From NCBI GenBank assembly GCA_003134785.1, contig PLCN01000021.1, positions 317,784-381,783 of the forward strand: DNA of 64,000 nt. Direction: 5' to 3'. Positions 1 to 64,000 of this stretch are shown piece by piece. The translations under genes and the position numbers were made by a program. The first letter of the stretch is position 1, and each line of letters starts with the position of its first letter. Origin of the DNA: Spartobacteria bacterium. Its GTDB lineage: Bacteria > Verrucomicrobiota > Verrucomicrobiia > Chthoniobacterales > UBA10450. The notes beneath the pieces were generated by a model, which saw only the letters and a program-made list of their open reading frames with translations, was not told the DNA's origin and searched no databases.

Positions 1-792
1 CCCCAGTTTTTCGCCGACCCGTCGGTTGCGGCTATGCTGGCTGAAGCAGGTGGCAATCAAATCGCCCGCGCCGCTCAAACCATAAAACGTTCTCGCGTTT
101 CCCCCCATCGCTGTGCCGAGCCGCAGCAGTTCTGCCAACGATCGGGTAACCAGCGCGGACTTCGAATTGTCGCCGAGCCCAAAGCCGTCGCTGACGCCGG
201 CCGGAATCGCGAAAACATTTTTTAGCGCACCGCCCAACTCAATGCCGATCATCTCATCACTTGAGTAAATGCGGAATCGTTCGCTGCCCAAATGCCGTTG
301 AAGTTCCTCGGCGCATTCCGGCACCGGGCAACCCAGCACCGTGGCTGTCGGCAGATCGCGCGAAACTTCCGCCGCCAGGTTTGGGCCGGAAAGAACAGCG
401 ATCGTGTTCTGTGGAAAAATTTCGCCCAGGATTTCGCTCATCCGCATTCCAGTGCCGTGTTCGATCCCTTTCGTGCAACTGAGAAACACGGACTCGGAAT
501 TTGAGTGCGAAGGTCGAAGTCGATTGGCGACGCAACGCAAGGCAATCGACGGCGTGACGAAAACGATGAGATCGGCCTCCGCACAGTCCGCGATATTGCT
601 CGTGACCTGAATCGAATCCGGAAGTTTCACTCCGGGTAAATAATCGGGATTTTCGCGCGTCGTCCGCAGCTTCTCCGCTCGTGCGACATCATTTCCCCAG
701 AGCGTGATTTCGTTTTCTTGTCGAGACCACAGCACCGCCAGCGCAATGCCCCATCCTCCAGCTCCCACGATTGCAATGCGCCGAATGTTCAT
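1..792 (-). CDS. gpsA: NAD(P)-dependent glycerol-3-phosphate dehydrogenase (3' end cut by window)
   Basis: Reduces dihydroxyacetone phosphate to sn-glycerol 3-phosphate, the backbone for phospholipids, in the cytoplasm. Translating the minus strand from the ATG at 792 gives an uninterrupted frame to base 1. It starts MNIRRIAIVGAGGWGIALAV, a Rossmann GxGxxG at residues 9-14. Further in come a segment reading IELGGALKNVFAIPAGVSDG, which holds the catalytic Lys of the family, and GLSGAGDLIATC. About 264 residues are visible of a usual 330, so only the C-terminus is missing. The ATG overlaps the plsY stop by 4 bases, so the two are probably translationally coupled. The pairing makes sense because PlsY uses the product of GpsA. 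Confidence 0.95.
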   Translation of the reverse strand, partial: MNIRRIAIVGAGGWGIALAVLWSRQENEITLWGNDVARAEKLRTTRENPDYLPGVKLPDSIQVTSNIADCAEADLIVFVTPSIALRCVANRLRPSHSNSESVFLSCTKGIEHGTGMRMSEILGEIFPQNTIAVLSGPNLAAEVSRDLPTATVLGCPVPECAEELQRHLGSERFRIYSSDEMIGIELGGALKNVFAIPAGVSDGFGLGDNSKSALVTRSLAELLRLGTAMGGNARTFYGLSGAGDLIATCFSQHSRNRRVGEKLG

Positions 793-1430
793 TTGCGGGT
801 GAAGCGTTGTTCCGTTCCGCTGCGAAGACGAGAAAAATTCGAGCGGTGTCTCCAGATCACCAGGATTGTCATCACGATGGATAAATAGAGCAGACCAATC
901 CCTTCAACGAGTTTCCACCGCATGAACAAGGCGACCACAATCGGCAAGGATGATGCGGCGACAATCGAGGCCACCGAAACATAACGCGTCGTTTCAAAAA
1001 TGATCAGCCAGACGAGAAAAACCGTTACTACGGCCAATGGCATCAATCCGAAAAGCGCCCCCGCCGAAGTCGCAACTCCCTTCCCGCCTTTAAAGCGAAG
1101 CCAGATCGGAAAGGAATGTCCGGCAACACATGACACCGCGGCAAGTATCCCGAAATATTCCGCGGACGCGTGCGGGAAGGTCAGTCGTTCAGTTACGAAC
1201 AAAATGATGCGGACGACCGCGAAACCCTTAAATGCGTCCGCGAAGAATACCGCGTAGCCCCAGCGTTTTCCCAAAACGCGCAAGACATTTGTCGCCCCGA
1301 TATTTCCGCTGCCTTCCTCCCGGATATCAACACCCGTGATCCGTCCAGCTAAATAGCCGGCGGGAAAGGACCCGAATAAGTAACCTAGAAGAGCGACGGC
1401 CGACGCCAATAGCCACACAGTGCTGATCAT
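789..1430 (-). CDS. plsY: Glycerol-3-phosphate acyltransferase PlsY
   Basis: Membrane acyltransferase that moves the acyl group from acyl-phosphate to glycerol 3-phosphate, giving lysophosphatidate. The 213-residue protein has the normal family length and about five hydrophobic segments. The family signatures are present: EEGSGNIGATNVLRVLGK near residues 38-55, and GHSFPIWLRFKGGKGVATS near 103-121, whose Gly/Lys-rich loop binds phosphate. It lies upstream of gpsA on the same strand with an ATGA overlap, forming a two-gene phospholipid operon. It begins only 19 bases after the end of mnmG, so all three genes could share a transcript. Confidence 0.95.
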   Translation of the reverse strand: MISTVWLLASAVALLGYLFGSFPAGYLAGRITGVDIREEGSGNIGATNVLRVLGKRWGYAVFFADAFKGFAVVRIILFVTERLTFPHASAEYFGILAAVSCVAGHSFPIWLRFKGGKGVATSAGALFGLMPLAVVTVFLVWLIIFETTRYVSVASIVAASSLPIVVALFMRWKLVEGIGLLYLSIVMTILVIWRHRSNFSRLRSGTEQRFTRK

Positions 1431-1449
1431 CTTCTCGCTCTAAGGTAAA

Positions 1450-3330
1450 CTACGCTCCTATTGAAGACGCTGTATATGAGCGCGGTGTGTTCTTCTCCAA
1501 CCATATCGAGATAATCGACAGATCAGCGGGAGTGATCCCGCTGATGCGGCGAGCCTGATCGATCGTACCGGGCCGAAGTGCGGCTAATTTTTGCCGCGTC
1601 TCCCGCCGCAGGCCTCCAATTTCTTCGTAATCTAAATTCTGGGGAATGGGCCGCGCCCCGCCGCGAAATAGTTTTTCATTCTGGCCGGTCTGCCGCTGAA
1701 CATATCCTTCGTATTTTAGTTCAGTTTCGACCAATTCCCATAACTCTGTGGAACCCAACCTGCGGATTTCCGGCGATAACGCTTCGAACCCGAATTCGGG
1801 CATTTTCAAGAGTGCACTTACGCTCTTACCGCCGACCTTGGTTTCACTGATTGCTCGTCGCAACGTTTTGAGCTGCTCCATTTTGTGATTAAGAGCGGAG
1901 TATCTTTCTTGCGGTACGAGCCTGACGTCAAATCCTTTTTGCGTAAGTCTTTGATCGGCATTATCTTGCCTTAAGGACAGTCGATCCTCGGCACGGCTGG
2001 TGAACATTCTATATGGCTCGTCGGTACCATTCGTTGTCAGATCATCGATCAAGACTCCAATGTACGCCTCACGTCGCGAAATAACGAACGATGCGCGCTG
2101 CTGAACTTTCAAGGCGGCGTTTGCCCCAGCAACCAATCCTTGGGCTGCGGCCTCTTCATAACCCGAGGTGCCGTTCACCTGTCCCGCGAAGTAAAGGCCC
2201 TCGACCAGCTTCGTCTCCAGCGTGGAGCGCAATTGGGTGGGGGGGAAATAGTCATATTCGACGGCGTAGCCTGGCCGCATCAATTCCGCGTGTTCCAAGC
2301 CAGGAATTGATCGAATGAATTCTACTTGGACATCGTACGGGAGGCTGGTCGACAATCCATTGACATAAAATTCCTCGGTGTGGCGCCCCTCCGGCTCGAG
2401 AAAGATTTGATGCGATGTCCGGTGAGCAAACTTGACGATCTTATCTTCAATGGAAGGACAATAGCGCGGGCCTATTCCCTCGATGCGCCCGGAATAGAGG
2501 GGCGAGAGGTGCAGGTTTCGGCGGATTATTTCGTGGGTCTCGTCTGTTGTGGACGTAATCCAACAAGGCACTTGTTCCACGTGGAACGGTTCGCTGTTCA
2601 AAGTGAAGAAATCGCCAGGCATGCGAGCGGGCGTCGGCAAAAAGCTAAATCGCGGAGGAGGCCCGTCACCCAGTTGCTTCTCGCAGCGCTCAAAAGCGAT
2701 TGAGCGACTATTAATCCGACACGGCGTGCCCGTTTTGAATCGGCCGACTTGGAAGCCGAGCTGGCGCATTGACCCGCTGAGGTCGGAACTGGTGTCAGCC
2801 ATGCGACCTCCGGGCCGAGAATTTTGACCCACATGGAGCAGGCCTCGGAGGAATGTTCCAGAAGTAATCACCACGCTTTGTCCGGAAACCGCCATCCCTA
2901 TGTCAGTCTCCACGCCCGTAACTCTCGATTGACGATCCGTACACACCTTGGACACAGTCGCTTGTTTAATGTCCAAGCCCGGCGTTCGCTCTAACACCGC
3001 TTTCATGCGAAACTGGTAGGCCTTCTTATCGCATTGCGCGCGAGGCGCGCGAACGCTCGGACCCTTCGTGCGATTCAACATGCGAAACTGAATGCCGGTG
3101 GCATCCGCGTTAGTTCCCATCGCGCCGCCAAGCGCGTCAATTTCTCGAACGATGTGTCCCTTGGCCGAGCCTCCAATCGCGGGATTGCAGGACATCTGGG
3201 CAACGGTGTCGAGATTTTGCGTTAGCAACAATGTCGTGCATCCCAGCCGGACAGCGGCCAAGCCTGCTTCTACGCCGGCATGCCCGCTTCCAACCACAAT
3301 AACGTCGTATTTTTTCGAAAGCGCTTTCAT
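1450..3330 (-). CDS. mnmG: tRNA uridine-5-carboxymethylaminomethyl modification enzyme MnmG (GidA)
   Basis: FAD enzyme that, with MnmE, installs carboxymethylaminomethyl at wobble U34 of several tRNAs. It has 626 residues, which is full length. The N-terminal FAD-binding motif [10 protein letters not shown] is at residues 14-23. The family signature [20 protein letters not shown] follows near 48-67, and a second conserved block containing [17 protein letters not shown] near 380. The C-terminal helical region that contacts MnmE is complete. The ATG at 3330 gives the expected short N-terminus before the Rossmann strand, and plsY starts 19 bases downstream. No partner mnmE is in the window. Confidence 0.96.
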
Positions 3331-3387
3331 CTTCCCCGTGGATTTAATCCAATATCCTGCCTGAGGGGTAACGGCGAGTAATCTTAT

Positions 3388-4179
3388 CTACAGCCTATTG
3401 TTTTGCGTAACAGTTTGTATGACAGCTATTTCAGAGTCGTGAGTCGTATTCAGCTGTTCGGCTTCGTGCTCGGCATTCTGAAGTAGTCGAAGGGCAATCC
3501 GACCCAGTATGACAAGGACGGCGGCGGCGCTCGCAAACCCGCCAAGCCAAAAGAGATACTCAATACTCCGTGGGTGAGTCTTGCCGCGAGCCAGGTTAAG
3601 TCCCAATTGGCCCAGCGTGCCAAGATACGAGTAAAGAAACAGACCCGGAGCTTGTCCAATGGCCACCCAGAGCATGCAGGTTCGAAATCGAATTCGAGTG
3701 AGGCCGTAAAGATAATTCAACAGACTGGTGGGAAAAAGCGGGTGTAGTTGGCTGAGAAGGATAATTTTCCAGCCTTCCCTTTCCACGGCCGGCTCCAACG
3801 CCACCAACGTTGGATTGCGCATCAATTTTCGTCTGAGCCATTGCTGGCCGATCCATCGGCTGATGAAAAAAGAAATCGCGGCGCCAATCACGTTACCGAG
3901 AAGCGCAATGAGAAATCCCCACCAGAGACCGAAGAAAAAACCCGCGCCAATACTCAAGACGCCCCCAGGCAGAAGCAGCACGTTACAGCACGCGTAGAGC
4001 AACGGATAACAGACTGCGCTCCACGCTCCCCACTGCATCACGCGTTGCTGGATCGCCGCTAGAATATCAACGAGCGGGAAAATTCGTGAGAGAGAAAAAA
4101 GTGCCATCGCGACGAGGATCAGTCCACTAAGCTGGACAATGATAGCGCGGCGGATCTGGACCATTCGCCAGACACTCAT
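3388..4179 (-). CDS. TVP38/TMEM64 (DedA-related) membrane protein
   Basis: Polytopic inner-membrane protein of the SNARE-associated/VTT family. The biochemical role is not settled; DedA relatives are linked to lipid carrier flipping and membrane homeostasis. The 263-residue protein has about five or six hydrophobic segments. The family core GGVLSIGAGFFFGLWWGF is followed by GNVIGAAISFFISRWIG, the conserved Gly-rich re-entrant region. I chose the ATG at 4179 (MSVWRMVQIRR) because it directly precedes the first membrane segment. An in-frame start at 4260 would add an unlikely Arg-rich leader overlapping the region just downstream of the neighbouring methyltransferase gene. Confidence 0.85.
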   Translation of the reverse strand: MSVWRMVQIRRAIIVQLSGLILVAMALFSLSRIFPLVDILAAIQQRVMQWGAWSAVCYPLLYACCNVLLLPGGVLSIGAGFFFGLWWGFLIALLGNVIGAAISFFISRWIGQQWLRRKLMRNPTLVALEPAVEREGWKIILLSQLHPLFPTSLLNYLYGLTRIRFRTCMLWVAIGQAPGLFLYSYLGTLGQLGLNLARGKTHPRSIEYLFWLGGFASAAAVLVILGRIALRLLQNAEHEAEQLNTTHDSEIAVIQTVTQNNRL

Positions 4180-4410
4180 CGCGTCAAACGTCTCGCGCAA
4201 ATTCGGCCAACTCGACTCTCGTCTCCTATTGCAGGCTTTGACCAGGACTGCGCTCGCCAAAGGATTTCTCGAATGCGAATGTTTTCGGCGGGTCGAGTTC
4301 GCAGATAATCACTCGTTTCTCGGGGCGACGTATCGAACGGGCTTTCTTCACTCTGGGACTCGCGCGCGCTGCGGACGCTCGGCGGCAGCTCAGCCGCCAC
4401 CCGCATTGCT

Positions 4411-5292
4411 TTACTGCGCAACCAGTCCCAAATTCGCGATCGCGACTGCGATCGCCGCGATGTGCGCCGGGTTCGTCCCGCAACATCCGCCAATTAAGCG
4501 CGCTCCTTCCGCCACCATCTCGCGCGCTGATTGCGCGAAACAATCCGGAGCCGTCTGATAAATGAAACGCCCATCGTGATATTTCGGAGAGCCGGCGCTG
4601 GGATACGCGGCGAGGAGGTAATCCGAGGGAACGCGTTGCAGCAATTGCACCATGCCGTGTGGGCCGTTAATGCTCATGCAGTTTACCCCCAACATTTCTG
4701 ACCCGGACACACGCAGCTTTGCAAACGCCTCCACCAACATCATTCCCGACGAGAGCTCGCCTCCAGGTGCGCAGGCGAAAGAACAAATCGCGAGGCCGCC
4801 GTCGACTTCCTGGCGGGCCCGCAAGGCGATCTCCATTTCTTCGAAGTCCATGAAGGTCTCGAAGAAAATCAGATCCGCGCCGCCATCGAGAAGCGCCGTG
4901 ACTTGCTCGCGAAAACATTGGGCGCGATCGATCCCTCGAGCCGCTGCTTCATCCCCGCTGATACCGAGAGGCCCCACGCTGCCGGCGACATAAACATCTT
5001 TGCCTTTGGCGGCCTTGGCTGCGATTTGAGCGGCGGCGCGATTGATTTCCGCGACGCGTCCTTCGAACCCGAATCTTTCCAAGCGTACCGCGTTGGCGCC
5101 AAACGTATTCGTCTCAATCACTCGCGCGCCAGCGCCAATATATTGCTCATGGATCTTTTCGATTCGATCCGGTTCCGACACGCAAAGTTCCTCGAAGCAA
5201 CGCCCGAGAGGAATCCCCTCCTCGATCAGCAAAGTTCCGATCGCGCCATCTCCACAGAGCACCCGCGTTTGCAGCTCGTCGAGCAAGTCCAT
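4411..5292 (-). CDS. Homocysteine S-methyltransferase (MetH N-domain / BHMT family)
   Basis: Transfers a methyl group to homocysteine to form methionine. The 293-residue protein is a stand-alone zinc-binding TIM barrel like the first module of MetH. It carries DGAIGTLL near the N-terminus, ETNTFGANAVRL, and the zinc ligands as GVNC near residue 205 and GGCCGTNPAHI near 270. No folate, cobalamin or activation domain follows, so the methyl donor could be S-methylmethionine, betaine, or a separate corrinoid partner. The ATG at 5292 (MDLLDELQTRVLCGDGAIG) fits the family N-terminus better than the upstream ATG at 5340. Confidence 0.88.
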   Translation of the reverse strand: MDLLDELQTRVLCGDGAIGTLLIEEGIPLGRCFEELCVSEPDRIEKIHEQYIGAGARVIETNTFGANAVRLERFGFEGRVAEINRAAAQIAAKAAKGKDVYVAGSVGPLGISGDEAAARGIDRAQCFREQVTALLDGGADLIFFETFMDFEEMEIALRARQEVDGGLAICSFACAPGGELSSGMMLVEAFAKLRVSGSEMLGVNCMSINGPHGMVQLLQRVPSDYLLAAYPSAGSPKYHDGRFIYQTAPDCFAQSAREMVAEGARLIGGCCGTNPAHIAAIAVAIANLGLVAQ

Positions 5293-5355
5293 CGAAGTGC
5301 GATTACGCTCAGCTCGTGCCGCGGTCAAACTTGCCGCCAAGCTGTCTCGTCGAAA

Positions 5356-6192
5356 TTACTTCGGACAAATTGCAAAAACGCGAGCTGGAAATCCGGAGCC
5401 GCCCTTCGGTTTCGGAAAACTTACGATGACGAGACCGCCTGTTTCCGGCACTTGATCCAGGTTTGCCAGCAGCTCGATCTGATAATGATTGGTCCTCAAG
5501 ATGTACGTCTCCAGCGTTGCGTCGTCCTTTGACGCGGCGATTCCTGGATCGGTGTCGGTTGTTTCGTGGCCCGAGGCCGTGATCTTGCGCTCCTCATAAA
5601 GATATTTCAGCGCTGCCATGGTCCAGCCGGGATAATGTGCCACGCCCGTGCCGTCTTTGTTCTCCATCGCGGCGCCGTCGGGCCAACGCTTCGACCAATC
5701 GGTGCGCATCGCGACGAACGCTCCCATGGGAATCGTGCCGTGCTCCGACTCCCATTTTTTCACGCGCTCCAGAGAGAGTGTGTAATCGGGATTCTTCGCC
5801 GCCTCGGCGTGAACGTCGATCACGACCAACGGCAACACCATCTCCTCAAGCGGAATCTGATCCACGGTTCGCAAGCCGCGAACGAAATGCGCTGGGGGAT
5901 CAACATGCGTGCCCCATTGCCCAACATGCGTGTAACTCTCCGCGAAAAAACCATCCCCGATCGTTCCTCGACCTTTCTCGTACCAATAAACTGTTTCCCT
6001 TTTTTCGTCCGGAAATCCGTGCCAATGCGGAATGCCCGGAGCAAACGCATGCGTCAGATCGACAAACCTTTTCTGTGCGAGGATCTTTTGGATTTGCAGA
6101 AGCGTGGGCTCTGTCAGGAGATCCCCAGCCACTAGAAAAGTCAGGCCGCCCAGTCCCACCATTCCGCTGACCACAATCCGGGCGACTCGCAT
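5356..6192 (-). CDS. Cyclase family protein (kynurenine formamidase-like metal hydrolase), exported
   Basis: Metal-dependent hydrolase of the cyclase/arylformamidase superfamily; the substrate is unknown. The 278-residue protein has a hydrophobic N-terminus (MRVARIVVSGMVGLGGLTFL) that looks like a signal peptide or anchor, followed by VDLTHAFAPGIPHW. The family metal-binding signature GTHVDPPAHF lies near residue 95. Other conserved elements are VVIDVHAEA and the C-terminal ETGGLVIVSFPKPKGGSG. It lies upstream of the homocysteine methyltransferase on the same strand, 63 bases away, but no pathway link is evident. The 220 bases upstream of it, before the divergent methyltransferase gene, hold no gene. 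Confidence 0.85.
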   Translation of the reverse strand: MRVARIVVSGMVGLGGLTFLVAGDLLTEPTLLQIQKILAQKRFVDLTHAFAPGIPHWHGFPDEKRETVYWYEKGRGTIGDGFFAESYTHVGQWGTHVDPPAHFVRGLRTVDQIPLEEMVLPLVVIDVHAEAAKNPDYTLSLERVKKWESEHGTIPMGAFVAMRTDWSKRWPDGAAMENKDGTGVAHYPGWTMAALKYLYEERKITASGHETTDTDPGIAASKDDATLETYILRTNHYQIELLANLDQVPETGGLVIVSFPKPKGGSGFPARVFAICPK

Positions 6193-6416
6193 TGCCGCTT
6201 GTTAAACGATCGCTCAACAAGAATCCAACAAGTTCGAATAAGGCCCAACACTTTTCGTCTGGTTCAGCTCCAACAGATTTGTGGCGACGCGCGCGTAGTG
6301 TTATCAACAGGTCGTTGGTGCGACAGCGTCAGAGGTGAAATTACGAGTCCTGAGGGGTTGTTCGCAGCGATATGAATAAGAACTGGGGTTTAGAGAAAAA
6401 CTAATTCATCAAGAAG

Positions 6417-7190
6417 GTGTTAAGAACTCTGCCAACTGACTCCACCGCGATGTCGCCAAAGACCAGCTTTCCTCTCAGCCCAAGTGTGCCCGTGAAGCCA
6501 CTCAAGGTTGCGATAGCGAGCGAGAAAAACGAAAAACCCGATATATCCGCGGACAGCTTATTTGAGCACTTCGCTTGGCTTTATATTTTCTGCCGCGAGA
6601 GACTTTTCCGTGACGACACCGAGCGCATGATTCGAGCGGTTTGGCCAAATGGAAAACCGAATCCCGGCGAAGAACTAATCGAGCTTGGATGCGGACCAGG
6701 TTTTTATTCCTGTGGGTTGGCCGAGAGATTTCGTGAAATCAATGTTCTCGGAGTTGATCGTTCTCCGAGCCAGCTAACCTGGGCACGCGAAAAAGCTCGG
6801 GCGTTGGCCCTTAATAATTGCCGCTTCCAAAGCGACAACGTTTTGGATCTGTCACACGCGGATAATAGCTTCGACGTCTTGATCGCGTCGCGGCTCTTTA
6901 CCGTTCTGCCTGATCGCGCACACGCGGTTGCGGAGATGTATCGCGCTCTTCGTCCGGGAGGCCGCTGTTTCATCGCGGAACCCCGCTATGCTTTCTGGGC
7001 GTCGATCCCGCTTTATGCAATGTGGCTGCTCGCTGGAATTACCCATTTTAGGAATGGTTATCGCGAGCCGAGCAAAGCGAGGGTGATGTCGACGCGCGAG
7101 TTGAATCGGCTTTTTTCCACTCAACCGTGGCAGACAATGAAGACATGGCGGGAAGGGCGTTATCAGTACGCCCTCTGTGAAAAGGGTTGA
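6417..7190 (+). CDS. Class I SAM-dependent methyltransferase
   Basis: Probable small-molecule methyltransferase of the UbiE/Methyltransf_11 type. The SAM-binding motif I reads LIELGCGPGFYSCGLAERF around residues 86-104. The acidic residue ending strand 2 is in VLGVDRSPSQL, and motif IV is in SFDVLIASRLFTVLP. The motif LRPGGRCFIAEP marks strand 5. A hydrophobic stretch after residue 190 (FWASIPLYAMWLLAGI) suggests membrane association or a lipid substrate. The frame opens with GTG at 6417, while an ATG at 6450 is equally plausible. The following glycosyltransferase-like and epimerase genes suggest a surface-polysaccharide or glycolipid context. Confidence 0.85.
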   Translation: MLRTLPTDSTAMSPKTSFPLSPSVPVKPLKVAIASEKNEKPDISADSLFEHFAWLYIFCRERLFRDDTERMIRAVWPNGKPNPGEELIELGCGPGFYSCGLAERFREINVLGVDRSPSQLTWAREKARALALNNCRFQSDNVLDLSHADNSFDVLIASRLFTVLPDRAHAVAEMYRALRPGGRCFIAEPRYAFWASIPLYAMWLLAGITHFRNGYREPSKARVMSTRELNRLFSTQPWQTMKTWREGRYQYALCEKG

Positions 7191-7225
7191 CGCGCCCTGC
7201 GTTCAAACGCAGACAGCACGGCTGC

Positions 7226-8005
7226 ATGACTCTCGTTCACCGCGTCCTCGACCTGAGTAAGCTGGCTCAGATTCGAAAAGGACTGTGCGCCCTCGCGGTC
7301 ATGACCAAGGCACCGCGTGCGGGAAAAGTGAAGACCCGTCTGACGCCGCCGCTCACCCCAGAGGAAGCTGCGGCACTGAATATTTGCTTTCTGCGGGACA
7401 CAACAGCGGCAATCGCCGGCGCGGTGAACGACGAACGCGCGCGTGGAATTGCCGTCTATGCGCCGGTCGGCGCCGAAGAAGAATACGAAGGACTTTTGCC
7501 CGATGAATTCATTCTCCTGCCCCAACGCGGTGACGCCTTCGGCGAAAGACTCATCTGCGCGACCGAGGATTTGTTGTCGGTTGGCTTTGAATCAGTTTGT
7601 TTGATCGATTCCGACAGCCCCACGGTCCCGCAGCGTGCCTTCTCCGAAGCCGCGAAGATTCTCTCGGAAAAAGAAGATGCAGTCGTGCTCGGTCCATCCG
7701 ATGACGGCGGATATTATTTGATCGGTCTGAAGAAACTGCATCGGTCCCTTTTCCAAGATATTGATTGGAGCACGGAGCGCGTTTTGGAACAGACGATCGC
7801 GCGCGCGAAAGAGATCGCCCTCGACGTCCATCTCTTGCCGGTTTGGTACGATGTCGACGATCGCGCTACTTTGCGCCGGCTCTGCCGCGAGTTCTTCGCG
7901 GATAACGGAAGTGCGTCCGGCGGATACGCCGCGCCGGTCACCCGTGAGTATTTGTCGAAGCTTTTAAAACGGGAGGGCCGGGATCGGATTTGGCCTAACG
8001 AGTAG
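7226..8005 (+). CDS. DUF2064 / TIGR04282 family nucleotidyl- or glycosyltransferase
   Basis: A GT-A-fold protein of about 259 residues. It begins with the family start LAVMTKAPRAGKVKTRLTPP, which resembles the nucleotide-binding loop of CofC/MobA-like enzymes. The acidic LIDSDSPTVPQ plays the role of the metal-binding DxD region. GPSDDGGYYLIGLKK and DIDWSTERVLEQT are conserved family blocks. The exact substrate is unknown. I prefer the ATG at 7226; a TTG at 7187 would overlap the preceding methyltransferase gene. The epimerase starts 9 bases after its stop, so the three genes look like one transcription unit. Confidence 0.85.
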   Translation: MTLVHRVLDLSKLAQIRKGLCALAVMTKAPRAGKVKTRLTPPLTPEEAAALNICFLRDTTAAIAGAVNDERARGIAVYAPVGAEEEYEGLLPDEFILLPQRGDAFGERLICATEDLLSVGFESVCLIDSDSPTVPQRAFSEAAKILSEKEDAVVLGPSDDGGYYLIGLKKLHRSLFQDIDWSTERVLEQTIARAKEIALDVHLLPVWYDVDDRATLRRLCREFFADNGSASGGYAAPVTREYLSKLLKREGRDRIWPNE

Positions 8006-8013
8006 TTTTGCGC

Positions 8014-9159
8014 ATGGCAACACATCGAAAACGCGCCCTTGTCACTGGCGGAGCGGGGCTGATCGGTTCCCACGTCGCGGATTTGTTGCAGCGCGAAGGA
8101 TGGACGGTTCGCATTCTCGACAACCTCGAGCCGCAAACTCATCGCAACGGCAAACCTGCTTGGATCGCAAACGATGTGGAATTCATCGAGGGCGACCTGC
8201 GCGATCGCGAAACAATGACCGCCGCGCTGGACGAAATCGACGTCGTCTTTCACCAGGCGGCTTACGGCGGTTACATGCCTGAGATCGCGAAGTACGTTCA
8301 CGTTAACAGCTTTGGCACCGCGCAAATGCTCGAGATAATCCGTGAGCAAAAACTGCCGATCAAAAAAATCCTCGTCGCATCTTCGCAAGCAGTTTACAGC
8401 GAAGGCGCGGCGACTTGCCCGGAACATGGTTTGGTTTTCCCTGAGGTCCGGCCGGTTGAGCAACTGCAGGCGGGCGATTGGTCCGTGCACTGTCCGATTT
8501 GCCAGGCAGTCACTGAAAGCACCCCGACTCACGAGCGCGCGCCGGTCGGCGGCGAAACCGTTTATGGCCTAACGAAAGTCGACCAGGAAAAGTTGACCCT
8601 GCTCTGGGGCAAACAGATCGGAATTCCTACGGTCGCATTGCGTTATTCCTGCACCTACGGGCCACGGCAATCGATCTTCAATCCCTACACCGGCGTGATC
8701 GCGATTTTTTGCACGCGGCTGCTCAACAATCTGCCGCCGGTCTTTTACGAGGACGGCGAGCAGACTCGCGATTTCTCATTCGTCGAGGATATCGCGCGCG
8801 CTAACCTGCTCGCCGCGGAGACGGACCGCCTCGATGGTCTGCCCGTAAATGTCGGCAGCGGCCGGGGCGTTAGCATTCGCGAAATAGCCGGACTAATCTC
8901 CGATGCACTCGACATTCGCATCCCGCCGGAAGCGAAAGGTGAATTTCGTCCCGGCGAAATGCGACATCTCACGAGCGGCACCGATCGCATTCGTGCCGCT
9001 GGATATGAACCGCAGGTGGATTTGCCGACGGGCATCGGCCGGTATCTCGACTGGATCCGGCAACAGGGGGACGTGCGCGATTATTTCAGCGAAGCCGCGG
9101 CCATTCTGCGGGACAAAGGTATTGTCCACCGCGCGAAGCCGGCGGGACTCCGCCGATAG
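8014..9159 (+). CDS. NAD-dependent epimerase/dehydratase (extended SDR)
   Basis: Sugar-nucleotide epimerase or dehydratase of about 381 residues. The dinucleotide motif is TGGAGLIGSHVADLL at residues 11-25. The catalytic triad region holds VASSQAVYSEG and VYGLTKVDQEK (YxxxK). Substrate-side blocks are ALRYSCTYGPRQS and RDFSFVEDIARANLLA. A short insertion with CPEHG and CPICQ could bind a metal, which is unusual for an SDR. The sugar is not identifiable from sequence. The start is the ATG at 8014; a TTG at 8008 is in frame. A partly duplicated copy of its last 56 bases occurs at 9702-9757. Confidence 0.88.
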   Translation: MATHRKRALVTGGAGLIGSHVADLLQREGWTVRILDNLEPQTHRNGKPAWIANDVEFIEGDLRDRETMTAALDEIDVVFHQAAYGGYMPEIAKYVHVNSFGTAQMLEIIREQKLPIKKILVASSQAVYSEGAATCPEHGLVFPEVRPVEQLQAGDWSVHCPICQAVTESTPTHERAPVGGETVYGLTKVDQEKLTLLWGKQIGIPTVALRYSCTYGPRQSIFNPYTGVIAIFCTRLLNNLPPVFYEDGEQTRDFSFVEDIARANLLAAETDRLDGLPVNVGSGRGVSIREIAGLISDALDIRIPPEAKGEFRPGEMRHLTSGTDRIRAAGYEPQVDLPTGIGRYLDWIRQQGDVRDYFSEAAAILRDKGIVHRAKPAGLRR

Positions 9160-9179
9160 GCAAGAGCGTTCCCGATCAG

Positions 9180-9620
9180 TTATGGAAACGCCCAGTAGGA
9201 GAGACCTTCCTTCTTGCGATCGCGAAGTTTCCTTTGCAGCGGCGCCCAGCCTTTTTGCCATCAACAATTGGAGATCGTTCATCACCGATTTACAGGAGTC
9301 CACATAGGAATGGCCCAGCAGGCTCGTATCGATCCCGGAAGCCACCTGCTAAGGAGGCTTGAGAAGATCTCGTGGGTGGCGGGGCTCTGCGTAAGTGCGA
9401 CTGAGGTGCCACGCTCGGCGCCGGCGTAGCGGCGATCCGTGGCTTGCGCGAAGTTCTGCGACTTCATCGCGGCGCGTGCTCGCACCAGTGCCTGCTCGGT
9501 TCCGGTCACGATAAACTGGGGGCGGACCAACGGTTGCGGCGATAACCGCGGATTGACCTGGCCCGAGACGGAAACAAGCGCCTCCATTTGCAGCGCCCCG
9601 ATACACGCCGCGGCGACCTA
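9180..9620 (-). pseudogene. Frameshifted remnant of an unidentified protein gene
   Basis: The minus strand reads as one protein only if the frame is shifted twice. From about 9620 to 9340 it gives IGALQMEALVSVSGQ through EIFSSLLSRWLP. After a shift near 9335-9345 it continues GIDTSLLGHSYVDSCKSVM and NDLQLLMAKRLGA. After another shift near 9235-9240 it ends LRDRKKEGLSYWAFP followed by TAA at 9180-9182. The text flows smoothly across both shifts, so this is a decayed gene and not chance coding. I do not recognise the family. The N-terminus also appears to be missing. Confidence 0.6.
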
Positions 9621-9701
9621 GTGCGAGAATGAATGGCGCCGAATCGTTGGGAGGAGGAAGCCTGCTTATATCGAAAAGTCAGCCGGGTGGCCATAAGACT
9701 C

Positions 9702-9757
9702 ATTTCAGCGAAGCCGCGAATATTCTTCGGAGCAAAGGAATCGTTCATCGCGTAAAA
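9702..9757 (+). pseudogene. Duplicated 3' fragment of the upstream epimerase gene
   Basis: Bases 9702-9718 match 9083-9099 exactly for 17 bases. The next 39 bases agree at roughly two thirds of positions with the epimerase 3' end. Translated, it reads HFSEAANILRSKGIVHRVK, against YFSEAAAILRDKGIVHRAK at the true C-terminus of the epimerase. It has no start or upstream coding sequence. It is best explained as the scar of an ancient tandem duplication whose middle was replaced or decayed. Confidence 0.65.
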
Positions 9758-9764
9758 GTGGGTG

Positions 9765-10781
9765 ATGAGCGAGGCCGTTAGCCTGCCGGATTTCAATTCG
9801 CCGATCGTCGATCACGCGCGCAAAGATTTCCCGCTGCTCGATGCCGGGATGAGTGTGGCGGACGCGCTCGAACGCATCCGGCGCGAAGGCGTGGGCGAAC
9901 GCGTAATTTATTTTTTCGCGACCGATGTCGAGGAACGTCTCGTTGGCGTTTTGCCGACCCGTCGATTACTGACCGCGCCGCTCGAGACGCGTCTCGAAGA
10001 AATAATGGTGCGCCGCGTCGTCGCCATTCCCGCGAGCGCGACCGTCTTGGAAGCATGCGAATTTTTTGTGCTCTATAAATTCTTCGCGTTTCCGGTAGTG
10101 GACCGAGCGCGCCGGGTAGTGGGCGTGGTGGACGTGAGCCTGTTCGCCGAGGAAATGTTGGAAGCCGGAGAGCGCGAAGAGGAGCGTCCCACTGTTGCCA
10201 GTCTCGGTGATGACGTGTTCGAGGCGCTCGGATTTCGGCTGGCGCAAATTCGCGGGGCCTCGCCTTGGCGCGTTTTTCGTTACCGCTTCCCGTGGCTCCT
10301 CGCCACCGTTGCGGCCGGGACAGCGTGCGCAGTTCTGGCGGGCGCGTTTGAAGCAACGCTCGCCGGCAGTCTGGTCGTGGCGTTTTTCCTCACGATGGTT
10401 CTCGGTCTTAACGAAAGCGTGGGCATGCAGTCGATGACGCTTACGATCCAGGCGCTGCGGGTGAGCACGGTGACGCGGCGCTGGTTCCTTGAGAACCTGC
10501 GGCGGGAACTTGCCACAGCACTGCTGCTCGGGCTGGCGTGCGGAACACTCGTGAGCGCGATCGTTTGGATTTGGCGCCACGATGTGAAAGGCGCGGCGGT
10601 CGTCGGCACGAGCATCGCGGTGTCGCTGGTCACAGCCTGTCTGTTTGGTTTCAGCGTGCCGTCGCTTCTGCACTCGCTCAAACTTGATCCGAAAATCGCG
10701 GCCGGGCCGGTCACACTTGCTGTGACCGATTTTTTCGCGCTGGCCTTCTATTTTTCGCTCGCATGGGCGGTGCTCGGATGA
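9765..10781 (+). CDS. CBS-domain / MgtE-like divalent cation transporter
   Basis: Predicted inner-membrane cation (Mg2+-type) channel or transporter of about 338 residues. Residues 20-130 form a CBS pair, with GVLPTRRLLTAPLETRLEEI and FPVVDRARRVVGVVDV being typical strands. From about residue 165 come five hydrophobic segments of the MgtE/SLC41 fold, including VLGLNESVGMQSMTLTIQAL, the conserved pore region. The superhelical N domain found in full-length MgtE is absent, so it is a short form. ATG 9765 is chosen over an in-frame GTG at 9762. The stop overlaps the start of the next glycosyltransferase gene (ATGA). Confidence 0.85.
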   Translation: MSEAVSLPDFNSPIVDHARKDFPLLDAGMSVADALERIRREGVGERVIYFFATDVEERLVGVLPTRRLLTAPLETRLEEIMVRRVVAIPASATVLEACEFFVLYKFFAFPVVDRARRVVGVVDVSLFAEEMLEAGEREEERPTVASLGDDVFEALGFRLAQIRGASPWRVFRYRFPWLLATVAAGTACAVLAGAFEATLAGSLVVAFFLTMVLGLNESVGMQSMTLTIQALRVSTVTRRWFLENLRRELATALLLGLACGTLVSAIVWIWRHDVKGAAVVGTSIAVSLVTACLFGFSVPSLLHSLKLDPKIAAGPVTLAVTDFFALAFYFSLAWAVLG

Positions 10782-11500
10782 GCGCGCCAGTTCCACGCCG
10801 CATTTCGGTCGTGATTCCCGCGCTGAACGAAGAGGAACCGATCGCCGACGTAGTGCGCGCTTGCCTAACGACTGGTCTGCCAGACGAAATCATCGTGGTG
10901 GATAATGGCAGCTCCGATCGCACCGCCGACTGCGCGCGTGCCGCGGGCGCGAAGGTGGTGGCCGAGCCAACGCCCGGTTATGGCCGCGCCTGTGCGGCGG
11001 GAGTCCGGGCGCTTTCGCCGGAATGCCAGATCGTTGTGTTTCTCGACGGCGACGGCAGCGATTGTCCCGAGTTGATGGAGCAACTCGTTAGGCCTGTCGC
11101 CGAGGGAAAACAAGATTTTGTGATTGGATCGCGCACGCGCGGGAAGCGCGAACCCGGCAGCATGAATTTCCAGCAAGTTTTCGCCGGCCGCAGCGCAGGC
11201 ATTCTGCTCCGAATTCTTTACGGCGTTTCCTACACCGACATGTGTCCGTTCCGCGCAATCCGGCGCGATGCGCTCGATCGCCTCGGGATGAAGGAAGAAA
11301 CCTACGGATGGAATCTCGAGATGCAGATGCGAGCAGCGCGTTCAGGTCTGCGCATCCTGGAAGTGCCGGTGAACCATCGATGCCGGACCGGTGGCGAATC
11401 AAAAGTGTCCGGCACGTTGCGCGGCACTTTTGTCGCAGGCGTTCGGATTATCGCAACGCTGTTCCGAGTCGCGGCGGAGCGCAGCGTCGTGCAAGCGTAG
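10778..11500 (+). CDS. Glycosyltransferase family 2 (dolichyl-phosphate mannosyltransferase-like)
   Basis: Cytoplasmic GT-A transferase of about 240 residues. ISVVIPALNEEEPIADVV opens the nucleotide-binding fold. EIIVVDNGSSDRTADCAR is followed by VVFLDGDGSDCPE, which holds the metal-binding DGD, and FVIGSRTRG is a third conserved block. There is no membrane anchor, consistent with the short polyprenyl-phosphate sugar synthases. Start ATG 10778 overlaps the MgtE-like stop by 4 bases. It may belong with the methyltransferase, DUF2064 and epimerase genes upstream in envelope glycan or lipid synthesis, which is an inference from position. Confidence 0.88.
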   Translation: MSAPVPRRISVVIPALNEEEPIADVVRACLTTGLPDEIIVVDNGSSDRTADCARAAGAKVVAEPTPGYGRACAAGVRALSPECQIVVFLDGDGSDCPELMEQLVRPVAEGKQDFVIGSRTRGKREPGSMNFQQVFAGRSAGILLRILYGVSYTDMCPFRAIRRDALDRLGMKEETYGWNLEMQMRAARSGLRILEVPVNHRCRTGGESKVSGTLRGTFVAGVRIIATLFRVAAERSVVQA

Positions 11501-11542
11501 AATCTTATTCCGTGCGCCAGCCGATTTTGTAACCTCACCGGC

Positions 11543-13090
11543 ATGACCCGCGGTCGCGCCATCGGTGCCGGATTCCTCGGGGGCGCCGTCGCGGGCTTGG
11601 TCATGACCGTTGTCATGCTCTTGCTCGCGTGGCTTTTTGGCGTGGCGACCCCGCTCACGATCTTTGGCGATCGCCTTTCTGTCTTCATTCCGGCAGATCA
11701 GTTTCTTTCACTCATGGGCCGCGTCGGTGGCTACAACCACCTGAAGCAGCTCGGCGTTGGGTCTGTCATCTTCGGACAAATTTTCGTTGGAGCGCTGGGC
11801 GGAATGTCTTACGGCCTATCGGCGCGCAAACGTCGTCGCATCGGATTTGCCGCCACCGCGTCGGCTTTCGTTTTCCTTCCGCTCATGTCCGTGGCGGTTC
11901 TTCTGTGGCCGGTCCTGGGCACGCATTATTTCGGATTGCCGATCGCGAGGGCGACGTTGGTCACACTCCTTGGATTGGTCGCAGCGTTTGCGTTTTTCGA
12001 ACGGACGCTCGTAATCGGATTTCGCTTTCTGACGCGACCTACAGTCCAAATCAACGATCAGGAATTCACCCCCCGCATCGGTCGTCGCGCGATTTTTTTC
12101 GGCGGCCTGGGCATCTTGATCGCCGGCGGTGGCGCTGGGCTTCTCCGCAAACTTTACCAGAGCGCGACCTTCAGTTACGACGGCACGCAATACAAAGGCC
12201 GCATCGTCCAACCGATCACGCCTAACGACCAGTTCTATTGCGTCACGAAGAACGTCGTCGACCCGCAGGTGAATCCATCGCTCTGGCGTCTCGAGATCAC
12301 TGGTCTCGTCGAGAAGCGGCAGACGTATCGGCTCGACCGGTTGAAAGCCCTGCCCGCTGTTATGCAGGAAACAACCTTGATGTGCATCAGCAACGGTCTC
12401 GACACCGGCCTGATGAGCAACGCTCTCTGGAAAGGCGTGCCGATGAGTACACTCCTGGGCGCGGCCACGCCGCTGACCGGCGCGGCAAAAGTGCGGCTGC
12501 ACGGAGTCGATAACTACACCGACACATTCCCGCTCGAGAAGGCAATGGATCCGACCACGCTCGTCGTTTACGAAATGAACGGCGAACCGTTACCGCATCG
12601 CCATGGATCTCCCGCGCGCGTAATCGTGCCCGGTTACTTTGGCGAGAAGCATGTGAAATGGATTACGCGCATCGAGGTGGCGGACGCGAACGCCGAAGGC
12701 TTTTACGAGGCGCAAGGCTGGGGCCCGGACTTTATTGTCCCGACGCGATCGCGTTTTGATCAGCCGGATCATGAATCGACCTTCAATCTCGAGACGGCGA
12801 GCAAGGGCATTTTCTTGAGCGGCGTCGCATTCGGCGGCGACCGCGGGATCACGCGCGTGGAGGTCAGTTTCGACGACGGCGAAAACTGGCAGGAAGCGAA
12901 GCTCGATTATCCCGGCACGAAATTGACGTGGGCTCTCTGGAGTTACCTCTGGCTGCCGGAGGGAGCGGATGATTACACGCTCGTGGTTCGCGCCACCGAT
13001 GGCGAAGGCGAGGTCCAGGAGTGGGAGGAAGATCGCCCCTTCAAATCAGGCACGACGGGATTTCATAAGATTGTGGTGCACGTGGCCTAA
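11543..13090 (+). CDS. Membrane-anchored sulfite-oxidase-type molybdopterin oxidoreductase
   Basis: 515 residues. The first 185 contain about five hydrophobic segments, the last being FFGGLGILIAGGGAGLLRKL. The rest is a SUOX/YedY-type catalytic domain: RIVQPITPNDQFYCVTKN, LMCISN with the expected molybdenum-ligand Cys at residue 281, RHGSPARVIVPGYFG, and KWITRIEV. Residues from about 415 form the Ig-like Mo-cofactor dimerisation domain (GVAFGGDRGITRVEVSFDDG). The substrate could be sulfite or another oxidised sulfur or oxyanion compound. The fusion of a membrane module to the catalytic domain suggests electron transfer to a membrane partner. The gene ends convergently with mutM, overlapping it by 4 bases. 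Confidence 0.85.
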   Translation: MTRGRAIGAGFLGGAVAGLVMTVVMLLLAWLFGVATPLTIFGDRLSVFIPADQFLSLMGRVGGYNHLKQLGVGSVIFGQIFVGALGGMSYGLSARKRRRIGFAATASAFVFLPLMSVAVLLWPVLGTHYFGLPIARATLVTLLGLVAAFAFFERTLVIGFRFLTRPTVQINDQEFTPRIGRRAIFFGGLGILIAGGGAGLLRKLYQSATFSYDGTQYKGRIVQPITPNDQFYCVTKNVVDPQVNPSLWRLEITGLVEKRQTYRLDRLKALPAVMQETTLMCISNGLDTGLMSNALWKGVPMSTLLGAATPLTGAAKVRLHGVDNYTDTFPLEKAMDPTTLVVYEMNGEPLPHRHGSPARVIVPGYFGEKHVKWITRIEVADANAEGFYEAQGWGPDFIVPTRSRFDQPDHESTFNLETASKGIFLSGVAFGGDRGITRVEVSFDDGENWQEAKLDYPGTKLTWALWSYLWLPEGADDYTLVVRATDGEGEVQEWEEDRPFKSGTTGFHKIVVHVA

Positions 13091-13890
13091 CGAATGATTA
13101 TTTTTTGACACCTCGGACACCAGGCCGTCGTTCGCCCGCCAATCGTTCCCTTCCGCAAAGCCGACCGATGGCGCGGGCAAACGCCGTCGCGTTTCCATTT
13201 TTGATGAATAAGCCAGTTCGCTGGCGGATCCGAAAAGTTGGGGCCGATGATGCGCAACGATTCGCTCGCGACAAAGCGCGTCTCTCGGAGCAAACGCGCA
13301 CGTTGCGCTGAGGATAGAGCGCCCGCCAGAACCGACGGTGCGATCTTCGCGCGCCACAGGATTTCGTCCGCCATCCAATTGCCGATACCCGAAAATCCAT
13401 TTTGCATCAGCACGACGGCTTTGATCGGCGCACGTCCGTGACGATCGAGGAACCCATTCAGAAATGCGCGATCGAACTTGTCGGAACTGATTTCTGGTCC
13501 GCCCGCTCGCCACCATGCCGGCTCCGTTCTTCCATGATGAAACCGGACGCGGCCAAAGAGCCGGGCATCGCGGAAAACGAGAGCCTGACGCGTCTGTTGC
13601 AGAACGAAATGATCGTGCTTTTCAGGACGGAATCCCGCGGGCTCCGTCCGCAACTTTCCCGTCATGCCGAGATGAATCCCGATCCAGTTTCCGCCCGAGA
13701 ATTCAAACAGCATTCGCTTCCCGCGAGCGTGCGAGCGCAGGAGACGGCGTCCGGTTAAGTGCTCCACGATCTTCCGCGGATCGCTCCCGCGAAAAATTCT
13801 TTTCCGCGGATGGAGCTGCACCGCGGCAATCTTCCGGCCGAGACCCGGGTCCCATTGCTTGCGAAAGAATTCGACCTCGGCGAGTTCGGG
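13087..13890 (-). CDS. mutM: Formamidopyrimidine-DNA glycosylase (Fpg/MutM family)
   Basis: Base-excision repair glycosylase/AP lyase for oxidised purines. Initiation at 13890 gives MPELAEVEFF, placing the catalytic Pro2/Glu3 correctly; the longer ORF start at 13926 would bury them. The protein has about 267 residues. QNGFSGIGNWMADEILWRA is the helix-two-turn-helix. The C-terminal zinc finger reads CPRH then WCPRCQ, so the second of the four usual Cys is a His here, which can still bind zinc. It could be a Nei-like relative, because subfamily assignment needs alignment. Confidence 0.88.
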   Translation of the reverse strand, partial: PELAEVEFFRKQWDPGLGRKIAAVQLHPRKRIFRGSDPRKIVEHLTGRRLLRSHARGKRMLFEFSGGNWIGIHLGMTGKLRTEPAGFRPEKHDHFVLQQTRQALVFRDARLFGRVRFHHGRTEPAWWRAGGPEISSDKFDRAFLNGFLDRHGRAPIKAVVLMQNGFSGIGNWMADEILWRAKIAPSVLAGALSSAQRARLLRETRFVASESLRIIGPNFSDPPANWLIHQKWKRDGVCPRHRSALRKGTIGGRTTAWCPRCQKIIIR

Positions 13891-13973
13891 CATCGCCCAA
13901 AATAGAGCGGGCTTCCATCGGGGCAATGACCTCGGTGGCTTTGAAGCGGGGCGGGCCGTGCTAACTTCACTGG

Positions 13974-14918
13974 ATGGAAAAAGTGATTATCGTCGGCAGC
14001 GGATGCGCGGGATTGACGGCGGCGATCTATGCCGCGCGTGGGAATTTGAATCCGCTCGTTCTGGAAGGCCGGCAGCCGGGCGGGCAACTCTCGACCACCA
14101 CGCTGGTCGAGAATTTTCCCGGCTTTCCCGAAGGGATCGATGGTCCGCAATTGATCCTGAACATGCACGCCCAAGCCGAAAAATTCGGCGCGCGCTTTTC
14201 GTATTCAGAGGTAACTGATTTCGAAGCACTCGACGACCACATCCGAATCAAAGCAGACGACGAATGGATCGAGACGCGTGCGCTCATCATTGCCAGCGGC
14301 GCGGCGGCGCGTTGGCTCGGTCTCGAAAACGAGGAGAAGCTGGTCGGTCATGGACTGACTTCCTGCGCGACCTGCGACGGCGCCTTTTATCGCAACGTTC
14401 CTGTGTGCGTAATCGGTGGCGGAGATTCCGCGGCGGAAGAGGCATTGTTCCTCACCAAGTTTGCTTCGAAGGTTTATCTCATCCATAGGCGCGACAAACT
14501 GCGCGCCTCCAAGATCATGGCCGATCGCGTGCACGCCTGTGAAAAAATCGAGCCCATCTGGAATACTGTGGTGACGAAATACGTTCCCGACGAAAAGGGA
14601 GAAATGGCCGCCGTGATCTTGCGCAACGTGGAGACGCACGAAGAGAGCGAGCTGCCAGTCGCCTGTGTTTTCGTCGCGATCGGGCACGACCCGAACACGA
14701 AAGCGTTCGAGGGAAGACTCGAGACGGATCCCGACGGTTATCTACTCGTTAGGCATCTCGCGGAAAGCAAACATCCCGGCGTTTTCATAGCGGGCGACGT
14801 GGCGGATCGTGTTTACAAACAGGCGGTCACTGCGGCCGGCTCCGGCTGCGCGGCCGCGCTGGAAGCGGAGAAGTATCTCAGCGGGCTGGAGAAGCCGGAG
14901 CCGGTAGCCGCTCTGTAG
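13974..14918 (+). CDS. trxB: Thioredoxin-disulfide reductase
   Basis: NADPH- and FAD-dependent enzyme that reduces thioredoxin in the cytoplasm. It has 314 residues, the normal length. The FAD motif is IVGSGCAGLTAAIYAARG at residues 5-22, and the redox pair CATC is at 131-134. A second nucleotide motif, VIGGGDSAAEEALFL, follows, and FIAGDVADRVYKQAVTAAG closes the FAD site near the C-terminus. The ATG at 13974 is 83 bases from the divergent mutM start, so each probably has its own promoter in that gap. Confidence 0.94.
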   Translation: MEKVIIVGSGCAGLTAAIYAARGNLNPLVLEGRQPGGQLSTTTLVENFPGFPEGIDGPQLILNMHAQAEKFGARFSYSEVTDFEALDDHIRIKADDEWIETRALIIASGAAARWLGLENEEKLVGHGLTSCATCDGAFYRNVPVCVIGGGDSAAEEALFLTKFASKVYLIHRRDKLRASKIMADRVHACEKIEPIWNTVVTKYVPDEKGEMAAVILRNVETHEESELPVACVFVAIGHDPNTKAFEGRLETDPDGYLLVRHLAESKHPGVFIAGDVADRVYKQAVTAAGSGCAAALEAEKYLSGLEKPEPVAAL

Positions 14919-15064
14919 CCGCCGTCCTGCATGTCACGCCGAAGCATGGCGAAGGCGGGTAGGCGGCGTTGATGCCGCCCTGTTGCAAGCAACGCGTTCT
15001 CTCTCGCTTCGCATAGCTCCGAAAGCTTTCGCGAGTCTGACGACGAAGCGGCTACAGTGGGCGG

Positions 15065-16216
15065 GTGAAGATCTGCGATCTCACTCAGTTCTATTCGCCT
15101 TTGAGTGGAGGGGTGAAGCGTTACGTCCACGAGAAGATCAACTACATCCAAGCGAGGTCGTCGGGCGATGAACATATCCTCATCATACCGGGCGCCAAAA
15201 CGGAGGTGGTCACCGTCGATCGTTCGCGAATCTACTCGATTCATTCACCGCTGGTTTCCCGCTCGGCGCGCTATCGCGCTCTTCTGAATCTGCGCGCGGT
15301 CGGCGAGATCCTTGAACGCGAGCGGCCCGACATCATCGAATCAGCCGATCCATATCAGGTCGGCTGGAAAGCAGTTTCCGCTGGCCGGTTGCTGAAGATT
15401 CCCGTCGTGGCGTTTTACCACTCGCATTTTCCCGAGGCCTATTTGCGCGGGCCGGCGAGGGTCCTGCTCGGGGCCGCGCGAAAATATGTGCCCAACCTTT
15501 ATAACCGCTTCGAGGCGACGCTCGTACCTTCCGAGCAGTTAGCCCAGGTGCTGGAAGACTGGGGGGTGCGCAACGTGCACACGGTAAACCTTGGCGTGAA
15601 CGCCGAAATTTTTTCTCCGGGTCCCGATGATTCGACCGAGACCCGAAAATCTCTGGGGATCGAGCCGAACCGAAAACTTCTGCTCTATGTCGGACGGCTC
15701 GCTCACGAAAAGAACACCCAGACGCTTTTTGCCTCTTTTGAAATACTGGCGCAGCGCCGGCCGGATGAATTCGCGCTGCTGGTCATCGGCGATGGCCCTC
15801 AGCGTGAGACGCTGCGCCGGCTCCACACGCAAAATGGAAATGTAAAATGGATCCGGTACTGCACCGATTCATCAGAGCTCGCGCGCTTCTATCGCGCCGC
15901 GAACCTGTTCGTTCACCCAGGTGTCCAGGAAACCTTCGGACTGGTTGCGCTCGAGAGTCAGGCATGCGGCACGCCCGTGGTGGGAATTCGCGGCTCCTAC
16001 ATGGACCGGATCATTTTTAGCGAGCAGGAATCGTGGGCCCGGGAAAACAGCGCGGAGGCCTTGGCCCATGCGATCGAGCAAACCAGCGACCAAGATCTGA
16101 GAAGCCTCGGCGCGATCGCCGCGGGCGTCGCAGCGGAGCGTTTTGCCTGGCCCCGGGTTTTCGACAGACTCCTTTGCATTTACCGCGAGGCCTGCGCACA
16201 ATACGGCCAGCATTAG
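15065..16216 (+). CDS. Glycosyltransferase family 4 (GT-B)
   Basis: 383 residues, probably adding a sugar to a lipid or glycan on the cytoplasmic face. The N-terminal half starts MKICDLTQFYSPLSGGVKRY, the typical acceptor-binding Gly-rich loop of GT4 enzymes. The donor-binding half holds LLLYVGRLAHEKNTQTL, ADLFVHPGVQETFGLVALE in near-identical form (AANLFVHPGVQETFGLVALE), and ACGTPVVGI. The initiation codon is GTG at 15065. The GNAT gene starts 3 bases after the stop, so the two are co-transcribed. The 146 bases upstream contain G+C-rich REP-like sequence but no gene. Confidence 0.88.
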   Translation: MKICDLTQFYSPLSGGVKRYVHEKINYIQARSSGDEHILIIPGAKTEVVTVDRSRIYSIHSPLVSRSARYRALLNLRAVGEILERERPDIIESADPYQVGWKAVSAGRLLKIPVVAFYHSHFPEAYLRGPARVLLGAARKYVPNLYNRFEATLVPSEQLAQVLEDWGVRNVHTVNLGVNAEIFSPGPDDSTETRKSLGIEPNRKLLLYVGRLAHEKNTQTLFASFEILAQRRPDEFALLVIGDGPQRETLRRLHTQNGNVKWIRYCTDSSELARFYRAANLFVHPGVQETFGLVALESQACGTPVVGIRGSYMDRIIFSEQESWARENSAEALAHAIEQTSDQDLRSLGAIAAGVAAERFAWPRVFDRLLCIYREACAQYGQH

Positions 16217-16219
16217 GCA

Positions 16220-16909
16220 ATGAAGGACGAAAACCCACTTGTGATTCGCAGTTACCGCCCCTCCGACCGCGAGGCGGTGCGAGAGCTTTGCTGCCAAACC
16301 GGGTTTCTCGGCGAGCCGATCAATCCGGTCTACGAAGACCGCGAACTCTTCGCGGATTTTCTGACGACGTATTACACCGACAAAGAGCCGGAATCCTCGT
16401 TCGTCCTCGAGATCGATGGCGAGATCTGCGGCTATTTGCTCGGATCGCGCAAGCCGCTCCGCAACCAATTTTATTCCTTCCGCCAGAATCTCCGGCTCTT
16501 CGTCCGGGCGCTCGCGCGTTATTCCGGATACAACGAGCGATCCCGCAGATTCATTCGTTGGATGATCAGCCACGGATGGCGCGAGGTGCCGGCGGCGCCG
16601 CGGAGAACGCCGCATTTTCACATCAATCTCCAGCCGGACGCGCGCAAAATGTCGACCACGCGGGCGCTGATCAGCGCGTATCTGAGTTACCTCTACCGGT
16701 GCGGCGAGAAACGCGTTTACGGCCAGATCGTCACGTTCGAAAGCCGGCGCGGGGAAAAGATGTTCGAGCGCTACGGCTTCCGCGTGATGAACCGGGGGGA
16801 GATCACGAAATACAAAGCGTTTTATCCGGGATCGGTTTACCTCAGCACGGTGATCAAGAACCTGGAAACGGCGGAACCCCTCACCGTAGACGCCCGTTCG
16901 CGTTTGTAG
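16220..16909 (+). CDS. GNAT-family N-acetyltransferase
   Basis: 229 residues. The start VIRSYRPSDREAVRELCCQT is the usual first strand and helix of GNAT enzymes. SSFVLEIDGEICGYLLGSR is the central beta hairpin, and RGEKMFERYGFRVMNRGE holds the conserved end-of-fold aromatic. The acetyl-CoA pyrophosphate loop is not textbook. It follows the GT4 gene by 3 bases, so it may acetylate a sugar or another intermediate in the same glycan route. This is the last gene before the tRNA-Thr scar and is probably the last chromosomal backbone gene in the window. Confidence 0.8.
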   Translation: MKDENPLVIRSYRPSDREAVRELCCQTGFLGEPINPVYEDRELFADFLTTYYTDKEPESSFVLEIDGEICGYLLGSRKPLRNQFYSFRQNLRLFVRALARYSGYNERSRRFIRWMISHGWREVPAAPRRTPHFHINLQPDARKMSTTRALISAYLSYLYRCGEKRVYGQIVTFESRRGEKMFERYGFRVMNRGEITKYKAFYPGSVYLSTVIKNLETAEPLTVDARSRL

Positions 16910-16959
16910 GCGGTGCGCTTGTCGCGCCCCGATCACGGCGTTACACTGCGCCCGTTGTT

Positions 16960-17021
16960 GCCGGCATAGCTCAGTTGGTAGAGCAGCTGATTTGTAATTT
17001 GAAAACGACCTTTTGCCGGCT
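16960..17021 (+). pseudogene. Degenerate tRNA-Thr remnant at the element boundary
   Basis: The first 39 bases (16960-16998) match the 5' acceptor strand, D arm and anticodon loop of a tRNA-Thr with UGU anticodon. Past the anticodon loop the stem no longer pairs and the T arm is missing. An 8-base piece matching the 3' acceptor end plus discriminator (17014-17021) still pairs with the 5' acceptor strand. It cannot make a working tRNA. The break right at the anticodon loop is where many tyrosine integrases cut, so I read it as a decayed attachment-site tRNA. Confidence 0.7.
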
Positions 17022-17209
17022 TTAGCAATCATTGGCTACACCTCATTATACGAGGGAAAATGGCATTTCGGTCTTAGCTATCGTTTGCCCTCATATGCTG
17101 GTTTTTGGAGCTGCCGTATAGAAAGGCCGTATAGAAATTTTCTGCGAAGCGACTCCGCTGCAGAACCTGGTTGCGCACTCATTTTTTCAGCTGACGTTCG
17201 CGGAACGTT
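17022..17209. other. Short spacer between the two tRNA-Thr copies
   Basis: 188 bases with no convincing gene. It is richer in A+T than the chromosome to its left, which suits a junction segment brought in with the mobile element. No integrase gene or complete attachment repeat was found in it. Confidence 0.5.
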
Positions 17210-17281
17210 GCCGGCGTAGCTCAGTGGCAGAGCAGTCGATTTGTAATCGACCGGTCAGGAGTTCGACTCTCCTCGCCGGCT
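17210..17281 (+). tRNA. tRNA-Thr (anticodon UGU)
   Basis: Complete cloverleaf. The 7-bp acceptor stem is GCCGGCG with CGCCGGC. The D stem is GCTC/GAGC. The anticodon stem GTCGA/TCGAC encloses the loop TTTGTAA with anticodon TGT. The T stem AGGAG/CTCCT encloses TTCGACT. The discriminator is T at 17281 and no CCA is encoded. It differs from the broken copy at 16960 in several stem positions, so it is not a simple duplication and probably arrived with the element to replace the disrupted gene. The 10 bases at 17238-17247 are identical to 16989-16998. Confidence 0.93.
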
Positions 17282-17299
17282 TAATATTCGATCGCCCGA

Positions 17300-17578
17300 T
17301 CAAAATCGCGTCGTCTCCAGCTTCTCCATGAAGTCGTGGATTCGGTTGCCTGGTGTGCGGGGCGGGAAGAGATCCTGCACCGGCACCTTCAGCACTTCAG
17401 CCAGGTAAAGCAGCGTCTTGTCGTCGACGTACGACAGGCGCGCTTCGATTTTCGAGACTCCGCTCCGGCTGATATCGAATCCCGCCAACTGCAGTTTCGT
17501 CGCGAGATCGGATTGCGACCAGCCGAGCGCATAGCGGCGACGGCGCACTTGCGGACCAATGTTGTTTTTGTAGCGCAC
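17300..17578 (-). CDS. XRE-family helix-turn-helix regulator
   Basis: 92-residue DNA-binding protein. Residues 7-65 form a Cro/CI-type HTH: QVRRRRYALGWSQSDLATKL, then GFDISRSGVSKIEARLSYVD as the recognition region, then TLLYLAEVLKVPVQDLFPP. The short tail has no sensor domain. It sits directly inside the tRNA boundary, 12 bases after the end of a small unknown gene on the same strand. That is the usual place for a repressor controlling excision or transfer of an integrative element. The targets are unknown. Confidence 0.85.
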   Translation of the reverse strand: MRYKNNIGPQVRRRRYALGWSQSDLATKLQLAGFDISRSGVSKIEARLSYVDDKTLLYLAEVLKVPVQDLFPPRTPGNRIHDFMEKLETTRF

Positions 17579-17590
17579 GTTCGATCCGAC

Positions 17591-18049
17591 TTAGCGCTCT
17601 TTGCTCTTTGTCTCCGCGGTTTCAAAGCTCACGCGTGGCGAGCACTCAACCTGGCAAAGCTCGATGAGTTGAGTCGCGGTGCGCCTCGGCAATGCATCCG
17701 CGGCTTTGTCGCGGAAGTCCGCGGTCGGTTTCAGGTAATGGCGCGACTCGAATAGATCGTCGAGCGATTCACCAGCCAGAGCGAGAACCTTGTCGAAGGT
17801 TTCGTCTTCGGTGGCGATGTGCGAGAGAAGCGCTGGTGCGGGAAAATTAACGCGCGCGATGCAGCCATCGGTTCCGCTGGCGGTCCACCGGGAGCCGCCG
17901 CCGTCGGTGATAATGAAGTCTTCTTTGTGCCGTTTGGCTTCACGGACGAGCTCGCCTTTGAGAGTTTTGAGACGCTCCCCATAGGTCGTTAGGGCTCGGT
18001 GCAGCGATACAGCTTCGTTTACCAATTTCTTTAATTCATTTTCGGTCAT
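17591..18049 (-). CDS. Hypothetical protein, co-oriented with the XRE regulator
   Basis: 152 residues starting MTENELKKLVNEAVSLHRAL from the ATG at 18049; the longer ORF start at 18094 adds an implausible leader. The N-terminal 45 residues are predicted helical. A central part with DFIITDGGGSRWTASGTDGC and a C-terminal Cys pair (LIELCQVECSP) are visible. I do not recognise a family. It ends 12 bases before the XRE gene and is probably transcribed with it. Confidence 0.6.
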   Translation of the reverse strand: MTENELKKLVNEAVSLHRALTTYGERLKTLKGELVREAKRHKEDFIITDGGGSRWTASGTDGCIARVNFPAPALLSHIATEDETFDKVLALAGESLDDLFESRHYLKPTADFRDKAADALPRRTATQLIELCQVECSPRVSFETAETKSKER

Positions 18050-18376
18050 AAACAGAGTGCGTTGAGGTTTCTCGCCGCGCTCGCTCTGGCGCACTTGCTC
18101 CAGAACTCGCGCGACACGAACGCTCTACACCCCGTTTTTTGCTGGCTGGCGGTTGGGCCGTGCGGCCTTTCTCAGTTGTTCTCGCAACGACCTCTGAGAT
18201 TCTCCACTGACCTGCGAAAGTTTTTGACAGGTTCTGGGCCGGCCAATCGGAATCGGAAATTTTACAGAGCCAACCGCCTTTTTTCCTCTCGATAGGCGAA
18301 GTGGCCATTGGTCAAGTATTGCCGCTGTGTTCACCTGAACGTATCGTGGAACCGGGCAAGAAGAAAGGGATGAACA
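18050..18376. promoter_or_regulatory. Intergenic region between divergent small-gene operons
   Basis: 327 bases between an operon reading left (hypothetical plus XRE) and one reading right. Divergent promoters are expected here. A TTGACA hexamer at 18224-18229 could be a -35 box on the plus strand, but no good -10 follows at normal spacing. A purine-rich ribosome-binding site (agaaaggga) precedes the ATG at 18377. Confidence 0.35.
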
Positions 18377-18646
18377 ATGACTAAAACAGCGACCAGAAAC
18401 AGAGTAGAAGCCGTTGACACCGGCTCGTTTACATCGACAACCACCATCGCCGCGCTGCTTTTCTTGGCAGCGAAGTTCCCGCACCGTCAGTTTAACAGCG
18501 CCGAACTTTGCGTGCTTTCAGGGATTGGGCGGACCGCGATATCGCAAATCAAGAACGCGTCCGATTCTCCATTCTCGCTAGGCAAATGTACGCTGCAACG
18601 ACTGGACACCTGGCTTGCCAATCACCCTGGCTTTAAGCAAGAATGA
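18377..18646 (+). CDS. Small hypothetical protein, possibly DNA-binding
   Basis: 89 residues. After a polar N-terminus it reads FNSAELCVLSGIGRTAISQI and FSLGKCTLQRLDTWLANHPG. That is the shape of a helix-turn-helix followed by a third helix, as in excisionase- or AlpA-like regulators, but the match is weak. The start has a good Shine-Dalgarno. The stop overlaps the next gene by 4 bases (ATGA), showing a coupled pair. Confidence 0.55.
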   Translation: MTKTATRNRVEAVDTGSFTSTTTIAALLFLAAKFPHRQFNSAELCVLSGIGRTAISQIKNASDSPFSLGKCTLQRLDTWLANHPGFKQE

Positions 18647-19347
18647 ATCGTTGGGCTGAAACAGGGATTAATATGGCCAGAGGAATTCGCAAGAGCATCA
18701 CGATTCCTGGCCTGCTTGCTCCGGCCGTGAAACTGCGGTGCGCCGAATTCGGACACACGATTTTCGCGCCATATGCAGTGGAGCTGGTCTGCTACGATCT
18801 GCGTTCCGACGCGAAGCACGAGATCACCGTTGCAATAGCTCGCGACACGCAAGCCGCGCAAGACGCCGTGGACCGCGAGTTGGTCTCGCGTTATCGCCCG
18901 GGACAGAAACGCGAAGGGCTACTCGTGCAGCTCGTCGAGCGTATTCACCATTTGCAGACCGTCGCGACGCGCAGCCGGCACGATTTACCGGTGCAGCTCA
19001 GTGCAGTCCCGGAACGTGTCACCTTCCCGTTCGATATCTGGAGGCTCGTTGACGTGCGCTGGCAGGAACTTGGCTATCCCTCGTTCTCCGCCTACGTAAC
19101 GGGGCTCATCCGCTACGATCTACTCGTGGGCGGGCCGCATTCCACGATAACGGCTGATCCACGCTCGAAACTCCAACGCAAACTTACCCGAAAAACACTT
19201 GCGGCCCGCCGCAAAGGAGGCCGTCGCAAAATTCTGTTAGACCACTTGATCGAGGAAGCAGAGGGACACCCTGTGCCGCAGGAAGAGATGCAACGAGTCA
19301 AAGCGCGAATCGCAAAGGCGCTACGCGACATCTCGTTTACGCGCTGA
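18643..19347 (+). CDS. Tandem ribbon-helix-helix-like protein
   Basis: 234 residues with an internal repeat. Residues about 14-50 (KSITIPGLLAPAVKLRCAEF, then VELVCYDL) resemble residues about 125-160 (FPFDIWRLVDVRWQELGYPS, then VTGLIRYDLL). Each unit looks like strand-helix-helix, as in Arc/MetJ-type DNA-binding proteins, so one chain may hold both halves of the dimer. The C-terminus is rich in Lys/Arg. It is coupled to the small gene upstream, and an ATG at 18673 is an alternative start. A control or partition role for the element is possible but not shown. Confidence 0.55.
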   Translation: MNRWAETGINMARGIRKSITIPGLLAPAVKLRCAEFGHTIFAPYAVELVCYDLRSDAKHEITVAIARDTQAAQDAVDRELVSRYRPGQKREGLLVQLVERIHHLQTVATRSRHDLPVQLSAVPERVTFPFDIWRLVDVRWQELGYPSFSAYVTGLIRYDLLVGGPHSTITADPRSKLQRKLTRKTLAARRKGGRRKILLDHLIEEAEGHPVPQEEMQRVKARIAKALRDISFTR

Positions 19348-19679
19348 GCCGTCATCTTATTTCGGAACGAGCAATAGCTCCTCGAACGCAACCGATACGA
19401 ACCTCCCTCCGCGGAGCGAGCACAGTCAAGGTGGAGCGCAGCGAAGCGAGCAATACCTTTACGGCGCGCAGCGAGCGATAAAATCCAAGGTTCGGGGTGC
19501 GTCTTGTGTCGACCGTGTGAGTAAGTGATTCCGCCGAAGACTCTGATGCAGCGCTTCGGATCTGCGATCACACCGTCATTCGACGAACCATGCTTTTCGT
19601 TTCTCTTTCTCACCGCACTGGCCATGCCTCGCTACCATGTTTATCGACAGTCCGGGCTGCCTCCGATTGAGTATAGAAA
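19348..19679. other. Non-coding gap with short direct repeats
   Basis: 332 bases without a convincing gene. Between 19410 and 19475 there are several near-copies of a gcgagcg/gcgaagcgagca word. The region lies between the 3' ends of converging genes (19347 and 19680), so it should contain terminators, but I see no clear hairpin with a T run. Confidence 0.4.
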
Positions 19680-20276
19680 TTACGGGGGCGGCTCGAGAAG
19701 CGGTTCGCTTTCCCCAGCCTGAGCGCGGAGCGTCGGCAATACCTGCTTAAGGTAATCCACACGGCTCCCATCTCCCAGCTCGTAGACTTCGACGGCCTTT
19801 CGAAAATATTCCCGCGTCGCAAGCGGCACGAAACGGCCAAGAAGCGTCGCATTCTCAAGCGCAAACCGCGTGTAAAAGCAGCGCATTAAAGGGGTCCACA
19901 GTTGAAAAAGTTTTGCCTGACACATCACCGAATCGAGAATCAAGAGATCGCCGTATTCGGTAACTACCGGGACTCTACCATCCGGGTCTGTGCGGGCATG
20001 TTTGGCGAAGTTCTGAACCTTGTTCGCCTGTTTGAGTTGCTTGTTTGTAAGCGACCGTTTCCAGGTTTGAATGATCGTCGGGAGTCCCTTGTTCTTGCCT
20101 ATGGCGTGAAAGCACTCGTTAGCGGCGGCTGCGAGCGCATGAATGGAAATGGGGTCGCCGTAGTTGAACCAGAGGGTTATTGCGGTTTCAAGCTGGGCTT
20201 GAGCCGCAACCGTCTTGTCGTAGACCACTATTCTAGGCGGCTTTCTGGGGTCGGGCTTGGATTCGGGGGCGCTCAC
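19680..20276 (-). CDS. Hypothetical protein
   Basis: 198 residues, mostly helical by composition, with no recognised domain. A middle section reads SIHALAAAANECFHAIGKNK and later QNFAKHARTDPDGRVPVVTE. The HA motifs recall helical-bundle proteins of the HEPN/abortive type, but a catalytic RxxxxH is not evident. It starts 6 bases after the stop of the gene upstream on the same strand, so the two form a pair. Confidence 0.6.
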   Translation of the reverse strand: MSAPESKPDPRKPPRIVVYDKTVAAQAQLETAITLWFNYGDPISIHALAAAANECFHAIGKNKGLPTIIQTWKRSLTNKQLKQANKVQNFAKHARTDPDGRVPVVTEYGDLLILDSVMCQAKLFQLWTPLMRCFYTRFALENATLLGRFVPLATREYFRKAVEVYELGDGSRVDYLKQVLPTLRAQAGESEPLLEPPP

Positions 20277-20282
20277 CGATGA

Positions 20283-20759
20283 TTAAATCTCAGGTTCCGG
20301 CAAGTCGGCTAGTGGGTCGAACGGCCCCATCGGAGCAAAAATCAGCGAGCCTAAAAACTCATGTTTCCCGAGGAAATGCCAATAGCGGACCAAGACGTGT
20401 TCAAGGATTGAGTTCTCTGAAACGGCTTCGTCGGGATCGGGAAAGACATATCCTTTGGTCCGTTTGCTATCTGCGGCGAATTTCACGAGAACGCGGGCGG
20501 CGTATAATCTGGCGTAAAGCCAATACATTTGTTCTCGCGTTAGCGTGGGCCACGTCCTCCCTCCTGCGAATTCTACGCATGCTCTATCAAGAGTTCGTTG
20601 GTTCGCTGACTCATCGAACTTCATGGCGTTTATTGCGGCCTCACGAGTCGGAAATTGTTCCCCGTCCTTCCAATCTTTCAGAGATTTTAGCCGCTCTGGA
20701 CAGTCCGCCAGCTTGTCCAGCTCCCCCTCAAGAATCGAAAGAATCTCAGGCCAGCCCAT
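20283..20759 (-). CDS. Hypothetical protein
   Basis: 158 residues, acidic and helical, starting MGWPEILSILEGELDKLADC. The central part reads REQMYWLYARLYAARVLVKF and the tail is Pro/Asp-rich. No family is recognised. It is the first gene of a two-gene minus-strand unit with the 198-residue protein (7-base spacing). Confidence 0.6.
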   Translation of the reverse strand: MGWPEILSILEGELDKLADCPERLKSLKDWKDGEQFPTREAAINAMKFDESANQRTLDRACVEFAGGRTWPTLTREQMYWLYARLYAARVLVKFAADSKRTKGYVFPDPDEAVSENSILEHVLVRYWHFLGKHEFLGSLIFAPMGPFDPLADLPEPEI

Positions 20760-20817
20760 GTCCCGACGTTCTTAATCGCCTGACATCTGGACGCTGCTTT
20801 TTGCCCTCGGAGTCGCG

Positions 20818-21135
20818 TTATTCCTGTATCTCGACTTCCTTTTCGATGGCTCTGGCAAGCTCTCCTTCATCCCACGTTATTTCACGTTGGCGTATGGTTA
20901 TTTTCTTGGGTGGATGCTTCTTGAACTTTTCAAAAAGCCAGCTCGCAATCAGATTACCCGCTATACCCGTCGCGAAACCGACAATAAAGGTGGCCGTGTC
21001 CTCATGACCGAAATCACGGTGGAGGAGGCCCGGTAAAATGCGGATCGTCACGCCATCCGGTTTGTCCTGCTCTAAGAAGGATTCGAGATGCAGACCGGCA
21101 CGCACTTCGACCACGATTTGCATGGACACATTCAA
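20818..21135 (-). CDS. Small membrane-associated hypothetical protein
   Basis: 105 residues. A single hydrophobic segment, TATFIVGFATGIAGNLIASW, lies in the middle and is followed by a basic stretch (FEKFKKHPPKKITI) and an acidic tail. The shape suggests an inner-membrane protein with a cytoplasmic C-terminus. No family is recognised. It lies 59 bases upstream of the hypothetical pair on the same strand. Confidence 0.5.
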   Translation of the reverse strand: MNVSMQIVVEVRAGLHLESFLEQDKPDGVTIRILPGLLHRDFGHEDTATFIVGFATGIAGNLIASWLFEKFKKHPPKKITIRQREITWDEGELARAIEKEVEIQE

Positions 21136-21388
21136 GGCAATCCGGCGAGGCGAGGCGAGAATTTTCCATACCGAATCGGAAGCAACACCAGTGACTCTGC
21201 CGGCGCGGCTCGGGATTGACCCCTGAAGGTGATCAACGCGATGGAACTAGTTGGCGGGGTTGGAAGCTTTTAACAATTCGCGATGGCGATCCGACAGTAC
21301 CGCGGATAATCGCAGTGACCTCTTGTAAGGCGCTTAAGCGCACTTATGCGGCTGCGCAGCAGCGGCATCATCGCAGGGGAGAACGCCC

Positions 21389-21446
21389 GCGAAGTCTCCG
21401 GGCGCGCGGAGCGGCGCACGCCCGGAGGAAGCCTGGAGTCTTCGCG
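21389..21446 (-). terminator. Possible terminator hairpin after the T4SS operon
   Basis: TCCGGGCG at 21397-21404 pairs with CGCCCGGA at 21419-21426, and flanking bases out to 21389 and 21446 extend the inverted repeat imperfectly. It lies just past the last small gene of the conjugation operon. There is no strong T run, so its role is uncertain. The rest of the 327-base gap (21136-21462) shows no gene. Confidence 0.35.
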
Positions 21447-21462
21447 TTTGGCAGCGCGTTGC

Positions 21463-21864
21463 CTAAACTCGCGCGCCTTTGCTCTGTTGCTGACGCGGCG
21501 TGATGGTGCGCAGCGTCCGTGACGCGATCGACATCATCGCGCGTTCCTGCTGTTCGGCAGGCAGGTTCTTTACGAGCTTCTTGTAAGCCTCCTTTAGCTC
21601 GGGATTGGCTTCGAGTTGCTTCATGACGCCCGCGCGGATGCGCTCACGGCGATCAAGTTTGTTGACCTGCTGCAAGACGAGCATCCGCTCCAGCCGCTCG
21701 CGCGGAAGTCCCTGGATGTACGCCAATTCTTTGGGATTCGACTGGATGTAGGCGTCGATCTTGGCGTTGATCTCGACGTTGTCGCGATACTTTGGCTCGC
21801 CGCTCGCATCACCCGATGCGGCGCCGTTGCCGTTGGTGGTTTTATCTGATCGTTTCAGACTCAT
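21463..21864 (-). CDS. Hypothetical protein at the end of the T4SS operon
   Basis: 133 residues, hydrophilic and helical: KIDAYIQSNPKELAYIQGLP, then RERLERMLVLQQVNKLDRRE, and a basic Gln/Arg-rich tail ending RTITPRQQQSKGARV. There is no signal peptide or membrane span, so it should be cytoplasmic. It is the last gene of the minus-strand conjugation operon and may be an accessory transfer protein. The family is unknown to me. Confidence 0.6.
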   Translation of the reverse strand: MSLKRSDKTTNGNGAASGDASGEPKYRDNVEINAKIDAYIQSNPKELAYIQGLPRERLERMLVLQQVNKLDRRERIRAGVMKQLEANPELKEAYKKLVKNLPAEQQERAMMSIASRTLRTITPRQQQSKGARV

Positions 21865-21873
21865 ATATATATA

Positions 21874-22116
21874 TTAGTGGGCAGCGGCGGGTTGACGGAG
21901 AGCATCGATGATCTCGCCGCAGAAGAGATCAACGAGCTCGAAGGCGTCCTCGTGCTCGACCGCCAGGCTCATGAGGAACTCGGGTCCGGGCGAAGCGCCG
22001 AGCCTCTGCTCGACCTCATCGCTCGCTTCCGAGTACCTTGAGACGGTGGTCGGCGCCACGGTGACGATGACAGGTTGGTTGTCGGTTTTCATAGAATGCG
22101 TCGAATCCATCACCAT
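21874..22116 (-). CDS. Small hypothetical protein in the T4SS operon
   Basis: 80 residues, acidic, with ASDEVEQRLGASPGPEFLMS and EHEDAFELVDLFCGEIIDAL. The start at 22116 overlaps the stop of the upstream lipoprotein gene by a few bases; an ATG at 22092 is an alternative. It lies 9 bases before the next small gene. No function can be assigned beyond its place in the conjugation operon. Confidence 0.55.
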   Translation of the reverse strand: MVMDSTHSMKTDNQPVIVTVAPTTVSRYSEASDEVEQRLGASPGPEFLMSLAVEHEDAFELVDLFCGEIIDALRQPAAAH

Positions 22117-22667
22117 TTGTCTTCCGGTGACGGCGAAGGTGAAGAAGCCGCTGGCTTGCGGTCGCGAAGCTTTACGTCAAGGGCATCGAGCTGCGTGCGC
22201 AAAGTGGCTACGTCGCGTTTCAACTCGAGGTTCTGCTTCGCGATTTCCTTGGTTTGTCCGACCGCCTGACTGAGTTCGCCCAAACGCTGATTGAGCGCGG
22301 CGGTTTGCTCGGTGAATACTCGGGTAGCTGCTCGCTGCTTGTTTACTTCAGCGACGACCGCGTCATTCGCGGAGACGCTCGGCGGTTGAACCACGTTACG
22401 ACGCGGGAGAGAGGCGCCATTGTTTGGTCGAAGATCCCATCGAGCACTCGTCTCAACGCGATACAGCGGATGTCCTTCGTGCATCACGAATGGATCGCGC
22501 GCATCGACGTAGCGTCCGAGCCGGTATTCTCTCAATTGTTCGTTCGAGCGCAGTCCGTCCGATGCGACTGGCTGACCTGTCGGAGCGGGAGCGACAGCGA
22601 TTCTGTGCGGTGAATGCGACGCGCACGCAGTTAAAAAGATGACCGGAATGAGGAGCAGTTGTTTCAT
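22110..22667 (-). CDS. T4SS-associated lipoprotein with coiled coil
   Basis: 185 residues. The signal peptide MKQLLLIPVIFLTAC ends in a lipobox (LTAC), so it should be a lipidated envelope protein. The C-terminal half, from VVAEVNKQRAATRVFTEQTA to LRTQLDALDVKLRDRKP, is a clear heptad-like coiled coil. It overlaps the VirB10 gene by 4 bases. Position and lipobox suggest a VirB7- or TrbH-like stabiliser of the outer-membrane core, though sequence similarity to either is not visible. Confidence 0.75.
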   Translation of the reverse strand: MKQLLLIPVIFLTACASHSPHRIAVAPAPTGQPVASDGLRSNEQLREYRLGRYVDARDPFVMHEGHPLYRVETSARWDLRPNNGASLPRRNVVQPPSVSANDAVVAEVNKQRAATRVFTEQTAALNQRLGELSQAVGQTKEIAKQNLELKRDVATLRTQLDALDVKLRDRKPAASSPSPSPEDKW

Positions 22668-23773
22668 CGTGTGGTAGTGGGCTGGAGAATGGAGGGAGCC
22701 GAATCGCGTGGAGGGGCCATGCCGTCAGGAATCGGTGCGATGAACGCGCGCTGCGCTCCCGGCGAAGGAGTCGGCGAGGCATCGTCGGCAGCGTGCAACG
22801 CGGCGGTGAGTGTTCCGCCAATTTTCGCATCGTCTTCGTCGACGGTTTGCGTAATGTAGAGATAGAACTGCTTGCCGGCCGGCACGCGGACGTAGAAGCC
22901 GTCGCGTTCGATTGCGTTAAGAATCTGCTGGGCGTACCGATCGAGAACAGCTTGCGCACCTTGAAGCGGAGCATTTTGCAAAGTCGGCAGAGCGAATGAA
23001 CCAAAAGCCGAGATCTGCCTATCCGTGAACGCTGCAGCGGCACCGGAGAGCAGCGATGCGATGTAGAGCTTTACCTCGGCAAGATTGTCGGTCTTCAAGA
23101 GTTTGCCGCGCAGTCCGGCGCTTCCATCAGTGATCCCCCACATGCCGGTCTCCGCATCGCGTTCGTGATCCAGCGCCAGGCCGGAAACATTCAGCTCCTG
23201 TCCATTCTGCCAGACAAGAGTCCAGCGTCCGTTGCTGGCGATGCGTTCGCGAGCGCGATCCACCTGTGCACTTCCGTGGACTTCAGTGCCGGCCGGAATA
23301 ATAAGCTGGCCGTGGTGGAAGATATCCTCGGTGACCAATCCGATAATCGGTGTCTGAATCGATGACGAATCGACGGTGATGACGAGCTCGCACGGAATCA
23401 GTCGTCCAAACGGTGCGAAGTCTTCGCTGAACTTCTTCGCTTCCTTTGTTGCAGTTGCGGGCGTCTCGGCGATTACGCTTAAAACCGGGAATTGCGGAGT
23501 GTCGTCCGTCTTCGGCGGCGGCGGCGCGGGTGTTGTCTCCGGCTTCTGGTTTGCGCTTTTCGGATCGAAAGGCACCATGTCCCGCCGCACGGTCTCCGGC
23601 ACTTGCGGCGCGGTGTCCTTTTTTCCGAATAGCTTCGCCGGGACTAACGATATCCGCTGTTGAGACGGGCGACGGCTGTTCACTAGGATCAGCACTACGA
23701 GTAGGCCGAGCAAAAACAGCGTGAGTGCGCCGGTCGGCGAGCGGAAGAAATTGAGAAAGCGACGCGGAGTCAT
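22664..23773 (-). CDS. trbI: Type IV secretion protein TrbI/VirB10
   Basis: Spans the envelope and gates the secretion channel. The 369-residue protein has a short cytoplasmic N-terminus, one membrane span (ALTLFLLGLLVVLILV, about residues 16-31) and a Pro-rich periplasmic linker (APPPPK). The C-terminal beta-barrel domain has LIPCELVITVDSS, HGQLIIPAGTEVHGSAQVD and VRVPAGKQFYLYIT, which follow the VirB10 pattern. It overlaps the VirB9 gene by 4 bases and lies in trb order (L, F, G, I). Confidence 0.88.
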   Translation of the reverse strand: MTPRRFLNFFRSPTGALTLFLLGLLVVLILVNSRRPSQQRISLVPAKLFGKKDTAPQVPETVRRDMVPFDPKSANQKPETTPAPPPPKTDDTPQFPVLSVIAETPATATKEAKKFSEDFAPFGRLIPCELVITVDSSSIQTPIIGLVTEDIFHHGQLIIPAGTEVHGSAQVDRARERIASNGRWTLVWQNGQELNVSGLALDHERDAETGMWGITDGSAGLRGKLLKTDNLAEVKLYIASLLSGAAAAFTDRQISAFGSFALPTLQNAPLQGAQAVLDRYAQQILNAIERDGFYVRVPAGKQFYLYITQTVDEDDAKIGGTLTAALHAADDASPTPSPGAQRAFIAPIPDGMAPPRDSAPSILQPTTTR

Positions 23774-24657
23774 TGTGGAAGTGGAGCGGGTTCGATGTCT
23801 TTCGAGTCGGGCGTATTGATTTCGACCGCCGGATCGCGACGCGAGAGCAGGAACGTGAAGTCGTTCTTTAGCGAGAGATCATTACGGCCGTTCGGTCCGC
23901 CGCTTACGACGGCGTAGCCAATTGTCGATTCATGTGGCGCGATCGTGCTGACGAGATCCGTAAGCGACGGGTTGAACACACGATCGGCTACTCGGATTTC
24001 TAGTCGTTCCGGCGCGTGTTCGATTGCTTTGTCGGTGCGATTTGCAATGACCAGGTGGAAAACAATCGCGTCGTCGTTTACGAAGCGAAACGCTTCCGTC
24101 AGGCGCACTTCGTAATCGCCGCAATCGCTGACGACTGGCTTCTCGCGATGATCCGCATATTCGACGCCGGCCAGCGCATCGGGCTGTTGCGTCTGCAGCA
24201 AGGGGAACGCCTTCGCCTTGTCGATCAAACCGAGCAGGCGCGGCGGTGTAGGCGGACGCTGGGTTCGGGTTGATTTCTCAGGTCCGCTCCGAAGGACGAT
24301 TGAATACAAAGGCTCTGCGCTTTCGTGCAGTTCGAAGGCGTAGGTTCGGTTGTTCCATCGAACGTTCAGATTCGTGGCGGCATCTTTTGCAAGCGCTCGC
24401 AGTGATAGGAAGGCGGTTCCCTTTGTGTGCGCGACCTGGAATAGTCCCGGCGTTTTGCCGTCCAGGGTCAGCAACGCGCCGTCGATCGCCGCGATTGGTG
24501 ACGGAAAACTGATTGTCGTCACTCGCGTTCCGGAAACCGGCACCGTGTAGACCGTGTGATCATCGAGTGTGAAATCCTGTACCCGCTGCTCGGTCGCATG
24601 CGCACTCATTCCGACGATCGGAAAGCTGAGCAGAATTAGCCTAACGAATCGGTTCAT
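23770..24657 (-). CDS. trbG: Type IV secretion protein TrbG/VirB9
   Basis: Outer-membrane-core subunit that wraps around VirB10. It has 295 residues with a signal peptide (MNRFVRLILLSFPIVGMSAH). The N-terminal beta-rich domain includes DDHTVYTVPVSGTRVTTISF. The C-terminal beta-sandwich half contains YEVRLTEAFRFVNDDAIVFH. The match to VirB9 is mainly by layout, signal peptide and position between trbF and trbI; primary-sequence similarity is modest. It overlaps both neighbours. Confidence 0.75.
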   Translation of the reverse strand: MNRFVRLILLSFPIVGMSAHATEQRVQDFTLDDHTVYTVPVSGTRVTTISFPSPIAAIDGALLTLDGKTPGLFQVAHTKGTAFLSLRALAKDAATNLNVRWNNRTYAFELHESAEPLYSIVLRSGPEKSTRTQRPPTPPRLLGLIDKAKAFPLLQTQQPDALAGVEYADHREKPVVSDCGDYEVRLTEAFRFVNDDAIVFHLVIANRTDKAIEHAPERLEIRVADRVFNPSLTDLVSTIAPHESTIGYAVVSGGPNGRNDLSLKNDFTFLLSRRDPAVEINTPDSKDIEPAPLPQ

Positions 24658-25309
24658 ACTTGAAGTCCTGGATTGCGGTCGGAAAGCGGCCGTTCTCGAC
24701 CATGTTGGGATTGCGTCGCATCTTGAGCTTGAGCGTGAAGGGCACCGCCTCGCTGAAGGCGCGCTCTTGGAAAATCCCGCTGCGGATTAGCTGGCCGGTG
24801 ACTTGGGTGAGAACGCCATCGCTGCGCGTTTCGAGAAAATCGATCTTCGCGATCTCGGCCTTCTGATGCAGCTCCTTCGCTTTGAACTCCGGCTCCTCGG
24901 TCGACCATTCCGCGAGCGCCTTCTCGTGCGCTTGCTTGAGGAACATCTGCTTCAGCAGCTCGGGATGATCGAAGCCTTTCGGATTGCGCTCCAGAAAAGC
25001 GATCGCCGCGACGGTGCTCTGTTCCGCGTGCAGTTCGCGCGCTTCCTGGAATTGTAGCAGCGGCGAAACGAAGAACGTTCCGGCAGGATCGACAATCACG
25101 ACGCGCTCGCGCTCTTTGAGCGTGCGAGCGAGATGAATGCGTTCGACGGCCGCGCCAATCAGTACCACGACTGCGGCCAGGAACCAGAATCGCGCAAGCC
25201 GATCCTTGTCGACAAAGATGCGAACCGGATCGACATCGCGCCGGCGCACATTGCGCGGACGCTGCGCGGCTGGCGTGGTTGTTCGTAGATCGGAAGTGAT
25301 TGTTTCCAT
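24641..25309 (-). CDS. trbF: Type IV secretion protein TrbF/VirB8
   Basis: Inner-membrane assembly factor of about 222 residues. I start it at ATG 25309 (METITSDLRTTTPA), 5 bases after the VirB6 stop; the longer ORF overlaps VirB6 and its leader is spurious. There is a cytoplasmic basic N-terminus and one membrane span (FWFLAAVVVLIGAAVERIHL). The periplasmic NTF2-like domain includes SPLLQFQEARELHAEQSTVA and VTGQLIRSGIFQERAF. The topology and place in the operon are those of VirB8/TrbF. Confidence 0.75.
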   Translation of the reverse strand: METITSDLRTTTPAAQRPRNVRRRDVDPVRIFVDKDRLARFWFLAAVVVLIGAAVERIHLARTLKERERVVIVDPAGTFFVSPLLQFQEARELHAEQSTVAAIAFLERNPKGFDHPELLKQMFLKQAHEKALAEWSTEEPEFKAKELHQKAEIAKIDFLETRSDGVLTQVTGQLIRSGIFQERAFSEAVPFTLKLKMRRNPNMVENGRFPTAIQDFKYEPIR

Positions 25310-25313
25310 TTGG

Positions 25314-26411
25314 TTAATTCCGTGAGCGCATGAGGAGTTCACGCACAGCGTCATCACCGGTTGGGTCGTTCTTCTTTGGCTTGCGCGGACGACGCGACAT
25401 GCCGCGCGAGCTTCCGATTGAGCCGACCATACTGCCCAGCGGCGAATAGGAGCTGCCGCTGGTGGATGCTTCCGCAGCGCCCAGGAGAGCTGCGCCTCCA
25501 CCAGCTGCGGCACCGGCAGCGAATCCGGCAAATCCGCCCGCGCCACCAAACGCCGCCGCGGCTCCGGCGCCAGCAGTGGCGCCCGCGATACCCGCTGTCG
25601 TTGCTGTCGTGACAAGTCCTTGTCCGACCTGCGCACCGGTCGCGATCGCTTTTTGTAGGATGATTGGCGCGGCGATTGTGCTCGAGATTAGCCACAGCGC
25701 GAGCGCAGCGAGGCCCATCAGGTTTTGCAGGCCGTAGCCTGCCGCGCCTGTGAAACCGCCGGAGGCGAGGAAACTCTGGTCCGTCATGAACTGAATCAAA
25801 CCGGACGTGAGAATTGACGCCGCGCCCCAACCGAGCGGCCAGCAAATCACGCCGACATAGCCGAGTAGGAATCCGACGCCAATTGAATGCAGCGTTCGCA
25901 CCGCGAGAAAGCCGATGAAGATCGGAGCGAGCGCGTAACCGACGTAGAGAATGAACTTCTGAACGAGATACGCGTAGAAAACGATGACGCTCGCCAGAAA
26001 TCCGAGCAGCCACATTACGCCCGAGATGAACATCTCGAACAGCGCCTGCGCATCGAGCAGATCCCACCACGACTTCGAGCCGGAACTCGAACCGCCCGTG
26101 CCTTTATTGATCGCAAGCGTCTTCTTATACTGGTCGAAAACGCCAGCGGGATCAGCGTGCAGCGTTTCCCTTACCGTCGTATCGACGACCGTTGCCGCTT
26201 CGTTGGACCAGGTCGGCAGATAAGCGAGGGCCGCAGCAATGGCGAAGGTGCGTCCGACAGTGCGCAGGTAGGCGCTCGGGCTGCGATGGCCGGTCACGGT
26301 CGAAGACACAACACCGATTGCGAGCAGCACGAACGCTATCGGCGTGAGAACACGGTTCATCTCTGCGCACTGGCTGAGGAAATTTGGAAAGAGTGTGTTG
26401 AAATCGTTCAT
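25314..26411 (-). CDS. trbL: Type IV secretion protein TrbL/VirB6
   Basis: Polytopic inner-membrane channel component of 365 residues with six or more hydrophobic segments, such as VLTPIAFVLLAIGVVSSTV, WLLGFLASVIVFYAYLVQKF and NLMGLAALALWLISSTIAAP. The C-terminal third is a Gly/Ala-rich region followed by a basic tail (MSRRPRKPKKNDP), common in TrbL. It lies between the VirB5-like and VirB8-like genes in canonical order. Confidence 0.85.
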   Translation of the reverse strand: MNDFNTLFPNFLSQCAEMNRVLTPIAFVLLAIGVVSSTVTGHRSPSAYLRTVGRTFAIAAALAYLPTWSNEAATVVDTTVRETLHADPAGVFDQYKKTLAINKGTGGSSSGSKSWWDLLDAQALFEMFISGVMWLLGFLASVIVFYAYLVQKFILYVGYALAPIFIGFLAVRTLHSIGVGFLLGYVGVICWPLGWGAASILTSGLIQFMTDQSFLASGGFTGAAGYGLQNLMGLAALALWLISSTIAAPIILQKAIATGAQVGQGLVTTATTAGIAGATAGAGAAAAFGGAGGFAGFAAGAAAGGGAALLGAAEASTSGSSYSPLGSMVGSIGSSRGMSRRPRKPKKNDPTGDDAVRELLMRSRN

Positions 26412-26447
26412 CGTTGACTCAGCCTGTTGCTCGTTAGGCGCTCGCGC

Positions 26448-27251
26448 TTATCGATCAGTTGGGAAGTGGGGCGGTGTGTTTTCGAGACGGAAGACCTCGC
26501 CGTATCGCTGGATGCTCTCTTCGGTTTGCGCCTGACGTTCTTCGCGACGCGCTTCTTCTTGGCGTTCACGATCGGCGCGATTCTCCGCGTCCTGCGTTAC
26601 GACCTGCCCGGTCGCGTTATCGATTTCGTGATCGACTGTCGCGAGCTCCGCGTTGTAACCGACGAGAACGCCCGTTAGCTTCTGCGTTTCGGCATCGGTC
26701 GTAGATGCTTGCAGCTTCGTCGTGGTGCTGGCGATGTTGTTGCGCAGGTTCTCGCGACGCCTCAACACATCATCGGTGACTGACTGGAAGTTCCGGGAGT
26801 CTTGCTGGATGGCGCCATACTTCCGATAGAGCTGGTCGAGGCGTGGCACCTGCACTCCGCCCGGCGTGGTGAATGTCTGGCCCAGGCTCGTGTAAAGGCC
26901 GTTTCCATTGTAGCGCAGCGCCTCGATTCCATTCGCAGTTCGTTGCAACTGCCCAATCGTTTGACCAATGCCGCTCTGTTGCAGGCTGCCAATTAGTTGA
27001 TTGGCGCCGACGATGTTTAGGAGCTGCTCCGGGTTTCCAAACGCTTTCACATACGCCTGAATCTGCTGAAGCTGTTGCGTCAGCGTATTGATCTGCGTGA
27101 CCTGGTTGTTGACCATCTCGACGTACTTCGCGAGGTCCACGACGTGGTTTGCCTGAGCGTGCGCAATCGCGGTCGGATCGATTACAACAACTTGCGCGCT
27201 CAAGAGCGACGCGCTGACGAACAGAGTGGCGAGTGTAAGGGCGGGTTTCAT
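26448..27251 (-). CDS. trbJ: Type IV secretion protein TrbJ/VirB5-like
   Basis: Exported pilus-tip or adhesin-type subunit of about 267 residues. I start at ATG 27251, which gives a clean signal peptide (MKPALTLATLFVSASLLSAQ); the upstream ORF extension is out-of-place sequence overlapping the lipoprotein gene. The mature N-terminus, VVDLAKYVEMVNNQVTQINT followed by LTQQLQQIQAYVKAFG, is the long helical pattern typical of TrbJ. Heptad-like helices and a Glu/Arg-rich C-terminus follow. Confidence 0.82.
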   Translation of the reverse strand: MKPALTLATLFVSASLLSAQVVVIDPTAIAHAQANHVVDLAKYVEMVNNQVTQINTLTQQLQQIQAYVKAFGNPEQLLNIVGANQLIGSLQQSGIGQTIGQLQRTANGIEALRYNGNGLYTSLGQTFTTPGGVQVPRLDQLYRKYGAIQQDSRNFQSVTDDVLRRRENLRNNIASTTTKLQASTTDAETQKLTGVLVGYNAELATVDHEIDNATGQVVTQDAENRADRERQEEARREERQAQTEESIQRYGEVFRLENTPPHFPTDR

Positions 27252-27264
27252 AAGGCCGATCGTG

Positions 27265-27690
27265 TTATTCCTGAATGCGAATGGTCGCGGTGCCCGGCGC
27301 GAGGATGACGCCGTTCTCTTGACGTTCGGGGAGTGGCACTTCGACTGAGCGGACGTGCATCCGGTCGTCGCCCTGCGGTCCGAACCGTTGGCGATCGTTG
27401 AGCACTTGGTACTGCTGCTTTGCGGAGTCGCTTCGAGCTTTGTCATAACCGGCATCGTAGGATTTGCGCGAAGAGGCGTTGCTCTGCGCCTGGAGCGACT
27501 CGCTCAGGAGCACACCGCCGCCTGCGGCCGCGGTAGTGATCAACGGATTACCATTGCTCAGTTTGTTGCCGATGAACGCACCGCCAGCCGCAGCGACGGT
27601 GTTTCCGATAATGCGCGTCGGACTAACGCCCGCGCAGCTCGTCAACATTGCGCTGACGAGAAGTGAAAGAAGAAGTGTCGCGTTTTTCAT
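27265..27690 (-). CDS. Lipoprotein, TrbK-like position
   Basis: 141 residues. The signal peptide MKNATLLLSLLVSAMLTSC ends in a lipobox (LTSC). A Gly/Ala-rich stretch (IIGNTVAAAGGAFIGNKLSN) resembles glycine-zipper outer-membrane lipoproteins. The rest is polar. In trb operons the small lipoprotein TrbK (entry exclusion) sits beside trbJ, and position alone suggests that role. It is the first T4SS gene downstream of the plus-strand cargo insertion. Confidence 0.65.
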   Translation of the reverse strand: MKNATLLLSLLVSAMLTSCAGVSPTRIIGNTVAAAGGAFIGNKLSNGNPLITTAAAGGGVLLSESLQAQSNASSRKSYDAGYDKARSDSAKQQYQVLNDRQRFGPQGDDRMHVRSVEVPLPERQENGVILAPGTATIRIQE

Positions 27691-27885
27691 TACGCGACAT
27701 TGATAGCCGCTCAGCGAAACAGTCCTGCTCCGGAACGAGAGCAGTGTGCAGCTGGTTCGGTCGCCCCCCTCGTACGTTCACGGACGAAAAATCCTTCAGT
27801 TTCACGCAGGATGCATAATGCGGTCGCGCTTTTGATCTTGCCCTCGTGAAAAGCGGTCCCAAAGATCAAGAAAACCAATCTGCCG

Positions 27886-28398
27886 ATGATCCTGACTCAG
27901 CGCCGAATTTGTGATGAGGTCCAGAATGGAAACATCATTCTTGATCCGTTCTGTGTCGGGCAATTAAACCCGAACAGCTACAATTATCGGTTGGCGCCGG
28001 TCATCGCGCGACGGACCGGCGAGGGTGACACTACGAACATTCAGTGGGAAGAACTCACGGTTGGACCCGAAGGGTTTCTGTTGGAGCCGCGCCGGCTTTA
28101 CCTCGGCCTAACGGAAGAAATCATCGGTAGTAGGAGGTACACGACGACGCTCCTGGGGCGCTCGTCAATTGGCCGTTTGGGGCTTTTTCTTAATGTCACC
28201 GCCGATCTTGGACATGTCGGTTCGGCCTCTCGATGGACTCTCGAGCTGAAAGTAGTTCAGCCGCTTCGCATTTATCCGCGCATGCTTATCGGCCAAGTAG
28301 CGTTTTGGGGGAATAGAGGAGCTTCGATCGACTATTGTGGACGATATAATGGCGACTTGCATTGGGCTTCTAGCCGGGATGGTTCATTAGGCGCGTAA
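27886..28398 (+). CDS. dCTP deaminase (catalytic Glu intact)
   Basis: Deaminates dCTP to dUTP, or a related nucleotide. 170 residues of the trimeric dUTPase-like fold. Starts MILTQRRICDEVQNGNIIL, the usual Dcd opening. It has the nucleotide-binding LGRSSIGRLGLFLNVTADL, then WTLELKVVQPLRIYPRMLIG, where Glu120 corresponds to the catalytic Glu138 of E. coli Dcd. It is the first gene of a four-gene plus-strand cassette inserted into the conjugation operon. dCTP deaminases are known anti-phage nucleotide-depletion enzymes, so a defence role is likely here. It could instead be a housekeeping copy, but the partner genes argue against that. Confidence 0.88.
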   Translation: MILTQRRICDEVQNGNIILDPFCVGQLNPNSYNYRLAPVIARRTGEGDTTNIQWEELTVGPEGFLLEPRRLYLGLTEEIIGSRRYTTTLLGRSSIGRLGLFLNVTADLGHVGSASRWTLELKVVQPLRIYPRMLIGQVAFWGNRGASIDYCGRYNGDLHWASSRDGSLGA

Positions 28399-28405
28399 AA
28401 TCGAA

Positions 28406-28951
28406 ATGATATTAACTGGCTCAGAGATCAAACGCGCTGTCTACGACGGCGATATCATAATTGAACCGTTTTCCCATGCGCAGGTGGGTCCGAACTCGTA
28501 CGACTTCCGTTTAGGAAACCGCTGCAAAACGTACGTTGGCGAGCAGCTCGACTGTGCAATAGAGAACCGCACGCGTGCTGTCCCTTTCGGCGAACAAGGA
28601 CTTCTTCTTCGTCCCGATAAAGTGTACCTTTTCAACACGCACGAAAAGATGGGCAGTCAACGGTTCGTGCCAATCATACGCGGCCGTTCGTCGGCCGGGC
28701 GGCTCGGTATTTTCATCAACATAACCGCTGACCTGATCGATATCGGCTCGATTAATCAGTGGACTTTACAGCTTCACGTTGTCGAGCCCGTGACAGTATA
28801 TCCGGGCATGCTCATCGGTCAGGTAACGTTCTGGGTTCCGCAGGGCGAAATCGTTCTCTACACCGGAAAGTACGGGAGTCTTTTGAGCCCTGTCGCGTCA
28901 CTTTCGCATCGGGACTTCACCAACGGAACTCATCGAAATGCATGCCACTGA
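28406..28951 (+). CDS. dCTP-deaminase-like paralogue with Glu-to-Gln active site
   Basis: 181 residues, clearly the same family as the gene 7 bases upstream: MILTGSEIKRAVYDGDIIIE, IRGRSSAGRLGIFINITADL, YPGMLIGQVTFWVP. The catalytic Glu is Gln122 (codon 28769-28771) in WTLQLHVVEP. In E. coli Dcd this Glu is needed for water activation, so this copy probably binds nucleotide without deaminating it. That would suit a sensor, or a regulatory subunit in a mixed trimer with the active copy (inference). Its 3' end overlaps the HD-TIR gene by 14 bases, indicating translational coupling. Confidence 0.85.
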   Translation: MILTGSEIKRAVYDGDIIIEPFSHAQVGPNSYDFRLGNRCKTYVGEQLDCAIENRTRAVPFGEQGLLLRPDKVYLFNTHEKMGSQRFVPIIRGRSSAGRLGIFINITADLIDIGSINQWTLQLHVVEPVTVYPGMLIGQVTFWVPQGEIVLYTGKYGSLLSPVASLSHRDFTNGTHRNACH

Positions 28952-30959
28952 TCAGCACTCCGCGTTAGAGCCAGTGCATGACCCGTTGCACGGGCCGATC
29001 GATGTGGAAGATGCTTTCGTTCAGGCTCCCGGCGGACCTGGAGAAGGCGTCATCCGTCGGCTCCTGAAAGCTCCTATGCTGACGCGCTTGCGACATGTTC
29101 GCCAACTCGGATTCGCCTCGCTTGGGTTCCCCGCCGCGGATCACACACGCTTTGCGCACGCGCTTGGAACCATGCAAGTCATGCGATTGCTTTGTGACAA
29201 GATTATCGACAGCGGCTCGGCTTACTTGGAAGCCGGTGGAGCGCTGATCGGTAGCTTTGAACTGTTCAGGCAAATGGACGTAAAGAGCGAAGCGTTCCAG
29301 AATGCATTTGTCACACATCTGCTCGTTGCGGCGTTGCTAGAAGATGTCGGCGAGCTTCCGTTTGCACAAGCAACAGAGCTCGTCATTTGGCCGCTCCAAG
29401 AGGAGCACGTTCATTTAGGAGAAAAACTCCGATGCAACACACGTGCTTGGGGCGCGAAGCAGGTCTTTACTATGCGCCTAATCTCCGAGGCTCTCGACCA
29501 AGACGCAGAACTGGCAAGCGTTTTAGACTTTGAGCTACTCACGTTCCTCATAACGGGAGTGATGCCTAGCGGGAAGGAACTAGTTCCGGGTTTGATGCGC
29601 CTTCGGCACACCGTCGACGGTGTGATTGACGCCGATCGCTTGGACTATGTGTTCCGCGACGCGCATCACACGATTGGTTCCCATTCTTCCGCCTCGGCTG
29701 TGATCGATAGTCTGGTATGTTACGATGATACAGGTCCGGTGTTTTCAGATCCCGAGCCGGTTGTGGCTTTTCTTACCGACTACGCGCACCTTTGGAGTGC
29801 TGTTTACTTTTCAGCGCAGAATCGCTTCCGAATCGTCGTATTAGCGACGTTACTGCAGACCCTACGAACGGATCGCGATCTTCGTACAACAGCAGGGCTG
29901 GCGCACGTGCTCGAAAACGGTATGGGTTTGCACGAATTTAGTGAGTTCGACGATAGAGCTTTGTTTAGAGGGCTTCGGGAGCTGTTCAAGGCGCACCATT
30001 CGCACGAGCGCCCACGTGTTCTCGCTGCGCTCAGGGTTCTTCTAGAGGATAGCCAACGCGCTGATTACGATGCTTTGTGGGTTACGCCCGGCGATGCGGA
30101 CGGCGCTCTCGACGGGGAACTTGAGACGCTATTTGAAGGCCGCCTCTTTTTCGATGCGTTTTTCAACGCACGCGAGCACATCCTTTATTCGAGCAAGGAC
30201 AAGCCGATTAAGATCCGCTCGCGTCTTCTTACACCAGATGGCACGGACTTGCCGCTGGACAAGTGCGATGGACCGTTCTCAGCGCTTCTAAACGCGGAGT
30301 GGCGATTCACCAAGCGGCAGAACGGAATCCTCGTATTCTTTCCGAGCGGGGACGACCGGCGATCTTATGTAGCCGAGATCGCGGAGCGGCGCTCCTTCTC
30401 GCTTGCTGTTTCTGAATTCGATCCCCTTCGAGGCGCGTATCCTTCGGATACTCGAAATCGCCCCGAGTTTAAGCAACCTAGCCTATTCATAAGTTACGAA
30501 ATGACAGACGGCCTCGTGCTAGACAGGGTGTGCGAGCACCTCTTCCATCAGCGGCAGCAGTACTATTATTTACGGAAAGCGGATTGCGCGCGAAGTTATT
30601 CCACAAAAGATGCGAGTATCGACTGCGCGCGCAAAGCGGGTGCGGCACTGATCTTTCTTTCTAAAGCGTATTTGGCGAAGTATGCCCAAGGCGCAATTAA
30701 CAAGGACGGAAATATCTGGGCTGAAATCAGTATATTGGTTGAGCGGAAGGCGAACGAGGGATTGCCTATACGCTTCCTGACGGTTGGCGGTTACGATGAA
30801 GTCAAAGATTGCGGCGACTTCCCGATTGCTGAGCTTACCGGTCGCGATCCCGCTGAATTCACGCCCACAATGTTCCCTTCTGTAGGGATCTCAATACGAA
30901 GTGCAACGTCAAAGGAAATCGCCGAGATGGTAGGTCACGTAGTCGAGGGATTTCGTTGA
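28938..30959 (+). CDS. Degenerate HD-domain (dNTPase-like) protein fused to a TIR domain
   Basis: 673 residues. Residues about 10-470 resemble SAMHD1/dGTPase-type HD proteins: HDPLHGPIDVEDAF, PAADHTRFAHALGTMQVMRL, DADRLDYVFRDAHHT. The metal-binding HD pair is Glu135-Asp136 (ALLEDVGELPFAQA, where active enzymes read HDIGHGPFSHA), so several metal ligands are lost. From about residue 515 there is a TIR domain: LFISYEMTDGLVLDRVCEHL, AALIFLSKAYLAKYA and NIWAEISIL, with Glu596 the likely NADase Glu. I infer that the HD part senses nucleotide and the TIR part is an NAD+-degrading or signalling effector. This fusion next to dCTP deaminases is unfamiliar to me. Confidence 0.85.
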   Translation: MHATDQHSALEPVHDPLHGPIDVEDAFVQAPGGPGEGVIRRLLKAPMLTRLRHVRQLGFASLGFPAADHTRFAHALGTMQVMRLLCDKIIDSGSAYLEAGGALIGSFELFRQMDVKSEAFQNAFVTHLLVAALLEDVGELPFAQATELVIWPLQEEHVHLGEKLRCNTRAWGAKQVFTMRLISEALDQDAELASVLDFELLTFLITGVMPSGKELVPGLMRLRHTVDGVIDADRLDYVFRDAHHTIGSHSSASAVIDSLVCYDDTGPVFSDPEPVVAFLTDYAHLWSAVYFSAQNRFRIVVLATLLQTLRTDRDLRTTAGLAHVLENGMGLHEFSEFDDRALFRGLRELFKAHHSHERPRVLAALRVLLEDSQRADYDALWVTPGDADGALDGELETLFEGRLFFDAFFNAREHILYSSKDKPIKIRSRLLTPDGTDLPLDKCDGPFSALLNAEWRFTKRQNGILVFFPSGDDRRSYVAEIAERRSFSLAVSEFDPLRGAYPSDTRNRPEFKQPSLFISYEMTDGLVLDRVCEHLFHQRQQYYYLRKADCARSYSTKDASIDCARKAGAALIFLSKAYLAKYAQGAINKDGNIWAEISILVERKANEGLPIRFLTVGGYDEVKDCGDFPIAELTGRDPAEFTPTMFPSVGISIRSATSKEIAEMVGHVVEGFR

Positions 30960-30975
30960 CCACTACGCCGAACGG

Positions 30976-32022
30976 ATGCTGGTGGACGCAGACTCAAAGA
31001 CGATATCCGAGATTGGCGAAAAGCGGCTGATCAGCGATTTCGTTCGTCCCTTTTTTAACCGAGCCAATTCCGTTGGCGGCGTAGGCGATGACTGCGCCAT
31101 GATAGATATTAGCGAAGATAGCCTCCTCTTGGCTTCTACGGATCGCGTCCCGGCCAATCTCATCGCGTTCGAGCTAGGGTTGTTAGATCACTATGGTTTG
31201 GGACGCTACCTTGCATGTCTAAATTTAAGCGACATCGCAGCCTGCGGCGGAACGCCCGAGGCGATGTTGCTGAACATGGGGCTACCCGGTAGCCTTCCGT
31301 ATCGAGACTTTGCGGCGATATGCACAGGCTTTGGAGAATTGGCGGCGTCGTTCAAATGTCCGGTGCTTGGCGGCGATATCACCGAGAGCGCGGAGCTAAG
31401 TATCTCGGCCACTGCAATTGGTCGAGTTAGGAAGAGTCACGTATTGACCCGGCGAGGTGCGACTGACGGCGACGTGATTTTTGTCTCACGGCCAATAGGC
31501 CTAACACCCGCTGCATTCGCATTCTACAGGTCGGGCCTTCCTCAAATTTTGGAGCCAGACGAAATCAGAAAACTGAACGGGCAATTCACGCAGCTCTTAC
31601 CGATGTTTGAGTTGTCCTCGAGACTCGTTTCTGAGGGCGTGTGTACGTCGTGCATGGACAATACTGATGGAATCGGCCAATCGTTCACAGAACTCGCGGA
31701 GCAAAGCGGCACTCGCATTGTAATTAACTTGGATACCATTGTAATTCCGGACGTTGTCCGAAAGGTGGCAGTGGCAGTGGGAGAAGCTGCAAATCTGCTC
31801 GCGCTGGGTGCAGGCGCCGACTTTTCTTTGGTTGGAACGCTACGCGGAAATTGGACAAGCGAGAGTGCAGGTCGTGCATTCGGACTTCCAGTTCAGATCA
31901 TTGGGCGAGTCGAGCGCGGGTCCGGCGTCTTCGTTGAACAGCAGGGCAGTAGACAATCTTTAAGCGTAGGCGGTTGGAATTACTTTGCAGGTAGCTCCGT
32001 CAAGTCACGTGGCAGCGGTTAA
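30976..32022 (+). CDS. ThiL/PurM-fold (AIR-synthase-related) protein
   Basis: 348 residues of the AIR synthase/ThiL/SelD superfamily. SVGGVGDDCAMIDIS is the ATP/Mg-binding loop. LACLNLSDIAACGGTPEAML, FKCPVLGGDITESAELSIS and CMDNTDGIGQSFTEL match ThiL blocks, with DNTDG where ThiL usually has DISDG. Housekeeping thiamine-phosphate kinase is one option, but its place 16 bases after the HD-TIR gene suggests an ATP-using partner acting on a nucleotide-like or NAD-derived molecule. It ends 118 bases before the convergent VirB4 gene. Confidence 0.78.
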   Translation: MLVDADSKTISEIGEKRLISDFVRPFFNRANSVGGVGDDCAMIDISEDSLLLASTDRVPANLIAFELGLLDHYGLGRYLACLNLSDIAACGGTPEAMLLNMGLPGSLPYRDFAAICTGFGELAASFKCPVLGGDITESAELSISATAIGRVRKSHVLTRRGATDGDVIFVSRPIGLTPAAFAFYRSGLPQILEPDEIRKLNGQFTQLLPMFELSSRLVSEGVCTSCMDNTDGIGQSFTELAEQSGTRIVINLDTIVIPDVVRKVAVAVGEAANLLALGAGADFSLVGTLRGNWTSESAGRAFGLPVQIIGRVERGSGVFVEQQGSRQSLSVGGWNYFAGSSVKSRGSG

Positions 32023-32140
32023 AATCCGCTGTCGCTTGTTGACCCCTATTGCGACCGCGGAATCCCGTTAGGCGCTTTTTCGAAAAGTGCGCGAGTTGAT
32101 GGATATGAAAATTGGAGAAGTAATCACGGCCGTGTAGCTC

Positions 32141-34846
32141 TCAGTTCGGCGCTCCTTGGACCGACGTCGCCGTTTCTATCGCTGAAACGATATCCTCGGC
32201 TCCGCGGAGATGCCGTGCGCGTGCATCAAACTGCGCGCCGCTGCTGCCGCTGACGTAGAGCATTTCAGGTGAGGCGACGTTGTGCGCAGTCCCGCAGATT
32301 GGGTTCTGCGCGTCGTTGTGCAAGTAGGTGAACGCCGCGAACTTGTCGCCGCTCTGTTGGTCGGGCAGCGGATACGAGAGGATTGCGTGCTTCGTTAGCT
32401 CGGTGAGGCCGATGTCGCGGCTCATGTCTTCCAGGTCAGCGCGATCATTTTGGCGCATGAGGAAAAATTGACGGGAGTTGCCAAACACGGCAGAGCGAAT
32501 TCGGCTTTCTTTGAAGCCACTGTATTGCTGGACGATGGAAATATTCCAGCAATTGAACTTCCGCATCTGCGCATAGCTTTCCTTCACGATCTGTTCGCCG
32601 CCGGGGATGTCGAGAAGGCGCGCGACTTCTTCATACACATTCCGTTTCCGCAGACGGCGCGGCATCGTGATGATGTGCTGGCGTGTGTAGTTCGTGATCA
32701 GGAATCCGGCGACCGCGCGCAGCAACTTCGCGGCTTCGGGAATGTAGCCCAATTCGAAATGCGCAATCTTGCCGGTGAGTGAGATATTGCTCGCGCCGTC
32801 GAGGAGACAACCGTAGTTGCCGTCTGCACACCACGGCAGCAAACGCGTTGCGAGATCTGCGGCCGAAGAATCGGATGCGTCGAGATGGATCAATTCCTGG
32901 AGCATTCGGTGCGTCGGATATTCAGCCGGCGTGAAATAGGCGAGTGCGAGATTGCGAACTTCGCGCCGCGTGTTCGGCTCTTTGAGAAAACGCAGCGCTT
33001 CTTCTTCTGTAACTTCGGCGAGCTGTTCACGGGTCCGCTCAGCGTCAGTCCGCTGGCGATCACGGAAGTCGACAAACACATCGAGAGTCGTCGCGCCCGG
33101 CCGCAAGTGCTTCAATTTCGCGAGCGTGCAAGCATGCCTCGCAATCTCCAGCACTCGCTCCGCATTTCGACGGCTCCATTCCTCGAAGATATCTTCGTAG
33201 AGCAGCATGATGTATTTCGCAATCTGCGCTTCGCGTGAGAGCTGCTTGTCTTCGTCACTGCTGACACCCGCAATCCTGGCAACGAGCGCCATCGCCGATG
33301 CGAGCTGTTCGGCCGTGAGGGGCAGTCCGTGCGTGTCCAGATAATTGATCGTAAGGTCGCCGTCCGGCTGAATGATTATCGGTCGCGCGTTTGATTCGAC
33401 CGTGCGCGTGTAGATTTCGTACGAAAGCCCTTCCTCGATGATGACCGTGTAATCGTAGAACGCCTCCGTCTGCGAAAGCAGGTCAATGACGGTGACGCTT
33501 TTGCCGGCGCCGCTCATGCCGAGCAGGACGGCGTGTTGCGGCGTTTCGTTGTTTTTCGATCCCGCGAATGTCGTTACTCCCACAAGATTGCGCTGGTTGC
33601 CTTCGTAAAGCGCTTCCGCGTGTTCGAGATGACCGGTAAATGTCGCGCTGAACGGCAACACATCCGCGAGATAACGCGTTTCCGCGTAAAGCTTCCGATG
33701 CGGATAGCGGCCCCACGGGCAACCGGGCCAGCTTTGGTAAAAAAGCTTCTTCGCCGTCGATGGCAAAGCGCACACGAGATATTGCGCGCCATTCATGCCG
33801 TTAATCGCGTTCTTGATCGCGGCTGTCTTCACCGCGAGGCCTTCACGCGTCTGATCCCACGCACGGATAATGTAATCGACGCTGAACGGCAGCGTGTGAC
33901 CCTGCATCAACGCGGCGATTTTCTTCTGTTTCTTTTCCATTGCTGTGAGAAGCGAGAGGCGCTTCTCACTCGCAAAATCGCCGGCCAATCGATCGTGCGC
34001 TTTCTCCTCGCGGCCGATCTCTGCGCGGGCGGAAAGCGATTCGATGTTGACGGTGATGTTGTAGTCGAGGAGCGGCAGGCCTGTCAGACGATGCACGAGG
34101 CCGGGATGCGTCAGCTTTGGCCACCGGCTCAGGACGAGAACGGAGTGGTAAAATCCGTCCATCCAGAACCCCGATGAATCGGACAGCCCTTGCGCTTCGC
34201 TATGCCAGCAGTTGTCCTGAATCGAGAGCTGCGGATCGAAAGTTGCCAGCGTGTCGTAATCGAAACGGGAGCCTAACGACGGATTAAGAAAGGTGGTGCA
34301 ATGGTGATAATGATCGGCATCCGTCATCGGCGTGATGCGCGCGCCGTGAAACACATTCGCGAGCATTTGCTGGAGTTGCTCGAACTCCGTCGTCATCTCC
34401 TGCAACAGCGCGTCGTACTGCGAATGATGGCGGGCGGCTGTCGCGATGATGGACGGTGACGTCTCGATCTTCCGCGAGAAAAAGAGCACGAGCCGTTGGC
34501 GCCGGAGCCGGCGATCAACCATCGCTTCCCAATAGCGGGCGAAGCGTTCGTTGCGGCAACGACGCGTCCAGACATTCGTCGCGCGCTCCGTTTGCTCGTG
34601 GTAACGCAACAGCTCCGACCGGTAATCCGAATCGCAGAACCACTGCACCTGAAGACGCAACTTCTCGTGCAAACAGGAAAGCAACAGCGCGAGCTGGTCC
34701 TGGAATGCGTTGAGATGTTCCGGCGCGGCGGCGCTCAGGTCCGCCGGTTCGATGACAAAACCTTTGGAGACGTGGCAGCCTTTACGCAGCCCATCAAAGA
34801 CGATGAGATCGCGAACGAAGTAACCGTTGGGAGCAGATTCAAACAT
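32141..34846 (-). CDS. trbE: Conjugative transfer ATPase TrbE/VirB4
   Basis: Energises assembly of the type IV secretion channel at the inner membrane. About 901 residues starting at ATG 34846 (MFESAPNGYFVRDLIVFDGL), where it overlaps the VirB3 gene by 8 bases; the ORF extends upstream to 34969 but that part is VirB3 sequence. Walker A is LLGMSGAGKSVTVIDLL. The Walker B region reads RNVYEEVARLLDIPGGE, with Glu where Asp-Glu is usual. The N-terminal half holds the VirB4-specific domain. The trb operon is broken immediately after this gene by the opposite-strand cargo. Confidence 0.9.
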   Translation of the reverse strand: MFESAPNGYFVRDLIVFDGLRKGCHVSKGFVIEPADLSAAAPEHLNAFQDQLALLLSCLHEKLRLQVQWFCDSDYRSELLRYHEQTERATNVWTRRCRNERFARYWEAMVDRRLRRQRLVLFFSRKIETSPSIIATAARHHSQYDALLQEMTTEFEQLQQMLANVFHGARITPMTDADHYHHCTTFLNPSLGSRFDYDTLATFDPQLSIQDNCWHSEAQGLSDSSGFWMDGFYHSVLVLSRWPKLTHPGLVHRLTGLPLLDYNITVNIESLSARAEIGREEKAHDRLAGDFASEKRLSLLTAMEKKQKKIAALMQGHTLPFSVDYIIRAWDQTREGLAVKTAAIKNAINGMNGAQYLVCALPSTAKKLFYQSWPGCPWGRYPHRKLYAETRYLADVLPFSATFTGHLEHAEALYEGNQRNLVGVTTFAGSKNNETPQHAVLLGMSGAGKSVTVIDLLSQTEAFYDYTVIIEEGLSYEIYTRTVESNARPIIIQPDGDLTINYLDTHGLPLTAEQLASAMALVARIAGVSSDEDKQLSREAQIAKYIMLLYEDIFEEWSRRNAERVLEIARHACTLAKLKHLRPGATTLDVFVDFRDRQRTDAERTREQLAEVTEEEALRFLKEPNTRREVRNLALAYFTPAEYPTHRMLQELIHLDASDSSAADLATRLLPWCADGNYGCLLDGASNISLTGKIAHFELGYIPEAAKLLRAVAGFLITNYTRQHIITMPRRLRKRNVYEEVARLLDIPGGEQIVKESYAQMRKFNCWNISIVQQYSGFKESRIRSAVFGNSRQFFLMRQNDRADLEDMSRDIGLTELTKHAILSYPLPDQQSGDKFAAFTYLHNDAQNPICGTAHNVASPEMLYVSGSSGAQFDARARHLRGAEDIVSAIETATSVQGAPN

Positions 34847-35195
34847 TGTCGGAAGAAGAGGATGACCGCGGTTCGATGCGCGGAGATTCAGGACCGAAGC
34901 CGGGCCCTTTGAACCAGAGTTCAAACAGGTCGGTGTCGTAGCCGGAGGGTTTGCCCTGGCGAAAAGCAAAGACGTAAAGCAACGCCAGACCGATCGGTAT
35001 CAGAGACGGCACGAGCGCGCTGAGAAGCGTCCAGCGCAACATGCTGAAGAGCAGGAGAAGGATCACGACGGACGCGAACCCTCCGCCGGCCACGAACCAG
35101 AAGAGGTTGCCCTCCAGGCCCCATGTCTTGCCGGCGGAGTCGTCCGCGCTGTTCGTTTCCGTAAAGCGCAGCTCGTGTGTCGAAACGTTGCTCAC
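34839..35195 (-). CDS. trbD: Type IV secretion protein TrbD/VirB3-like
   Basis: 118 residues with two adjacent hydrophobic segments (WFVAGGGFASVVILLLLFSM and LLSALVPSLIPIGLALLYVF), a polar N-terminus and a Ser-rich tail. Small size, two membrane spans and a position directly before VirB4 define VirB3/TrbD, which docks the ATPase to the channel. It overlaps VirB2 by 4 bases (ATGA) and VirB4 by 8 bases. Confidence 0.78.
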   Translation of the reverse strand: MSNVSTHELRFTETNSADDSAGKTWGLEGNLFWFVAGGGFASVVILLLLFSMLRWTLLSALVPSLIPIGLALLYVFAFRQGKPSGYDTDLFELWFKGPGFGPESPRIEPRSSSSSDNV

Positions 35196-35482
35196 TGGAA
35201 GGAGCCAACGTCGACAGTCGAACTGTCGATGCCGAACGCGGTGAAGAGCGCTTTCACGATGATTGGCGCGCCAGCGATGATCAGGCCGCCGATGATCGAC
35301 AGCTTGCCAGCATCAGTGTCGCCGCGGCGAATGGCGAAGCCGCCGCCGACCACGCAAATCGTGCCGAAGATAAACCCGATCAGCATGACGATGCCCATCG
35401 CTTTGCTCGCGCCTTGGGCGAGGCCGCCGCCGGAAGCTTGAGCGAGGATGGGAAGGAACTGTTTCGCGAGAAGTGTTTTCAT
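35192..35482 (-). CDS. trbC: Conjugative pilin TrbC/VirB2-like
   Basis: 96-residue protein from ATG 35482 (MKTLLAKQFLPILAQASGGG); an in-frame ATG at 35512 is less likely. Two hydrophobic segments, KAMGIVMLIGFIFGTICVVG and LSIIGGLIIAGAPIIVKALF, are joined by a short charged loop (FAIRRGDTDAGK), the hallmark of VirB2/TrbC pilins. It is the first gene of the minus-strand T4SS operon. The promoter must lie in the 86 bases shared with the divergent ClpB-like gene. Confidence 0.82.
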   Translation of the reverse strand: MKTLLAKQFLPILAQASGGGLAQGASKAMGIVMLIGFIFGTICVVGGGFAIRRGDTDAGKLSIIGGLIIAGAPIIVKALFTAFGIDSSTVDVGSFQ

Positions 35483-35568
35483 GTGGAGACGTTTTACCGC
35501 GCCGCGAAACACATGCTGCTCCAGCGCCAGAGCGACCTAGCAAAGCGTGCGCTGGCATTCTGCGTTCG

Positions 35569-36513
35569 ATGAACGCACTAAACATTTCCGCCGAGCGACT
35601 CGAACATCTTCGTCACCTCGAAGCACATCTTTGCGAAGTGATCCGGGGGCAAGATCAAGTCATTCCGCGGATCGTGGCCGCGCTGCATCGGGGTGAACTT
35701 GGCTTAACGAGTTCGACGCGCCCGCGCGGCTCTTTCCTCTTTCTGGGTCCGACGGGCGTCGGCAAAACAGAAACCACGATTGGGTTTACCGACTATTTGT
35801 TAGGCAGCGAAAAGCTTTTCCGCTTCGACATGTCCGAATATCAAACACAAGAAAGCGTTGCGGTTTTGATCGGCGGCCGTGTCGGTGAGATGGGTCTTCT
35901 TGGAATGGCGCGCGGCAAGTCCGCGACAGGCACACTGCTCTTCGACGAGATCGAAAAAGCGCATCCGCGAGTGCTCGATTTGTTCCTGCAAATACTCGAT
36001 GCCGCACGGGTCACGATGGCCAGCGGCGATACACTGGACCTCAGCGGTTTCTACGTCGTGTTCACGTCCAACATCGCTGCATCCGAAATCCTGACGTTGC
36101 AGCATTCCTCGTTCACGACAATGGAGCGCCACGTTCTTGCGAAGGCGCAACGGACACTGCGTCCCGAGCTTTACGCGCGCATAGCGGAGAAGTTAGTTTT
36201 CAACCGTCTGAGCTACGACGTGCAAATAGAGATCGCGCGCTTCCATGTCGCGCGCGAACTCTCGTTCCTGCGCGACAAAGGCTTTCACCTGATCGCGGGT
36301 CCGCAGGTCATTTCGTTTGTTATGCAACGCGGATTTCATCCGCGCTTGGGAGCACGGCCTTTGCGTGATGCAATTGAGAAGCATCTGCGCGGTGCAATCG
36401 CGGATGCGACTTTTGCGGAGGTTCGCTCCTCCACATTGGAGTTCGTCGTTTGCGCTAACGAATTGATCGTGCGGCCGTCGGAGCCGAATACGCGATCAGC
36501 TCCGGTCCCGTGA
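35569..36513 (+). CDS. Single-domain AAA+ ATPase related to the ClpB/ClpA C-terminal module
   Basis: About 314 residues from ATG 35569 (MNALNISAERLEHLRHLEAH); a longer frame opens at 35473. It equals the second ATPase half of ClpA/ClpB: VIRGQDQVIPRIVAALHRGE, Walker A FLFLGPTGVGKTETT, the FRFDMSEYQ block, Walker B LLFDEIEKAHPRV, sensor 1 VVFTSNIAASE, and the D2-small domain HPRLGARPLRDAIEKHL. There is no N-domain or first ring. It is divergent from the pilin gene, in the spot where trb operons usually carry the VirB11 ATPase TrbB. It may serve pilus biogenesis or remodel a transfer protein; this is an inference. Confidence 0.85.
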   Translation: MNALNISAERLEHLRHLEAHLCEVIRGQDQVIPRIVAALHRGELGLTSSTRPRGSFLFLGPTGVGKTETTIGFTDYLLGSEKLFRFDMSEYQTQESVAVLIGGRVGEMGLLGMARGKSATGTLLFDEIEKAHPRVLDLFLQILDAARVTMASGDTLDLSGFYVVFTSNIAASEILTLQHSSFTTMERHVLAKAQRTLRPELYARIAEKLVFNRLSYDVQIEIARFHVARELSFLRDKGFHLIAGPQVISFVMQRGFHPRLGARPLRDAIEKHLRGAIADATFAEVRSSTLEFVVCANELIVRPSEPNTRSAPVP

Positions 36514-36754
36514 TGATCTGCGCACCCGCAGTGGAGCGTCCGGCGGTCCGCATGGGAGTGTGGGGGCGGAACAGCCGAGAGCTCTGCGAGGACGGCGCAG
36601 ATGATCACTATTTGTCAACGACGCAAACTCGGAGTCTGTGCCGTGGGTCATTTTGGGCGGGCACAGTCTCCACGCGGCGCAGCCGCATCAGGAGGAATTC
36701 TGGAACCTGGGTTCCGGTCGAGTAATGATCGCAAGGGAACTCCGCAGCGCGACG

Positions 36755-36832
36755 CAGTGATCGCGAGTTGGCGGAATGAAGCACGAAGCAGGGTGTTAGG
36801 GCGGAGGCGAGGGAGACAACTCGCGATGACTG
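36755..36832. repeat. Long imperfect inverted repeat in a non-coding gap
   Basis: CAGTGATCGCGAGTTG at 36755-36770 pairs with CAACTCGCGATGACTG at 36817-36832 at 15 of 16 positions, with a 46-base loop, which could fold into a long hairpin. It lies in a 566-base stretch (36514-37079) without a convincing gene. An ORF here (36601-37092) has repeat-like composition through its first half and I do not call it. REP-like palindromes of this kind are often scattered in soil-bacterial genomes. Confidence 0.55.
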
Positions 36833-37079
36833 CATCTCCGAAAAGGGGGAGCAAAGTCTTTGAGCTTTTGGAGGGAGGCGCCGCGGCGCGGAAGCCCGGA
36901 AGGAAAAAGCTCAATGTCTTTGCGCGATGGGCGAGAGCAAAGTTCTACAGCCGCTCACATGCGATGATCGTTCGCGTACTCGGTGAATCCGGTGCGGTGA
37001 TGGAGACGCATGCGGGAAAACCTGCTGTCATCGGTGCCAGGCGGCCAGTTCCGTTTGTCGTGACTGGTCGGGGCGAGCT

Positions 37080-38549
37080 ATGCTTCGAATGATGGGCAAA
37101 CGATCGAAGAAAAAACTCAAGTATCAGAGCCGAACACCACTTTCTGGCCACAAAAAGGAAGGCAAAGTCCTTAAGCCGCCTTTTGTGCAGTTTGGTGCTG
37201 GGAAGGGTTTGGTCTCGTGGACTAACGATCGTTTGCCGGAGATGGTGTGGGCGGCGCTCCTGATCGCGAAACTAGGGCGCGATCGTGCCTTAGAAACTTT
37301 CAGGACGTTTTTAAGATTTGGCGCGAAGGATGAGAATAGTCCCCGCTTTTGGGACCCTACCCTAACAGGTTTTTCGCAGCTCGAACCGGCCGACAGGCGA
37401 GAGATTTTGGGCGTGCTCTGCCAAACAGAAGAACTGAGAGGAGCACTGGCGCCGTTACTACTGTTTTCCGCACTTCCGGCGCGCGACGACTGGCAGGAGG
37501 CATTGCAAAATGCTCAACCTGGTCCAGCCGAGCTCCTGATGGAGGCCGTTCGATTAACTCTTTTCCATCAATCCCAGGAAGCGACCGATTGTCGGTGGGT
37601 GCGGTTAATGAGCGGGATGTTCGGGAAGCGCGTGATTATTCCTCACGAGGAACTTATTCAATTAAACGGCTATCCTCGTTTGGGTGATCAGACACACGTG
37701 CGGCCAAGCATTCGTGCGGCCGAAGGCGCCATGGATGCCGCAGAGAAAAGGGACCTCACATGGTCGAACGCCTTTTGGGCGGAGTGTTGGGAAAAGACGC
37801 CGTGTTTGGGCGTGCGGACAAATGAGCATGTCACTGGATCAGCAGCAGAGGCAGTCGATCTAAAATTCCTGCAGGAAATCCGGCGAGAACTCGAATCGCA
37901 TTGGGAAAACACTCGGGAGACAACGGCCATCGACGCACGACATGATGCAGTCTTCGGGATGGCTTTTTATGCGCTGCGGTTGATGGAGGAAGTAGTGACG
38001 GCTGAAGGTGGAGCTGTAGTCGGAAGACTCGCTCTGCGAACTTTGCTCGAGATTCGCCTAACACTGCATTACCTGTTGAAGGAAGACAAACTGGAACTCT
38101 GGCGCACCTGGCGGAATTATGGTGTCGGCCAGGCGAAGCTGGCCTCGTTAAAGCTAGAGAAATTAGATCCCGCTCCCCCGAACTATTTAGACGGCGAAGT
38201 GTTAAACCGCATTGCGAACGAAGATTTCTGGGAAGAATTCGTGGCTATCGACGTTGGCCATTGGGCCGGTTCAGACCTACGAAAGATGAGCGAGAAGATC
38301 GGATTGAAGGACGTTTACGACCGCTATTATGGTTGGACGTCTGGTTTCAGTCATGGCCAGTGGGGCCCGATCCGGGAATCAGTTTTTGTCCTTTGCTTGA
38401 ACCCGCTACACCGAGGTCATCGCATTCCAAAACCGCAAACGCCGCCGTCGTTGCCTAAGATCAAAGATGATGCGATCGAACTCTTCGATTCGATCCTCGC
38501 CGAAGTGGATAGAGCATATTCACCATTCAGCCGCAGGTGTAGAAGCTGA
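37080..38549 (+). CDS. DUF5677-like hypothetical protein
   Basis: 489 residues. The first 30 are strongly basic (MGKRSKKKLKYQSRTPLSGH). The C-terminal half has RHDAVFGMAFYALRLMEEVV and LALRTLLEIRLTLHYLLKED, resembling DUF5677 helical-bundle proteins that are common in accessory DNA. I cannot name a catalytic residue. The start may be ATG 37080, 37089 or 37092. It stands alone on the plus strand between the ClpB-like gene and the HD-hydrolase gene, so it does not clearly belong to either defence operon. Confidence 0.65.
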   Translation: MLRMMGKRSKKKLKYQSRTPLSGHKKEGKVLKPPFVQFGAGKGLVSWTNDRLPEMVWAALLIAKLGRDRALETFRTFLRFGAKDENSPRFWDPTLTGFSQLEPADRREILGVLCQTEELRGALAPLLLFSALPARDDWQEALQNAQPGPAELLMEAVRLTLFHQSQEATDCRWVRLMSGMFGKRVIIPHEELIQLNGYPRLGDQTHVRPSIRAAEGAMDAAEKRDLTWSNAFWAECWEKTPCLGVRTNEHVTGSAAEAVDLKFLQEIRRELESHWENTRETTAIDARHDAVFGMAFYALRLMEEVVTAEGGAVVGRLALRTLLEIRLTLHYLLKEDKLELWRTWRNYGVGQAKLASLKLEKLDPAPPNYLDGEVLNRIANEDFWEEFVAIDVGHWAGSDLRKMSEKIGLKDVYDRYYGWTSGFSHGQWGPIRESVFVLCLNPLHRGHRIPKPQTPPSLPKIKDDAIELFDSILAEVDRAYSPFSRRCRS

Positions 38550-38868
38550 GCTAACGGTCGAGGGTGGAGATGGGAATTGTTATACGCGACTGAAACTGGG
38601 GCCGCGAATAAAGGCAAAGCGAGCAACTTCCCTCCGTTCGCTCATCTGATCTTTGGAAGAGAGAAGATGGATTGTGATCGAGTTCGGAGTCCGTGCGACT
38701 CGAAAAGCGTTCCAAGTGACCGATTTTGGAAAGAATCGCTTTCTGCTCATTCCGAGTGTGGCCTTCATTTGGCGGTAAATCGTATTGTCATCCCCTCGCG
38801 TGATCGAGTCGAAGTCGAGCGATGCAACTGCAACAGATCTAATTTTCCGAGGCAATCAGGGTTCTCCT
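38550..38868. other. Intergenic gap
   Basis: 319 bases between the converging 3' ends of the DUF5677-like and HD-hydrolase genes. I see no gene and no strong terminator hairpin. Short ORFs in it overlap one another on both strands and look like noise. Confidence 0.4.
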
Positions 38869-39471
38869 TTAAGCGGCTGGCGGTTCCTTCATGCGGCGGC
38901 GGTTATTGGCAAGAGCTTCTAGGGTGGCGAGGGTGCGATCGAGCTCCGCGAGAAGAGGAGCGAGGCGTTTGCCGCCGGGAAAAGCTTCGAGGAGCGCGGC
39001 GTAATACCAGAGGGTGCCATGTTTGCCGCCGTTGAACCGGCTCCAGAGTTTGTCGCCTTCGGTCCGGTAATCCATAAGGATGGCGCGGAGGTTGTGCAGT
39101 TTATCCGAAGCTGAGACTATCTGGATTGAGACAGGCGCGTGTTTGAGATGGGCGATGTAGGCTTGCTTTCTGGCGAGCCAAGGCGGCTTGGGAGTCTGAT
39201 CAGTATCAGTGCAGCCGTCCACGATCTTGGCGACCGCTTTGCCGAATTTTCTTTCGATATCGCGTAAGCGTTTGGCGCCGCCGGCATCCTCCACCGCATC
39301 ATGCAGGAGCGCTCCGACCGCTTCCGTCTCGGTGGCGCCATATTCCATCGCGATGGCCGTCACGCCAAGGATGTGCGCGATATACGGGATCCGGGTTTTC
39401 TTCCTGAGCTGACCGCCGTGAACCCGGGTCGCGTACGTCAGCGCCTGTTCAAACTTTCGCGATAGCTTCAT
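38869..39471 (-). CDS. HD-domain protein, MESH1/SpoT-hydrolase-like
   Basis: 200 residues, the size of a stand-alone (p)ppGpp hydrolase. It has FEQALTYATRVHGGQLRKKT, YIAHILGVTAIAMEYGATET, ALLHDAVEDAGG with an intact HD pair, and SASDKLHNLRAIL, the fourth metal-site block of SpoT-type enzymes. There is no synthetase, TGS or ACT domain. In a mobile element it could cleave alarmones made by a toxic synthetase, or act as a general nucleotide phosphohydrolase. It lies 23 bases after the stop of the DUF262 gene on the same strand, so it may be the last gene of that operon. Confidence 0.85.
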   Translation of the reverse strand: MKLSRKFEQALTYATRVHGGQLRKKTRIPYIAHILGVTAIAMEYGATETEAVGALLHDAVEDAGGAKRLRDIERKFGKAVAKIVDGCTDTDQTPKPPWLARKQAYIAHLKHAPVSIQIVSASDKLHNLRAILMDYRTEGDKLWSRFNGGKHGTLWYYAALLEAFPGGKRLAPLLAELDRTLATLEALANNRRRMKEPPAA

Positions 39472-39494
39472 TTCGAAGTTCGGAGGTCGCGCGA

Positions 39495-41747
39495 CTACTT
39501 CCAGCGCTGTTTAATATACTCCAGCGTTTGCGTAGGGGTCAGCTGCGTGGTGGATGGTCCGGTGCGGATGTAAAAATTCTCCGCCTCGCCATCTTTCACG
39601 AAGACGGGCTTCGCCGCTTTACGGCACTCAATCACCATAACTCGACGGTCCTCGTGCTCGTCAAAGCGCAGCTGTATGAACGTCATCGTTTGCGGCCCCA
39701 TTCTGCCGTTTACGAGGTTGACCAGGTGCAATCCCATCTTGTCTTCACTGGCGAACTGATCGGCTTCGATCCCAAGCGGCGTGCCATCATCGCGCACGCC
39801 GATGACGAGCCGGCCGCCGTTAGTATTTAGAAATCCAGCAATCGTCTTGAGAGCCGCGAGCTCCATTCTCGGATCTTTTTGCCCGGTGTGCTGATTGATT
39901 CGCAGACTCGATTTGAATTCTACTTCGTCTGACTCTCCCGTCGCTGCCAGCTGAGCAACCGTCGCCGCTTCCAATGACGTAATCCCTCCTGAATCGACGG
40001 TTAGGATTCGATACCCATCGCGAATGACCTCGGCCATCAAATCCCGTCGCTTCTCAAGGAACGTCGGGTAATCCATGTGCTCCCAGTTTTCGGGTAAGGC
40101 ATGCCATCTATTCATGCGCGCCAGTTCGTCAGCGCTAAAACGGGCTTTCATCGTCGGCAAGTATTCAGCCGGTGGCTGATCCGAGATATTTCCATTATCG
40201 CCCCATTCAATCAGGGCAAAGTTAGCAATCTGATTCGTCTCGCGAATTTCGGTAACCCTCAGGGTCTTAAGATAACCTTTCGGAAAAAGGTGATGCCGCT
40301 CGACGGCCGCCCGCGTTCCTTGCGTTGAAGGATCCACTAGTTCTGCAACCCGCAGCTTCGAGAAGAGGGCTCGAGCATCAAGCAGAACGAGCGCTGCATT
40401 GTAGGCAAAAAGAGACGGACTACGCGGAGATGAAGTCGCCAAATCATTCGGTAGCGTAATGCCCCAGAAGTCGTCCGTCATGGCCAGGTCACACGCCTGT
40501 TCCAAGGTAGCGACGAACTTATCCGGGTCAGTCAATCCTCGGAAACGCGCAAGATCAAATTCCATCGCGGATTCTGGAGAACCGGTAAAACGACCGGTTA
40601 ACGACGACATGAAAAACCAGCGAGCAATGATCCCTCGCAAGCGAAACTCATCTACCTGGAACTCTGTCCGGCCCATTAGGTAGAGGATGTAAGACATCAG
40701 CATGTTGTTCTGCGAACTGATCATTTTCTCGCTACGGAAGCCTGCCTGCCGGATGCAGTTCATGAAGTCGTGCCAATACTGCAGGTTGAGCGCGCGCTCC
40801 TGCGCCTTTTGCAAAACTTCAAACTGTTCTTTGCGCCGCTGGTCGCTGAACTTCTCCGTCTCCAGATCCTTTCCTCGGAGGAGCGAATAAACGTATTGGA
40901 GCCGGGCACGTTTGAAGCCCAAGCCAACTCCCACTCGAAGAAGCTGGTCCGGGCCGGGCTTTATGAAATGGTTAAATGGTGAAGGTTTACCCACTGCGGG
41001 CGTCTTCGCGGCACGGCAAAACTGTTCCAGTTGGGTGCGCCCTTCGTCCCAAAAAACGGACATCAGTGTCAGGATGAAATCGGCTTGGTTGAGAGGCGTT
41101 CCTTTGCTGTTGATCCTGACGAAGACTTCCGAAACAGCTTCTTCGTTGATCTCCGATGAAAGCTCCAGCGCCGTGAATGGGAAGCCGTCCAGTGCGAAAA
41201 CCTTCAGAATGGCATTCTCAATTCGATCGATCTCCTGTTCCGACAGTTCGCGTGTCGCTTGGAGACGCTCTGTGTAGTCTCGAATCAGCTTCGTGATCTT
41301 CGCGTCCTTTGCCCACAACACGGAAATGCTGGTGATGAATGCCGCGTCCCGTTGGATGGCGGCATCCGCGACTTCGAACTTCTCGTCCAGCGGATTGAAT
41401 GCAATTTGAATCGGTTCGCGCGTATAATTCTCGCGCAAGACGGGAACCCCGCGCACAACCGCATACAGCGATGTCAAACGCTGCTGTCCGTCCACGATTA
41501 ACAGGCGCGGTGGCTTTTGTTTGGTTTCTGCGCCGATCGTTTTGGAATCTTCCGTCAGCGCATTCTGCCAGAGCAGCAGATACCCGACGGGATAGCCTCG
41601 ATACATGGAATCAAAGAGGTCTCGGACCTTGGCGTTTTTCCAGACGAACGGCCGTTGAATGTCAGGCAGTCCGATGTCGCCCATGTCGATGTAGCCGACG
41701 AGGTCCTTGAGCGTGTAATCGACTTTCTTGAAAACCGTTTCAGACAT
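39495..41747 (-). CDS. DUF262-DUF1524 (GmrSD-type) protein with C-terminal AlbA_2 domain
   Basis: 750 residues. DUF262 lies at the N-terminus: PDIQRPFVWKNAKVRDLFDS and LLIVDGQQRLTSLYAVVRGV, a ParB-like nucleotide-binding and nicking fold. A DUF1524-like HNH region follows (VERHHLFPKGYLKTL). The last 130 residues form an AlbA_2 (Schlafen-type) domain with DEVEFKSSLR and TNGGRLVIGVRDDGTPLGIE. GmrSD enzymes are type IV restriction systems against modified phage DNA; the added nucleic-acid-binding domain is less usual. It starts 42 bases after the GIY-YIG gene and is probably part of the same four-gene restriction-like operon. Confidence 0.88.
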   Translation of the reverse strand: MSETVFKKVDYTLKDLVGYIDMGDIGLPDIQRPFVWKNAKVRDLFDSMYRGYPVGYLLLWQNALTEDSKTIGAETKQKPPRLLIVDGQQRLTSLYAVVRGVPVLRENYTREPIQIAFNPLDEKFEVADAAIQRDAAFITSISVLWAKDAKITKLIRDYTERLQATRELSEQEIDRIENAILKVFALDGFPFTALELSSEINEEAVSEVFVRINSKGTPLNQADFILTLMSVFWDEGRTQLEQFCRAAKTPAVGKPSPFNHFIKPGPDQLLRVGVGLGFKRARLQYVYSLLRGKDLETEKFSDQRRKEQFEVLQKAQERALNLQYWHDFMNCIRQAGFRSEKMISSQNNMLMSYILYLMGRTEFQVDEFRLRGIIARWFFMSSLTGRFTGSPESAMEFDLARFRGLTDPDKFVATLEQACDLAMTDDFWGITLPNDLATSSPRSPSLFAYNAALVLLDARALFSKLRVAELVDPSTQGTRAAVERHHLFPKGYLKTLRVTEIRETNQIANFALIEWGDNGNISDQPPAEYLPTMKARFSADELARMNRWHALPENWEHMDYPTFLEKRRDLMAEVIRDGYRILTVDSGGITSLEAATVAQLAATGESDEVEFKSSLRINQHTGQKDPRMELAALKTIAGFLNTNGGRLVIGVRDDGTPLGIEADQFASEDKMGLHLVNLVNGRMGPQTMTFIQLRFDEHEDRRVMVIECRKAAKPVFVKDGEAENFYIRTGPSTTQLTPTQTLEYIKQRWK

Positions 41748-41789
41748 AAGAAAAATCTGGCTGCGATGAAGATGTGGCTAATGTCGCCT

Positions 41790-43004
41790 TCATGCGCTTC
41801 GAAACCGTTTGTCACGCTTCACTATTTGGGCCGTTGCCTTATCATATTGATATTCACTGATGCTTCCTGCCTTCAGTTTTTCAATTGCTTCTTCGATTGC
41901 CTTTAACGGGACTAGAAACCATTCCCTCGGCTCCACTTGGCCACCGAACCGATCCTTCAGTTCTAGATCCAATCGGGCGCTGCCGAAAAACTTATGGAGC
42001 AATGCCTCCAGCCGCTTCCGATTGATGTTCGAAAGCTTGAAAGACGCCACGATTTCTACGTCCGCGAGTAAATAGGTTGGATCTTTTTTTGCGTTGGCGA
42101 CCCGGGCCTTCACGTCTCCTCCGGTCACACCAATCTTGTGAATCACGGACCTGTTTTTCGCTACGAACGGTTGTTCCGATTTGCTCCTAAGCACGTAAAC
42201 GAATCCTGTCGGCAAGTCATCCTCTTGTTCTTCGTCCGAGAAGAGCGGACCGAGATCCGGATCGGTAATGCGGCGACTGGCCTTGTCTTTGTTGAGAGCA
42301 CGCTGGAGAGAACGAACGAGAAGATCGCTCTCGGTGCCGTTGTCGTATACCACTCTGAGCCTGCGGTCCGGGCGGCCATAGTCGCTAACAAACGGATCGC
42401 CCAAATCGGCAACGATCACCTTTTGTCCGTCGAGGATGAATAGATCGCCGTTTTTGACCTCCGCGTTGTCTTGGTATTTCAGGGTGTGCCGCTGACCGGC
42501 TTCCAATTCGCGCTGCACTTTTTCGAAGATGGGTTGGAATTCGCCGAAATCCTCGCAGGGATTCCTTTGCGCGATTTCTTCTGCAGCTTTGATTTCCTCT
42601 CTCGACCGGACGTGGACAAGCTGAGTGAGATCTTCCGCGGGCGCGACCTTTACCCCCAATGAGGCCAGCAGCTCTTCATCGGTGGGTTCTTCTTTTACGC
42701 GACCGGAGTGGACTTCATCCCCAGCGCCAAGCAATCCTTGCGAATCTAAGTCTTTCAATAGTTCGCGGCACTCCGCGGACTCGCGGATTCGGTCCAAGCG
42801 CACGGCATAGAGACGCTCGAAAATGTCGCGGTTCTCCCCGTGCTCGGGATGTCTGCCCTGTTCCTGAACGAATCGCTCGATCTCTTCAAAGCCTGCGATG
42901 ATCCGCTGCTCCCGAGCGGAGCTGCCGCCGGTTTGTTGGGCTTCCGCCTCGACGCCCAGTTCCCCCAGCAATTCGAGATCTTCGTCTGTAATGTTCTTAG
43001 CCAC
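41790..43004 (-). CDS. GIY-YIG nuclease-family protein (T5orf172 type)
   Basis: 404 residues. The N-terminal 250 are acidic and helical, possibly for protein contacts. Residues about 270-370 carry a T5orf172/Bro-N-type GIY-YIG fold: GFVYVLRSKSEQPFVAKNRS, VIHKIGVTGGDVKARVANAK and LEALLHKFF, with the Glu of the last block as metal ligand. It overlaps the helicase stop by 8 bases. In this operon it is the most likely DNA-cleaving subunit, which is an inference from family and place. Confidence 0.82.
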   Translation of the reverse strand: MAKNITDEDLELLGELGVEAEAQQTGGSSAREQRIIAGFEEIERFVQEQGRHPEHGENRDIFERLYAVRLDRIRESAECRELLKDLDSQGLLGAGDEVHSGRVKEEPTDEELLASLGVKVAPAEDLTQLVHVRSREEIKAAEEIAQRNPCEDFGEFQPIFEKVQRELEAGQRHTLKYQDNAEVKNGDLFILDGQKVIVADLGDPFVSDYGRPDRRLRVVYDNGTESDLLVRSLQRALNKDKASRRITDPDLGPLFSDEEQEDDLPTGFVYVLRSKSEQPFVAKNRSVIHKIGVTGGDVKARVANAKKDPTYLLADVEIVASFKLSNINRKRLEALLHKFFGSARLDLELKDRFGGQVEPREWFLVPLKAIEEAIEKLKAGSISEYQYDKATAQIVKRDKRFRSA

Positions 43005-45048
43005 TTTGGCTCTCCTTTGCCTTTTGCTGCAAAAAGGCCACGCCTTCTGCCATCCGCCTTTCCCACGGGTCGGCGGCGGTCAGCGACGGTAATCGTTTTT
43101 TCTCTTCCTTGAATCGGAGCGCGCGTTTGGCCAACTCACGAGCTTCTTCGAGAGTCAGATTTATGCGTCTGGCGGCGATCACTTCAGCCACTTGCTTGAG
43201 CCGGGCTTCGCTCATCGATTTCGCCAGAATGGCGTAGGCTTCTCCGAAGGGATTGATCCGATCGATCAGATCGATGTCGAGGTCCCTCACGTCCATCGCA
43301 AACTTTCGCACCCCATCGATCAATGCCGTGTTCTTCGTGTCTTCCGCGCCACTTTCTGACAGAGCCTTCTTCGCCTCCTGGACGATGTTCAGTGCTGCGA
43401 TGGCATGCTGCCGGACAGATTCCTGGTCTTCCTCGTCCAAATGCGGATAGACCTCTTTCACGATCTTTCCCATGCGGACCTGCGTCAGTTCTTCCGGCAC
43501 CAGCTCTTCGTCGAACATGCCACGCTCGACGGTGGTCTTGTCCTGAACGAAGGCGGTGATCAGTTCATTCAAATCCTCGCGGCAAATGCGTACAGCCTCT
43601 TCGCTTTTCGGCTCGACCAGACCTTTGATCTCCATCTGGATTTGGCCGGTTTGCTGGTTCACGCCGACGTTGCATTTGCTCGGGTCATAGCCGCCTTCTC
43701 CGTAGTCGAAGCCGGGCGTAGGCTCATTGTTTGGGTTCTTCGGCTTGAACTCGAACCGCGGCGCCAGGACCTGTTCCATGAGAAGGCTAGCGGCGATGGC
43801 CTTAAGCGTGTCGTTCACTGCTTCCGTCACCGCCTCTTCAGTGGCATCCGGTTCCGCGATGAGATTGGTGAAACGCGTTCGCGTCTTGCCCGGCGCGTCG
43901 CGTGTCGCGCGACCAATGATCTGCACGATTTCGGTTAAGCTGGAGCGATAGCCGACTGTTAGTGCGTGTTCGCACCAGATCCAGTCGAAGCCCTCCTTAG
44001 CCATCCCCAGCGCGATGATTATGTCGACATGGTCGCGGTTATTCTTTTGGGTGGAGTCTCTAAGCGTGGCGATTACGCGCTCGCGCTTGCTAGGATCGTC
44101 ATCCACCAGATCGGCGATTTTCAGAATTCGCCCGTCTGCTGTCTTTACGAGCTGGAAACCGGTATTTGGATCGACACCCTGCCATTCGCCGAGTTCCCCG
44201 ATGATGTGCTCCACCTCTTTGATCTTGTCCTTCGTGCTCTCGCGTGCATTGACGTTCGGAATGTGAACGATCGTCTTCTCGTTAGGATCGAGCACGCTCA
44301 GGATCTCGTCGGTATAGCTTCCCGCGTAGAAGTAATAGCCGATGTCGAGTTGCTTGAGATACTGGTAGCCGTTGAGCTGCTCGTAGTAGGTGTATGTGAC
44401 GGTATCAAACTTCGCCTCGTCTTCCGGGTGTAGCACGGCCTCCGCGTCGCCACGAAAATACGAGCCGGTCATGGCTACGATGTGGGCCTTGTCCCGCGCG
44501 ATGAACTCGCCCAGATGTGCGCCCAGCTTGTTGTCGGGATTGGCGGAGACGTGATGAAACTCGTCCACGGCGATTAATCGATCGTCGAAGGCCTCGACGC
44601 CGAACTTGTCCACGGCGAAGCGAAAGCTGGCGTGGGTGCAAACCAGAACCTTGTCTTCACTATCCAAAAACGCTTTCACGGAATCCACCTTGCCGCCGTT
44701 GTCCGTTCCCGGCGCGTCGCACAAGTTCCATTTCGGCTCCACCTTCCAATCCGCCCAAAAGCCGAACTGGCTCAGCGGCTCATCATGGAAGCTCGCGCCG
44801 ATGGATCGCTCGGGCACGACGATGATCGCCTGCTTGATCCCTTGATTGGCCAGCTTGTCTAGCGCGATGAACATGAGCGCGCGGCTTTTGCCGGAAGCCG
44901 GCGGCGATTTGATCAGCAAATACTGCTCGCCGCGCTTTTGGTAGGCCCGCTCCTGCATCGCGCGCATGCCGAGCGCATTGGCCCGCGTGGAACTGCCGTT
45001 CTGCGCATAGGTGACGGAGACGGAGGGAATGTTTTGCGGGTTGCTCAT
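42997..45048 (-). CDS. DEAD/DEAH-type SF2 helicase of the restriction-like operon
   Basis: 683 residues. Walker A reads SPPASGKSRALMFIALDKL near residues 48-66. Motif Ia is IIVVPERSIGASF, Walker B is AVDEFHHVS, and motif III is VAMTGSYFRGD. The second RecA half ends with IIGRATRDAPGKTRTRF (motif VI). The C-terminus is a long helical region with no nuclease signature. It overlaps the methyltransferase gene by 4 bases (ATGA) and the nuclease gene by 8. It is likely to act as the translocase of the complex. Confidence 0.9.
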   Translation of the reverse strand: MSNPQNIPSVSVTYAQNGSSTRANALGMRAMQERAYQKRGEQYLLIKSPPASGKSRALMFIALDKLANQGIKQAIIVVPERSIGASFHDEPLSQFGFWADWKVEPKWNLCDAPGTDNGGKVDSVKAFLDSEDKVLVCTHASFRFAVDKFGVEAFDDRLIAVDEFHHVSANPDNKLGAHLGEFIARDKAHIVAMTGSYFRGDAEAVLHPEDEAKFDTVTYTYYEQLNGYQYLKQLDIGYYFYAGSYTDEILSVLDPNEKTIVHIPNVNARESTKDKIKEVEHIIGELGEWQGVDPNTGFQLVKTADGRILKIADLVDDDPSKRERVIATLRDSTQKNNRDHVDIIIALGMAKEGFDWIWCEHALTVGYRSSLTEIVQIIGRATRDAPGKTRTRFTNLIAEPDATEEAVTEAVNDTLKAIAASLLMEQVLAPRFEFKPKNPNNEPTPGFDYGEGGYDPSKCNVGVNQQTGQIQMEIKGLVEPKSEEAVRICREDLNELITAFVQDKTTVERGMFDEELVPEELTQVRMGKIVKEVYPHLDEEDQESVRQHAIAALNIVQEAKKALSESGAEDTKNTALIDGVRKFAMDVRDLDIDLIDRINPFGEAYAILAKSMSEARLKQVAEVIAARRINLTLEEARELAKRALRFKEEKKRLPSLTAADPWERRMAEGVAFLQQKAKESQSG

Positions 45049-47834
45049 GCTTCGGAAAGTTTCGTTTGACGGCTGCCTTGCTTCTTCGGCAAGGTCTGTC
45101 CGGCGGTCATCTTAGTATAGAGTTCGAAGAGCTTTTCCAACCGCTCCGTGTCGTTCTTGAAGCGGCGGCCAATGTAAATGCGCTCCAGCACTTCGTCGTT
45201 GCGCTCATGCGCCTCGCGGAGATTGGCCGGCATAGTGTCCGGGTCGTAAAGGTCTGCAATCGTCGCCGGGAAATGCGTCTCGCGCGCCAGCAGGATGTCC
45301 TCCGCGCAACGGGTCAGGTGGGCTTTGTTTTGCTCGGTAAGCGTGGGAACGGGAAAGTTGTTCCAACCGATCGTGCCTGAATAAGAAAGATCGGTTCGAA
45401 GCCGCACACAAACTGCGGCGATCCAAATCCAGTGTAACCTTGAAGAGATGATTGAGAACTCGAAGCGTTCTGGATCCATCACAATGCAAGCGCGATTGCT
45501 AATCACCGTTTCGGACGAGAATAGCTCGGCAGTGATATACTGACGTCGTTCCGAGAAGACCTTGGGTATCGCGATTTGCTCGTGCACGGGCTGATTGATC
45601 CACGCGAACCGATTCGGACGCCCAATGGCGGTTTGTGCGCGAGTTCCAGCGCGGATTCGAAATTCGCGAACCGATGCGATCCTAGAAGCGATTTCAGGTA
45701 TGTCCTGCGCCTCCTTCAGTTCTTCGTTTTCAACCCAAATGCACCACCTTTGGTATCCATGAATAATTTCAGTGGAGCCTAGAAACGGCCTTATGAAACG
45801 TGCGCTTGCAGGACTCGCTTTGATCAACATGTCCTTTTCATCTTTAGTAAGCAGCAAGTGCCCCCCGTCCAGTGGACCACTTCCGTCCGCAATAGGTGAA
45901 AGGCCGTTTCTGGCTGTGCGGTGGCCTTCTACAAAAACCTGAGGACCGGGAAGCAAGTAAGCGTTTATTGAAGAAACGATCCTCACAACCGCCGCACCGC
46001 CTTCGTCTTCGGAAAAAATCTTCCGCGCTGCCGAACTGGCATTAGATATTCCAACAATCACCACCGTAACCCCGGCATTGTTACTAGCCAGGTTTGACCA
46101 GTTAAAACTCGTGTGAGCAAAGGTTATTTCGTGATCCAGTCGAACAATGATTGGCCAAAGTATCGGCACTTGTGCGCCCTGACATATTGAGTTTGTGGCC
46201 ACGAAAGCTGCCGAGGACTTAGTGCACCTTCCGTATTCCGCCGCTTTTAGAAACCATCCAGCCACATAGTCGAGGGATTTCCAACCGCTTGACTGCCCGC
46301 TGAAAATGCTCGCGAGATCAGACTTATGTTCCTTTGTTTGCCATTTGCTACCAACATACGGTGGATTCCCGCAGATGTAGGTCTCTCCGCCCTCGTTCAC
46401 GAAATCGATTTCGGACTGATCCAGCGGCGTGTTGAACAAGTCGTCCCCTCGAATTTTCACAGCTTTTCCTTCGGGCCGGCACACACTCAGCCAATCAAGC
46501 TGCAGCGCATTGCCGCTGGTAATCCAGTTTTCTGCATCAAGCGGCAGGAATTCCGCCAAAGCCTCCTTTTGTCCGCGATAAAGCACATCGCATTGGAATT
46601 CAGCAATGATGAGGGCGAGGCGGGCGATCTCCGCGGAGAAGTCCCGGAGTTCGATGCCGCGAAAGTTGGTGAGCGGAATTTCGGAACGGTTTTCGCGTTC
46701 GCCCCGGCGGAGGTTGATCTCCGCTTCGATCTCGCGCATGTGCTTGTAGGCGATGACGAGGAAATTGCCGGAGCCGCAGGCGGGGTCGAAAACGCGGATT
46801 CTCGCCAGACGCTGGCGCAGGTTGTGGAGCTTACGCGCGTTGTCGCCCGCTTCCTCCAGCTTTTGCCGCAGGTCGTCGAGGAAGAGCGGATTCAAGACCT
46901 TCAGGATATTCGGCATGCTGGTGTAGTGCATGCCCAGGGCACCGCGCTCTTCGTCATCGGCCACGGCCTGTATCATGGAGCCGAAGATGTCCGGATTGAT
47001 CTTCGTCCAGTCGAGACCGCCGACGTGGAGCAGGTAGGAGCGCGCGATCTTACTGAAGCGGGGAACGTCCAGGCTGCCGGAGAAGAGGCCGCCATTCACG
47101 TACGGGAAATCAGGAACCCAACCGGGGATTTTTTCGCCTTTGCGCTCGTCCCGCTTGGTGTTCATAGCTCGAAACACCTCGGAGATGATCTGATGCGTGT
47201 CCGAGGAGTCGCGCGCGCTCATTTTATCAATAGTTTCCGTGAAGCGGGCGTTACTGGGGAAGATATCCGTATCCTCGGCGAAGAAACAGAAGATCAGCCG
47301 GGCCATGAAATGGTTCATGTCATGGCGGCGGTCCGCGGCCGCCCAATCTTCGTTATCCTTGAGCAGCTCGATGTAGAGCTTGTTGAGACGGCCGGTGGCC
47401 TTGATGTCGAACGCGTTCTCGCGGATCTGCCTGACGGTGGTAATGCCGGCCAGCGGAAGGAAGAAGCCGAAGTGATCGGGGAAGTCCGGGTAAGCGCAGG
47501 CTACGATTTCGTTGTCGACGAGGTTTTCGGCCTCAAAGGTTTTCCCGTCCGTGGCGAGGATGAACTTGGCCTTTTGCTTGGCTGTGGCAGCACTCTCCCG
47601 CAACGCGGCGAGAGTTGCTGTCACCTCGCCTTCGGGGCAGACCTTAAGGTGGATATTGTTGCGCTGCAGAACACCGCCGGGCAGGTCGGATTGGTTCGAA
47701 TTGCCGCTCCTAAGTCGCTTGATTGTGGTCTCTTTGTTCCCAAACGCTTCGAGGAATGCGAATGGGAAGCTCTCCGCCTCGAACGGCTGCTCCGCGAGCC
47801 TGGAAACGGCTTCTTCGATTTCAACGGCGTTCAT
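45045..47834 (-). CDS. Class I adenine-specific DNA methyltransferase (MmeI/type IIG-like)
   Basis: 929 residues. Motif I is IRVFDPACGSGNFLVIAYKH near residue 350, and the catalytic motif is ETYICGNPPYVGSKWQ (NPPY), both typical of N6-adenine methylases. The first 300 residues resemble the N-terminal arm of MmeI-like enzymes, though I do not see a convincing D..ExK nuclease. The last 300 should be the sequence-recognition part. It is the first gene of the four-gene minus-strand operon, and its product should mark host DNA so that the downstream helicase-nuclease set can discriminate. Confidence 0.9.
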   Translation of the reverse strand: MNAVEIEEAVSRLAEQPFEAESFPFAFLEAFGNKETTIKRLRSGNSNQSDLPGGVLQRNNIHLKVCPEGEVTATLAALRESAATAKQKAKFILATDGKTFEAENLVDNEIVACAYPDFPDHFGFFLPLAGITTVRQIRENAFDIKATGRLNKLYIELLKDNEDWAAADRRHDMNHFMARLIFCFFAEDTDIFPSNARFTETIDKMSARDSSDTHQIISEVFRAMNTKRDERKGEKIPGWVPDFPYVNGGLFSGSLDVPRFSKIARSYLLHVGGLDWTKINPDIFGSMIQAVADDEERGALGMHYTSMPNILKVLNPLFLDDLRQKLEEAGDNARKLHNLRQRLARIRVFDPACGSGNFLVIAYKHMREIEAEINLRRGERENRSEIPLTNFRGIELRDFSAEIARLALIIAEFQCDVLYRGQKEALAEFLPLDAENWITSGNALQLDWLSVCRPEGKAVKIRGDDLFNTPLDQSEIDFVNEGGETYICGNPPYVGSKWQTKEHKSDLASIFSGQSSGWKSLDYVAGWFLKAAEYGRCTKSSAAFVATNSICQGAQVPILWPIIVRLDHEITFAHTSFNWSNLASNNAGVTVVIVGISNASSAARKIFSEDEGGAAVVRIVSSINAYLLPGPQVFVEGHRTARNGLSPIADGSGPLDGGHLLLTKDEKDMLIKASPASARFIRPFLGSTEIIHGYQRWCIWVENEELKEAQDIPEIASRIASVREFRIRAGTRAQTAIGRPNRFAWINQPVHEQIAIPKVFSERRQYITAELFSSETVISNRACIVMDPERFEFSIISSRLHWIWIAAVCVRLRTDLSYSGTIGWNNFPVPTLTEQNKAHLTRCAEDILLARETHFPATIADLYDPDTMPANLREAHERNDEVLERIYIGRRFKNDTERLEKLFELYTKMTAGQTLPKKQGSRQTKLSEA

Positions 47835-47921
47835 TCAACTCTCCGTAACGAATCACGAGGCGCCGCGAAATGGTCCTTCAGGGACCTCGGAGTCGTTGAA
47901 TTTTGCTCGAACCATTGTGGG

Positions 47922-48446
47922 TCAGACGGTAGCTGAAACGTCCGACAACTGAAAACACTGAATCGCGATCCAGTCGTCGCGCCGGATCAAAGAAAAACGC
48001 GCGCTGCCATATTTTCCTTCCCAAATCAGTCGGTTCTTCGTCCGACGGCCGGATTTAGAGATTCGGCTTTGGTACACGATTGGAATGAAATTGCACAGTG
48101 TTTGCGCAATATTGGAGGTGTCTGAGCGATTGATCCGTTGCGAGTTATGCCGGTCCACCCTTTCTTTCCGCCCGCGGAGCTTGAGAGCGTCTGCCGCGTT
48201 CTTGCAGATACAACGGGCGGGTTGACGGGAACGGAAATCTTCCAGTGAATCAGTCGGAGAATTGCACCCTCGAGTGCGAGGAGGAATGCTGACTCGAGAG
48301 TATGGCCCAGATGAACTCGCTGATGAATCAGCGTGTCGTAAGCTCCCGGCCGGGGCGTCGCATGAAGCGCGCGTTGATCTTCTCGTGATGATCTGCCTGG
48401 CAGCTAAACCGCTTTTAACCTCAAGAGAACACCGGTAGAGTCTCAC
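47922..48446 (-). CDS. Doubtful small ORF upstream of the methyltransferase
   Basis: A 174-codon frame. Its last 90 residues look protein-like (SNIAQTLCNFIPIVYQSRIS and GKYGSARFSLIRRDDWIAIQ), while the first 80 are Arg/Ser-rich and look like shadow sequence. It may be a short gene with an unrecognised start or a decayed fragment. Apart from this, the 614 bases between 47835 and 48448 hold nothing I can name, although the promoter of the restriction operon should be here. Confidence 0.3.
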   Translation of the reverse strand: MRLYRCSLEVKSGLAARQIITRRSTRASCDAPAGSLRHADSSASSSGPYSRVSIPPRTRGCNSPTDSLEDFRSRQPARCICKNAADALKLRGRKERVDRHNSQRINRSDTSNIAQTLCNFIPIVYQSRISKSGRRTKNRLIWEGKYGSARFSLIRRDDWIAIQCFQLSDVSATV

Positions 48447-48448
48447 GA

Positions 48449-48823
48449 ATGGCGGTCACGGTCCCATCATCACGCAGCATCCTCGAAAGCTTATTTTGTC
48501 TGGCGAAGAATGACGGAAGCGAGATGCCGAAAGAGTGGCTTGATTCAACCGTCTGGTGGGTCACAGGCAGGGTTGGCAGCGATGCGATTATAACTTGGAT
48601 GACGAACCGAGGGTCGTGGGCCAGCAGTCACATTCTCGGTGGAGTTGTTGTTTCCGTTTACGCTGCTGTTGATTGCTATGAACCGGCGCGATTGCATTTC
48701 AATCAGGGATCTCTCAGACCAGACACTGACGTAGTACGAGCATTCGAGGTGTTCGAAGAAGGCAGTTTGCATGTACTCGCGCTAAACGCGAGCAACGGAC
48801 TGATAGAGGCCGACCGGGAGTAG
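48449..48823 (+). CDS. Small hypothetical protein
   Basis: 124 residues starting MAVTVPSSRSILESLFCLAK. It contains WLDSTVWWVTGRVGSDAIIT and ends acidic (NASNGLIEADRE). No family is recognised. The balanced composition favours a real gene over a shadow, but it has no operon partner: the DGQHR gene starts 340 bases later. Confidence 0.45.
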   Translation: MAVTVPSSRSILESLFCLAKNDGSEMPKEWLDSTVWWVTGRVGSDAIITWMTNRGSWASSHILGGVVVSVYAAVDCYEPARLHFNQGSLRPDTDVVRAFEVFEEGSLHVLALNASNGLIEADRE

Positions 48824-49162
48824 AACTTTTACCGGTTCAGGATGCTTCACGTTATGAAGCACCGACAGCAGCCTCAACGTGTTTTGCAACCGGTAGCCAT
48901 TTTGATGCGGGAAATACGCTGCGTTTAAATATATCGTTTTCCGTCAGACCGGGTTCCGGGATTCGAGCTAAATATCTGAAGCGGTTGCGACGGGTCCCCA
49001 GCTTGTTCTTCAGAAATTCTGAAACTCGCGTTCCCCGTTTCTACAGTGGATCGGCGCGAATTGCGGCGTGCTTTGATCGGCGGTGATGACAATGTCAATG
49101 GCCCCGCACGGATCGACTGCAAATTTGCATTGATTCGCTGCAGATTTTTGCTAACAGCAGAT
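48824..49162. promoter_or_regulatory. Region upstream of the DGQHR / radical SAM genes
   Basis: 339 bases with no convincing gene. An in-frame extension of the DGQHR ORF begins at 49046, but its first 39 codons read like non-coding sequence. The promoter of the plus-strand genes 49163-53147 is expected here. I see no clear -35/-10 pair or operator palindrome. Confidence 0.35.
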
Positions 49163-50182
49163 GTGCGGCGATTCTCTATTAGGCTGCCAGTGTTGAACGG
49201 CAGGTGCGGTAAGCGGGCGGTGATCCTGGGGTCAGCGCCGGCAGGAGTGCTCCATTCGTTGAGCTTTGCCGATATCCTCGACGAGACCACGGGTCGAGGT
49301 TACCAACGAAAGTTCAACGCGCATCATAGTGTTGATTTCAAGCGGTACATCCAGCAGCCCGGCAGCACCACCGTGCCGCTCACATTCAATTTGAGAAAGT
49401 CCAAGCCTCGGCAGTGGCGCGTTGAAAATACGAGTACGGGCGTGTTTCTGCGAATCAACGGCGGCCGCCCGGTATTTTCGCAGGTCGATTGTCAACATCG
49501 ACTCGGCAGTCTCGCCGGGTCGAAAACGCCTCTCGCCTTTATGTCTTTTCTGGGCCTGACGGTTCGGGAAGAGACTGAAATCTTCACCACGATCAACGGC
49601 AAGGCGAAAGGGCTAAACACCAGCCTGCTCGACTACAATCTGGCGCGGCTCGCCAAAGATCTCGCTGTCGAAGATCCACATCTGTTTATCGCTCTGCGTT
49701 TAAATTCCGCAGAGGGTTCTCCATGGCGCGGGCAGCTCGGGTTGGGTGGCAAAATGACGTCGGGACTAAAGCGACGAGCGTCATTACGAACTGTACAAAA
49801 AGCTGTCGCGAAATTCCTGAAGGCGACAAACATCATTCCGATCGGTGGTGCAGAAGAGGCGAGCAGCGTCGTGCTCGACTTCTGGAAGGCGGTTGCAGTC
49901 GTGCTTCAGAAGGAATGGGAGTGCCCACGAAAGTTCTACATCACAAAAGGCATAGGGGTTTACGGGTTGATGCAGATCGCCGCGGACCTATATCTGGATG
50001 CTGCCTCCCAGAATATCACCCCTACAGTCGGATATTTCGTGGGCTGCCTGGAGGAATTTGTCAGGCAGCTTGACTGGTCTAATCACGGCCCGCTCGAAGG
50101 TCTGAGCGGAGAGTCCGGTGCCACAAAGCTCTACCGGCAGTTGCAAGGTCTTCGCACGACCGCAGCACAGCGAGGACGATAA
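49163..50182 (+). CDS. DGQHR-domain protein (DndB-like, DCQHR variant)
   Basis: About 339 residues from a GTG at 49163 (VRRFSIRLPVLNGRCGKRAV); the ATG at 49046 is the formal ORF start. The DndB/DGQHR core is recognisable in RPVFSQVDCQHRLGSLAG, with Cys in place of the usual Gly (residues 109-113). IFTTINGKAKGLNTSLLDYN and the helical C-terminus also fit. DndB represses phosphorothioate dnd operons, and DpdB-type relatives occur in 7-deazaguanine DNA systems. No dnd or dpd partner is seen here, so its DNA or nucleotide target is open. The stop shares one base with the next start (TAATG). Confidence 0.75.
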   Translation: MRRFSIRLPVLNGRCGKRAVILGSAPAGVLHSLSFADILDETTGRGYQRKFNAHHSVDFKRYIQQPGSTTVPLTFNLRKSKPRQWRVENTSTGVFLRINGGRPVFSQVDCQHRLGSLAGSKTPLAFMSFLGLTVREETEIFTTINGKAKGLNTSLLDYNLARLAKDLAVEDPHLFIALRLNSAEGSPWRGQLGLGGKMTSGLKRRASLRTVQKAVAKFLKATNIIPIGGAEEASSVVLDFWKAVAVVLQKEWECPRKFYITKGIGVYGLMQIAADLYLDAASQNITPTVGYFVGCLEEFVRQLDWSNHGPLEGLSGESGATKLYRQLQGLRTTAAQRGR

Positions 50183-51765
50183 TGGCCAACAAAAACATCC
50201 TGCTGATCGAGCCGGCGTACAAGAACAAATATCCGCCACTTGGCTTGATGAAGTTGGCCCAGTATCACGGACCACGTGGCAAGCAGGACAAGGTCACATT
50301 TGTTAAAGGTGAGGATCGAACTGTCCTCGATACCTATTGGGATCGCATCTATGTCACAACATTGTTTTCCTTCGAATGGAAAAAGATTTCGGAAGCTATT
50401 GATTTCGCCATCGAAGCTTCGGGCGATCAGCCTAACAAAGTGTTCGTCGGCGGAATCGCAGCATCTCTGATGCATGGAGAGTTCTTGAAGGAGATCCGGT
50501 GGCGCGGCGTAAGATTCGTCGCGGGTCTACTGAAGGACCCTCCGGCTCAGTCGCTTCAACTAGATGCCTTCGAAGAGGAACTGTATTCCGACGACCTCGC
50601 TTCCCAACCGATAGAGGATCACATTCCGGACTACAGCATTCTGGAACAAACCGATTACCGCTATTCCATCACGGACGCCTATTTTGCATACGCCTCCCGT
50701 GGGTGCGTGCGAAAATGCAGCTTCTGCGGGGTTCCGAAGCTGGAAGGAGACCTCTACGACACCCCCTCTCTCAGCAGAATAGTCAAAGGCATTGAGAACA
50801 TTTACGGCGCGAAAAAAGATTTGATATTGATGGACAACAACATCGTCGCTTCTCCGCGATTCAAAGAAGTTATCGCGGAGATTCGTGATCTTGGCTTCGA
50901 ACGTGGGGCAAAGTTACAGCGTGGCAAGCGGGCGGCCGTCCAAAGGCGAGTGGATTTTAATCAAGGCGTCGATGCGAGAATTCTGTGTAAGGACCCGATG
51001 TTTCTACGGGAGCTGGCAAGCACGTGCATCAAACCACTTCGCATTGCATTTGATCACATCGGACTGCGCAAGCCGTATGAAACGGCCATTCGTTACGCTC
51101 ACCAAGCAGGGCTGTGTGATCTTTCGAATTACATGCTCTACAATTTTCACGACTCAGCCGCTGATCTCTACCAGCGCATGCGGCTCAACATTGAGCTGAA
51201 TAAGGAGCTTGGAATCCGCATTTTCTCCTTCCCGATGCGGTATCAGCCGACGGACCGAAAAGACCGCGGTTTCGTGGGCGAAAAGTGGAACAGGTACTAT
51301 CTGCGTTCTATGCAGATTATTCTTCAGGCGACACACGGGATTGTGAGCGGGGCGCCACAGTTCTTCGAAAGGGCTTTCGGAAATTCGGAAGAAGCGTTTG
51401 AGCAGCTTCTTACGCGGCCGCAGAAATTTATTTTTAATCGCGTGTGGTTTGAGGAGCTCGGCGGCCAAGCCGAATTTGAGGAGTACCGGTCGCTCTATTC
51501 GCGCTTAAGCGCCGCCGATCGCGCAAATCTGCTATTGGTGCTGTCAAATTTTGAGAATCGACATTTTTCGACTCTGCTGAGCGGAATCAGCAACCGCAAG
51601 GTTAGGGAAGTATTTCGGTTTTACTCTCCGTTGGATGACAGAGAGGAGCGGCAGATTTGGGAGCGGCAGAAGGCCATCCAAACCGAACATGCCGCCGGAT
51701 GCATGCTCCCTGATGACGAGAGAGTTGAGGACGCCGGCCTTGAGTTGAATCCCGTGAGCGCTTAG
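50182..51765 (+). CDS. Radical SAM protein with B12-binding-type N-terminus
   Basis: 527 residues. The N-terminus, NILLIEPAYKNKYPPLGLMK, is the classic opening of cobalamin-binding radical SAM enzymes. The cluster motif CVRKCSFCGVPKLEG places the three Cys at residues 175, 179 and 182. VDFNQGVDARILCKDPMFLR and NYMLYNFHDSAADLYQRMRL match the later barrel strands. A 170-residue helical C-terminus follows. It is coupled to the DGQHR gene and is 2 bases from the GHKL ATPase. The substrate is unknown. Modification of nucleic acid or nucleotide is my inference from the neighbours. Confidence 0.88.
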   Translation: MANKNILLIEPAYKNKYPPLGLMKLAQYHGPRGKQDKVTFVKGEDRTVLDTYWDRIYVTTLFSFEWKKISEAIDFAIEASGDQPNKVFVGGIAASLMHGEFLKEIRWRGVRFVAGLLKDPPAQSLQLDAFEEELYSDDLASQPIEDHIPDYSILEQTDYRYSITDAYFAYASRGCVRKCSFCGVPKLEGDLYDTPSLSRIVKGIENIYGAKKDLILMDNNIVASPRFKEVIAEIRDLGFERGAKLQRGKRAAVQRRVDFNQGVDARILCKDPMFLRELASTCIKPLRIAFDHIGLRKPYETAIRYAHQAGLCDLSNYMLYNFHDSAADLYQRMRLNIELNKELGIRIFSFPMRYQPTDRKDRGFVGEKWNRYYLRSMQIILQATHGIVSGAPQFFERAFGNSEEAFEQLLTRPQKFIFNRVWFEELGGQAEFEEYRSLYSRLSAADRANLLLVLSNFENRHFSTLLSGISNRKVREVFRFYSPLDDREERQIWERQKAIQTEHAAGCMLPDDERVEDAGLELNPVSA

Positions 51766-51767
51766 CA

Positions 51768-53147
51768 ATGCAAGTTCTCACTGAAACACGTAGGGAGCCG
51801 GCACGAACGACACTGCAAATCGCTCCGGTCGTTGGCAAAGATATTCTCGAGTTGCTGACGAGCGCAATGTACGTGGATCCGCTGTGTATTTACCGCGAGT
51901 ATGTTCAGAATGCGGCAGATGCCATAGATGAAGCACGTGATGCTCGACTTTTTGGGTCACAAAAGATTCCGCGAATTAACGTCAAACTAGACCTGTCCGC
52001 GCGCCGCATCATCATCCGAGATAATGGTATCGGCATCGCAGCGAACGTTTTCTCTAGAAGATTAACCGCATTAGGAGCGAGCAAAAAGCGCGGCAGCAAG
52101 GCCAGAGGGTTTCGCGGCGTGGGTCGGCTCGCAGGTCTCGCGTACAGCCAGCAGTTGATTTTCCGGTCGAAAGCGAAGGGTGCGCCAATCACACGAGAAA
52201 TTCAATGGGACTGCCGCAAGCTGAAGACATTGCTACGAGATCACTCCTTCAAAGGCGATCTTCATGACGTAATGCGTGAAGTGGTAGCATTCGAAGATAG
52301 TCCCGGAAATTCGGGCGAACATTTTTTTGAGGTCGAACTGCGCGGAGTCAACCGTATTAGAAACGATGTTCTTCTTAACGAGAGCGTCGTGAGAGACTAC
52401 CTTTCTCAGATCGCGCCCCTTCCTTTTGCTAAGGACTTCTCATTTGGAGACATGATTACCGAGAAACTCTCGGCCTATGGTATAGGCGACACTCACAACG
52501 TTTTTTTGAACGAAAGCGATGTACCGCTGACGCGGCCCTTTAATAATCTCTTTCAGGCAAGAAAACAGCAGACAGATAGATTCGACGGCGTCGAGTTCCT
52601 TGAAGTGCCGGGGCTAAGCGGCGATTTGGATGCCGTCGGCTGGATTTTACATCATGGTTACCATGGCGCGTTGCCCGATCGATCTCCGATTCGGGGATTG
52701 CGTCTGCGGTCAGGCAATATGCAAATCGGGAACGCAAATCTCTTCGATGTCGTATTTCCGGAGCCTCGGTTTAACGGCTGGGCGGTAGGAGAAATTCATC
52801 TCATATCAAATAAGCTAGTACCGAATGGCCGGCGAGACGATTTGGAGCAAAGCACTCACCAGCAAAACCTAATCACCCACGTCATGCCCTACGCGAAGAA
52901 AGTCGCGAAGCTGGCTAGGCAAAAATCCATTGAGCGCAATCAGATCGCTCGCCCGAATGGGGCCGAAACGCAGCCCGCATTCAGACTCGCTGCGCTCCTA
53001 ACAAGACGACAGAAGGCTTGGTTGCGAAAACAACCGAAAGCTGCGGCGGCAGCGTATGAACGATTGTTATCACTCCTTTCCAGTCACAGCCGGCCCCGCG
53101 ACATAACCCCCTTAATCAAGCAGGTTCTTGATGATCTTTGCAAATGA
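51768..53147 (+). CDS. GHKL-fold ATPase (HSP90/MutL-like), first copy
   Basis: 459 residues. The Bergerat ATP site is complete: IYREYVQNAADAIDEA (N box, about residue 42), IIIRDNGIGIA (G1, about 85), and GFRGVGRLAGLAYSQ (G2, about 113). The middle domain is HSP90-like in length and the C-terminus is basic and helical. Such ATP-gated clamps often assemble on nucleic acid or client proteins. It starts 2 bases after the radical SAM gene. Its 3' end faces the unknown gene at 53180 from the opposite-strand arm. Confidence 0.85.
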   Translation: MQVLTETRREPARTTLQIAPVVGKDILELLTSAMYVDPLCIYREYVQNAADAIDEARDARLFGSQKIPRINVKLDLSARRIIIRDNGIGIAANVFSRRLTALGASKKRGSKARGFRGVGRLAGLAYSQQLIFRSKAKGAPITREIQWDCRKLKTLLRDHSFKGDLHDVMREVVAFEDSPGNSGEHFFEVELRGVNRIRNDVLLNESVVRDYLSQIAPLPFAKDFSFGDMITEKLSAYGIGDTHNVFLNESDVPLTRPFNNLFQARKQQTDRFDGVEFLEVPGLSGDLDAVGWILHHGYHGALPDRSPIRGLRLRSGNMQIGNANLFDVVFPEPRFNGWAVGEIHLISNKLVPNGRRDDLEQSTHQQNLITHVMPYAKKVAKLARQKSIERNQIARPNGAETQPAFRLAALLTRRQKAWLRKQPKAAAAAYERLLSLLSSHSRPRDITPLIKQVLDDLCK

Positions 53148-53179
53148 TTTGCCGAGAAAGAAGGTCCGCACGCGTGGCA

Positions 53180-53962
53180 TTACGTCCCAGTTATGTTAAT
53201 AGAATCTGGAACGACTTGGCCCTTTTTGTATGCTCGGATCGGTTCTGACAGAATCGACTCCGGCGAGCCCATGGGCAGAGTACATTTGGGATCATGCCCC
53301 TTGCTGAAGACCAGAATTAACGAGCTCATCACGGTTTTATATAGGGCGTGAAAATAGATTTTGCCCGTCATGTTGTGTTCCTGAAGTAATCGCGACAGAA
53401 CCAGACGGATCGCAAGAGAACGAAATCGAATACCGGTTAGGCCTCTAAGCATCTTCTTCTCTTCTTCGGTTGCTGAGTTTTCAACAGCTCGTGTGTATGC
53501 CTGCAGACCGCGGTCGTGCGGCATATATGTCCAAGCGAAAACGAATGCGGTCCGCGGATGGAGAGCTTGTCGGGAAAAATAGCTACGGAGAGCATGCATT
53601 TCGTGGGCAAATGTGTCGGCTGATGAGATGCCGCCGCCTAAGAAATCTAGGAATGTCATGTCGGCAGTCAGTCCAGCGCGGTAATAATCGCTCTTGAGAT
53701 ATTCCCAAACGTCGCAGGCGTGAAACTCTCGGACCTTAAGGGGAAGATCTGAGATGTTGTGTTCCGCTACTTCCAATTTTTTGCGTTCCCAGTCTATGCA
53801 GATCACATTCCGAAGGAGCCTTTGGAGGATGCGAATATCGAGCGCGGCAGCCTCAGGCATCCCTAAATAGGTCAACTCCTGGCGACCCAGAGCCAGTCCT
53901 GCCTTGCGCAATGCTTCTCTGACGAGCGTCTTCTCATCAGACTCTACAAAGCTGGACGTCAT
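53180..53962 (-). CDS. Unknown protein with Rossmann methyltransferase-like pattern
   Basis: About 260 residues from ATG 53962 (MTSSFVESDEKTLVREALRK), directly after the stop of the second GHKL gene. NVICIDWERKKLEVAEHNIS resembles the acidic end of strand 2 in SAM methyltransferases. FHACDVWEYLKSDY and ADMTFLDFLGGGISSADTF resemble strands 3 and 4. A canonical Gly-rich motif I is not clear (YLGMPEAAALDI occupies its place). A three-Cys-motif-partner-type protein is one alternative. Conserved placement in this cluster would decide. Confidence 0.6.
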   Translation of the reverse strand: MTSSFVESDEKTLVREALRKAGLALGRQELTYLGMPEAAALDIRILQRLLRNVICIDWERKKLEVAEHNISDLPLKVREFHACDVWEYLKSDYYRAGLTADMTFLDFLGGGISSADTFAHEMHALRSYFSRQALHPRTAFVFAWTYMPHDRGLQAYTRAVENSATEEEKKMLRGLTGIRFRSLAIRLVLSRLLQEHNMTGKIYFHALYKTVMSSLILVFSKGHDPKCTLPMGSPESILSEPIRAYKKGQVVPDSINITGT

Positions 53963-53966
53963 AGGC

Positions 53967-55637
53967 TTAGCCCATCGCTTCACTCGACTTCATCGCCGCG
54001 CGGATTAAGTCCAGCAATTCTTCGATTTGATCTTTCGTAAGATTGAATTCCTCGAACTTCAAAATCAATTCGGCCACAAGTTTCTGAATGTCCTTCGAAT
54101 CGATCGTTACGGTCGAAGTTGTTCCGGATCGTTTTGAAGTGCCCCCTGTCTTTTTTGTGCCGCCATCCGTGTTCTTGGCCGCGCCGCTCGTTGCTTTTTT
54201 CTTTAGAAGGCTGCGGTAATTTTTGTTAGACTCGAGGCTCTTGACAGCCGCCTTCCATTCCTTTTCCAGGGTGGTGTTGCTCCATTTCTCACCTTCTCTT
54301 TTCTCGATCGCCTGTTGGGCAGTTCGAACGTCGTAGGTGACTTCCCATTCCTCAGCTTTCCCCTCCGCCAGTTTTAATAAAGACGCCGTAGCTTTGGTGA
54401 CCTTGCGAAGAGCGGAGATCTCCTGCGATTTCTGTTCCGCCCTCTCTTCCAAAGTCGTGTAAAAGTTTTGCAGTGATGTGATAAACTCATCATTTACGTC
54501 ACCACGAAGACCGGTGCCGTCGGCGTTTGGCTTGATATCATCATCGACTACATGCACCTCGCCGACGTACCACTTTAGAATTGTCGCGCGGACATTTTCT
54601 GAGTGAATATTCTTTTCGCCGATTGGGCTGTTGACGACGCATAACTGCACGCCTACCAGCTCCTCCTCCACATCGGACACACCGCCAACGCCAGTCTGAT
54701 CAGGATTCTCTGCGACCCAGCCAACTGCTACTGTTTTACCACTTTTTCCATCGAGTTTGATGTTCGTGGGACCGTCGAACAGACTGAGTTCAGGCGGAAT
54801 TTGCTTCTCCACGGGATCTCCATCGAGAAATACCGGTACCGGTAAATATCGCGCTTTTTTGTAGATCGCAGCGATCTGTCGGTAGTATGGACTCTGTTTA
54901 GCCCATGCGATTTGGCAATGTGTTAACAGCTTCGATCGGAGGTCAGTATCCTCAGGGTCTGTGTGCGAGTACAAACGATTCAACTCGTAGGAGCCAACCC
55001 AACGGCGCGGGCCATCGCACCGAATTTCGATCTTTGTACCGTGCTCCTCAAGGGGATGCTCTGCTTCCCCAAACCTAACGCATTCGGGATTGTTGAGGAT
55101 AGCCTCCATCGTAGGATTTCTCGCCATCGTCTTGTACATCTCCGCGACATTTATGATTAGAATACCGCGCGTTGTGCTTTCGAATTGCTGTGAGCTGATT
55201 ATGATTTGTGATCCGCAAGCGATCATCGCCCAAGAGCCAATCCCTCTGAACCCGGTACGTCGCAGCGTAGGATCGGATGATTTACCTGGTGCGAGTCCAA
55301 TCTGAAGAAAACGCTTGAGCTCCTCGGGCGACCTGCCGTTTCCACTGTCGGCGATTGTGAGCTTGCCTGCGCCGCCAACGTCTCGGCTCCGACTGATAAC
55401 GATACCGCGGTCGATAGCCTCGTCCCGCGATGTCTCGGGCAACTCTAGATAGGAGTCGTAGGAATTCTTTGTTAGCTCGCGAAAGACTGAGCCAATCGAT
55501 GTGTGTATATCAGTTGTGAGCTGATATACAAAATTCGAACCGATGTCTTCCAGGCTGTATTTTACGTCGCTCTTCGCCTGAAAGCCGTACTGCTTTAGTA
55601 GGTCGTCGGTTAGATTCGATTGCTTGGTTCTCGCCAT
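53967..55637 (-). CDS. GHKL-fold ATPase (HSP90-like), second copy
   Basis: 556 residues. N box VFRELTKNSYDSYLE (51-65), G1 IADSGNGRSPEEL near 95-107, and G2 TGFRGIGSWAMIACG near 127-141. Sequence outside the ATP site is unlike the 51768 protein, so this is not a simple duplicate. A Lys/Thr/Gly-rich low-complexity linker (KNTDGGTKKTGGTSKRSGTT) separates a short C-terminal helical domain, presumably for partner contacts. It lies 21 bases downstream of the HerA gene and 4 bases before the unknown Rossmann-like gene, so these three form one unit. Confidence 0.85.
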   Translation of the reverse strand: MARTKQSNLTDDLLKQYGFQAKSDVKYSLEDIGSNFVYQLTTDIHTSIGSVFRELTKNSYDSYLELPETSRDEAIDRGIVISRSRDVGGAGKLTIADSGNGRSPEELKRFLQIGLAPGKSSDPTLRRTGFRGIGSWAMIACGSQIIISSQQFESTTRGILIINVAEMYKTMARNPTMEAILNNPECVRFGEAEHPLEEHGTKIEIRCDGPRRWVGSYELNRLYSHTDPEDTDLRSKLLTHCQIAWAKQSPYYRQIAAIYKKARYLPVPVFLDGDPVEKQIPPELSLFDGPTNIKLDGKSGKTVAVGWVAENPDQTGVGGVSDVEEELVGVQLCVVNSPIGEKNIHSENVRATILKWYVGEVHVVDDDIKPNADGTGLRGDVNDEFITSLQNFYTTLEERAEQKSQEISALRKVTKATASLLKLAEGKAEEWEVTYDVRTAQQAIEKREGEKWSNTTLEKEWKAAVKSLESNKNYRSLLKKKATSGAAKNTDGGTKKTGGTSKRSGTTSTVTIDSKDIQKLVAELILKFEEFNLTKDQIEELLDLIRAAMKSSEAMG

Positions 55638-55658
55638 AATCTTTGCCCTGTTGTGTCG

Positions 55659-57032
55659 CTACATCCGCTTGCGAGTCTCGAAAGAAGCTACCTCAACCGT
55701 TTGCGCCCGATTTGCCGATAAAAACAAACACGTCCCGCGCTTCAGGACTGGTAATATTCGAGCTATTTTGTAAGTTTCAAGATTCATTGCCTTCGTCGCT
55801 AGTGCGCGAGCAATGCGATTTTGCGGATCTGCGATTTGGAACACCATTTTGGTAGCGGTGTTTGATATCGCAACTGGCGAAAAATCTTCGGCTTGTTGTG
55901 AGGCAAGAATGAGCCCGACGCCGAACTTGCGACCTTCCCGAAGCAACTGTTCGGTTGGGGCATCGTCGTCGAAAGAAACGCGGTGTGCTTCGTCGATTAC
56001 TGCAAAACATCGCAAAGGTCCGGGTCCTTTTGCCTCGAGGAACGCCAGCATATTCCAAAGCAGGAACTCTGTTACAATGCGTTGCAGAGAGCTCTCCAAG
56101 CCTTTGAGTTTCAAGATTACCGCACGATTCGAGGCTGATAAAATTTGTTGCCAATCGATCACGACCCCAGATGGCCTGAACGTATTAAAAACAAATATTC
56201 CTGATACATGAGACTCTGTCTTCGCTGCCAATTGGCGATTGGGGTGGGTAGGGTCCCGCGAATATGAAGCCAGTTGATCTCGGATGCGCTGAAAGCTCGG
56301 CGGATCGTTAGTCCACGTGCTTGCGACGGACTGATCAATTCCCGCGGCTTGAAGCACATCAAGAACGCTCTGCCGCAAAATAGCGTGCTGCTGAATGCCA
56401 ATTTTTGGGTACACTCGAGCGAAGGTATCCGCCACTCGCTGGGCAACGTTTAACGGCCCGTGGAGATCGAACGGAAACGATTGCAGCGGATTGATGGCGA
56501 CTCCGTTTTTGCTGGCGTCGATCGTTGTCGGTGCCGCGAGCTGCACGAATTCTCGCGGCGAGGAATCGGGAGTAAACCCCTGACCGTAGTCAAAAATAAT
56601 GCTGGGTATTTTCCGTTGGGCAAGTTCGGCAACGAGACACTGAATCGCGTACGTTTTGCCATAGCCACTCTCGCCAAAAATCAGGACGTGCGGGTTGGGC
56701 GAACCGGAATCTGGAAATGGATCCCAATAGACAGTCTCTTTGGTGTCGAGATCCGTTCCGATCAAGATGCCTCGCGATTCATTCGGCGATGCCGATAACC
56801 CATGCAGAACCGCGTGCTTCTCCTCAAGCTGCACGCGTTCGCCTGGATGTGTCTCGCTGCGTACGGCAGTGGAGAAAGAAGCGCCGCCGCCGTAAGTGCC
56901 CATTGTCAAATGGGCTGCGATCGCAGCGACTTGCCGCTCAGAGATTCCAATTTCTGCTGCGATCTGCTGCTTGGAGTCGCCCTTTTTCAAAAGATCGACC
57001 ACCATCTCACGTTGCTCCGGCGTAATGGGCAT
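55659..57032 (-). CDS. HerA/FtsK-type (DUF87) ATPase with N-terminal HTH
   Basis: 457 residues. The first 45, from MPITPEQREMVVDLLKKGDS, form a small helix-turn-helix (QQIAAEIGISERQVAAIAAH). The HerA-like core has Walker A ILIFGESGYGKTYAI-type sequence (GESGYGKT at 120-127), Walker B CFAVIDEAHRVSFDDD, and VGLILASQQAEDFSPVAISN. HerA proteins form hexameric DNA pumps and power several anti-phage systems. It is the first gene of the three-gene minus-strand unit with the second GHKL ATPase and the unknown protein, and is divergent from the SPL-like radical SAM gene 94 bases away. Confidence 0.88.
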   Translation of the reverse strand: MPITPEQREMVVDLLKKGDSKQQIAAEIGISERQVAAIAAHLTMGTYGGGASFSTAVRSETHPGERVQLEEKHAVLHGLSASPNESRGILIGTDLDTKETVYWDPFPDSGSPNPHVLIFGESGYGKTYAIQCLVAELAQRKIPSIIFDYGQGFTPDSSPREFVQLAAPTTIDASKNGVAINPLQSFPFDLHGPLNVAQRVADTFARVYPKIGIQQHAILRQSVLDVLQAAGIDQSVASTWTNDPPSFQRIRDQLASYSRDPTHPNRQLAAKTESHVSGIFVFNTFRPSGVVIDWQQILSASNRAVILKLKGLESSLQRIVTEFLLWNMLAFLEAKGPGPLRCFAVIDEAHRVSFDDDAPTEQLLREGRKFGVGLILASQQAEDFSPVAISNTATKMVFQIADPQNRIARALATKAMNLETYKIARILPVLKRGTCLFLSANRAQTVEVASFETRKRM

Positions 57033-57126
57033 CGGCAGAACATTAAAAACGGGCCGCGTAACAGGTCGAGCATTATCAGCTCAAGCCCAAACACAGTTCC
57101 CCTCCAAAAAGTAGCCGAATCGGCTA

Positions 57127-58245
57127 TTGTTCCCTCGGATGCCGAACAGCAGCTTCAGAAATATTACGGCCGCCTCAGATAGCTTTGAACGGGTCGGCCT
57201 ATGGAAATTGCCGGCACTGATTCAGCAAAATAATTTTGTCCATAAGAGTTTGTCCGAGTGGGCGTTCAACATCGCTGTTGGATGTAGTCATGCATGCCGA
57301 TTTTGTTACGTGCCCAGCGCGGCGACGATAAAACAGGCGCCCACGCTCCGGATGTATGGAGTTTCCGACCCCGATGAGGAATGGGGGGATTACGTCCTTA
57401 TTCGTCGGTGGGATGAGAAGAAATTTATGTCTTCGTTGAACGCGGCAGAGCGATTGCCGCAGAACCGGCTAAAGCGCGATGGCAATCGCGCTGTCATTTA
57501 CTGCAGCACGACCGACCCATATCAAGTAATCCATCATCCCCACCCGCAGCGGCAGCGAGAACTTGCCGAAGCCGCTCGCCACATTGTCGTGAGATCGCTG
57601 GAGCTTATTCGCGATTATTCAAGTTTGAACGTTCGAATCCTGACGCGAAGCCCTCTAGCGCGGTTGGACTTCGACCTCTTTCGGAGTTTTGGTCCTCGAC
57701 TTGTGTTTGGAATGAGCTTGCCGACCACCAGAAACGATTTGTCAAAAATCTATGAACCGAAGGCTCCGGCTCCGAGCCAACGTTTAACAACGCTACAGGC
57801 TGCCAAAGACGCTGGCCTATATGTGTACGTGGCAGTTGCGCCTACATACCCAGAATGTGACGAAACCGATCTGCGCCAAACTCTCGCTGCAGTCCGCGAT
57901 ATAGATCCGATAACTATCTTTCACGAACCGATTAACATTCGGGCGGAAAACGTGGAACGAATTAAGCGAACCGCTGTAAAGACCGGCATTGCTCTCGATA
58001 CTCGCGTTTTCGAAACGCGCGAAACCTGGCAGCATTACGCGATCAACTCGCTGGTCACAGTCTCGAGATTGGCCGCCGATCTTGGCCTTTCCGATCGTCT
58101 TCATTTGTGGCCTGATAAATCGCTAGGCTCGCGGGCATGTGTTTCGCGAATGCCGAATCCGTCGGCTTTCCAGCAATGGCTTGAGCAGTGTTGGAACCGT
58201 GTCAGCGAATGGCCGCCGGCGGCCGTCAGTGGCAGTGCACGATAG
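57127..58245 (+). CDS. Radical SAM protein of the SPL (spore photoproduct lyase-like) family
   Basis: 372 residues. The cluster motif NIAVGCSHACRFCYVPSAAT has Cys at 53, 57 and 60. YCSTTDPYQVIHHPHPQRQR and NVRILTRSPLARLDFDLFRS are typical of the SPL/Rv2578c group. GMSLPTTRNDLSKIYEPKAP matches the substrate-side strand. There is no B12 domain, so it is a different class from the radical SAM protein at 50182. SPL relatives act on nucleic-acid bases. The gene is divergent from the HerA unit and probably shares its promoter region (57033-57126). Confidence 0.85.
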   Translation: MFPRMPNSSFRNITAASDSFERVGLWKLPALIQQNNFVHKSLSEWAFNIAVGCSHACRFCYVPSAATIKQAPTLRMYGVSDPDEEWGDYVLIRRWDEKKFMSSLNAAERLPQNRLKRDGNRAVIYCSTTDPYQVIHHPHPQRQRELAEAARHIVVRSLELIRDYSSLNVRILTRSPLARLDFDLFRSFGPRLVFGMSLPTTRNDLSKIYEPKAPAPSQRLTTLQAAKDAGLYVYVAVAPTYPECDETDLRQTLAAVRDIDPITIFHEPINIRAENVERIKRTAVKTGIALDTRVFETRETWQHYAINSLVTVSRLAADLGLSDRLHLWPDKSLGSRACVSRMPNPSAFQQWLEQCWNRVSEWPPAAVSGSAR

Positions 58246-58315
58246 TTGGCTGGGCGCTGCGGCGAATTACGTTGCGCTAAAGTCGCTTGGGCGCTGTGAA
58301 CCGTGTCGCTGAAGC

Positions 58316-58675
58316 TCAGGGCCGGGAATCGCGTAGCACCATTTGGTAGACACGATCCAAATCGGTTTTCGTGAGGCGCGTTAGGGACGTGAACGCCTTC
58401 TTCATGTTCAAGCGTTCAGCCAGTTCAGGATAATAATCTTCGTTCACCTTTCCCATACGTCGCATTGCGGTTTTGATTGCCGTGATCCGCGAGGCACGCC
58501 ATTGATCTGGGGCTTTGGTTTTGTAACCGGTGGTCTGAATTGCCTTCTGCTGTCGATACCACGCTTCAACAGCGGGCATGTCCGTGGAAAGCAGTGCCTC
58601 GCGTTTAGGAACTTTGAACCGTTTCAATAGGCGCGCTCCCCATTCGCCGTATGCTTCGTTTCGAGACTTGCCCAT
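58316..58675 (-). CDS. C-terminal piece of a DUF4062/TIR-like protein, separated by a TGA
   Basis: 119 residues starting MGKSRNEAYGEWGARLLKRF and rich in basic helices (ITAIKTAMRRMGKVNEDYYP). It is in the same frame as the 221-residue gene upstream. Between them lie one TGA (58748-58750) and 24 sense codons that read SITTAEEHQIGEWIKELAEG. That sequence runs smoothly into this ORF and resembles the ORF6C-like tails that follow such effector domains. It may be translated separately from the ATG at 58675, or be the lost tail of a once longer protein. Confidence 0.6.
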   Translation of the reverse strand: MGKSRNEAYGEWGARLLKRFKVPKREALLSTDMPAVEAWYRQQKAIQTTGYKTKAPDQWRASRITAIKTAMRRMGKVNEDYYPELAERLNMKKAFTSLTRLTKTDLDRVYQMVLRDSRP

Positions 58676-58747
58676 CGTGCCTTCGGCGAGTTCTTTGATC
58701 CACTCGCCAATCTGATGCTCTTCCGCAGTGGTGATGCTGCCTGGGCG

Positions 58748-59413
58748 TCACTCCAACACCGTCTTCATAACAGGTGGACGTTGGTACTGATGAATCTCGT
58801 TTCCGTCGCCAGCGATCTGGATGTTTCCAGTTCCGCGGGCGCTTTGACGAATTGCGGTCTCGGCTGGTTTGCGGCGCGCACGGCCTTTTCGTCCAAGCGG
58901 AAAGTCGTTTAGGACCAGTGCCAGGTGATTCGCGAAGTCGTCGCGGAATCGGCTCCGCGATTGAAACGTCCAGCAGGATCGATGAGCTCTGAGTTGCTCG
59001 CGGAAAGCAGATAATCGCTTGACCTGCTCGATCGACGCACCTGCGGGCAGTGGTTCCAAATCGGAGAAGTAAACCATTACTTTTCTTCCCCGCTTGATAC
59101 CGCGTTGTATTTCTTCAACCGTGCCAGACTCGGCATTTGCCGTCGCCGTACCGATGCGCGACCAAAATATGGCGACGAGAATGTCAGTGGAATCGATCAA
59201 CTGCTTGTTAATCGCGCCCTGGCCTGTTTCCTGAGCATCGGGATAACTGTCAGTGGACCAATGCTGGTGCTTTACCCAAAAGCCTCGCTGCTCGCCGTGT
59301 TGGCAATTCCATTCATCAATTGCCTCCGCGGCCAGCCCGATTTCTTTGGCAACGTCAGTCGGGCCGCACAAGGTCAGCTTGATCAGTTCAACACTGGAAG
59401 TGCCTCCGCTCAT
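58748..59413 (-). CDS. DUF4062/TIR-like effector-domain protein (possibly truncated)
   Basis: 221 residues. The first 165 follow the DUF4062 (TIR-related) layout: IKLTLCGPTDVAKEIGLAAE, STDILVAIFWSRIGTATANA, GTVEEIQRGIKRGRKVMVYF, and a last helix FANHLALVLNDF. It ends with ARGTGNIQIAGDGNEIHQYQ, a Gly/Asn/Gln repeat that usually links to a further domain. Here a TGA follows instead, and a matching C-terminal domain continues in frame. Proteins of this type are widespread defence or signalling effectors. It starts 45 bases after the large methylase-helicase gene. Confidence 0.72.
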   Translation of the reverse strand: MSGGTSSVELIKLTLCGPTDVAKEIGLAAEAIDEWNCQHGEQRGFWVKHQHWSTDSYPDAQETGQGAINKQLIDSTDILVAIFWSRIGTATANAESGTVEEIQRGIKRGRKVMVYFSDLEPLPAGASIEQVKRLSAFREQLRAHRSCWTFQSRSRFRDDFANHLALVLNDFPLGRKGRARRKPAETAIRQSARGTGNIQIAGDGNEIHQYQRPPVMKTVLE

Positions 59414-59457
59414 TCGTAATTACGTCCGCTCCTTCAAAGCTAGGTCGGTGTGGCCGT

Positions 59458-62400
59458 TCACGTCAATTTTGCGACGACTGGCGCCTGCTTAGTCCCCATC
59501 GAAGACTTCTTGAAGCAATCACCGGTGGTTTCCCGTTGCGCTTCAACGGGTGCTTCGGAAATCGAATCGTCAACTTTCGGTGAAGCTTGGTTTTTCGTGA
59601 TGTCGAGGGCGACGACTATCTCCTGCTGCCGTTTCGCGACGTTCGCAAGTTTCTCCTCGTGCTCGAATGGATGATCGAGCTGCTTGGTTAAGTCAGCGGA
59701 TTGGCGGTGCGATTGGGCGAGTTCGGTTTCACGTTCGCGGAGACGATCCTCGAAGCTGTCCAGCGAGTGTTCGAGCGATGCGATCGTGCCCGCGGCGCTG
59801 TCGCTGATATTCGCGCGATAGCTGTGTTTGCCGTGGATCAGAAGCGTCGCGCGATCGTCGAAACGCTCAACGGAAATCGGAAAACCGCCGATGTTGCCAA
59901 TCGCTTTCGTCGATTCGAAAGGCTTTATTGCGGCTGACAAGAACACAAGTGTGCGACCGGCTTTGACGCGATCAGTGAAAGTTTCGTTCTTCAGCGTCAT
60001 GACGAAATTGTCTCCGCGCGTGCTCGTCCGCGTGCGCAGGTCCTCCCGAATGTTCGCGATTTCGCGTTCAAGGAGTGCCGCGCTGTCGTTCAGCCGGCGA
60101 ATGCGGTAGCGCATTTGATAGAGAGTTTCGACGTGCTGCTTCTTCAACCGCGTAAGGCGCATCACTTCGGCATCGATCGTGGCTTTCTCGATGACTAGCG
60201 GGTTGCCTGACGCGATTGCTTTCACCTCGGCGTAAGTGAGCGCAGCGGAATCGACGTCTTCAGCGCGGCGCATCGTTGCATCGCTAGTCATCACTTGCGC
60301 GATGAAGCGGCATTTTGTTTCCAGCGTTTGCCACATGTAGGCGTCGAAGCTGCCTTCGGTGACGTAGCGAAAGACCTTCACGTATTCGTTCTGGTTTCCT
60401 TGCCTGATGATTCGGCCTTCGCGTTGCTCGATGTCCGCCGGTCGCCAGGGCGCATCGAGATGATGCAATGCGACGAGACGTGTCTGAACGTTCGTGCCTT
60501 CGCCCATTTTCAACGTGCTGCCGAGTAGGATGCGAATCTTCCCTTCGCGCACAGATTTGAACAGTGCCGCCTTTGAGGCGTCGTCGTTGAACTGTTGCGC
60601 GAAGGCGATCTCGCGGGCAGGAATGCCGTGGTCGATCAGCTTCGCCCATACGTCTTCATAAACGGAGAACCACCCGGAGACTGGCGTGGGCGTCGAGAGA
60701 TCGCAAAAGACGAGCTGGGCACCACGGTGCAGAGTCGATTCGAGCCAGATCTGGTGAATCTTCCCCACCGCGAGGTTCGTTTTCGAATCGGGATTGTCGC
60801 GGACGTGCGGAAGGACCAGGCGAAAATCTAGCGCGGCTTTGCGGCCGTCGGTCGTCACCTTCAACATGTTGTCATGCCGCGGATCGACTCGGCCGCTTTT
60901 GATCTTCTCGACGCGCCTAACGAGTTCATCGACGTAGCGTTTCAATTCTGGGCTGCTCGGTGCGCTCACCGTGATTGGTCGCCCTTGATCGAGCTTGGGG
61001 ACCGGCAATTTGAGCATCTCGGCCGTTTGCACGTCTGCGACCTGCCGGAATTGCTGCATTAGTTCGGGGACGTTCACGAAGCGCGCGAAGCGGCTTTGCA
61101 ATCGATAACCGCTTCCGTCCGGGCTCAGCTCCATGGAGGTGACGGTCTCGCCAAAGGTTCCGGCCCATGAATCGAAATGCTGGAGCGAGTTGCGACGCAG
61201 AGTGTTCATCTGGAGGTAGCGCTGCATCGTGAACATCTCGGCCATCGTGTTCGAGATCGGTGTGCCGGTGGCGAAGACGATACCGCCTCCTTTGTTCCGT
61301 GCCTGGATGTGCTGGACCTTGAGGAAGAGATCGAACGCGCGTTCGGACGCAGTCTGCGGCAGACCGGCAACGCGCGTCATTTTTGTGACGTAGAAGAGGT
61401 TCTTGAACTTGTGCGCTTCATCGATAAAGAGCCGGTCGATTCCGAGTTCTTCAAACGTGAGAGTGTTGTCCTTCTTCTGATCAGCCGAAAGGGTTTCGAG
61501 CTTCGCCGTTAGGCGCTTCTTCACGCGCTCCAGTTCTTTGACGAGACGCGTGCCGCGATCGGCGCGTTCCTCGCGAATCGCGATTTCGATTTCGTCGATT
61601 TGCTCGGAGATGAAGTTACGTCGCGTTGCGAGCGAGACCGGAATTTTCTCAAAACTGGCGTGCGTGACGATCACGGCATCCCAATTCGCCGTCGCAATTC
61701 GGCTGAATAGCCGTGCGCGTCTGCTCGCTTCGAAGTCTTCCTTTCCGGCGACGAGAATGTTCGCAGTCGGATAGAGCGTGAGCAGCTCGGACGAGAACTG
61801 ACCGAGCATATGATTCGGCACGACAAACATTGGCTTTGTCGCAAGACCAAGCCGCTTCAGTTCGATTGCCGCTGCAACCATCGTGTAGGTCTTGCCGGCA
61901 CCGACAACGTGAGCGAGCAGCGTGTTGTCGCTCTGCACGATGCGCCAGACCGCGTTCTTTTGATGCGGACGCAACGTGACCTGCTGGCTGCTCGCCGGCA
62001 GCGTCAGATGACTGCCGTTGAAAACGCGCAGACGGATGGAGTTAAATTCGTCGTTGTACTTGCGGCAGAGACGCTCCCGCCGCGCGTCGTCTTCCCAGAT
62101 CCACACTGTGAACCGCTCTTTGATCTTCTCCAGCCGGTCGCGCGCGGCTTCGGTTTCCTGCACGTTGATGACGACGGTGTCTTTCTGTCTATCGCGATCG
62201 TAAACAGTCGGCGTCTTGAGATTCAGCGCGTCCTGAATCAGCTCCAGTGCCGAGTATCGCATCGTCCCCCACTCGGTTGTGTTCGCGACAGTGCCGCGCG
62301 CGTTGAAGTCACCTCGGACGAACCACGTTCCGAGCGCGGCAGCATGCGAAACGCTGACGCTTTCGACGCCGATCAATGAGTTCGCGAATGCCTCTACGTC

Positions 62401-64000
62401 GTCGGCTGGAATCCAGACTGCGCCGAGGCGCGCATCAATATCTGAAGCGGTGAGGTCCTCGGGCTGAACAGCCTCAAGGCCGGTGACGTTCTCGCGATAC
62501 GCCGGATCGTTGCTAGCTGCCGCGCGAGCTTCGACGAGCTTCATGCGCACATCGCCAGAAAGGTACTGATCGTCTGTTTCCCATTCGCGTGTTTCGGGAT
62601 TGCGGAAGACGAGCCCTTTCAGCTCGGGAAGAAACTCTCCGGGCGGTCTGCCGAGGAGCGCTTCCATCCGCGCGAGATCCACGCGACCAGTTTCATTGAG
62701 CGAAAGAACAAGGGCATCGCGCGGTGATTCCGCCGCGCGTGCCGGCTGCAGCTGCTGGATTGTGCGTTCACGAAAGATAGCAGCCTTCGTCGCGCGCTTC
62801 GTGTCTTCGTCATATTCCTCCAGTGAGCAAAGCAGCGGACAATCCGGATCACCGCGAAAGGCGCGCCGATTCGCGCTTTCGTTGATTGCGCCGAACCGCG
62901 AGACGAAATGGTCGTAGAGGACGTTGAGCTGCCTGCGCGTGTCGCGCACTTCATCTTCGCCGCGATCGTCGAGCTGAGTTCGGAGAACTTCGCGAACGGC
63001 CTCGCGGACTTTGATCATTCCGCGAATGCGGCGGGCGGTTTCGTCTGGCAGATTCGCGACTGGAGTGAGCGTGCTGCCAGTACGAATGGCTATCGTGCCG
63101 TCCACGATTGTGAAGGCGTTTTCCTTTACGCTGTCAGGCGCCATGACGATTGGCGCCGATTGAAGCTGTGGTGCTTCATGCTCGGCTCTGCGGTAGATCC
63201 TTTGCGGCAGCGCAGCCACGGCCTCGGCCAGCGCGCTCGCAAGATCGCGACCGTCGGGGACCAGTGCAGGTTCGTTGCTCCGGTACATCGTGCCGGCATG
63301 CGCCATCCTTCCGAGCATCATGTGAGGATGCGCGGCGAAGTATTCGTTTATCTGAAACGCCACGCCATCGGCATTGACGTGCTCAGCAAGATTGAGCCAC
63401 GCGGGACCACTCGCTTTCTCGCCATTCGCCGGTTTCCGAAGAAACACAATGTCCGCCGTGACTTCGGTATTCGCGTTCTTCTTGAATGCGTTGTTCGGCA
63501 GCCGGATTGCGCCGACGAAATCAACCTTCTCAGCAAGGTAATCCCGCAGGCCGGAGTTGACCTTGTCGAGCGTTCCTTTCGATGTGATGAACGCGATCAA
63601 TCCACCTGGCCGAACGTGCTCGACGGTTTTGGCGAAGAAGTAGTCGTGAACCAGAAAGCTGCGGTCGTTAAACTGCGGGTCGTGCAGTTTGTAATCACCG
63701 AACGGGACGTTGGAGATCGCGAGATCGAAGGATTCGTTAGGCAAGGCAGCACTCTCGTAGCCTTGCGCGTAAATGTTCGCGTCAGGATAAAGTTGCTGTG
63801 CAATTGCGGCAGTCAGCGGATCGATTTCAATGCCGCTGAGGCGTGAGCGTGCGCTGATTTCTTCAGGCATCAGCCCGAAGAAATGTCCAATCCCGAGCGC
63901 GGGCTCGAGGATGCGCCCGCCTTCGAACCCCAGGCGATCGAGCGCTGCATAGATCGCGGAGATCACTGTCGCCGACGTGTAGTGCGCGTTGAGCGTCGTC
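59458..64000 (-). CDS. Giant N6-adenine methylase / SNF2-type helicase (5' end cut by window)
   Basis: More than 1500 residues, still open at 64000: in-frame codons before the GTG at 63966 read TTLNAHYTSAT, a typical conserved lead-in. The N-terminal methylase has GRILEPALGIGHFFGL (motif I) and LAISNVPFGDYKLHD (NPPY-like). The helicase half has LLAHVVGAGKTYTMVAAA, LFIDEAHKFKNLFYVT, IVFATGTPISNTMAEMFTMQ and QREGRIIRQGNQNEYVKVF. The C-terminus is coiled-coil-like. Such proteins are carried by conjugative plasmids, ICEs and large phages and are linked to anti-restriction (DarB-like) or DNA protection during transfer. It supports the view that the whole right part is a mobile element. Confidence 0.9.
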   Translation of the reverse strand, partial: TTLNAHYTSATVISAIYAALDRLGFEGGRILEPALGIGHFFGLMPEEISARSRLSGIEIDPLTAAIAQQLYPDANIYAQGYESAALPNESFDLAISNVPFGDYKLHDPQFNDRSFLVHDYFFAKTVEHVRPGGLIAFITSKGTLDKVNSGLRDYLAEKVDFVGAIRLPNNAFKKNANTEVTADIVFLRKPANGEKASGPAWLNLAEHVNADGVAFQINEYFAAHPHMMLGRMAHAGTMYRSNEPALVPDGRDLASALAEAVAALPQRIYRRAEHEAPQLQSAPIVMAPDSVKENAFTIVDGTIAIRTGSTLTPVANLPDETARRIRGMIKVREAVREVLRTQLDDRGEDEVRDTRRQLNVLYDHFVSRFGAINESANRRAFRGDPDCPLLCSLEEYDEDTKRATKAAIFRERTIQQLQPARAAESPRDALVLSLNETGRVDLARMEALLGRPPGEFLPELKGLVFRNPETREWETDDQYLSGDVRMKLVEARAAASNDPAYRENVTGLEAVQPEDLTASDIDARLGAVWIPADDVEAFANSLIGVESVSVSHAAALGTWFVRGDFNARGTVANTTEWGTMRYSALELIQDALNLKTPTVYDRDRQKDTVVINVQETEAARDRLEKIKERFTVWIWEDDARRERLCRKYNDEFNSIRLRVFNGSHLTLPASSQQVTLRPHQKNAVWRIVQSDNTLLAHVVGAGKTYTMVAAAIELKRLGLATKPMFVVPNHMLGQFSSELLTLYPTANILVAGKEDFEASRRARLFSRIATANWDAVIVTHASFEKIPVSLATRRNFISEQIDEIEIAIREERADRGTRLVKELERVKKRLTAKLETLSADQKKDNTLTFEELGIDRLFIDEAHKFKNLFYVTKMTRVAGLPQTASERAFDLFLKVQHIQARNKGGGIVFATGTPISNTMAEMFTMQRYLQMNTLRRNSLQHFDSWAGTFGETVTSMELSPDGSGYRLQSRFARFVNVPELMQQFRQVADVQTAEMLKLPVPKLDQGRPITVSAPSSPELKRYVDELVRRVEKIKSGRVDPRHDNMLKVTTDGRKAALDFRLVLPHVRDNPDSKTNLAVGKIHQIWLESTLHRGAQLVFCDLSTPTPVSGWFSVYEDVWAKLIDHGIPAREIAFAQQFNDDASKAALFKSVREGKIRILLGSTLKMGEGTNVQTRLVALHHLDAPWRPADIEQREGRIIRQGNQNEYVKVFRYVTEGSFDAYMWQTLETKCRFIAQVMTSDATMRRAEDVDSAALTYAEVKAIASGNPLVIEKATIDAEVMRLTRLKKQHVETLYQMRYRIRRLNDSAALLEREIANIREDLRTRTSTRGDNFVMTLKNETFTDRVKAGRTLVFLSAAIKPFESTKAIGNIGGFPISVERFDDRATLLIHGKHSYRANISDSAAGTIASLEHSLDSFEDRLRERETELAQSHRQSADLTKQLDHPFEHEEKLANVAKRQQEIVVALDITKNQASPKVDDSISEAPVEAQRETTGDCFKKSSMGTKQAPVVAKLT

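Follow-up and report, generated by a model that had tools for sequence, protein, structure and literature searches.

Does the compact run of genes at 49163–58245 in a Spartobacteria contig make up a single system, and if so, has that system been described before? We analysed a 64,000 bp stretch of the contig, here called the window, which is a dense defence island that also includes conjugation genes. A first-pass annotation had placed seven genes in the block, and all seven are real ORFs with the positions and orientations first described. To the left is an MmeI-type IIG restriction-modification gene, in agreement with the restriction-like operon reported there. To the right, a gene had been called TIR-like, but a TIR domain was not confirmed and the match is instead to PDC-S60 (E 2.4e-27, PADLOC).

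The gene set does not match any system in PADLOC, where the scan took in ten proteins (48449–59413), or in NCBIfam, and none was found in the papers searched. The original statement that no named system has this set therefore stands. The gene system is apparently undescribed, with the block a rare version of it.

The rSAM1-GHKL1 core

The first gene (49163–50182, plus strand) encodes a DndB/DpdB-like, ParB/Srx-type protein that belongs to the DGQHR family by both profile and DxQHR motif, scoring 104.6 bits against TIGR03187 (cut-off 58.85) and carrying D-C-Q-H-R at residue 148. The ORF opens at 49046, and a start at 49163 is preferred because homologues begin at about 49163–49178. The protein is 47–52% identical to plasmid homologues and matches the DpdB profile at E 2e-8, with a score (30.8 bits) below the equivalog cut-off of 300. 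The link to DNA-modification proteins that was drawn for it earlier holds as a relationship to DndB and DpdB. Its end overlaps the start of the next gene, rSAM1, by 1 nt. In the 98 rSAM1 loci, most of them collected by an rSAM1-seeded search and some of them near-duplicate records, a DGQHR gene lies upstream of rSAM1 in about half, and we rejected it as an obligatory part of the system for that reason.

rSAM1 (50182–51765, plus strand) has a CxxxCxxC motif at residue 175 that is found in 98/98 family members. Its Pfam radical SAM score is below the cut-off (20.5 versus 29.5 bits), and its place in the radical SAM superfamily comes from this motif lying within a predicted radical SAM fold. In the AlphaFold model (pLDDT 86), a cobalamin-type Rossmann domain at the N-terminus is followed by a helical C-terminal part. 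The closest structures are AprD4 (Z 17.2, the best), MgmA (Z 16.5) and TsrM (Z 15.5), which together with OxsB align from residue 1–5 onwards with Z values of 12.5–17.2. rSAM1 shares with these class B enzymes the CxxxCxxC motif and a fold that extends along most of its length, but it is only 13–15% identical to them, has a different C-terminal helical part and, unlike them, is found with a GHKL ATPase. The classic B12 motif DxHxxG is absent from 97/98 family members; certain cobalamin radical SAM enzymes also do without it. The predicted N-terminal domain is of the class B type, and on that fold the original B12-type call holds, with rSAM1 a putative user of cobalamin. rSAM1 is the best-conserved part of the system, sharing 56–75% identity with most homologues across many phyla. 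In the rSAM1 tree, the nearest relatives of the window copy are in Verrucomicrobiota.

The product of the third gene, GHKL1 (51768–53147, plus strand), is an Hsp90-like GHKL ATPase that matches HATPase_c_3 above the cut-off (E 5.7e-9), retains the N, G1 and G2 ATP-binding boxes (REYVQNAAD, DNGIG and GFRGVG) and is closest in the PDB to HtpG/Hsp90. A GHKL1 homologue is directly downstream of rSAM1 in 96/98 loci, from at least nine phyla. Of the other two, one is at a contig end and one is a divergent viral locus. Distances for rSAM1 and GHKL1 are correlated (Spearman 0.81), and the two genes are a fixed, strictly paired core.

Exchangeable partner modules

A recognised partner module accompanies the core in 89/98 loci, and the remaining nine are mostly short contigs or have unclassified large ORFs. 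At least five kinds of partner recur: a SNF2 helicase with two ParB-like proteins; PIN with GHKL; a large DGQHR protein; a small DGQHR protein with a 275-aa protein; and the window's own set of HerA, GHKL and methyltransferase-fold proteins, here called module D. When mapped on the rSAM1 tree, modules A, B, C and D changed 24, 15, 12 and 7 times, respectively, and even rSAM1 genes that are nearly identical, such as those of loci L079 and L044, have different modules. Where rSAM1 is >85% identical, paired PIN proteins share only about 26% identity; like them, the GHKL2, ParB-like and methyltransferase-fold proteins evolve quickly, whereas rSAM1 changes slowly. Hence, rather than a fixed seven-gene operon, the block combines the core with one module out of an exchangeable set. 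The proposal that the seven genes act as one unit holds in part, as they do travel together and six of the seven recur in the same arrangement, but they are not a fixed set. The block does split into two modules, but these are neither unrelated nor known.

Partner proteins include SNF2 helicase and PIN_8 domains as well as weak matches to Card1-like and HEPN domains, and AIPR occurs next to the core. CxC-like ATPase/HKD-helicase and HerA-NurA neighbours were also identified, by sequence alone. Flanking defence matches, recorded as plain counts with no statistic, were to PD-T7-1, PD-T7-5, Druantia, Septu and Uzume. For module A, there was no support for a DpdA-like transglycosylase identity of the 338-aa partner, whose weak match was to ParB_N.

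Module D in the window is on the minus strand. The HerA-type ATPase (55659–57032), which has an N-terminal HTH, scores 35.9 versus 23.2 bits for DUF87, with Walker A (GESGYGKT) and Walker B (VIDEAH) intact. In PADLOC it matches the HerA domain of DndH best (E 4e-49), and it is 37–49% identical to its relatives. GHKL2 (53967–55637) matches HATPase_c_3 above the cut-off (E 7e-7) and keeps all of its ATP boxes (RELTKNSYD, DSGNG and GFRGIG), and is only 20–25% identical to positional homologues.

The 267-aa protein (53180–53983) has no family match above cut-off. Its AlphaFold model (pLDDT 72, pTM 0.78) matched almost wholly methyltransferase-fold proteins in Foldseek and VIA-align comparisons (best VIA-align Z 13.6), and it is predicted from the fold to be of the class I methyltransferase type. 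Enzymatic activity is doubtful because the usual SAM-binding glycine loop (GxGxG, motif I) is missing; YLGMPEA is found there, corresponding to YxGLPxA in the family alignment. Positional homologues, which adjoin a GHKL gene in other loci, are 13–25% identical to it. The protein was rejected as a TcmP, with no match to TIGR04474 at E 0.1 and an hhalign probability of 0.5% against the Nostoc and Haloarcula TcmP proteins. The PP_RS20740 family (NF047698), whose Pseudomonas putida member has been linked to furfural tolerance (PMC9630843), was also set aside, as only relatives of the 267-aa protein matched it and only distantly. No nuclease was recognised in the window's module.

Module D recurs in the same order and orientation in three further loci (L052, from Granulicella sp. 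dw_53, L057 and L072), and the arrangement seen in the window is found again in Acidobacteriota. A reciprocal search seeded with HerA, which was independent of rSAM1 and had been suggested in the first-pass annotation, added two loci that both pair the module with a B12-type radical SAM gene. G935 has the same architecture as the window, with DUF5131, and a methyltransferase-fold protein that matches the 267-aa family only at E 0.005. In G955, HerA, GHKL and methyltransferase-fold genes are beside a different B12-type radical SAM gene. A B12-type radical SAM gene adjoins this HerA in 7/7 genomes that carry it. No relatives of GHKL2 were found on plasmids and none of HerA on viral contigs. HerA matches on plasmids were to DndH-type, DUF87 and conjugation-type proteins, and neither the core nor module D was present at the two such loci inspected.

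Comparison with Dnd, Dpd and MORC systems

The block recalls Dnd/Ssp systems in that its DGQHR protein is related to DndB and its HerA is closest to the DndH motor domain. Dnd has also been described as a modification core with variable nuclease partners (PMC10853773), an organization that resembles the modification-like core and variable partners seen here. However, a radical SAM and GHKL pair takes the place of the Dnd modification genes, and HerA is a separate 457-aa protein whereas DndH is a 1,700-aa fusion. PADLOC returned no match in the block to DndA, DndC, DndD, DndE, DndF or DndG, and the block is therefore neither a Dnd nor a DndFGH system. Similarly, the DGQHR protein resembles DpdB, and a partner helicase seen elsewhere is similar to DpdE in the helicase part of the latter, but there was no match in the block to the DpdA transglycosylase or other Dpd proteins, and the block does not qualify as a Dpd system.

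GHKL ATPases of the MORC and paraMORC families are accompanied by genes for superfamily II helicases, nucleases and methylases (PMC2292703), a context like that of the GHKL ATPases here. That account mentions neither HerA, ParB nor radical SAM, and the ATPase domains of the GHKL proteins here look, in contrast to MORC/paraMORC, most like HtpG/Hsp90.

Proposed function and alternatives

Similarity to DndB, DpdB and DndH, the partner domains, the flanking defence families and the defence-island setting together look like signs of DNA conflict, and the system has the appearance of a new kind of defence. We give an even chance to the reading of the block as one form of a modular conflict system directed against invading DNA, in which a radical-chemistry core that may mark nucleic acid is combined with exchangeable partners. 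rSAM1 would make or change a chemical mark, presumably on nucleic acid, with the DGQHR protein assisting it and GHKL1 acting as an ATP-driven clamp on it. The partner module would read the state of the mark on DNA. In the window's version, the HerA motor would travel along DNA, GHKL2 would close around it and the methyltransferase-fold protein may be the reader, after which the module would block or destroy DNA in the wrong state. In other versions, this final step might fall to PIN, NurA, HKD-type or AIPR proteins.

A stronger form, in which nucleic-acid marking is widespread, the cobalamin-type radical SAM enzyme and Hsp90-like clamp make a new DNA or RNA mark, at least five interchangeable modules read it so as to restrict incoming DNA and the HerA version acts with no recognisable nuclease, is put forward tentatively. 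That about half of the cores have no DGQHR gene upstream counts against the proposal, since this protein is its strongest link to DNA modification. Bacterial DNA has only a small set of known chemical self-marks (methylation, phosphorothioation and deazaguanine insertion). With its presence in at least nine phyla and its changing neighbours, the DNA-attacking modules, the radical SAM/GHKL pair is a strong lead in the search for one more. If the proposal is true, immunity would gain a new chemistry, a function would be assigned to a large and so far uncharacterised family of radical SAM enzymes, and Hsp90/MORC-like clamps would have a prokaryotic setting.

Alternatively, the same modular conflict system could use rSAM1 on a nucleotide, a small molecule or a partner protein, as in production of a viperin-like chain-terminating nucleotide or maturation of an effector, with the modules responding to the product. 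We regard this as rather doubtful. In its favour, the substrates of the structural matches are a small aminoglycoside for AprD4 (the best match), a protein for MgmA and tryptophan for TsrM. A fixed small substrate would also fit the much stronger conservation of rSAM1 than of its partners, and DGQHR is dispensable in about half of the loci. However, the fold of rSAM1 cannot settle the substrate because MiaB and RimO also score well, and DNA is suggested, for the partner step at least, by the recurrent association with DNA motors, helicases and ParB/DGQHR-type proteins.

It is unlikely that the system helps to maintain or transfer mobile elements (exclusion, partition or plasmid competition) rather than to defend the host cell. 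Many core copies are on rhizobial, Novosphingobium and Roseomonas plasmids, including pNL1 in its natural host Novosphingobium aromaticivorans DSM 12444, where the core comes with PIN-GHKL and a large DGQHR protein, an integrase or recombinase family is near 18 loci, and ParB-like and HerA proteins also serve in partition and transfer. Against this, known phage-defence families flank the loci, the window is itself a defence island, and nuclease-type or AIPR domains are found in partner modules. In any case, keeping out rival plasmids would count as defence. Least probable by far is chance proximity of DGQHR-rSAM1-GHKL1 and HerA-GHKL2-267-aa-rSAM2, since although defence islands gather unrelated systems, the core is often without HerA and rSAM2 was found at this position only in the window, the tail-to-tail order is shared with L052, L057, L072 and the independently found G935, and this HerA is beside a B12-type radical SAM gene in all seven genomes that have it.

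In the modular conflict system we favour, rSAM2 (57127–58245, plus strand, divergent from HerA) is an exchangeable gene. rSAM2 matches Radical_SAM (E 3.9e-8) and TIGR04470 (E 7.7e-12), and its nearest families are PA0069, Rv2578c and 'mobile pair B'. It had been labelled SPL-like, but the match to spore photoproduct lyase is weak (E 0.013) and this identity is not clear. Among the loci found, rSAM2 itself is at this position only in the window, and DUF5131, itself known from mobile pairs, replaces it in four relatives (L052, L057, L072 and L132). The two share position alone, as an hhalign probability of 9% does not support orthology. rSAM2 also recalls TcmP/radical SAM pairs: the window's methyltransferase-fold protein differs from TcmP by profile comparison, but homologues of rSAM2 in Nostoc and Haloarcula adjoin tcmP.

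Gene content and surroundings of the block

The seven-gene block begins on the plus strand with DGQHR (about 49163–50182), a DndB/DpdB-like protein that matches TIGR03187 above cut-off and has DpdB/DndB as nearest relatives. The DGQHR gene overlaps by 1 base that for rSAM1 (50182–51765), a cobalamin-type radical SAM protein, which is followed by that of its Hsp90-like GHKL ATPase partner, GHKL1 (51768–53147). Genes for HerA, a second GHKL ATPase (GHKL2) and a 267-aa protein lie on the minus strand, in transcription order from 57032 down to 53180, with those for GHKL2 and the 267-aa protein also overlapping. The second radical SAM gene, rSAM2 (57127–58245, plus strand), is divergent from HerA across a 94 bp gap. 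Family searches bore out the DGQHR, HerA, two GHKL and two radical SAM assignments of the first-pass annotation, and the closest relative of the window HerA was the motor domain of DndH. Motif inspection revealed that the catalytic boxes of GHKL1, GHKL2, HerA, rSAM1 and rSAM2 are intact.

The window forms a defence island, carried by an element that also has conjugation genes. It includes a complete MmeI-type IIG restriction-methyltransferase (45045–47834), a protein that joins GmrSD_N to Schlafen/AlbA_2 (HEC-05-like; 39495–41747) and adjoins genes for T5orf172 and DEAD-helicase proteins, a ClpB-like/DolB-matching ATPase near a DitA-matching protein (35473–38549) and a TraC/TraG-like ATPase. 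The gene at 58748–59413, previously called TIR-like, was not confirmed as such; its match is to the candidate PDC-S60 (906 aa), over the first 170 residues of the latter (E 2.4e-27). Among 85 sampled genes flanking other loci there were matches to PD-T7-1 (3), PD-T7-5 (3), Druantia, Septu and Uzume, as raw counts without a background.

No description of this gene set was found in the literature searched, mostly without subscription journals or bioRxiv preprints; the papers that come closest deal with Dnd and with HerA capture systems (PMC10853773), and with restriction systems of the MORC/paraMORC kind (PMC2292703). The newness lies in gene composition, relative to the libraries searched; any new function is putative.

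The rSAM1-GHKL1 core and exchange of its partners

The genome collection yielded 140 stretches with relatives of rSAM1, the best 80 of which were retained; relatives at 60–66% identity also lie on plasmids of rhizobia, Novosphingobium and Roseomonas. With plasmid and viral loci included, 98 loci from at least nine phyla were analysed, near-duplicates among them. A GHKL1 homologue is immediately downstream of rSAM1 in 96/98 (of the other two, one is cut off by the end of its contig and one is a divergent locus from a virus), and rSAM1 and GHKL1 distances are strongly correlated (Spearman 0.81). We conclude that rSAM1-GHKL1 is the indispensable core. DGQHR, immediately upstream in 48 loci by script (49 counting one mis-called start), is a frequent third member.

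Five recurrent kinds of module surround the core: A (55 loci), an SNF2-type helicase, two ParB-like proteins and a small protein; B (31 loci), a PIN_8 protein and a further GHKL; C (17 loci), a large DGQHR protein that weakly matches Card1-like endonuclease and HEPN domains; D (nine loci by script, plus L084 by profile), a GHKL and a methyltransferase-fold protein, often with HerA; and E (five loci), a small DGQHR and a 275-aa protein. The nine loci with no recognised module are mostly short contigs or carry unclassified large ORFs. As module labels change repeatedly on the rSAM1 tree (A 24, B 15, C 12 and D 7 times), and near-identical rSAM1 accompany A in L079 and B plus C in L044, the modules are exchanged as units.

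Rarer neighbours were also seen. An AIPR (abortive infection phage resistance) gene is immediately upstream of the core in L081 (2656–4650). Genes that look HerA-like and NurA-like, judged by eye from sequence, adjoin a distant rSAM1 relative in L111 (MT836743.1, a human gut 'bacteriophage' contig; 454–8314), which also has the GHKL partner and an AlbA-like protein; HerA-like and NurA-like genes likewise adjoin a distant rSAM1 relative in L015 (Marinitoga camini virus 1; 7998–11824). L120, from the window's phylum (G095; 4620–10349), carries a further combination, an operon in the order GHKL, HerA-like, NurA-like (these two again by eye) and rSAM1, without DGQHR. In L121 (3630–12629; with DGQHR) and L122 (363–10742), a divergent core adjoins an HKD-type helicase and an ATPase of CxC- or RecF/DndD-like type, both recognised by eye; the pair resembles CxC systems (PMC10853773).

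Divergence, predicted folds and possible function

The most conserved part is rSAM1 (median identity about 63% across all loci), while PIN proteins (22%), PIN-type GHKL (29%) and ParB-like proteins (39%) diverge fast. Between loci whose rSAM1 proteins are >85% identical, the PIN proteins have a median identity of only 26%; this extreme divergence concerns module B, in 30 loci (e.g. L006 10135–12045). Within module D, identities are 37–49% for HerA, 20–25% for GHKL2 and 13–25% for the methyltransferase-fold protein. Conserved chemistry with fast-evolving partners would fit a conflict system.

The structure predicted for rSAM1 (pLDDT 86) matches radical SAM enzymes that have a cobalamin domain, namely AprD4 (Z 17.2 over 359 residues, 3.6 Å), MgmA (16.5), TsrM (15.5) and OxsB (13.8), with MiaB/RimO at 14–15. 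The classic DxHxxG motif is absent from 97/98 family members, so cobalamin use is putative. For the 267-aa protein, left unassigned in the first-pass annotation, a model built from eight sequences (pLDDT 72) matches methyltransferases of class I, with Z reaching 13.6, but the protein lacks the usual glycine loop. Profile comparison ruled out TcmP. The protein may serve as a reader or have a structural function, and would then not methylate.

Beyond the observed core pairing, module exchange and intact motifs, and the predicted folds, we propose that rSAM1, aided by DGQHR and GHKL1, would make or alter a mark on nucleic acid, and that the HerA, GHKL2 and methyltransferase-fold module would read this mark and block DNA whose state is wrong. 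The main rival reading retains the same system, with its chemistry directed at a nucleotide, small molecule or protein.

The window's module in other genomes

In L052 (Granulicella, with DGQHR), L057 and L072, the unit of 267-aa protein, GHKL2 and HerA adjoins the core in the window's order and orientation, and a DUF5131 gene occupies the place of rSAM2. The unit is arranged differently in L089, and L017 retains a HerA fragment. When the window HerA profile, a query not anchored on rSAM1, was run at E 1e-60 against four overlapping samples (241 genomes from the phylum to which the window belongs, plus 396, 278 and 250 from the groups that include L052, L057 and L089), seven genomes were returned, two of them new. 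G935 has the window's order: the core, a short protein, GHKL, HerA and DUF5131. In G955 (L133; 9195–14824), HerA, GHKL and a methyltransferase-fold protein precede a B12-type radical SAM gene that belongs to a different family and is present as two ORFs spanning a masked stretch. A B12-type radical SAM gene is therefore adjacent in 7/7 and the core in 6/7. As the gene order recurs, and does so in a HerA search independent of rSAM1, a chance neighbourhood of genes is disfavoured. The original proposal of a seven-gene cluster was to fall if its genes did not co-occur in other genomes; they do travel together elsewhere, though alternatives occupy several positions.

A small DNA-binding-looking protein (130–145 aa), absent from the window, is encoded upstream of HerA in relatives (L017 10437–10832; L052 17052–17456; L057 8231–8668; L072 16985–17413; L132 11395–11787). 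On Nostoc and Haloarcula plasmids (L008 10874–12936; L009 12004–14330), rSAM2 homologues adjoin tcmP, with BREX genes adjacent in Nostoc.
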